Part shown: one piece after another, positions 1-25,843 of the stretch
How the letters are laid out: each line of letters starts with the position of its first letter
Numbering within the stretch: the stretch's first letter is position 1
Made by a program: the position numbers and the translations under genes
Notes under the pieces: generated by a model
Told to the model about the DNA's origin: nothing
Seen by the model: only the letters and a program-made list of their open reading frames with translations
The model's database searches: none
IMG/VR virus record: IMGVR_UViG_3300022602_000376
Span: 1 to 25,843 of that record
Strand: one strand, 5' to 3'
DNA: 25,843 bases
Source: a virus

Positions 1-1
1 A

Positions 2-1582
2 AAACATTTAGATAACCAACTTGTTAAGAAAGCCCACGTTACGCAAAAGTGGACTGAGCAAGACATCTATGATCTTGAACAATGTATGGATCCTATAAAC
101 GGCCCGCATTATTTCATGGCACACTTCTTTCATATACAACATCCTACAAAGGGTAAGTTGTTATATCAACCATTTGAATATCAAAAACGTTTAATTGATA
201 GCTATCACGGATATCGCTTTAATGTTAACATGCTACCTCGACAAACAGGTAAGACAACTACAGCGGCAGGATACTTGCTATGGTATGCTATGTTTGTACC
301 AGATAGCACAATTCTTATCGCCGCTCACAAGTATACTGGTGCTAAAGAAATTATGCAACGTATACGTTACGCATACGAGCTTTGCCCTGATCATATTAGA
401 GCAGGTGCCACAGGTTGGGCAAAAGAAACATTAGAATTTGACAATGGATCACGTATTGTAGCGCAAACAACTACAGAAACAACAGGTCGTGGTCTATCTC
501 TATCATTACTATACGCTGACGAGTTTGCGTTCGTTCCACCTAACATTGCCACTGAATTCTGGACTTCTATTAGCCCTACACTAGCAACTGGTGGTAAGGC
601 AATTATTACATCAACACCTAACAGTGACGAGGATCAGTTTGCTCAAATTTGGAAAGAAGCAAACAAACGCACAGATGAATTTGGTAACACGCAAGAAGTT
701 GGTAAAAATGGCTTCTTCCCATTCAAGGCGCATTGGAGCGAACACCCAGATCGTGATGAAGTCTGGGCCGCAGAACAACGTTCACAACTAGGCGAAGAAC
801 GCTTCCGTCGTGAACATGAGTGCGAATTTATTATCTTTGACGAAACACTGATCAGCAGTTTAAAACTTGTTGATATGGAAGGCAAAGAACCTACTCTACG
901 TATGGGGCAAGTTCGTTGGTATAAAAAGATTGATCCCAAGTGTACATATATTGTTGCTCACGATCCTAGTTTAGGTACAGGGGGAGACCCCGCCGCTATC
1001 GAAATCTTTGAGATTCCTAGTATGATACAAGTAGGCGAGTGGCATCACAATTTAACCCCCGTACAACCGCAGGTTAAGATATTACGAGATATTTGTAGGT
1101 ACATAGATAACGAATGTTTAAACGCAGGTGTACAATCTAGCATCTATTACAGCGTGGAAAATAATACGCTAGGTGAAGCCGCTATTATTGCTATTAACGA
1201 ATTAGGTGAAGATACAATTCCTGGTATGTTTGTAAGCGAACCAGTTAGACGTGGGCACGTTCGTAAATTTAGACGTGGGTTTAACACTACAAATACCACA
1301 AAAATTGCGGCCTGTGCTAAGTTAAAACAGCTCATAGAAAACGATAGAATTACTATCAACAGTAAGAGTTTAATCAGCGAATTAAAGACTTTTATTGCTA
1401 AAGGTGCTAGTTTTGAAGCTAAAGAAACACAGCACGATGACCTTGTAGCCGCGTTATTGCTAGCAGTACGCATGATCGTAATGCTAGGAGATTGGGATCC
1501 TGTAGTTTACTCTAAAATGACAGAAGATCGTCAATTAGACGAAATGGACATGCCCATGCCTATCTATATCGGCAGTTACTAA
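2..1582 (+). CDS. 17: Terminase large subunit (gp17-like), 5' truncated by the window edge
   Basis: ATP-driven DNA packaging motor and headful nuclease of T4-like phages. The frame is open from base 2 with no stop. The residues before the Met at base 86 (KWTEQDIYDLEQC) match the conserved N-terminal region of gp17 relatives, so base 86 is not the real start and the true start lies to the left. Counting from that Met, I see Walker A PRQTGKTT (51-58), Walker B LLYADE (141-146), the coupling motif STPN (176-179), and an RNase H-like nuclease with acidic residues at D293 (AHDPSLG), E358 (SVENN) and D451/D452 (QHDDL). The C-terminus looks complete. Its stop codon overlaps the late-promoter-like box of the next gene. 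Confidence 0.96.
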   Translation, partial: KHLDNQLVKKAHVTQKWTEQDIYDLEQCMDPINGPHYFMAHFFHIQHPTKGKLLYQPFEYQKRLIDSYHGYRFNVNMLPRQTGKTTTAAGYLLWYAMFVPDSTILIAAHKYTGAKEIMQRIRYAYELCPDHIRAGATGWAKETLEFDNGSRIVAQTTTETTGRGLSLSLLYADEFAFVPPNIATEFWTSISPTLATGGKAIITSTPNSDEDQFAQIWKEANKRTDEFGNTQEVGKNGFFPFKAHWSEHPDRDEVWAAEQRSQLGEERFRREHECEFIIFDETLISSLKLVDMEGKEPTLRMGQVRWYKKIDPKCTYIVAHDPSLGTGGDPAAIEIFEIPSMIQVGEWHHNLTPVQPQVKILRDICRYIDNECLNAGVQSSIYYSVENNTLGEAAIIAINELGEDTIPGMFVSEPVRRGHVRKFRRGFNTTNTTKIAACAKLKQLIENDRITINSKSLISELKTFIAKGASFEAKETQHDDLVAALLLAVRMIVMLGDWDPVVYSKMTEDRQLDEMDMPMPIYIGSY

Positions 1583-1588
1583 TAAATA
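1581..1588 (+). promoter_or_regulatory. T4-type late promoter box AATAAATA
   Basis: The octamer AATAAATA fits the T4-like late consensus (TATAAATA in T4, NATAAATA in cyanophage relatives). It overlaps the terminase stop codon and lies six bases before the ATG at 1595. In T4 the box spans about -13 to -6, so transcription would begin within a base or two of the ATG. No Shine-Dalgarno sequence lies between box and ATG. Confidence 0.65.
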
Positions 1589-1594
1589 CACATT

Positions 1595-3556
1595 ATGAAT
1601 ATTATTGAAATAATCGCCCAGGACATTTTTGATAAAGTGCGCAGTCGCTTTGCTAATCTCCAAATGGGCAACGAGGATGGTACCGTTACTAGCAACCCAA
1701 AAGAAGCTAGATTTTTTGACTTTGACTTCGTTTTAGAAGGCAATAATTTGGGTAGAGTTAGTCTTAGTATTAACGAACGCGGTACACTAAAAATATTTTA
1801 CAGCCAGGGTATTACTGAAGACCAAGATCATATTACCCGAGGCCTATGGTATGATTTCTTAAAAGAAATGCGTTTCTTTGCTAAACGCAGAATGTTAAGA
1901 TTTGATACACGTGATATTGCAAAAGGAAATTTAGATAAGAGCGATTTCCAATATTTGGCTATTAATGGATCTAAGGAAGATAACATGAATGAATCATCAA
2001 TGTACGGTAGCAGTAAAACTAGCTATCGCAAATTAGAAAATACACGTCTTATCGTAAGACACGGTAAGCCAGTTGACGAAGGCAAAGCAGGCGATCGCAG
2101 TCGTCACATTAACGCTTTGTTTATTGAAAACGCAGAAGGTGAAAGATTCAAATATCCTTTCATTCATTTAGCAGGTGCTAAGTGTATGCAACGTCACGTA
2201 TCAAACGGTGGATATCCGCATGACGATGCTGGCAAGGCAATTATTAAAATGAGCGAACAAATTGCTCAGTTAAACAGTTTCAAACGCCATGTTAAGACCG
2301 CAACATTAAATGATGACGCACATCAAATCCATGAACGTGCTGGACAAAAATTACAAAACTTACGTGACTGTATGGATAGATTACAATCACAACGTGGTTA
2401 TCAAGAATGGATGGAATGTTTCACTCCAATGGAAGAAGCCGCAGAATTAGATCCTGTAACAATGGAAGATTACAAGGCTAAATTTACAGTTAAGCATTTT
2501 GACGAAACATTAGAAGGTATATTTCCGCTAATTCATTCTATCATGAAAGAAGCAGGAACATTAGATTTAGAAGATGTAGTAAGCGAAGATTCTACCGATG
2601 TAGAATTATCAGATGATGCTGATTTACAAGAGCATGGGTTTGCTAATTTTGAAGATTGGGCCGATTCTATTGTAGAAGGAACAATGACTCCAGACCAATT
2701 AGCTCAACTTAAAGACCTATTAGATTCCGGAGCATTTACATTAGGGCCAGATGGTACTAGTGCTATCGAAGCATTACAAAGCGTAGGCATTGAAGATGAA
2801 GGATTAGAAAAAGCGTTAGAAGCATTAGCCAATGTTGATCCATCCGCAGATCCAATGGACACCTTAGCGGCTTGGTTAAAAGTTAATGATCCAGAAGCAC
2901 TACAGCAATTAGTTGGTGGTAATGAACAACCAGAAGCACCTGCTCCTACAGATGCCCCACAAGGTGATATGGGTACAGATGCTAACGCAGGAGCAGAAGC
3001 TCCAGTGCCAGATGACGGAGCAGGTTTACCACAAGCAGGAGCTCCAGAAGAAGTTCCAGCTGAACAGCCAATGGCCGAAGCTCCAGAAGAAGGCGAAGAT
3101 ATGGATAACGCTGAACCAAAAGGTACACAGTCAGTTAACATTAAAGAATTAGCAGAGTTTATCGGTGCTTTCTACAATCCACATGGTCGCGAACAAGGGT
3201 TAGGCGAGTGGCGTAAAGGCCCAACTGAATTAGGTATTATGGCTGGAAAACAGTTCGGTGATAAGGCAGGTCGTATGGTCGAATTGATGGTTACCAAGAT
3301 GCAGCAACGTAGTCAAGGGCATCAAGAATTTGCCGAAGTTATGAAACTTGCCGGAATTAAAACAGCCGAAAGCGGTCCAAACAAGAGCGAAGTTCCAGCT
3401 TACTTACGTAAGAAGAAAGGCGAAAAACCTTTAACAAAACAAGAGTTAGATGCTGAACCGGAGAAAAATATCAGTCATCCAAAGGCGCTTGCCAAGAATA
3501 GTGGCCGTGCTAACGAAGAATTTGATGTAATCATGAAATTAGCCGGAATGAAATAA
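1595..3556 (+). CDS. Large acidic protein with Pro/Ala/Glu linker, probable virion or head-assembly protein
   Basis: I do not recognise the family with certainty. It is 653 residues. An N-terminal globular part (about 1-320) is followed by an acidic helical region (about 325-450), a low-complexity linker rich in Pro, Ala, Glu and Asp (about 445-515), and a C-terminal basic/acidic segment. A short motif occurs twice near the end: EFAEVMKLAGIK at about 581-592, and EFDVIMKLAGMK as the last 12 residues. The gene sits directly behind the terminase and behind a late promoter box, which supports a virion or assembly role. The low-complexity linker could be a scaffold or an internal head segment. 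No enzymatic motif is visible. Start: the ATG six bases after the late box; no SD is evident. Confidence 0.85.
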   Translation: MNIIEIIAQDIFDKVRSRFANLQMGNEDGTVTSNPKEARFFDFDFVLEGNNLGRVSLSINERGTLKIFYSQGITEDQDHITRGLWYDFLKEMRFFAKRRMLRFDTRDIAKGNLDKSDFQYLAINGSKEDNMNESSMYGSSKTSYRKLENTRLIVRHGKPVDEGKAGDRSRHINALFIENAEGERFKYPFIHLAGAKCMQRHVSNGGYPHDDAGKAIIKMSEQIAQLNSFKRHVKTATLNDDAHQIHERAGQKLQNLRDCMDRLQSQRGYQEWMECFTPMEEAAELDPVTMEDYKAKFTVKHFDETLEGIFPLIHSIMKEAGTLDLEDVVSEDSTDVELSDDADLQEHGFANFEDWADSIVEGTMTPDQLAQLKDLLDSGAFTLGPDGTSAIEALQSVGIEDEGLEKALEALANVDPSADPMDTLAAWLKVNDPEALQQLVGGNEQPEAPAPTDAPQGDMGTDANAGAEAPVPDDGAGLPQAGAPEEVPAEQPMAEAPEEGEDMDNAEPKGTQSVNIKELAEFIGAFYNPHGREQGLGEWRKGPTELGIMAGKQFGDKAGRMVELMVTKMQQRSQGHQEFAEVMKLAGIKTAESGPNKSEVPAYLRKKKGEKPLTKQELDAEPEKNISHPKALAKNSGRANEEFDVIMKLAGMK

Positions 3557-3576
3557 ATCTAAGCACAGAGTTAGCA

Positions 3577-3584
3577 CTTAAATA
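3577..3584 (+). promoter_or_regulatory. Late-promoter-like box CTTAAATA
   Basis: CTTAAATA keeps the TAAATA core of the late consensus but departs at the second position. It lies five bases before the ATG at 3590, the same geometry as the better boxes at 1581, 14698 and 18616. No Shine-Dalgarno sequence is seen for the downstream gene. Confidence 0.35.
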
Positions 3585-3589
3585 GTGTA

Positions 3590-4672
3590 ATGAATATTTT
3601 AGTGTTAACTCCGGATAGAGTCGGCTCTACCCTTCTTCAGAAATATATTACAGTCATAATGCAGAATTATGACTATGGTAAACCAGTTATCAATTTACAC
3701 GAGTTAACTAACGGTTTAGAAAAATACCATTCGACATTCTACAATCAAGAAGTATTAGGCAAACCTCATTGGAATACATGGGGTTATTATCAAAGCCTAA
3801 AAGAAATAACAGAATTACTATCTACAGATCATTACAAGGTTAGTCGACTAGCACAGTACCATTTAATTAATCGTCAAGATTCATTAAGTGATCAATTAAG
3901 TTTTTATAGATACCTAAATGATAATTTTTACATTATAAGTGCCAGACGAGAAAATTTATTTGAACACGCAATGAGTTGGTGTATCGTTGCGTTCACTAAA
4001 AGATTAAATCATTTTTTACACGAAGATAAAATTAAATTTTCAAAACAGTTATACGAAAAAGGTATAACAATTGACCAAACTGTTTTTGAAAATTACTTAG
4101 GAAAGTATGTAAAATATCTTGAGTGGGTAGACGCACATTTTACTATTAATTCTGTATTCAACTACGAAGAAAATCTTAAAGACCTTGAAAGGTACGTCAA
4201 TAACTTAGATATTTTTCCAGCAGGAATTGAACCAAAAACATGGAATGAAATATACGGTATTTCATGGAACGATTGGAATAAATGTCACTATCTAATGAGC
4301 GACATATCAGGAATGTCGTCTATTGGAATGAAAAAAGAAACTAAATTACTAACATACGATAGTACTATTGACGAGTCAAAATCTACGGCGCTGTCTACTA
4401 CTGATAGAAATTTTGTAGAACAACATCGAACAAATTATGATCTAGTAGGACGTAAAATTGAAAAAATGTCACTAGAAGATAGAACGCTAGTATTTGGAAT
4501 TCCTATCAAACTTCAAACACTTGCTGAAAAATATATGTTGGTAAAAAACTTTGAAGAATGCCTTGTAACATATAATAATTGGTCATTAAAAAATAAAGTT
4601 GGCAAACAATATTCTCTAGAAGATTTAGGTCATACTGCTTATGAAGAAATTAAAACTTGGTATACAAAATGA
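3590..4672 (+). CDS. Sulfotransferase-like protein
   Basis: Probable PAPS-dependent sulfotransferase, which would transfer sulfate to a glycan or small acceptor in the host cytoplasm or on the virion. The first residues hold a 5'-phosphosulfate-binding-like loop, TPDRVGSTLLQ (about 7-17), after a beta strand (ILVL). A 3'-phosphate-binding-like segment, ISARRENLFEHAMSW (about 115-129), follows. Both match the sulfotransferase pattern R..GSTLL ... R.N.fe.a.S. The rest (360 residues in all) is unassigned. It ends by ATGA overlap with the SGNH hydrolase, so the two are co-translated and probably act on the same substrate. The acceptor is unknown, and a degenerate, non-catalytic P-loop protein is an alternative. 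Confidence 0.72.
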   Translation: MNILVLTPDRVGSTLLQKYITVIMQNYDYGKPVINLHELTNGLEKYHSTFYNQEVLGKPHWNTWGYYQSLKEITELLSTDHYKVSRLAQYHLINRQDSLSDQLSFYRYLNDNFYIISARRENLFEHAMSWCIVAFTKRLNHFLHEDKIKFSKQLYEKGITIDQTVFENYLGKYVKYLEWVDAHFTINSVFNYEENLKDLERYVNNLDIFPAGIEPKTWNEIYGISWNDWNKCHYLMSDISGMSSIGMKKETKLLTYDSTIDESKSTALSTTDRNFVEQHRTNYDLVGRKIEKMSLEDRTLVFGIPIKLQTLAEKYMLVKNFEECLVTYNNWSLKNKVGKQYSLEDLGHTAYEEIKTWYTK

Positions 4673-5421
4673 AGGAATTATTATTACCTAGTTTTGTTAA
4701 CAAGACTGAATTAACAACAGGAATTGATAGTCTTGAGCATTGTTTAGATCAAGATCATTTCTTAAATTTTAACAAAGAAATTTCATATCATTACAACAGT
4801 ATGGGCTACAGAGATGCCGAATGGCCTGCTGACCTTTCAAATCAAATATGGTGTGTAGGTGATAGTTTTACAGTAGGATTAGGCCAGCCGTTTGAAGAAA
4901 TATGGCCTCAAATTATACAACAACAAACTAATCAAAGAACTATTAACGTAAGCATGAATGGCGCAAGCAATGACTGGATCGCTAGAAGGTCTAATTTTAT
5001 CCTAAACAATTTTAAGCCAAAGGCTGTCTTAATCCTTTGGAGTTATCTACATCGCAGAGAAAACAACAACACTGATTTAACAGATGAAGAACGAGCACGT
5101 CACTATGATCCAGAAGATTGTCATGATTTGTTAAACTTTGAAAAAAATCTACATTCAGTAATGAAAACGGATACAGCTCAATGTACCATACATTCATTTA
5201 TACCAAATGCGCATACTGTCGAGTCCTTACACTATTATAATTTTATTCGAAGCTGGGAACCAAATCTAAAAAAAGATCTGCTAGAAAGCATTTTAGAAAT
5301 TAATGGCTGTAACTTTTTCCATTCTGTTGTGCCAATAGACAAAGCACGTGATTTCCACCACTATGGACTGGAAACTTCCAAAATTGTTGCTAAAAATTAT
5401 ATTGGCAAAATATTTCCATAA
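4669..5421 (+). CDS. SGNH/GDSL-family hydrolase
   Basis: Predicted esterase or O-acetylhydrolase of the SGNH fold. Counting from the ATG at 4669 (250 residues), block I is WCVGDSFTVG with nucleophile S66, G98 and N101 are in NGASND (blocks II/III), and the C-terminal catalytic D-x-x-H is D228/H231 in ARDFHHYG. All four signature blocks are therefore present. There is no signal peptide or membrane segment. The start at 4669 is preferred because it overlaps the upstream stop (ATGA); a TTG at 4657 is also in frame. The partner upstream is a sulfotransferase, suggesting a two-gene carbohydrate modification cassette. The gene ends about 30 bases before a strong terminator. Confidence 0.8.
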   Translation: MKELLLPSFVNKTELTTGIDSLEHCLDQDHFLNFNKEISYHYNSMGYRDAEWPADLSNQIWCVGDSFTVGLGQPFEEIWPQIIQQQTNQRTINVSMNGASNDWIARRSNFILNNFKPKAVLILWSYLHRRENNNTDLTDEERARHYDPEDCHDLLNFEKNLHSVMKTDTAQCTIHSFIPNAHTVESLHYYNFIRSWEPNLKKDLLESILEINGCNFFHSVVPIDKARDFHHYGLETSKIVAKNYIGKIFP

Positions 5422-5451
5422 TAACGGAACTTAACTCTTGCGATGATAAAT

Positions 5452-5491
5452 AAAAGTGCGTATAGTTAACTATATGCACTTTTTCTTTTTT
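5452..5491 (+). terminator. Strong rho-independent terminator
   Basis: AAAAGTGC-G-TATAGTT is followed directly by AACTATA-T-GCACTTTT, a nearly perfect 32-base palindrome whose one non-Watson-Crick position is a G.U pair. It runs into T-rich TTTTTCTTTTTT. It separates the SGNH hydrolase from gp32. The A-run before and T-run after make it potentially active in both directions. Confidence 0.92.
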
Positions 5492-5497
5492 AGTCAG

Positions 5498-5525
5498 TTG
5501 GCTTTAAGAGAATGGCACATAAAAT
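5498..5525 (+). promoter_or_regulatory. Putative sigma70-type promoter for gp32
   Basis: TTGGCT (5498-5503), a 16-base spacer and TAAAAT (5520-5525) lie just after the terminator and upstream of gp32. A clear ribosome binding site, AAGGAA (5534-5539), stands 8 bases before the ATG at 5548. A dedicated promoter for gp32 is expected because the terminator isolates it from upstream transcription. The hexamers are only moderate matches. Confidence 0.5.
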
Positions 5526-5547
5526 ATTAAATTAAGGAAAAATCATT

Positions 5548-6543
5548 ATGGCAACTTTAGCAGAAATTCGCGCAAAACTTCAACAAGCATCTCAACAAAA
5601 CACCGGTAGCGCAGGCGGTGGAGACAACGCAATATTTCCACACTGGAACATTCAAGAAGGTCAAACAGCAACAGTAAGATTCTTACCAGACGCTGACCCA
5701 AACAACACATTTTTCTGGATTGAACGAGCAATGATCAAATTGCCTTTCGCCGGAGTTAAAGGTGAAGCAAATTCAAAACCAGTTACTGTACAAGTTCCTT
5801 GTATGGAAATGTGGGGCGAAACATGCCCAATCTTAACAGAAGTACGTCCATGGTTCAAAGACAAAAATCTTGAAGATATGGGTCGTAAATACTGGAAAAA
5901 GCGTTCATATTTGTATCAAGGTTTTGTAGTTGATAGCAAACTACAAGAAGACAAAACACCAGAAAATCCAATTCGTAGATTTATCATTGGTAGCCAAATC
6001 CACAACATTATCAAAGCGGCTTTGATGGATTCTGAAATTGAAGAAATTCCAACAGACGCAGTACGTGGCTTGGATTTCAAGATTGTTAAGACAAGTAAAG
6101 GTGGTTATGCTGACTACTCTACTTCAAACTGGGCTCGTCGTGAACGTGCGTTGAGTGAAGAAGAACAAGCGGCTGTAGCACAATACGGTACGTTTAACTT
6201 GAAGGATTTCTTGCCTAAGAAACCAGGCGATGTTGAACTCAAAGTGATGATGGAAATGTTTGAAGCGTCAGTCGACGGTGAAGCATTTGACATGGATCGT
6301 TGGGGTCAATATTTTAAACCAGCAGGTATGGGCGGTAGTGGTTCAGCTACAGGTTCTAAAGCCAAAGATCCAGAAGCAGAAGACGCAGGTGAAGCAGTAA
6401 GCACACCAGCACCAAAAGCAGTTGCTAAGCCAACTGTGAGTGAAGATGATGACACACCAAGTGCAAGTTCTACCGAAGGTAGCGATGCTAGCGGTCGTGC
6501 TCAAAACATCTTGGCAATGATTCGTCAACGTCAACAATCTTAA
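5548..6543 (+). CDS. 32: Single-stranded DNA-binding protein (gp32-like)
   Basis: Binds ssDNA cooperatively and recruits replication and recombination proteins. It is 331 residues, close to the T4 length. A short N-terminal self-association segment (about 1-20) is followed by the OB-fold core starting at IFPHWNIQEGQTATVRFLPD (about 29-48), with aromatic residues FFWIER and the WFKDKN...YWKKRSYLYQGFV block (about 102-127). After about residue 265 comes an acidic and Ser/Ala-rich tail like the T4 protein-interaction domain. Only two cysteines are visible in the zinc region (C85, C93; VPCMEMWGETCPI), against three Cys and one His in T4. It is followed 15 bases later by uvsX, with which it acts. 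Confidence 0.93.
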   Translation: MATLAEIRAKLQQASQQNTGSAGGGDNAIFPHWNIQEGQTATVRFLPDADPNNTFFWIERAMIKLPFAGVKGEANSKPVTVQVPCMEMWGETCPILTEVRPWFKDKNLEDMGRKYWKKRSYLYQGFVVDSKLQEDKTPENPIRRFIIGSQIHNIIKAALMDSEIEEIPTDAVRGLDFKIVKTSKGGYADYSTSNWARRERALSEEEQAAVAQYGTFNLKDFLPKKPGDVELKVMMEMFEASVDGEAFDMDRWGQYFKPAGMGGSGSATGSKAKDPEAEDAGEAVSTPAPKAVAKPTVSEDDDTPSASSTEGSDASGRAQNILAMIRQRQQS

Positions 6544-6558
6544 TTTGGGAGATAGACT

Positions 6559-7617
6559 ATGGGAAAAGCCTTCGATATTTCGAAGTTCCGTAAGTCTATC
6601 ACCAAGTCTATCGACGGACTTGGTATAGGCTTTAATGATCCAACTGATTGGATCAGCACAGGGAACTATGCTCTAAATTATCTTATTTCAGGTGACTTTA
6701 ACAAAGGTGTGCCGATGGGTAAGGTAACTGTATTTGCTGGTGAATCTGGCGCAGGTAAGTCTTATATTTGCTCCGGTAACATTATTAAGAACGCACAAGA
6801 ACAAGGCATTTATGTTGTCTTAATTGACTCAGAAAATGCGTTGGATCAAGCGTGGTTAGAAGCACTAGGTGTTGATACAAGTGAAGATAAACTTCTAAAA
6901 CTTAACATGGCAATGATTGATGATGTTGCTAAAACTATTAATGAGTTTATGAGCGAATACAAATCCATGGATGCTACAGATCGTCCAAAAGTGTTATTTG
7001 TAATTGACTCTTTGGGTATGTTGCTTACTCCAACGGATGTAAATCAATTTGAAGCAGGAGATCTTAAAGGTGATATGGGTCGTAAACCTAAAGCACTTAC
7101 GGCGCTGGTTCGTAACTGTGTTAATATGTTTGGTAATTACAACGTCGGCTTGGTATGTACTAATCACACATACGCTTCGCAAGATATGTTCGACCCTGAT
7201 GACAAAATTTCCGGAGGACAAGGATTCGTTTACGCATCTTCTATCGTGGTTGCCATGAAGAAGTTGAAATTAAAAGAAGACGAGGACGGAAATAAGGTCA
7301 GTGACGTATTAGGTATTCGTAGTGCCTGTAAGATTATGAAAACACGTTATGCTAAACCTTTCGAAACTGTACAGGTTAAGATTCCTTATTCAACTGGAAT
7401 GAGTCCAACCTCCGGACTTGTTGACATGTTCGAGAAAATGGGTGTATTATCTAAAGTAGGAAATAAATTAGCATACACTAGTAAGGAAACTGGTGAGATT
7501 GTAGCAGAGTTTCGTAAAAACTGGGACGAAGATAAATTAAAAATTATCATGGACGAGTGGGACGAAACAGCCGCGGCAACCTTAACAACAACAGAATCTG
7601 TAGAGGATGAAGAATAA
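6559..7617 (+). CDS. uvsX: UvsX, RecA-like recombinase
   Basis: Forms presynaptic filaments on ssDNA and drives strand exchange and recombination-dependent replication. It is 352 residues. Walker A is GESGAGKS (61-68); VVLIDSENALD (about 86-96) carries the catalytic-glutamate region; Walker B is VLFVIDS (145-151). TNHTYAS and the DNA-binding loop segment KISGGQGF follow. The C-terminus is acidic. An SD (GGGAG) stands about 8 bases before the ATG. Its stop overlaps the next gene's start (TAATG). Confidence 0.96.
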   Translation: MGKAFDISKFRKSITKSIDGLGIGFNDPTDWISTGNYALNYLISGDFNKGVPMGKVTVFAGESGAGKSYICSGNIIKNAQEQGIYVVLIDSENALDQAWLEALGVDTSEDKLLKLNMAMIDDVAKTINEFMSEYKSMDATDRPKVLFVIDSLGMLLTPTDVNQFEAGDLKGDMGRKPKALTALVRNCVNMFGNYNVGLVCTNHTYASQDMFDPDDKISGGQGFVYASSIVVAMKKLKLKEDEDGNKVSDVLGIRSACKIMKTRYAKPFETVQVKIPYSTGMSPTSGLVDMFEKMGVLSKVGNKLAYTSKETGEIVAEFRKNWDEDKLKIIMDEWDETAAATLTTTESVEDEE

Positions 7618-7871
7618 TGGAAGAAGCATTAATTATGGAAGTGTGGGATCTGTTCCGTGAATATATCCCTGAGAAAAACAAAGATATGGTGGCAAATCAG
7701 TACGTCGATTTTTTGTTAGGTAAGGATATCACGCCAGAAGTACTCGAAACATTCATGGGATATGACAGCCACCTCGATGAAGCAATCAAAACTGTCGTGG
7801 ATGAAAATTCCGATGGTGATGATGACGAGTATGACGAGGACAATTACGGCTACGAAGACGAGGACTACTAA
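7617..7871 (+). CDS. Small acidic protein between UvsX and UvsY
   Basis: 84 residues. The N-terminal two-thirds is helical (EVWDLFREYIPEKNKDMVANQYVDFL). The tail from about residue 62 is almost entirely Asp, Glu, Asn, Gly and Tyr. No catalytic motif is visible. It overlaps uvsX and uvsY by one base on each side (TAATG), so it is probably co-translated with the recombinase and its mediator. The acidic tail could mimic DNA or contact gp32/UvsX; this is inference only. Confidence 0.85.
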   Translation: MEEALIMEVWDLFREYIPEKNKDMVANQYVDFLLGKDITPEVLETFMGYDSHLDEAIKTVVDENSDGDDDEYDEDNYGYEDEDY

Positions 7872-8323
7872 TGTGGTACTCAAAGGTTAGCAAAGATATC
7901 GCTCACCTTCCAGCTTGTATTGACTATTATTACACACAGTTAGAAGAAGCCCGCAAGGAAGTCAAAGTCTATGGTAACATAGAAAAGGCTTCCGCGGCTT
8001 TACCTGGTATTGTTGAACAAAGGTTCAATCAACTTCAAGAAATTGAGGCAATATTAGAATATCTGAACATCGAGTCAAGAAGATTGCGAAGTAAGGTGTT
8101 CAAAAAATATCTAGAAAACTATCAACGTGCTCTTAGTTCACGAGATGTTGAAAAATACGTCGACGGTGAAGCAGACGTTGTTGACATGGATAAAATTATC
8201 AATGAATTTGCTCTGTTGAGAAATCATTGGTTAGGAATTATCAAGGCGATTGACATTAAACAATGGCAATTATCGAATATCATTAAATTACGTACCGCAG
8301 GTATGGAAGACATTACAATATAA
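7871..8323 (+). CDS. uvsY: UvsY-like recombination mediator
   Basis: 150 residues, close to T4 UvsY in length, and placed after uvsX and before uvsW. The sequence is mainly helical and charged, with a basic middle (about residues 70-95, RRLRSKVFKKYLENYQR) followed by RALSSRDVEKYVDGE. The latter matches my recollection of UvsY homologues in cyanophage-type genomes. The role is to help UvsX displace gp32 from ssDNA. Identification rests on context plus resemblance, with no catalytic motif to check. Confidence 0.8.
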   Translation: MWYSKVSKDIAHLPACIDYYYTQLEEARKEVKVYGNIEKASAALPGIVEQRFNQLQEIEAILEYLNIESRRLRSKVFKKYLENYQRALSSRDVEKYVDGEADVVDMDKIINEFALLRNHWLGIIKAIDIKQWQLSNIIKLRTAGMEDITI

Positions 8324-9516
8324 TGTTTGTTTCTATGTACACAAGAAAAGCTGACTACGTTGAAGATCTAATTTCTGGACTTGCGTGGAGTGGTGAAGGA
8401 ATTTTTATCGGTGATCGACAAATCATTGATAGCTTCGACACGCAAATTTCGCGTGGTTCTGCCTATACTGTTAAGCAAGGGGCATTGGCCATAAAATTAT
8501 GCCGAAAATACCAAAATTTCTTGGTCGGACTATTCGGTAGTGTTGTTGAGGATATACTCCTTCAAGAAAAATTTCAGATGCCACTCCGCACCTTGGTGTA
8601 CAGTGATAAGTCTATTTCAGTGGTGAGGGAAGAAACAAAGTACATTAAGGTAACATTTCCATACAATGACGATTTGGTGAAAAAAATCCGAGATTTTAAG
8701 AAAGAAAATCCCAATGATTGGTCCGAGTGGAACAGTGATGAAAAATTTTGGCAGTTCAGTTTAACTGAAGGCAACATTTTATGGATAGGCAATAACCTTA
8801 TTCCTGCCGGTTTTTCAACAGATCAGGATTTTATGGATTTTTATGAAAAAATTCAGGAAATTTTGGAAAATATTGAAAATCACGCACCCATGCTGATCTT
8901 TGAAAAAACAGGGGCGGCCTTCAAAAATGTTTATGAGTCAGTTCCCCAGCCTCCTCAGTTCGACATACTCAGTAGCCTGGTGTTGGCAAAACAGTATGGC
9001 ATTGATGTATGGGACGAAATTTGTGAAAATTACCTAAATTCCGAAAAAGTAGGGGTTGTCACCAGAAAATTCCTTACCAAGGAGTTTAATGATGAATTGA
9101 AAATTTACTCACGTGAACATAAACTCAAAGAGTTTGATCAGTTGTTGACAGCAGAGCACTCTGTTATGATTGTGATACCACCTGACCGTGAATTAGACCA
9201 CCTAAAAAAGTGGCACAAGCATATAAATTCATTAGGATACCAAAATTCTGACATAACAGTTATGTTCAGGACTGACAACGAAACCAATAGAGAATTCAAC
9301 GAGTATATCAAGGAACATAAACTTAATACTCCTATACACAAAGACATGAAATTTGTGTTTGTCAGTAGGCGTATTAAAAAGCCATTGGTTCAAAGTGGCA
9401 TAAATTTTGGTATTGCTATTAGTTGTGACCCTTTAGGCAGTCATATCAACACCAAAAAAATTATAAATGACAAATTCAACACAGTTGTCTATATTGACAA
9501 CGGGCAAGCAGAATGA
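8323..9516 (+). CDS. HARP-domain-like protein of unknown function, adjacent to UvsW
   Basis: 397 residues. After an N-terminal helical region (about 1-90), residues about 105-165 resemble the HARP domain of annealing helicases such as SMARCAL1: a beta strand YIKVTFPYNDDLVKKIRDF, then a tryptophan-rich segment ending in a KFWQFSL strand. The C-terminal half (about 280-397) reads like a degenerate RecA-like helicase domain (VMIVIPPDRELDHLKKW ... KFVFVSRRIKKP) with no Walker A. It sits between uvsY and uvsW and overlaps both (TAATG upstream, ATGA downstream). I infer a DNA-junction-binding accessory to UvsW. The HARP assignment comes from pattern recognition, not a search. Confidence 0.8.
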   Translation: MFVSMYTRKADYVEDLISGLAWSGEGIFIGDRQIIDSFDTQISRGSAYTVKQGALAIKLCRKYQNFLVGLFGSVVEDILLQEKFQMPLRTLVYSDKSISVVREETKYIKVTFPYNDDLVKKIRDFKKENPNDWSEWNSDEKFWQFSLTEGNILWIGNNLIPAGFSTDQDFMDFYEKIQEILENIENHAPMLIFEKTGAAFKNVYESVPQPPQFDILSSLVLAKQYGIDVWDEICENYLNSEKVGVVTRKFLTKEFNDELKIYSREHKLKEFDQLLTAEHSVMIVIPPDRELDHLKKWHKHINSLGYQNSDITVMFRTDNETNREFNEYIKEHKLNTPIHKDMKFVFVSRRIKKPLVQSGINFGIAISCDPLGSHINTKKIINDKFNTVVYIDNGQAE

Positions 9517-10970
9517 AAAAATGTAAAATTGTAATCAAGGACGAAGTTAATGTTAAGATTGAAAATTTAGATCTTGATACACGTAAATCATTGGTTAAAA
9601 AATTCAAATATTTTGACCAAAAAGCAAGGTATCTGCCAGCATACAAATTAGGTCGTTGGGATGGCTGTACCAGTTTTTTTGGTCTTGGCGGTACTACCTA
9701 CATGAGTATGTTACCAGAGGTTATTGAGGAGATTATTCGCCAAGGTTATGATCCAGAAATTGAAGATCTGCGTATTAGTCCGGTGCTAGAATTTACCAAA
9801 ATTTCTGAAGATTTTTGGGGTGATGCTACATGGCCAGAAGGACATCGATTTGCCGGAGAAAAGATTAGACTTCGCGATGACCAGGTTGAGGTTGTTAATA
9901 AGTTCCTCGAAAACCCACAATGTATTCAGGAAATTGCCACTGGATTTGGTAAGACAATTACCACCGCAACTTTGTCAAAAATTTGTGAAAAATACGGTCG
10001 AACAATAACCATTGTTCCGAACAAAAGTTTAGTTGAACAAACAGAAGAAGATTTTATTAACTGTCAATTAGACGTAGGTGTATACTATGGTGACAGAAAA
10101 GAGCTAGGAAAAACACATACTATTTGTACTTGGCAAAGTCTCAATATTTTAGACAAAAAATCCAAAGATACCACCGAAGATGAGATATTAACATTGGCAG
10201 TATTCCTAGATGGAGTTCAGTGTGTTATGGTCGATGAGGTACACATGGCCAAGGCTGAAGTGTTGAAAAAGTTACTTACACAGCACTTGTCAAATTGTGC
10301 GATACGTTGGGGACTGACTGGTACTGTACCTAAAGATGACCTCGAATTTATGAGCATCAAAACCGGTCTAGGAGAAGTTGTACACAGAGTTAAGGCACAC
10401 GAATTACAAGAAGCAGGTGTGTTATCTGGATGTCACGTTAACGTTATTCAAACTGCCGAATGGAAGGAATTTGGAAGTTATCCAGAAGAGTTAAAATACT
10501 TGGTTACTAACGAAGATAGGATGAATTATATCTCATCATTAATTAAAACAATCGCAACTGGTGGGAATACACTAGTATTGGTTGACAGAATTGAATCAGG
10601 ACGTATAATAGTAGATAACATACCTGATGCTGTCTTTGTTTCAGGCGAAGTTAAAACGAAGGACAGGAAGGAAGAATATGATGAGATTCGTACAAGTGAT
10701 AATAAGACTATTGTGGCGACTTATGGTGTGGCCGCTGTGGGCATTAATATTCCTCGGATCTTTAATCTGGTTCTTCTGGAACCCGGAAAGAGCTTTGTCA
10801 GAGTTATCCAATCTATTGGACGTGGTATTAGAAAAGCAGACGACAAAGACTTCGTCCAAATCTGGGATCTAACAGCAAGTAGCAAGTATGCGAAGAAACA
10901 TTTAACGGAACGTAAGAAATATTACAAAGAAGCAAAGTATCCGTTTACAATTGAAAAGGTGAAATATTAA
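9513..10970 (+). CDS. uvsW: UvsW, SF2 DNA/RNA helicase
   Basis: Unwinds R-loops, regresses forks and branch-migrates junctions in T4. It is 485 residues. The N-terminal DNA-binding domain (about 1-100) contains YKLGRWDG, typical of UvsW. Helicase motifs: Walker A ATGFGKT (142-148), DEVH box (241-244), LTGT (268-271), and motif VI QSIGRGIRK (433-441) with arginine fingers R437 and R440. The start overlaps the preceding stop (ATGA), and the stop overlaps the next start (TAATG). Confidence 0.95.
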   Translation: MKKCKIVIKDEVNVKIENLDLDTRKSLVKKFKYFDQKARYLPAYKLGRWDGCTSFFGLGGTTYMSMLPEVIEEIIRQGYDPEIEDLRISPVLEFTKISEDFWGDATWPEGHRFAGEKIRLRDDQVEVVNKFLENPQCIQEIATGFGKTITTATLSKICEKYGRTITIVPNKSLVEQTEEDFINCQLDVGVYYGDRKELGKTHTICTWQSLNILDKKSKDTTEDEILTLAVFLDGVQCVMVDEVHMAKAEVLKKLLTQHLSNCAIRWGLTGTVPKDDLEFMSIKTGLGEVVHRVKAHELQEAGVLSGCHVNVIQTAEWKEFGSYPEELKYLVTNEDRMNYISSLIKTIATGGNTLVLVDRIESGRIIVDNIPDAVFVSGEVKTKDRKEEYDEIRTSDNKTIVATYGVAAVGINIPRIFNLVLLEPGKSFVRVIQSIGRGIRKADDKDFVQIWDLTASSKYAKKHLTERKKYYKEAKYPFTIEKVKY

Positions 10971-11473
10971 TGCAGATTTTAACATTAGATGATCAGACAT
11001 TTTATCTGAATAATCTACCCGACGAGATTGATGAGGATCTGCGATTCAGTGTGTTAGATAACAGTGATCCAAATAATCCTGATTATTTTTACATTCCTCT
11101 AATATTTTTAGAAAGTTTCACAGCCCCGGCCGCTGTTCTTAGAGTTGGACCGTATACTATTAATATGCCACTCGATTGGTGTACAATCGTCGGAGATCCT
11201 ACCGGGCCAGATATGGAAGTGTTACCATTAACAAGTCTTAATGACAGAGGATTTAAGACGTTTTGTTTCAATCCTCTTAGTGGATTCCGTCCTGAATTTT
11301 TTGACATTGATATTGTAGATGTATATCAAGACGTTAAATGGTATTTTCCTAAAATGAAACCAGGACAGCTACTAACAACACCACTACATCCTGGTTCAAA
11401 TCCTAGTTGTGCTTTTTTTGTTAAAGATGTTAGCAGACAAAGTGAGTTAGTAGATTACAGTAAATGTTGGTAA
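10970..11473 (+). CDS. Conserved hypothetical phage protein
   Basis: 167 residues, acidic, beta-rich. FTAPAAVLRVGPYTINMPLDW (about 51-71), LPLTSLNDRGFKTFCFNPL and YQDVKWYFPKM look like conserved blocks found in related aquatic T4-like genomes, but I know no function for them. There are no membrane segments or catalytic motifs. It overlaps uvsW by one base and the cupin gene by ten, so it belongs to the recombination operon. Confidence 0.82.
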   Translation: MQILTLDDQTFYLNNLPDEIDEDLRFSVLDNSDPNNPDYFYIPLIFLESFTAPAAVLRVGPYTINMPLDWCTIVGDPTGPDMEVLPLTSLNDRGFKTFCFNPLSGFRPEFFDIDIVDVYQDVKWYFPKMKPGQLLTTPLHPGSNPSCAFFVKDVSRQSELVDYSKCW

Positions 11474-11814
11474 CTATGAAAGTAAGTAATTTTGATATCG
11501 GCGGCGAAGTTGTTAAAGACAACGAAACATATCTCCTTAAAGATAACAAAACCTTAAACAATCTTGTATTAAGTTCTACAAAACTTTATCGAGGACAACA
11601 AACCCGCGGGCATCGACACGCTGGGCAGGAAGAAGTTTATTTTTTTATACAAGGTCGAGGCAAAATGATTGTAGGCGAGGAAGACAGTGAACCATTTGAT
11701 GTTTCCTCTGGAGATATTGTGTTAATTCCAGACGGCGCATTTCATCGTGTAATTAATGATGGAGAAATGCATTTAACATTTAATTGTGTATTTGATGGGA
11801 AGAGAAATCATTAA
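11464..11814 (+). CDS. Cupin-fold metal-binding protein
   Basis: A single cupin_2 domain. Motif 1 is GHRHAGQEEVYFFIQG, with metal ligands H50, H52 and E56 or E57. Motif 2 is GDIVLIPDGAFHRVIN, with H94. The family includes sugar-phosphate isomerase-like and dioxygenase-like enzymes as well as pure binding proteins, so the substrate cannot be given. A second in-frame ATG at 11476 would shorten the product by four residues; neither start has a good SD. The gene overlaps its neighbours on both sides. Confidence 0.88.
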   Translation: MLVTMKVSNFDIGGEVVKDNETYLLKDNKTLNNLVLSSTKLYRGQQTRGHRHAGQEEVYFFIQGRGKMIVGEEDSEPFDVSSGDIVLIPDGAFHRVINDGEMHLTFNCVFDGKRNH

Positions 11815-12077
11815 TGGGATCACTTACACCAGGGGCATCGTACATTTATGAAAGAAATGGCGACGAGATTTATGCTAGAGAAGTTGGAAAGACTGAGCGC
11901 ATACTGATAGGATATCACTTGCCACAACGTAGAGACCCGCTTCAATACGATATGATTGAAACTCAACTTTGGCAGGATATTGTTGAAGCATCGAAAGATA
12001 ATCCTGCTCTAAAAGATTTACTAGAACAAGCAAAGACATTATACTATCTAACTAAAGACTATGGCAGCGAAACTTGA
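11814..12077 (+). CDS. Small conserved hypothetical protein
   Basis: 87 residues. The beta-rich start SYIYERNGDEIYAREVGKTERILIGYHL is followed by a helical part (ETQLWQDIVEASKDNPALKDLLEQAKTLYYL). I do not recognise the function. The start overlaps the cupin stop (TAATG), and the end overlaps gp62 by 17 bases. Its helical tail and position just before gp62 are the only clues. Confidence 0.8.
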   Translation: MGSLTPGASYIYERNGDEIYAREVGKTERILIGYHLPQRRDPLQYDMIETQLWQDIVEASKDNPALKDLLEQAKTLYYLTKDYGSET

Positions 12078-12522
12078 TATTAAAAGAGAATTAAACGCAG
12101 TAGATCATAAAATTTATGATTTTTACGAAAAACTTACGGACGAAGAAAAGAAAGCATTTAGTCCGTATATTCTCATGAGATATGTTTCAAACTATCAAGG
12201 TGACACTGAAATACAAGAGCATTTTTTAGAAGCCACAAACGAGTTTGTAAACAAAAATCATTGGGTGTTGAGTAAAAATCACAAGGCATTTTTATGGAAA
12301 TTGTTTGCGGCTTGTGGTGTCGGCATTAATGCGTATCATCCATATCTTGCCGCAGGTAAAAAAGAAAAAGCAAACAAAATTGAAAAATTGTTGTGTGAAA
12401 TTTATCCTGCTATGAAATTAGAAGACATTAAAGTTATGGCCGGATTAATGGATAAGAAAGATATCGAAGAACTGTTTGATAAAATGGGGTTCGATAAGAA
12501 ACAAAGGAAAGATTATGAATAA
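12061..12522 (+). CDS. 62: Sliding-clamp loader small subunit (gp62-like)
   Basis: 153 residues, somewhat shorter than T4 gp62. The sequence FYEKLTDEEKKAFSPYILMRYVSN, the helical middle, HPYL and the closing MKLEDIKVMAGLMDKKDIEEL match my recollection of gp62 in cyanophage-type T4-like genomes. gp62 works with gp44 to load the gp45 clamp. Neither gp44 nor gp45 is in this window, so they must lie elsewhere; in T4 the three are contiguous. No ATPase motif is present, as expected for gp62. Confidence 0.78.
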   Translation: MAAKLDIKRELNAVDHKIYDFYEKLTDEEKKAFSPYILMRYVSNYQGDTEIQEHFLEATNEFVNKNHWVLSKNHKAFLWKLFAACGVGINAYHPYLAAGKKEKANKIEKLLCEIYPAMKLEDIKVMAGLMDKKDIEELFDKMGFDKKQRKDYE

Positions 12523-12682
12523 TTTTTGGACAGTAGGAATAGATGCTGACGGAAGAGTATTCTTAGAAAACGAAAGTATACAAGATGTTAAATTGTATCT
12601 TGAAGGCAAAGAATTTAACTCAGTAGAAGAAAAGGCATTTTTTGCCAGCAACTTGGCAAGGTCGATTAACGGAACACTTTGA
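12515..12682 (+). CDS. Small hypothetical protein (55 aa)
   Basis: Starts at ATG 12515 with a strong SD (AAAGGAAAG ending about 3 bases before it), overlapping the gp62 stop by 8 bases. The frame is open further upstream, but that part lies within gp62. The product begins MNNFWTVGIDADGRVFLENES and is mixed alpha/beta with an acidic bias. No family is recognised. Its TGA overlaps the next ATG by one base. Confidence 0.75.
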   Translation: MNNFWTVGIDADGRVFLENESIQDVKLYLEGKEFNSVEEKAFFASNLARSINGTL

Positions 12683-13377
12683 TGCTGAAGTTAGAAGAGC
12701 AACCATTTAATTGTTTTCATTGTGGTAAGAGTTTTATGAAAGAAAAAACTCTGTATGCTCACATGTGCGAACCTAAACGTCGAGCAATGCAGAAAGACGA
12801 AAAAAGAGTTCAAGCAGGTTTCATGGCTTTCAATAGATTTTTTAAATTAACACAAGGTGCCAAGAAAGATAAATCTTATGCGGATTTTTGTAAGAGTCCG
12901 TACTACAATGCCTTTGTAAAATTTGGAAGTTTTGTCAATAATGTAATGCCGCTTTATCCAGATAAGTTTGTTGACTTTGTTATCAAAAGCGGAATTAAAT
13001 TAGACCATTGGTGTCGTGATGAATTGTACGACAACTATCTATTTGAGATGCTTAAATTAGAACCAGCTGAGAGTGCTATTCAAAGAAGTATCAAACACAT
13101 GATGGAATGGGCAGATACTAACAACGCAGAGTTTCAACATTACTTCTTGTATGTAAATCTCAATCGAGCAGTTAATGATATTCGCAATGGTTACATTAGT
13201 CCATGGCTTGTTCTTAATTCTAGATCCGGTCGAGATATGGTTGCTAAGTTTAACGATGAACAAATGGAAATTATTGCTCCAGCATTTGATGTTCCCTATT
13301 GGTTGAAGAAATTTAAGGAACAACCGGACGACCAAGCTCTTGCCAAAGAGGTCTGTAAGGAGACAGGAATTGAGTGA
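12682..13377 (+). CDS. Zinc-finger-like conserved phage protein
   Basis: 231 residues. The N-terminus has a C2H2/C2HC-like finger, CFHCGKSFMKEKTLYAHMC (about residues 11-29), followed by a basic stretch KRRAMQKDEKRVQ. The body is helical, with FCKSPYYNAFVKFGSF and LYPDKFVDFVIKSGIKLDHWCRDELYDNY. I recognise it as a protein conserved in aquatic T4-like genomes but know no proven function. The finger and its place among clamp-loader and polymerase-like genes point to nucleic-acid binding, perhaps replication or late transcription. The start at ATG 12682 overlaps the upstream stop (TGATG). Confidence 0.85.
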   Translation: MLKLEEQPFNCFHCGKSFMKEKTLYAHMCEPKRRAMQKDEKRVQAGFMAFNRFFKLTQGAKKDKSYADFCKSPYYNAFVKFGSFVNNVMPLYPDKFVDFVIKSGIKLDHWCRDELYDNYLFEMLKLEPAESAIQRSIKHMMEWADTNNAEFQHYFLYVNLNRAVNDIRNGYISPWLVLNSRSGRDMVAKFNDEQMEIIAPAFDVPYWLKKFKEQPDDQALAKEVCKETGIE

Positions 13378-13762
13378 CAAAGAATTACAAGATTTTTTTA
13401 TGCGGCATGGTATTAGAGTATTAGACACTAATAAAAAAGCCTATAGACGCAGAATATTGCCTCCTAAGTATTTTACTAGTGCGACAGATATGAATGTTGT
13501 AGAAGCATTGAATATTGAAACATTAACTGAGCCAGTGTATACTATAGAGATTACTCTTGATGAACTTGAAGGCATAGCAAAATTTGAAGATCAAATTTTC
13601 AATAAAATGGCCAATAGAGGACATTACGATTTGTTTACATACATTATGGAACAAAAAGAAAAAGAGAAAGAACTTAGAGATAGATATACCGCTGTGAGAA
13701 AAGCATATGAGCATTACAGCACTATGTTAAAACTTGCGGCTGGCGGAGATTTAGATTTATAA
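13370..13762 (+). CDS. Conserved hypothetical protein, probable TTG start
   Basis: About 130 residues. The preferred start is TTG at 13370 because AAGGAG (13357-13362) stands 7 bases upstream; a TTG at 13340 lies inside the previous gene, and the first ATG (13400) would lose the conserved-looking N-terminus. Basic patches (KKAYRRRILPPKYF) come first, then an acidic beta segment EPVYTIEITLDELEGIAKFE and a charged helix MEQKEKEKELRDRYTAVRKAYE. This helical, coiled-coil-prone C-terminus suggests a protein-protein adaptor. It sits where T4-like genomes may carry replication or late-transcription adaptors, but I cannot equate it with gp33 or gp59. Confidence 0.78.
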   Translation: MSDKELQDFFMRHGIRVLDTNKKAYRRRILPPKYFTSATDMNVVEALNIETLTEPVYTIEITLDELEGIAKFEDQIFNKMANRGHYDLFTYIMEQKEKEKELRDRYTAVRKAYEHYSTMLKLAAGGDLDL

Positions 13763-14340
13763 TGCCAGATATTGATATTGACTTTGCTGATAGAACCAAA
13801 GCACTTGATGTAATCAAGCATGTACCAGCATCCCTTGACGGAATTAAAAAACACAATACTGGAGTATATGTACAACCGATTCCTGTTAATCCACTAACAG
13901 GTATATCTAGTATAAATTATAAAGAAGCTGAAGATCGCGGATATATGAAATTAGATTTTCTCAATGTAAGCATATATTCCGGAATCAAAAGCGAACAACA
14001 TTTACAAAAATTAATGGAGACAGAACCACTATGGGATCTATTGGAACAAGACGAGTTCACGAATCTCCTCTTTCACGTGAACGGACACGGGAACGTATTG
14101 AGGCGAATGAAACCGAAAAGAGTAGAAGAGCTCGCGGCTTGCCTGGCTATGATACGCCCAGCAAAAAAACACCTGCTAGGATTGCCGTGGAAAGAAGTAT
14201 TCGAAGAAGTATGGACGAAGCCGACGACTGACGATTATTATTTTAAGAAGGCACACGCTATAGCCTATGCTATGGCTATTGTGGTACAAATGAATTTGAT
14301 TTGTGAAGGTATTAACGCAGAGGTCTCTTCGGAGATCTAA
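13762..14340 (+). CDS. Miniature DnaE (DNA polymerase III alpha)-like protein
   Basis: 192 residues that read as a condensed C-family polymerase core. PDIDIDFADR (2-11) matches the DnaE motif PDFDVDF with its two catalytic aspartates (D5, D7). HNTGVYVQPIPV (31-42) matches the DnaE segment after it. GYMKLDFLNV (60-69) matches the segment holding the third catalytic aspartate (D65). VEELAACLAMIRPAKK matches the VEEL.A..AL.RPGP block, and YYFKKAHAIAYAMAIV matches F.KSHAAAYA. The PHP domain, large fingers, beta-binding and OB domains are absent. Bacterial DnaE has over 1100 residues, so this is a palm-like remnant or a mini-enzyme. It closes the recombination/replication operon. Confidence 0.85.
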   Translation: MPDIDIDFADRTKALDVIKHVPASLDGIKKHNTGVYVQPIPVNPLTGISSINYKEAEDRGYMKLDFLNVSIYSGIKSEQHLQKLMETEPLWDLLEQDEFTNLLFHVNGHGNVLRRMKPKRVEELAACLAMIRPAKKHLLGLPWKEVFEEVWTKPTTDDYYFKKAHAIAYAMAIVVQMNLICEGINAEVSSEI

Positions 14341-14695
14341 TTAGCTGTATACTTTTACGTTTAACACGCTTTTCCGCAATTTCTCCCAAATTTACTGTTG
14401 GGCCAAAAATTACTTCTACATCTTTGCTATTAAATGTCTTAATAGCCCCTCGATAGGTAATCATTTCTTTTTTGAGGAATATGTTAATAGGAATTTTACG
14501 GTTGCTTTCCCACCACCAAATTTCGCCCATTTCTAAAAAAAGTTTTCGATCTTCGTCTGTTTTAATATCAGCAAAATCGTACAGACTAACCACGTTATGA
14601 TCTAGGTTAATTATAATGCCGACGTATTCATTATCACCTATCTTTATACAGGTAATAAATGGGAAATTGTTCTGAAATTCGTCCTTCGTGGTCAT
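14312..14695 (-). CDS. Conserved hypothetical phage protein
   Basis: 127 residues. It starts MTTKDEFQNNFPFITCIKIG, then YVGIIINLDHNVVSLYDF and a distinctive block WWWESNRKIPINIFL (about 60-74), then a basic tail (KRVKRKSIQLIRSPKRP). The central block looks strongly conserved in aquatic T4-like genomes, but no function is known to me. The fold looks beta-barrel-like at the N-terminus. It is convergent with the mini-DnaE gene (29-base overlap) and divergent from the 14712 gene, with only 16 bases between the two ATGs. No SD is visible. Confidence 0.8.
   Translation of the reverse strand: MTTKDEFQNNFPFITCIKIGDNEYVGIIINLDHNVVSLYDFADIKTDEDRKLFLEMGEIWWWESNRKIPINIFLKKEMITYRGAIKTFNSKDVEVIFGPTVNLGEIAEKRVKRKSIQLIRSPKRPLR
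14321..14338 (+). terminator. CUUCGG tetraloop hairpin at the 3' end of the + operon
   Basis: AGGTCTC-TTCG-GAGATCT: a seven-base-pair stem (one G.U) closed by the C(UUCG)G tetraloop. It lies over the last codons and stop of the mini-DnaE gene. CUUCGG hairpins are a known feature of T4 mRNAs. No good U-tract follows, so it may stabilise or punctuate the 3' end rather than act as a classical terminator. It also lies in the 29-base overlap with the convergent gene. Confidence 0.55.
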
Positions 14696-14697
14696 TG

Positions 14698-14705
14698 AAT
14701 AAATA
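14698..14705 (+). promoter_or_regulatory. T4-type late promoter box AATAAATA
   Basis: AATAAATA lies six bases before the ATG at 14712, the same arrangement as at 1581 and 18616. It occupies the 16-base gap between two divergent start codons. On the opposite strand TATATT lies a similar distance from the 14695 start. No SD is present for the + gene. Confidence 0.6.
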
Positions 14706-14711
14706 TATGTT

Positions 14712-15566
14712 ATGCTAAGTCTACCAGTCTATTTATATCCAAATTCACTCGACGTTATACTGGATTTGGATGTATTCAATCAAGGGATATATAATATCAT
14801 GTACCAACGTGACCTCACAATACAGAAAGGTATTAAAAACAACATTCAGTTGCAGTTTAAGAACAGCGACCAGAAACCTGTACCTATCAGCTCGAGCACT
14901 TTTGTGTTCACAATGTTCGATCGCACAAATCAAAAAGCGATGATTCAAAAGCCCGTTACAGTACTTGATGACGGCGTTACTACTAGCACACGTGGCCTAG
15001 CATTATTATCACTTTTAGAAACAGATACATGGCAAATAGACTGTGCCGATTATCAATTTAGCATTAGCATGTTTGATTCGTCAGATAGAACTTACACTCC
15101 AACTTACGCAAACACGTATTACGGAATGGCTGGCACACTACATTTAGAGCATGATTTAATGCCTGCTTTACAACCTAGTATTTCTGTAACTGCTTTCCAA
15201 AAGTATCTAAACAGAGATCCGGGTGCGCAGAATTATAATTTCTTTACTGGCCCGATTGCCGCAAATCCTGTGTTCCACGGAAATGGTGAGTACCATACAA
15301 TGGCAGTATATATGACCAATTATACTGGGTGGGTATATCCACAAGGAACCATGGACAACACACCTCCTAGCCCGGGCGCAATGACAGATTATGCTAATCT
15401 TGACGCACGTCATTATACAGCATTTACCGGAATTGATTACTTCAATTTCCAAGGCGTATGGAGTTATGTTCAACTAGAATATATTCCAGATAGCGGACCA
15501 TACCCAGGTTTAAACGACCAAACTCAATACACCGGAACAGTTGACAAAGTACTCTATAGAGGCTAA
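14712..15566 (+). CDS. Probable virion protein with BppU-like N-terminal domain
   Basis: 284 residues. The segment around residues 30-150 (YQRDLTIQKGIKNNIQLQF, then FVFTMFDRTNQKAMIQKPV, TSTRGLALLSLLETDTW, YQFSISMFDSSDRTYTPTY) follows the pattern of BppU/Ig-like beta-sandwich domains found in baseplate and neck-attached phage proteins. The second half is Tyr, Gly and Pro rich (NYNFFTGPIAANPVF, FTGIDYFNFQGVWSYVQLEY), as in receptor-facing structural proteins. No membrane segment or catalytic motif is seen. The late promoter box directly upstream supports virion expression. The exact position in the particle cannot be stated. Confidence 0.8.
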   Translation: MLSLPVYLYPNSLDVILDLDVFNQGIYNIMYQRDLTIQKGIKNNIQLQFKNSDQKPVPISSSTFVFTMFDRTNQKAMIQKPVTVLDDGVTTSTRGLALLSLLETDTWQIDCADYQFSISMFDSSDRTYTPTYANTYYGMAGTLHLEHDLMPALQPSISVTAFQKYLNRDPGAQNYNFFTGPIAANPVFHGNGEYHTMAVYMTNYTGWVYPQGTMDNTPPSPGAMTDYANLDARHYTAFTGIDYFNFQGVWSYVQLEYIPDSGPYPGLNDQTQYTGTVDKVLYRG

Positions 15567-15575
15567 AATAGTAGT

Positions 15576-16562
15576 ATGAGCCTTATAGACGCAGAACTGC
15601 GAGCCTTCTTACCTCCAAAGCAAAAGCACTCTCCAAACGGGTGGATTTCGTTTAATGCGGTGTGTTGTCAGCATAATGGAGAAAATCCCGATACACGTAA
15701 ACGGGGCGGCGTTCTTATGAATCCAGCAGGTGGATTTCAATACCATTGTTTCAATTGTGGATTCAAAGCAGGATGGAGTAAAGGTAAACTTTTATCTAAG
15801 AATACACGTAAACTTTTCAGCTGGCTTAACATTCCAGAAAGCAAAATCGCAGAACTTGCGATGGTTGCTCTGCGTGAACAAGAAGATATTCCTGTTGTAA
15901 AGAAAGTAATCAATTACGAATTAGAAGAGCGTAAACTTCCAGACGACTGCTTACCTTTTACTGAAGTAACTGACACTAGCGAAGATTTTATAAAGGTTGT
16001 AGAATATATTTTAGATAGAGGCATGAAGCTCGATTGGTACAACTGGATGTGGAGTTCTGCTCCAGGCTGGCGAGATCGTGTAATTGTACCTTTCTATTAT
16101 GAAGGAAAGATAGTAGGATACACAGGCAGAAAAATTAAAGATGGACGACCAAAATATCTAACTGATGGTCAAGGTACCTATGTCTTTAATATCGATAGGC
16201 AAACTCATGACAGAAATTTTGTATTAGTTGTCGAAGGACAATTTGATGCGATTGCTGTAGACGGAGTTGCTATCATGACTAACGAGCCCAACGAAGCTCA
16301 AGTTACACGTATCAATCAACTTCAAAGAGAAGTGATTGTTGTGCCTGACAGAGATAAACCCGGTGCTAAGTTAATCAAGGCCGCATTAGACAATAATTGG
16401 AATGTGAGTTTACCTGAGTGGGGTGATGACGTTAAGGATTGCGCAGAAGCAGTTCGTAAGTTCGGACGGATCTACACCTTACTCACAATCGCTAGGTATA
16501 AAGAAACGAATCGACTAAAAATAGAACTACTAAAGAAAAAACTGGAAAGATTAGATGTCTGA
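15576..16562 (+). CDS. 61: DNA primase (gp61-like, DnaG type)
   Basis: Synthesises RNA primers at the fork with gp41. It is 328 residues. The N-terminal zinc ribbon has C30/C31 and H33 in VCCQHNG, and C58 and C61 in HCFNCG. The TOPRIM domain shows E220 in VLVVEGQFDA and the D258/D260 pair in VVPDRDKPG. These are the family's metal-binding residues. It overlaps gp41 by 8 bases, so primase precedes helicase, the reverse of T4 order (41 then 61). The start is ATG 15576 without a strong SD. Confidence 0.95.
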   Translation: MSLIDAELRAFLPPKQKHSPNGWISFNAVCCQHNGENPDTRKRGGVLMNPAGGFQYHCFNCGFKAGWSKGKLLSKNTRKLFSWLNIPESKIAELAMVALREQEDIPVVKKVINYELEERKLPDDCLPFTEVTDTSEDFIKVVEYILDRGMKLDWYNWMWSSAPGWRDRVIVPFYYEGKIVGYTGRKIKDGRPKYLTDGQGTYVFNIDRQTHDRNFVLVVEGQFDAIAVDGVAIMTNEPNEAQVTRINQLQREVIVVPDRDKPGAKLIKAALDNNWNVSLPEWGDDVKDCAEAVRKFGRIYTLLTIARYKETNRLKIELLKKKLERLDV

Positions 16563-18012
16563 AAAAACAAATTACAATTACGAAGTACAAAAATTATATC
16601 TCGAGATGTTCTTGAGCGACGGTGAAACTTATATGAGATGTGCTAACATCTTTGATCCAGAAAGCTTTGATCGCAAGTTACAAGAGTCGGCAGAATTTAT
16701 TAAGACATACGTTGATGAATATAAAGTAATGCCCGAAGCAAAGATTCTCAACGCACAATGCGGAGTTTCGTTTGATCCAATACCATTGCCAAAAGAAAAC
16801 TATGATTGGCTAATGAATGAGTTTGAAAACTTTAGTAGACACAAGGCATTAGAAAGAGCAATTATTAAGAGCAGTGATTTGATTGAAGACGGTGATTATG
16901 GTCCAGTTGAGAACATGATTAAGCAGGCAATTCAAATTAGTCTTAACAAGGACATGGGCACTGATTATTTTGAAGACCCACGTGCTAGATTAGAAGGACT
17001 TAAGAATAGCAATGGACAAATTAGTACAGGATGGCCAAGCATTGATAAGAAATTGTATGGCGGTTTTAACCGAGGAGAACTTAATATATTTTGTGCTGGT
17101 TCTGGCGGTGGTAAGAGTTTGTTTTTGGCTAACCTCGGCGTTAACTGGGCACTGCAAGGATTAAATGTTTTATATCTAACATTTGAGTTGGCAGAAAATT
17201 TAGTGTCTATGCGTATTGACAGTATGATGACCGGAATCGGTACTCGTGACATTTTTAAGAACTTAGATGATGTTGAACTTAAGGTTAAGATGTTGAAAAA
17301 GAAATCAGGCAACATCCAAGTTAAGTACATGCCATCGGGTAAAAACTGTAACGACATTCGTGCGTATTTGAAAGAATATAGAATTAAGAAAGGTGTAGAT
17401 CCAGATGTTATTTTAATTGACTATTTGGATTTGATGATGCCGTTAAGTGTTAAAGTTAGCCCAAGCGATTTGTTTGTTAAGGACAAATATGTATCAGAAG
17501 AAATTCGTAACTTGGCTATGGAAACAAAATGTATTACTGTAACTGCTTCACAGTTGAATCGTTCAGCTGTTGAAGAAATTGAGTTTGATCATAGTCATAT
17601 TTCGGGCGGTTTGTCAAAGATTATGACGGCAGATAATGTGATCGGTATCTTTACAAGTCGTGCTATGAAAGAGCGGGGACGTTATCAAATTCAGTTTATG
17701 AAGACACGTTCTAGTAGCGGTGTAGGACAAAAAGTAGATTTAGAATTTGATGTAGATACTCTAAGAATTAACGATCTAGGTGAGGATTCTGAACCTAGTT
17801 TTAATCAGGGCGGTGGACAAAAACCAGAAGTTACCCAAATGATTAACTCATTTAAGAAAACAAGTACAGTTACTACAACTGTCGATGAAGATGGAGTTAT
17901 TAGTAGACCTGCGGATCCTGCAGAAGGAATTCCAATTGCCAAGGTTAAAGGTGTTGCGGGATCTGCTAGAATTCGAGATTTGTTAGCAGGAATGAATAGC
18001 GAAAAAGACTAA
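16555..18012 (+). CDS. 41: Replicative helicase (gp41-like, DnaB family)
   Basis: Hexameric 5'-3' helicase that moves on the lagging strand and activates the primase. It is 485 residues. The N-terminal helical domain (about 1-130) is followed by a RecA-like motor: Walker A AGSGGGKS (181-188), the TFELAE motif (209-214), Walker B PDVILIDYLDLM (283-294), then TVTASQLNRS (sensor) and SGGLSKIMTADNVIGI with the basic finger region. The C-terminal 60 residues are low-complexity and probably flexible. It starts inside the primase stop region (ATGTCTGA). A convergent gene starts its 3' end 25 bases downstream; no clear terminator is seen between. Confidence 0.95.
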   Translation: MSEKTNYNYEVQKLYLEMFLSDGETYMRCANIFDPESFDRKLQESAEFIKTYVDEYKVMPEAKILNAQCGVSFDPIPLPKENYDWLMNEFENFSRHKALERAIIKSSDLIEDGDYGPVENMIKQAIQISLNKDMGTDYFEDPRARLEGLKNSNGQISTGWPSIDKKLYGGFNRGELNIFCAGSGGGKSLFLANLGVNWALQGLNVLYLTFELAENLVSMRIDSMMTGIGTRDIFKNLDDVELKVKMLKKKSGNIQVKYMPSGKNCNDIRAYLKEYRIKKGVDPDVILIDYLDLMMPLSVKVSPSDLFVKDKYVSEEIRNLAMETKCITVTASQLNRSAVEEIEFDHSHISGGLSKIMTADNVIGIFTSRAMKERGRYQIQFMKTRSSSGVGQKVDLEFDVDTLRINDLGEDSEPSFNQGGGQKPEVTQMINSFKKTSTVTTTVDEDGVISRPADPAEGIPIAKVKGVAGSARIRDLLAGMNSEKD

Positions 18013-18036
18013 GGGTAGGTCTAAGTACTATCTAAT

Positions 18037-18600
18037 TTAGAACCAGGTCGAAATGACCGAATTTGCTACAATATCGATTGATTTTCGCCACTGATCTTCC
18101 CCGTTTTGATTAAAAACCGACTCGATATTGGCCGGTGCGTCGAGCCATCTATGTTCTAGTTTCCATGGGGGTAAGCCCTTATATTCGCCATCTAGTTGAT
18201 GTGCTCCCCATGCGCAAAATCCTGCTACAATTCGATATAATTCTGGGCCTTGCCCGCCTGCTATTGCGGCTAATACAGATATATCGCTTGTAATTCCCAT
18301 ATCTGGAGTAACTGCTACGGTACTGGCGCTTTTCCAATCTAGTGTATGAATAACATGAACTCTATGGGGTTCTACAGGGCCGCCCTTATAAATGGGGTTA
18401 GTATCGTGCGGATACTCAATACCCGACGATGACATAACATCGCTAACAGTAATGTGATCGTGCGGTTTGTTGACCATTAATCCCCAACTTCCTTCGTTTG
18501 TATGTTTCGCAATAACAATAACTGAGTTAGAAAAAAATGAGTCAATACATTTTGGCTGGGAGCATAATATGTGTCCCGTTAAATTCAATGAACCTTGCAT
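18037..18600 (-). CDS. YqgE/AlgH-family protein (UPF0301)
   Basis: 187 residues, the usual length. It follows the bacterial YqgE/AlgH pattern throughout: LTGHILCSQP at the start, SVIVIAKHTNEGSWGLMVNKP (about 25-45), YKGGPVEPHRVHVIHT (about 71-86), then SDISVLAAIAGGQGPE, RIVAGFCAWGAHQLDGE and a final DAPAN...F....EDQWR block. The family's biochemical role is unsettled; AlgH was first linked to alginate regulation in Pseudomonas. In a phage it may be a host-derived gene acting on host regulation. It stands alone on the - strand, convergent to gp41 and divergent from the nucleotidyltransferase. No SD is seen; an ATTAAATA box precedes the ATG by five bases. Confidence 0.92.
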   Translation of the reverse strand: MQGSLNLTGHILCSQPKCIDSFFSNSVIVIAKHTNEGSWGLMVNKPHDHITVSDVMSSSGIEYPHDTNPIYKGGPVEPHRVHVIHTLDWKSASTVAVTPDMGITSDISVLAAIAGGQGPELYRIVAGFCAWGAHQLDGEYKGLPPWKLEHRWLDAPANIESVFNQNGEDQWRKSIDIVANSVISTWF

Positions 18601-18605
18601 GATGA

Positions 18606-18613
18606 TATTTAAT
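18606..18613 (-). promoter_or_regulatory. Late-promoter-like box ATTAAATA (- strand)
   Basis: Read on the - strand, ATTAAATA lies five bases before the ATG at 18600. It has the TAAATA core of the late consensus and the spacing seen at 3577 on the + strand. It sits back to back with the + strand box at 18616. Confidence 0.4.
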
Positions 18614-18615
18614 CC

Positions 18616-18623
18616 AATAAATA
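18616..18623 (+). promoter_or_regulatory. T4-type late promoter box AATAAATA
   Basis: AATAAATA followed by CTCTTT and the ATG at 18630 reproduces the box-N6-ATG arrangement of 1581 and 14698. The whole divergent intergenic region is 29 bases and holds one box per strand. No SD is present. Confidence 0.6.
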
Positions 18624-18629
18624 CTCTTT

Positions 18630-19319
18630 ATGCGAATGTTTGATTTTACTCCACCTATAGAATTACATAAAGATCTTAATCCTGTGCTATGGCAGGACAA
18701 CGGGCAAATCCGCGAAGAGGTTAGACTAGCTCTATTAAAAATATCTACGGTCTATTATAAATTTCTAGGCACCGATGCTACCTTAGTCGATGTTGTTGTT
18801 AGTGGAAGCCAAACAAATTATAATTACACAGATAAAAGTGATTTAGATCTACATTTAATAATTCCTTATCACGATGTACAATGCGACATGGATATAGATG
18901 AATATTTTGATACCAAAAGAAAATTGTGGAAGGAACAACACAATATTACTGTGTATGGGATACCTGTTGAACTCTACGCAGAAGACCTAGATAAACCCGC
19001 TGTAAGTAGTTCGTATTCTCTAGTGGAAAACAAATGGGTTAACCCTCCCCAACAGCCCGTTTTAGATTATGATGTTGACGCAGTTAAAAAAGAAACTGAG
19101 CACTGGAGCAAAATTATCGACGGAGCTATTAAGAGTAAAAATTTGGATATGCTAACCCATGTCAAAGACATGATTGCCCGTCATCGTAAAGAAGGATTAG
19201 CCAAAGAAGGCGAAATGGGGGTGGCTAATTTAACTTTCAAAAGCCTGCGCAACTCAAATAAAATTCGACACCTATTGGCCGCAATTAGACATTTGGGCGA
19301 TAAAGAATTAAGTTTGTAA
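18630..19319 (+). CDS. Pol-beta-type nucleotidyltransferase
   Basis: 229 residues. The nucleotidyltransferase signature is clear: VVVSGSQTNYNYTDKSDLDLHLII, with G59-S60 and the metal-binding pair D71/D73. A third carboxylate may be E114 in GIPVELYAED. The C-terminal part (about 140-229) is helical and basic (DMIARHRKEGLAKEG, KSLRNSNKIRHLL). Members of this fold add nucleotides to RNA, proteins or small molecules, and the substrate cannot be deduced. A second ATG lies two codons in. The late promoter box is immediately upstream, and a weak stem-loop with a T-run overlaps the stop. Confidence 0.85.
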   Translation: MRMFDFTPPIELHKDLNPVLWQDNGQIREEVRLALLKISTVYYKFLGTDATLVDVVVSGSQTNYNYTDKSDLDLHLIIPYHDVQCDMDIDEYFDTKRKLWKEQHNITVYGIPVELYAEDLDKPAVSSSYSLVENKWVNPPQQPVLDYDVDAVKKETEHWSKIIDGAIKSKNLDMLTHVKDMIARHRKEGLAKEGEMGVANLTFKSLRNSNKIRHLLAAIRHLGDKELSL

Positions 19320-19326
19320 ACTTTTT
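19310..19326 (+). terminator. Weak possible terminator after the nucleotidyltransferase
   Basis: AAGTT-TGTA-AACTT followed by TTT. The stem is only about five A/T-rich base pairs and overlaps the stop codon. It is followed by a separate promoter-like TATAAT at 19345, which fits a transcription-unit boundary. Confidence 0.3.
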
Positions 19327-19344
19327 CCCTACCTAGGACGTTAA

Positions 19345-19369
19345 TATAATATAGACTACTCTAAAGGAG
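19345..19369 (+). promoter_or_regulatory. Possible -10 box plus strong ribosome binding site
   Basis: TATAAT at 19345-19350 is a consensus -10 hexamer, but no good -35 is seen about 17 bases upstream (TTTTTC). AAGGAG at 19364-19369 lies six bases before ATG 19376 and is one of the strongest SDs in the window. A second SD-like GAGG (19384-19387) serves the ATG at 19395. Confidence 0.45.
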
Positions 19370-19375
19370 AGTGTT

Positions 19376-19573
19376 ATGTTAATGAGGGTTACAAATGAAA
19401 AAAATTTTGATTTTGATCGCTATCGCTTTGATGATAAAGATTCAAAATGGGATGGCCAGTACACTTACTCCTGCCGTTGCCCAGACGCATCATGTGATGA
19501 AAAAAGGTCAGGTCCGTGGAAAGCCAAAACTAAAACTGAAATCAACCCTAGCAATACTTCCTCCAAGTCCTGA
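19376..19573 (+). CDS. Overlapping ORF, likely the true N-terminal half of a frameshifted gene
   Basis: 65 residues: MLMRVTNEKNFDFDRYRF and onward, including a CRCPDASC cluster. It has the better SD (AAGGAG) and a residue mix (Asp, Tyr, Lys, Trp) that looks like a real soluble phage protein. It overlaps the 19395 ORF in another frame almost to its end. I infer that this reading frame supplies the N-terminus and the 19395 frame supplies the C-terminus, joined by a +1 shift or separated by a sequencing or real indel. Candidate sites are the A6 run at 19500-19505 and the terminal TCC-TGA-A (about 19568-19574). Confidence 0.5.
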   Translation: MLMRVTNEKNFDFDRYRFDDKDSKWDGQYTYSCRCPDASCDEKRSGPWKAKTKTEINPSNTSSKS

Positions 19574-19733
19574 AGAAATTATAGTCGACGATGACCTAGT
19601 TCTTGGACGTAATCGTAACAGGATCGAGTTAGTACACAAGAAGGAAGAAGAATTAAGCGATCATGTAAAAATTAGATTACTTGTTGCTAGAATGAAAGCT
19701 CTAAAAAAATATCAAGAAGTTTGGCAAACCTAA
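19395..19733 (+). CDS. Hypothetical protein; C-terminal half clearly coding, N-terminus doubtful
   Basis: 112 residues as read from ATG 19395 (GAGG, 7-base spacing). The C-terminal half (PPSPEEIIVDDDLVLGRNRNRIELVHKK and on to the end) is charged and helical, with the LSDHVKIRLLVARMKALKKYQEVW segment typical of phage proteins. The first 30 residues look like a signal peptide (KKILILIAIALMI, cleavage possible after AVA), but that hydrophobicity may only be a shadow of Phe-Asp codons in the overlapping frame. If the signal peptide is real, this is an exported protein. If not, the gene starts at 19376 and is frameshifted. Confidence 0.6.
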   Translation: MKKILILIAIALMIKIQNGMASTLTPAVAQTHHVMKKGQVRGKPKLKLKSTLAILPPSPEEIIVDDDLVLGRNRNRIELVHKKEEELSDHVKIRLLVARMKALKKYQEVWQT

Positions 19734-19758
19734 TTCACATTTGTTCCTTATTGTATGT

Positions 19759-19764
19759 TATAAT
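19759..19764 (+). promoter_or_regulatory. Possible -10 box TATAAT directly before the deoxyribonucleotidase gene
   Basis: TATAAT ends five bases before ATG 19770. A plausible -35 is TTCACA (about 19734-19739), with a long spacer of about 19. If used, the transcript would begin at or very near the ATG, and no SD is present. This is only a short-motif match. Confidence 0.35.
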
Positions 19765-19769
19765 AAGTT

Positions 19770-20306
19770 ATGACAAAACACACAATACACTTAGATATGG
19801 ACGGGGTAGTAGCAGATTGGGATCAAGCCGCATCTAACTACCTACACACTAATTTTCCCCTCGATGCCGCTGGTCAGAAAGAAGACCGTTGGCCACCTCA
19901 CTTGTGGGAACAACTTCGCGAAGCACCTCACTTTTATCGCTATCTTCCAAAGATGAAACGTGCCGACGACCTAGTTAATCTAGCACGTAGATTCCGCGAT
20001 GAGCTACATTGGAATCTTGTAATGCTTACAGCTATTCCAAGACACAATGATGTGTTTGAAGTTTTTGACGATAAGTTCCGCTGGATGCTAGATCACTATC
20101 CAGATATTCCAGTTCACTTCGGTCCTTACTCACATGACAAACAAGATCATTGTAAAGTCAAAGGTGACATCCTAGTAGATGATCGTTTGGATAACTGTGA
20201 GCAATGGGAATATAAGGGCGGTACCGCTGTACGTGTCTTGCGCAAGGACTACGATAAGTGCATTGAAGACTTACAAGAAATCTTCGAAGCTTTTAAGTTG
20301 GTGTAG
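19770..20306 (+). CDS. 5'(3')-deoxyribonucleotidase-like HAD phosphatase
   Basis: Dephosphorylates nucleotides; in a phage it would adjust dNTP pools during host DNA recycling. It is 178 residues. HAD motif I is LDMDGVVADW with nucleophile D9 and acid/base D11. Motif II is LTAIP with T86. Motif III/IV is CKVKGDILVDDRLDNCEQW, with a lysine (K128 or K130) and D136/D137. This matches the NT5C family closely in length and motifs. Its 3' end overlaps the convergent - strand gene by 14 bases. Confidence 0.92.
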   Translation: MTKHTIHLDMDGVVADWDQAASNYLHTNFPLDAAGQKEDRWPPHLWEQLREAPHFYRYLPKMKRADDLVNLARRFRDELHWNLVMLTAIPRHNDVFEVFDDKFRWMLDHYPDIPVHFGPYSHDKQDHCKVKGDILVDDRLDNCEQWEYKGGTAVRVLRKDYDKCIEDLQEIFEAFKLV

Positions 20307-20976
20307 AAGGAGTTGTCGGTGGTGGCGGAGCCCCAGCAACCGCACCTGAACTAGATTTAGCAACATTTCCAGCGGAGCCCCGCATCATATTTTTACCTAG
20401 ATCTGTTGCTACATCTTTGCCCACATCTCCAAACCAGTGTCCTACATTTTGAACTAGCGGTTGTTCACTAGCCCAGTCTAAAATTGAAGCTAGAGCAAAA
20501 CTAGCTACTCCTGCGATTGCTCCGTGTTGAGCCGCGACATGCGGAGTCATACCCATAAGCTGTCCATCTACCATTCCTAAGAATCCAACCACGGCAGCAC
20601 CGGCAGCCGCCCCAGTGGCCATAGTTGCAGCAACCCCGAGAGCCCCTAGTATTGCGGCATGTAGTATAGGATGTTTTTCGCCCCATTCTTTATATTTTTC
20701 TATATAATGATTAATTTTAGCAATTTGATCAGGAGTGAATTCTTTTTGTTCTATTTTACGTTCGAGTTCAAGAACTTTTTCATCAAATTTTTGAACAGCA
20801 CCTTTAGGTAATTTATTAAGATTGGCGGCTGTTGCCTTTGCGGACTGCTGTATCTGCTGTTTGGCCTGAGGATTAACACCTTCTACTAGTACATCTGGAT
20901 TATCTATGTTTTCAAAAATACGAGTAACTTGTTCCGGTGTTAAAACTGTACTATAGGCAAATTCTTTATATCTCAT
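20293..20976 (-). CDS. Ala/Gly-rich protein with hydrophobic core, downstream of the fibre gene
   Basis: 227 residues. The N-terminus ([24 protein letters not shown]) is followed by a long charged helix (about 45-100). A hydrophobic Ala/Gly-rich region (about 103-170; [26 protein letters not shown], later [16 protein letters not shown]) could form two or three membrane segments. The Pro/Thr-rich tail reads [10 protein letters not shown]. The start overlaps the fibre stop (ATGA), so it is co-translated with the fibre. It might be a membrane-active or lysis protein, a fibre accessory, or an injected virion protein; nothing in the sequence decides between these. Confidence 0.78.
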
Positions 20977-23900
20977 GATAGTTTATCCTCAAGTGCAGCA
21001 ATACGTGCTTCTTGTGCTTCTATCTTAGCATTTAGATCTTTAATAGCATTGATCAATGGAACTGTTAATTTAGCATAGTCTAAACTTAGTGTTCCATCTG
21101 TGTTTACACCAACAACATGAGGAATGTATTGCTGTACTTGTTGAGCAATTAAACCAATCTCTTCTTGACTACCACGAATTGAAGTATCAATCCAGTTGTA
21201 TGTAACTGGTTGTAATTCTAATATTGATAACAATCCAGAATCTGTATTAGCAATATTTGTCTTAAGTGTTTCGTCAGATGCTGAGTTAGAAAGTGTACCA
21301 GCTGGTCCTGAATAAACAGCTCTATTACCTGTACCGGCTAATGTGAATACTGTAATGTTACCAAGAACACCAATACCACCTTGTACAGTTAACGCACCAG
21401 AAGTAGCAGTAGCCGCAGAACTTGCTGTACTTGTAACCTGCATTTCGTTAGTTACTTGTAGAATACCAAATGTAGATGTAGAGGAAGAGCCACCGACTGC
21501 TGTTATACCACCGGCTACATATAATGCTCCACCGATACCAACACCGCCAACAACTTGTAAGGCACCTGATTGTGTACTAAAACTTGCTGTAGTACTTCCA
21601 ATAACAAATGTTCCTGTATATCCTGTAGGATCTAAACTAATCGCACCTGCTCTAGTACTACCGCTATTAGCTACAATTAAACCGCTGCCTGGTAATACGA
21701 TAACAGAACCAGTTGTAACAGTAGAAGCAATCATAAATGGACCAGTAGCACCAGTAGCACCACTTGGACCTTGTACTGTTGAATCAGCACCTGTTGATCC
21801 TGTAATACCAGTAGCACCAGCAGGACCAGTTGCTCCTTGAACGCCAGTTGCTCCAGTTGCTCCAGCACCTGTGGCGCCCGGTAAACCAACGCCAGTTGCG
21901 CCATTTAAACCTGCGTTACCTGTAGGACCAGCTGGGCCTGTAGCTCCCGTAGGACCCGTAGCACCAGTTGCTCCTGCGTAACCTGTAAGACCTGTGGCCC
22001 CAGTTAAACCTGTAGCGCCAGTGCCTCCAATACCTGTAGCACCAGTAGATCCGCCTGGACCTATAGGGCCTGTTGATCCAGTAGCACCTAATGGTCCTGT
22101 CGATCCAGTAGCACCCGCACCTGTTGCTCCTTGACTACCTGTTGCACCAGTTGCCCCAACTGGGCCAGTAGATCCAGTTGCGCCGGTTGAACCTGCTCCT
22201 GTAGCACCAGCAGGACCAGTTGCGCCAGTTGCTCCATTAATACCGCTAGAACCTGTAGGACCAGTTGCTCCTGTTGCGCCAGCACCTGTAGCACCAGCAG
22301 GACCAGTGGCTCCCGTAGCACCTGTTGTTCCAATACCTGTAGCACCAGCACCTGTAGCACCAGCTGGTCCAATTGGACCTGTGGCTCCTTGAGCACCTGT
22401 AGCTCCTTGTACACCTGTAGCACCAGCACCTGTAGCACCGCGTAAGCCTGTTGCGCCAGTAGAACCTACGTTACCTGTAAATCCTGTTGGTCCAGTAGCA
22501 CCTTGTACACCAGTAGCACCACTTGGTCCAGTAGCACCATCTGCGCCTGTGGCACCTGTGCCTCCAATGGCCCCCGTAGCACCTGCACCAGTAGCACCCT
22601 GTGGTCCAGTTGCTCCTTGAATACCAGTTGCTCCAGTTGCTCCAGTAGCACCTTGTCCTGTAGCTCCCGCAGGGCCTGTAGAACCTTGACTACCAGTTGC
22701 GCCAGTAGCGCCTGGAGGGCCGCCTGGAGTACCAGGAGTTCCTGTGGCACCAGTTGGGCCTGTAGCACCAGTAGTTCCCGCAGGGCCTGTGGCGCCAGTA
22801 GCACCTGTTGTACCCAATGTTCCGTTTACACCAGTAGCACCAATTGGGCCAGTTGAACCCGTAGCACCAATATTACCAGCAGATCCCTGACTACCAGTTG
22901 CTCCTTGTGGTCCTACGGGACCGTTTGGACCGGTAGCACCTTGTACACCAGTAGCACCTGTTGCTCCGACACCTGTTGCTCCTATAGGTCCTTGTGGTCC
23001 AGGAATAGCAGGACCAGTTGCTCCAGTAGCACCAACTGCCACGTCAAACGCAGGAATACTGATTTCACCCGTAGATGTATTAAATGTAATACCATTACCA
23101 ACAATAACACCGCCCGGTGTACTGTTAGTAGCAATACCTAAATAGGCTGTAGATTGCTGTAAGCCGTCTTGGAACGTTAATGGGCTGTCAACAAAGATCT
23201 GGCCAGTTTGGCTGTACATGTGTAGGTTAGTTCCGCTACTGATAAAGCCCGCAGTATCCACACCTAATAAGGCGCGACCTGTACCTGCGTTGTAAACATA
23301 TACGTCACCGCTGCCTAGACTTTCAAATACGATTGTTTCATTTGGCTGACCGGACATGACATTTCCGTTGGCCATAAAGTCGCCCATGTTATTGCTGGAA
23401 ACTGATAGGATAGTAGTTGTATTAACACTAACAACACCTGTACCAGTATTAACTTCTAGACCAAAGCCAATGGCCATTAACCCTGGTAGCGGATTTAGAG
23501 AAGAGTTCCATTCTCCCCCGCCTGCTAGTGGTACGTGCTGTAGGTCACCAAAGTTGCTGGTACCGCCGCCACCGCCGCCGCCGGAACCTGTGGCATTTAA
23601 TTCTTGTATTTCGTATGTGCCATCACCAAAACTAACAACTTCAAAACCAATAGTACCCGTAGTACTAAAGGTCATCTTGTTGGTGCCCGTAGTATTTGGT
23701 AATCGTGACCAGTTGAGAATATACTGCTGATCTACCCATTCAACTGTGTTTTCTGTTGAAGCGATATCAAAGTAAGCACGAATTGAAGTAAAACGATTGT
23801 TAGACTCCCAATCTAGCGTATCTGTAAATCCTACCAGTTTGGCTAAAACTGTACCAGTACCTTGTGGATAAAATGCTGACGGTGCCACACGGTAAACACG

Positions 23901-24221
23901 ACCCTGCGTCCAATCTAGACTTACTGTATAAGTTGCTGTATTGTAGCTGGATGTGCTAAGTCCGGTAACGTAAACATAACGATCGCTGACCTGATTGAGT
24001 TGTATGTCATTTAATTCGGCACCACCTAGATCAGTAGTTGTGGTACCAAATTTGATCTGTGTTTGTAGCAGGCTAGTTAATTCCGCTGTAGCTGTAGTTA
24101 GGGCGGCTACAATCTGTACGTAATTATCGCGGAAACCTTGGCTGGAATTGTCTTGCCCCGCCACAGGGAATGTTGTAATGATACTGCCCGGATTAATTTG
24201 ACTGGTTGTAGTAAATGACAC
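20973..24221 (-). CDS. Collagen-like tail fibre with C-terminal S74 chaperone domain
   Basis: 1082 residues, GTG start with SD GAGGAAAG about 9 bases before it. The N-terminal module carries [20 protein letters not shown] (about 18-37), a motif typical of virion-attached structural proteins in aquatic T4-like phages. A beta-rich region (about 80-395, with a Gly7 stretch at 214-220) precedes a collagen-like G-X-Y domain (397-828, mostly GAT, GPA, GVQ) and a beta-helix-like stretch (829-980). The C-terminal intramolecular chaperone follows (peptidase S74-like: SDETLK at 982-987, then [13 protein letters not shown] and a coiled coil). In the family, Ser and Lys of SDxxLK catalyse autocleavage just before the serine. 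The role is trimeric receptor-binding or whisker fibre. Confidence 0.93.
21738..23033 (-). repeat. Collagen-like repeat tract inside the fibre gene
   Basis: About 144 near-perfect Gly-X-Y units dominated by GAT, so the DNA is a degenerate 9-base repeat (CCAGTAGCA-type on the + strand). About a dozen places have a two-residue unit (GA, GV, GQ or GI) instead of three, usually as GAT-GA-GAT. Such tracts recombine and change length easily and may be mis-assembled. Confidence 0.9.
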
Positions 24222-24254
24222 GTGACTCTTTCCTCAGTTATGATTCTAATAGCG

Positions 24255-24262
24255 TATTTAGT
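24255..24262 (-). promoter_or_regulatory. Possible late promoter box for the fibre gene
   Basis: On the - strand ACTAAATA lies 33 bases before the GTG start. A second box, ATTAAATA (24302-24309), lies further upstream. Both keep only the TAAATA core. Here a normal leader with an SD would be made, unlike at the other late boxes. Confidence 0.28.
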
Positions 24263-24331
24263 CAGATCTGGAGTTGCTGTCCAACTGTTGTTATAACTAT
24301 GTATTTAATAACCTTAGATCTAGGATTTAGT

Positions 24332-24565
24332 ATGTTTGGGTACTTGAAGAGAATATTCAGCACAGCAGAGTTTGATGGCCTTTATGAAGGCAAATGGGCC
24401 GATGAATATGCCGACGAACTGTTACAAGCTCGTATCGGTGAAAACTACAATTATCTCTATAAAAAGTCGCCTACCCCCATGACACACCCGGAGTTGTATG
24501 ATCCGCTAGATCCCCCAGAAGGCTATCGTTATGACCCTTACTATGAGATATGGATAAAATTATGA
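24332..24565 (+). CDS. Small hypothetical protein (77 aa)
   Basis: Starts at ATG 24332, which has AGGA 9 bases upstream (TAGGATTTAGTATG). The frame is open back to 24215, but that extension overlaps the fibre start and has no SD. The product is acidic and aromatic: MFGYLKRIFSTAEFDGLYEG, ADEYADELLQARIGENYNYLY, then a Pro/Tyr-rich tail PLDPPEGYRYDPYYEIW. No family is recognised. It overlaps the next gene by ATGA and begins a three-gene + strand cluster. Confidence 0.7.
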   Translation: MFGYLKRIFSTAEFDGLYEGKWADEYADELLQARIGENYNYLYKKSPTPMTHPELYDPLDPPEGYRYDPYYEIWIKL

Positions 24566-24912
24566 CAAATGAACAAGTAATATGGGCAACAACCGTTTGG
24601 TTCGCCCTAATAGCAGTCTTGTACAATCACATAACATTCGCTAAAATACGTGAATGCTATGGCATGTGGTTTAAGAAAGAATACTGGACCAACTATAATA
24701 TAGTGGAGTTTGTGTCCTGGTTGGCCAAGGCCATTATCATCATCCCGGGACTAATCTTCCACATAGACATCTGGCAGTTATACTGGCTTACCTTATTAAC
24801 ATCAGCTACCTTAATCTGGGCCAGCAATAAGAAACTGTTACCAACACTAGTGGGCTTTAACACCATGTGGCTGTGGCTCAGCTGTATGGTTCTAGTTCAA
24901 CACCTTCTATGA
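24562..24912 (+). CDS. Small membrane protein
   Basis: 116 residues, with hydrophobic segments at about 4-22 (VIWATTVWFALIAVLY), 49-68 (WLAKAIIIIPGLIFHIDIW) and 70-114 in two parts (LYWLTLLTSATLIWAS; TMWLWLSCMVLVQHLL), so three or four membrane spans. A short basic loop (KIRECYGMWFKKEYW) lies between spans one and two. The start at 24562 is chosen for the ATGA overlap with the preceding stop. Possible roles include holin or another envelope function, but no family match is seen. Confidence 0.75.
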   Translation: MTNEQVIWATTVWFALIAVLYNHITFAKIRECYGMWFKKEYWTNYNIVEFVSWLAKAIIIIPGLIFHIDIWQLYWLTLLTSATLIWASNKKLLPTLVGFNTMWLWLSCMVLVQHLL

Positions 24913-25466
24913 TAACACAGCTTTGGCCCATTAAGATACAGACAACCAATTTTGCGCTGGATCCTGTTGCCGCAACCTTTCCCAAAAACTGGGAACAACT
25001 GTGGCGCAAGGGCCTGTTTCTACCCGAACTTAAGAAAGAAGTTGATCTTCAGGTCAACAACTACTGGCAGGCCTGCGGATTCCGTGACAGCCAACTGGCT
25101 GAAATCATGGTGTGGTACAATTACCTGGGCTTACCGGGCTCACACATACGCCCGCATACACACGGAGTAGCCCTAGTAGGTTGGTGTTATTATCTAGCTA
25201 CCCCAGAGGGCTCGGGCGCACTTGCTTTCCTAAACCCAGCGGGCTCAACCAGTTGGGATTTAATGTATCACCCAGAACACCCGGGTTGTAGCCCGGACTA
25301 CGAATACATGTGGCGTCACGAACCCAAACAGGGCGATCTCGTCATATTTCCCTCCTGGCTAACACACTATGTAGAACCATCCACTACAGCTACCCCTAGA
25401 ATAAGCATAGCGGGCGAGTATCATTTGAAGCGTTTTGTGGATCAGGTCAGGCCGGAACCCAGCTAA
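24909..25466 (+). CDS. 2OG-Fe(II) oxygenase-like protein
   Basis: Putative 2-oxoglutarate/iron-dependent oxygenase of the phage type (PF13759-like). It is 185 residues from ATG 24909 (ATGA overlap). Visible features are H83-T-H85 in IRPHTHGVALVGWCYYL, GDLVIFPSWLTHYVEP with H153, and R164 in TPRISIAGEY, the usual order of first metal ligand, distal histidine and 2OG-binding arginine. The substrate is unknown. The DNA here is visibly more GC-rich than the rest of the window (many CCGGGC, GCGGGC), which may mean recent acquisition. Confidence 0.86.
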   Translation: MITQLWPIKIQTTNFALDPVAATFPKNWEQLWRKGLFLPELKKEVDLQVNNYWQACGFRDSQLAEIMVWYNYLGLPGSHIRPHTHGVALVGWCYYLATPEGSGALAFLNPAGSTSWDLMYHPEHPGCSPDYEYMWRHEPKQGDLVIFPSWLTHYVEPSTTATPRISIAGEYHLKRFVDQVRPEPS

Positions 25467-25468
25467 GA

Positions 25469-25479
25469 GCGCGAAGCGC
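25469..25479. other. Short GC-rich stem-loop after the oxygenase gene
   Basis: GCGC-GAA-GCGC is a compact hairpin just after the oxygenase stop. The overlapping CGC-GATA-GCG (25477-25486) could form instead. No T-run follows directly, but TTTTT occurs about 15 bases on. This is the only GC-dense intergenic patch in the window. Confidence 0.45.
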
Positions 25480-25516
25480 GATAGCGTTGAAACAAATTTT
25501 TCAAACCTTTTAAACC

Positions 25517-25537
25517 CCTAGATAATAGTTATTTAGG
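25517..25537. terminator. Inverted repeat between convergent genes
   Basis: CCTAGATAA-TAG-TTATTTAGG pairs eight of nine positions. It lies between the + strand oxygenase and the - strand 45-aa gene and covers the stop of the latter. It could terminate either strand, but there is no long T-run. Confidence 0.4.
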
Positions 25538-25666
25538 TTGTTTAACAGTGACACCTTTGGGTAAGGGTTTGGCTCTAACAGCTGCAGGTTTTTCGTTTGG
25601 TGTAGGAGCATGTCCGGGCATGACAGGTTTCTTAAGCCCTCTGGGTACGTATAGTGTTTCAGCCAT
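25529..25666 (-). CDS. Small Pro/Lys-rich protein (45 aa)
   Basis: A short ORF on the - strand: MAETLYVPRGLKKPVMPGHA, then PTPNEKPAAVRAKPLPKGVT and VKQPK. It is rich in Pro and Lys, so probably extended and basic, with no hydrophobic segment. It overlaps the stop of the upstream small membrane ORF by 8 bases, suggesting coupled translation. The late promoter at 25829-25836 lies upstream. A small virion or assembly protein is possible; nothing more can be said. Confidence 0.68.
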   Translation of the reverse strand: MAETLYVPRGLKKPVMPGHAPTPNEKPAAVRAKPLPKGVTVKQPK

Positions 25667-25769
25667 TGCGATCTGTCCAATAAAAGAGTAGAGCCATGAT
25701 TAAAGCACCCACTAGAACAAACCCTTCCATCCAGTAGATAAGGTTCAGCTTATCAATGACTATATACAC
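25659..25769 (-). CDS. Small single-span membrane peptide (36 aa), GTG start proposed
   Basis: From GTG at 25769: MYIVIDKLNLIYWMEGFVLV, then GALIMALLFYWTDRNG. One membrane span covers about residues 12-31, with a charged tail. AGGA lies 10 bases before the GTG, and the preceding tiny ORF ends four bases upstream. The frame is open to the window edge without an ATG, so a start further right is possible. The small size and single span recall lysis or inner-membrane accessory peptides. Confidence 0.45.
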   Translation of the reverse strand: MYIVIDKLNLIYWMEGFVLVGALIMALLFYWTDRNG

Positions 25770-25773
25770 AGGA

Positions 25774-25821
25774 TTAACGTCCTGGTGGTTTGGGTTGTGG
25801 TTGAGGTGGGTTCTTAAGCAT
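25774..25821 (-). CDS. Possible 15-residue Pro/Gln-rich leader peptide
   Basis: ATG at 25821 lies seven bases after an exact TATAAATA box. The ORF reads MLKNPPQPQPKPPGR and stops four bases before the GTG of the next small ORF. Such a peptide could be a leader for coupled translation or simply chance. The correct spacing to the late box is the main argument. Confidence 0.3.
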   Translation of the reverse strand: MLKNPPQPQPKPPGR

Positions 25822-25828
25822 AGTCTAA

Positions 25829-25836
25829 TATTTATA
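25829..25836 (-). promoter_or_regulatory. Exact T4 late promoter box TATAAATA (- strand)
   Basis: The only perfect TATAAATA in the window, read on the - strand. It directs transcription leftward into the cluster of tiny genes at 25529-25821, and the first ATG follows seven bases later. The surrounding bases are AT-rich. Confidence 0.72.
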
Positions 25837-25843
25837 GTGTGTA

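Follow-up and report, generated by a model that had tools for sequence, protein, structure and literature searches.

The closest described system is the split minimal Pol III alpha of group 2.2 (T4-like) jumbo phages, in which an N-terminal NTP-binding part and a C-terminal metal-binding part are encoded by distantly located genes, and which its authors proposed as a model of ancestral Pol III (Iyer et al. 2021, PMC7824862). The same study gives a PHP-containing Pol III alpha as the defining polymerase of subgroup 3.2 (PMC7824862). A literature search for more recent studies of this enzyme, laboratory tests included, found only Iyer et al., most subscription journals lying outside its coverage. 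Single pieces had been recorded in individual genomes; a Pol III alpha subunit was noted earlier in Atu_ph07 (PMC6102473), and the available text of the report on Pectobacterium phage CBB lists the 172-aa CBB_328 as a 'truncated' Pol III alpha, noting this one piece without pairing it to a second (PMC5259590). In its length of 172 aa and its similarity to Pol III alpha, CBB_328 resembles the N-terminal part of the split enzyme, and CBB carries both parts.

Bacterial DnaE/PolC shares with the split enzyme the palm fold, the equivalents of D401, D403, D555 and K553, the finger block and FxKxHxxxY in the same order, together with the GRGS loop, which here lies in the partner protein. In contrast to the bacterial enzymes, the phage version is split into two proteins at a point corresponding to E. 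coli ~393/399, has shortened fingers, and is without the PHP, thumb, clamp-binding, OB and tau-binding regions. Single-chain phage Pol III alpha enzymes (Bacillus Eoghan gp40, Pseudomonas JG024 gp56, Streptomyces Navo gp77) are matched by the profiles of both parts, N before C, but unlike the split pair they place these in one chain of about 1030-1290 aa. The coordinates of PHROG 13169 and 12219 hinted at a split at the same place in other phage DnaE proteins, but this was not borne out in the three examples inspected, JG024, vipetofem and Ldl1, which are all single-chain.

The window, which is the whole 25.8-kb stretch of DNA analysed here (25,843 nucleotides), contains an intact ORF of 192 aa on the plus strand, with its ATG at 13762 and its stop codon ending at 14340. 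The protein belongs to the already described split minimal Pol III, of which it is the C-terminal half (hereafter the C half), and nothing essential distinguishes it from the system of Iyer et al., the window being a previously unannotated member on a fragmentary environmental contig. That system occurs together with a family B polymerase and with replication genes of the T4 type (PMC7824862), and the same is seen in relatives of the window. The first-pass annotation had found a second C-family-like protein in such a phage unexplained, a puzzle that the published description of the split enzyme (PMC7824862) removes. The features of the locus are collected in Table 1.

Table 1. Features of the window around the C-terminal half of the split polymerase
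Feature	Coordinates	Strand	Remarks
Further listed feature	5548..6543	+	
UvsX-like recombinase	6559..7617	+	
UvsY-like recombination mediator	7871..8323	+	
UvsW-like helicase	9513..10970	+	PHROG 'DNA helicase'; position as in relatives
153-aa protein	12061..12522	+	PHROG 11758; conserved neighbour
232-aa protein	12679..13377	+	PHROG 11058; weak N-terminal C2H2-like zinc finger; upstream in 155/160 relatives
Small upstream ORF	13340..13762	+	stop TAA and the start ATG of the polymerase gene overlap as TAATG; absent from widely shared clusters, not a conserved family
C-terminal half of split minimal Pol III alpha	13762..14340	+	PHROG 11778; second palm half and minimal fingers
D3-I4-D5-I6-D7 codons	13768..13782	+	D3 and D5 equivalent to E. 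coli D401 and D403
K63-L64-D65 codons	13948..13956	+	D65 equivalent to E. coli D555, K63 to K553
F161-K-K-A-H165-A-I-A-Y169 codons	14242..14268	+	Pol III alpha fingers motif; E. coli FNKSHSAAY
Convergent 127-aa gene	14312..14695	-	PHROG 11637; overlaps 3' end of the C half; same place in 149/160 relatives
Virion structural protein	14712..15566	+	PHROG 14467
DnaG-type primase (gp61-like)	15576..16562	+	
DnaB-like replicative helicase (gp41-like)	16555..18012	+	
YqgE/AlgH-like protein	18037..18600	-	
1082-aa protein with collagen-like repeat	20973..24221	-	

Profile searches matched residues 3-182 of the C half to PHROG 11778 ('DNA polymerase', E=4.8e-67), and the ORF was also matched by PHROG 405, a family of full-length Pol III alpha proteins (E=1.5e-10), and by NCBIfam DnaE models (NF004226, E=8e-6). 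In alignments to Pol III alpha its blocks run in the order PDIDIDF, YMKLDFL, finger block and FKKAHAIAYA. The resemblance to DnaE that had been read by eye in the first-pass annotation was thus borne out, with ordered alignments and profile matches well above chance, as was the absence from the protein of PHP, clamp-binding and OB regions, with only minimal fingers present. Two further reductions had not been noted there: the protein lacks the N-terminal palm half, and its thumb is absent or strongly reduced.

That missing half was found elsewhere in related genomes. Searches with the Pfam Pol III alpha domain and with PHROG 405 recovered a second gene in each of the 10 complete phages searched, and likewise in the two environmental contigs of more than 270 kb searched with them. 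This gene (PHROG 11127) encodes a protein of roughly 160-185 aa, about 170 on the whole (hereafter the N half), and carries G-x-GRGSS, the nucleotide-binding loop absent from the C half. The N half ends ...DSLKYNLDWREFLR, at the point where DnaE reads ...DPLEFDLLFERFLN, and the PDIDIDF start of the C half falls a few residues past this end on DnaE. Mapped on PHROG 405, the N half covers positions 357-436 and the C half positions 442-455, 578-681 and 773-809, the gaps in the latter corresponding to the thumb and ~100 residues of the fingers. At the position of R390 of E. coli, a basic palm residue conserved across DnaE, the N half instead has a conserved glutamate, which counts against the pair being a polymerase. 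Residues 1-66 of the N half (loci L128-L207) have no counterpart in the DnaE/PolC alignments; it is possible that they form a docking part for the clamp loader, the clamp or another replisome protein.

Sequence-profile searches against solved structures yielded only weak hits, at E 0.02 for the C half (where estrogen receptors appeared as noise) and at E 0.003 for the N half, and a comparison of folds was therefore needed. AlphaFold2 models were built with alignments of environmental relatives, and Foldseek candidates were re-aligned by VIA-align. The model of the C half reached a pLDDT of 91.2 and a pTM of 0.71, and that of the N half, taken from contig G001, a pLDDT of 93.4 and a pTM of 0.73. 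The best structural match of the C half was 3e0d of T. aquaticus (residues 461..841, Z 10.1 over 185 residues), and the N half matched 5lew with Z 11.9 over 102 residues, as against Z 3.6 and Z 2.6 for the best unrelated structures of the C and N halves, respectively. Whole-model Foldseek superpositions were loose (TM about 0.4), since a partial domain is compared in them with a target bearing large insertions. A chance resemblance of the ORF to C-family polymerases could be ruled out by the PHROG E values together with these Z scores.

The re-aligned models placed the split at the same point in four reference enzymes. The aligned part of the N half (residues ~67-168) and the C half covered residues 276..393 and 399..784 of E. 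coli 2hnh, 291..455 and 461..886 of T. aquaticus 2hpi, 303..413 and 419..859 of M. smegmatis 5lew, and 822..964 and 970..1304 of PolC 9qrn, so that in each case the two halves abut with a ~5-residue gap and no overlap. Only Pol III alpha chains matched the C half model well, the outcome foreseen for a comparison with DnaE/PolC palms, and the models support a Pol-beta-like palm fold of Pol III alpha for the C half. In contrast, the idea of a self-contained mini-DnaE, of a terminal transferase or of a decoy found no support, as the triphosphate-binding half is a separate gene and the two models tile one DnaE chain.

Residue alignments were made against the Pol III alpha of E. coli, M. smegmatis and M. 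tuberculosis. MPDIDIDF of the C half aligns on E. coli 399-MPDFDVDF-406, from which it follows that D3, D5 and D7 correspond to D401, D403 and D405; D65 in YMKLDFL aligns with D555 and K63 with K553, the E. coli residue numbers being those in general use, combined with the alignment numbering. The first-pass annotation was right that the three catalytic aspartates are kept, but it is D3, D5 and D65, and not D5, D7 and D65, that are equivalent to D401, D403 and D555. D3, D5, D7, K63, D65, H165 and Y169 are invariant in 31 sequences that include the most distant phages, D-x-D-x-D and K-x-D are kept in 160 of 160 environmental relatives of the C half, as the proposed conservation of the aspartates in homologues would have it, and GxGRGSS is kept in 79 of 79 N halves. 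Among close relatives of the C half the median dN/dS was ~0.08 (48 pairs, which are non-independent), and the comparison of the window with relative L001 gave dN 0.10 and dS 1.01. These ratios point to strong purifying selection on the C half. Together with the invariant motifs they rule out a decayed copy or pseudogene and, with the palm fold of the model, they agree with the earlier suggestion that selection maintains the metal-binding site.

The C half has a fixed place in its genomes, between the PHROG 11058 gene (155 of 160) and the PHROG 11637 gene (149 of 160), which are followed by the structural protein, primase and helicase genes. UvsX, UvsY, UvsW and SSB share this gene cluster. The PHROG 11058 protein is a candidate helicase loader or replication factor. 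The PHROG 11637 gene overlaps the polymerase half by ~29 bases and is opposite in orientation to the surrounding genes. At the loci of the N half, a 77-aa gene lies just upstream in 75 of 80, and downstream come a GroES-like gene and, in 61 of 80, the gp44 clamp loader. The product of the 77-aa gene is a possible third subunit.

Taken together, we consider it probable that the C half is the metal-binding half of a minimal C-family polymerase split inside the palm, which pairs with the N half as a predicted polymerase. The two proteins would pair non-covalently, the ~170-aa N half holding the triphosphate through its GxGRGSS loop and the C half holding two metals, and the paired halves would restore a palm of the Pol-beta-like type, in which two catalytic metals are bound, together with short fingers. 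That such a reassembled dimer would be catalytic is strongly suggested. It may extend a primer as a template-directed DNA polymerase, with short, low-processivity synthesis beside the family B replicase in gap filling, at recombination intermediates or at lagging-strand ends. Short-patch synthesis would be the likeliest job because the thumb, PHP, OB and clamp-binding parts are missing. The UvsX, UvsY, UvsW and SSB neighbours fit recombination-dependent replication or repair, although the neighbourhood alone cannot separate this from gap filling or a role at lagging-strand ends.

Against a polymerase counts the extent of the reduction. While a C-family DNA polymerase would be expected to hold a PHP domain and a complete palm, fingers and thumb in one chain, neither half contains a PHP domain, the palm is split, the fingers are short by ~100 residues, the thumb is down to ~40 residues, and the parts of Pol III that grip DNA are missing. 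Whether the predicted ~360-aa pair is a working enzyme without thumb, PHP and clamp-binding parts, retained for a task beyond the family B replicase, is in our judgement evenly balanced. If working, it would to our knowledge be the smallest C-family polymerase. The same reduction, set beside catalytic residues that are nevertheless invariant, would also suit assembled halves that act as a Pol-beta-like nucleotidyltransferase without a template, either an end transferase or an enzyme with an RNA or small-molecule substrate. The family B polymerase that these phages already own, and the N-terminal stretch of ~66 residues in the N half, which matches nothing in Pol III alignments, are in line with this. 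However, minimal fingers are kept, including FKKAHAIAYA with its invariant histidine, and both genes lie among replication genes, and we hold a non-templated transferase to be unlikely.

The pairing of the two halves into a polymerase is in keeping with their distribution. The C half was found in 63 phage records at E<=1e-5, with 61 of the 63 spanning at least 80% of the query. They comprise RaK2-like, 121Q-like, CBB/GAP32-like and PA5oct/Paride-like phages, and further Atu_ph07, Phosso, SCTP-2, XaC1, RAS14 and Slicko01 (141 kb); more than 500 environmental stretches encode relatives. Among the matches listed, all 60 phage records with an N half also held a C half, that of RAS14 being taken for this count from a separate search with the C half, and the sole listed C-half record off the N-half list was a 109-kb partial Klebsiella phage record. 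Both halves were likewise present in 7 of 7 IMG/VR contigs of at least 200 kb, shorter contigs with one half being fragments. In phage 121Q the two halves are gp16 and gp56. The distance from N to C half was ~11 kb in Slicko01, 14 kb in RAS14, 34 kb in RaK2, 44 kb in Paride and 224 kb in Phosso, and none of 287 loci, with flanks of up to 10 kb per side, held both halves, whether fused or side by side. No N half was found by profile search within the window, whose own copy is not visible because the window is a 25.8-kb fragment.

These distances of tens of kb, and the confident fold predicted for the C half by itself, could be taken to mean that it acts alone, either as an accessory protein that binds metal or DNA or as a decoy of host DnaE. 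Yet alone it is without the part of the palm that binds the nucleotide, its partner is always present in sufficiently complete genomes, and a decoy does not need invariant D-x-D-x-D and K-x-D, so that we regard a solitary role as quite improbable. A catalytically dead pair serving as a structural part of the replisome, for instance a platform linking clamp loader and helicase, has in its favour the position of both genes in replication clusters and the general precedent of polymerase-derived replisome subunits that are inactive, but is highly improbable given metal-binding motifs that are invariant in 160 sequences and triphosphate-binding motifs that are invariant in 79.

A few weaker matches to the C half were set aside. 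A 408-aa frame on the 80-kb contig G016 was taken as chance, its ORFs being without C-family motifs. Erwinia phage Ea35-70 and its relatives gave a weak tblastn match to residues 28-98 (E 0.3) in another gene context. A cellular origin was rejected, as the matching genome contigs are MAG contigs and those inspected encode the phage-type protein, except L305, which holds an ordinary bacterial DnaE.

A family B polymerase was found in 12 of the 12 relatives searched (10 phages and two contigs of more than 200 kb), and none was found on the window, a 25.8-kb fragment; gp100 of RaK2 has been reported as PolB (PMC3622015). Slicko01, an Alishewanella phage of 141 kb (L090, L127), encodes the N half and the C half as well as a family B polymerase. 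Its genome is well below the jumbo limit, so that the split enzyme also occurs outside the jumbo phages.

The present analysis tests the described system independently at the level of structure and locates the split exactly in four reference enzymes; it also adds the co-occurrence count, the conserved neighbourhood of each half and the extension of the family to a 141-kb phage. T4-like jumbo phages keep two unrelated DNA polymerases, one of which, the predicted split enzyme, is cut through its active-site domain into distant genes. If active, the split pair would define the minimum needed by a C-family polymerase, and would raise the question of why it is kept beside a good replicase. Laboratory hosts make this question directly testable: E. 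coli for 121Q and PBECO4, Klebsiella for RaK2 and P. aeruginosa PAO1 for Paride. For annotators, the 'truncated DnaE' genes of these genomes are to be read as half-enzymes and not as decayed copies.

Two further genes of the window lie beyond the helicase, both on the minus strand. The first encodes a protein that is YqgE/AlgH-like by eye, without a PHROG match, and is unusual in a phage. The 1082-aa protein combines a long collagen-like G-A-T-G repeat (Pfam Collagen, E=1e-39) with an intramolecular chaperone domain of the S74 type at its C-terminus (Pfam Peptidase_S74, E=2e-12), and is probably a tail or head fibre.
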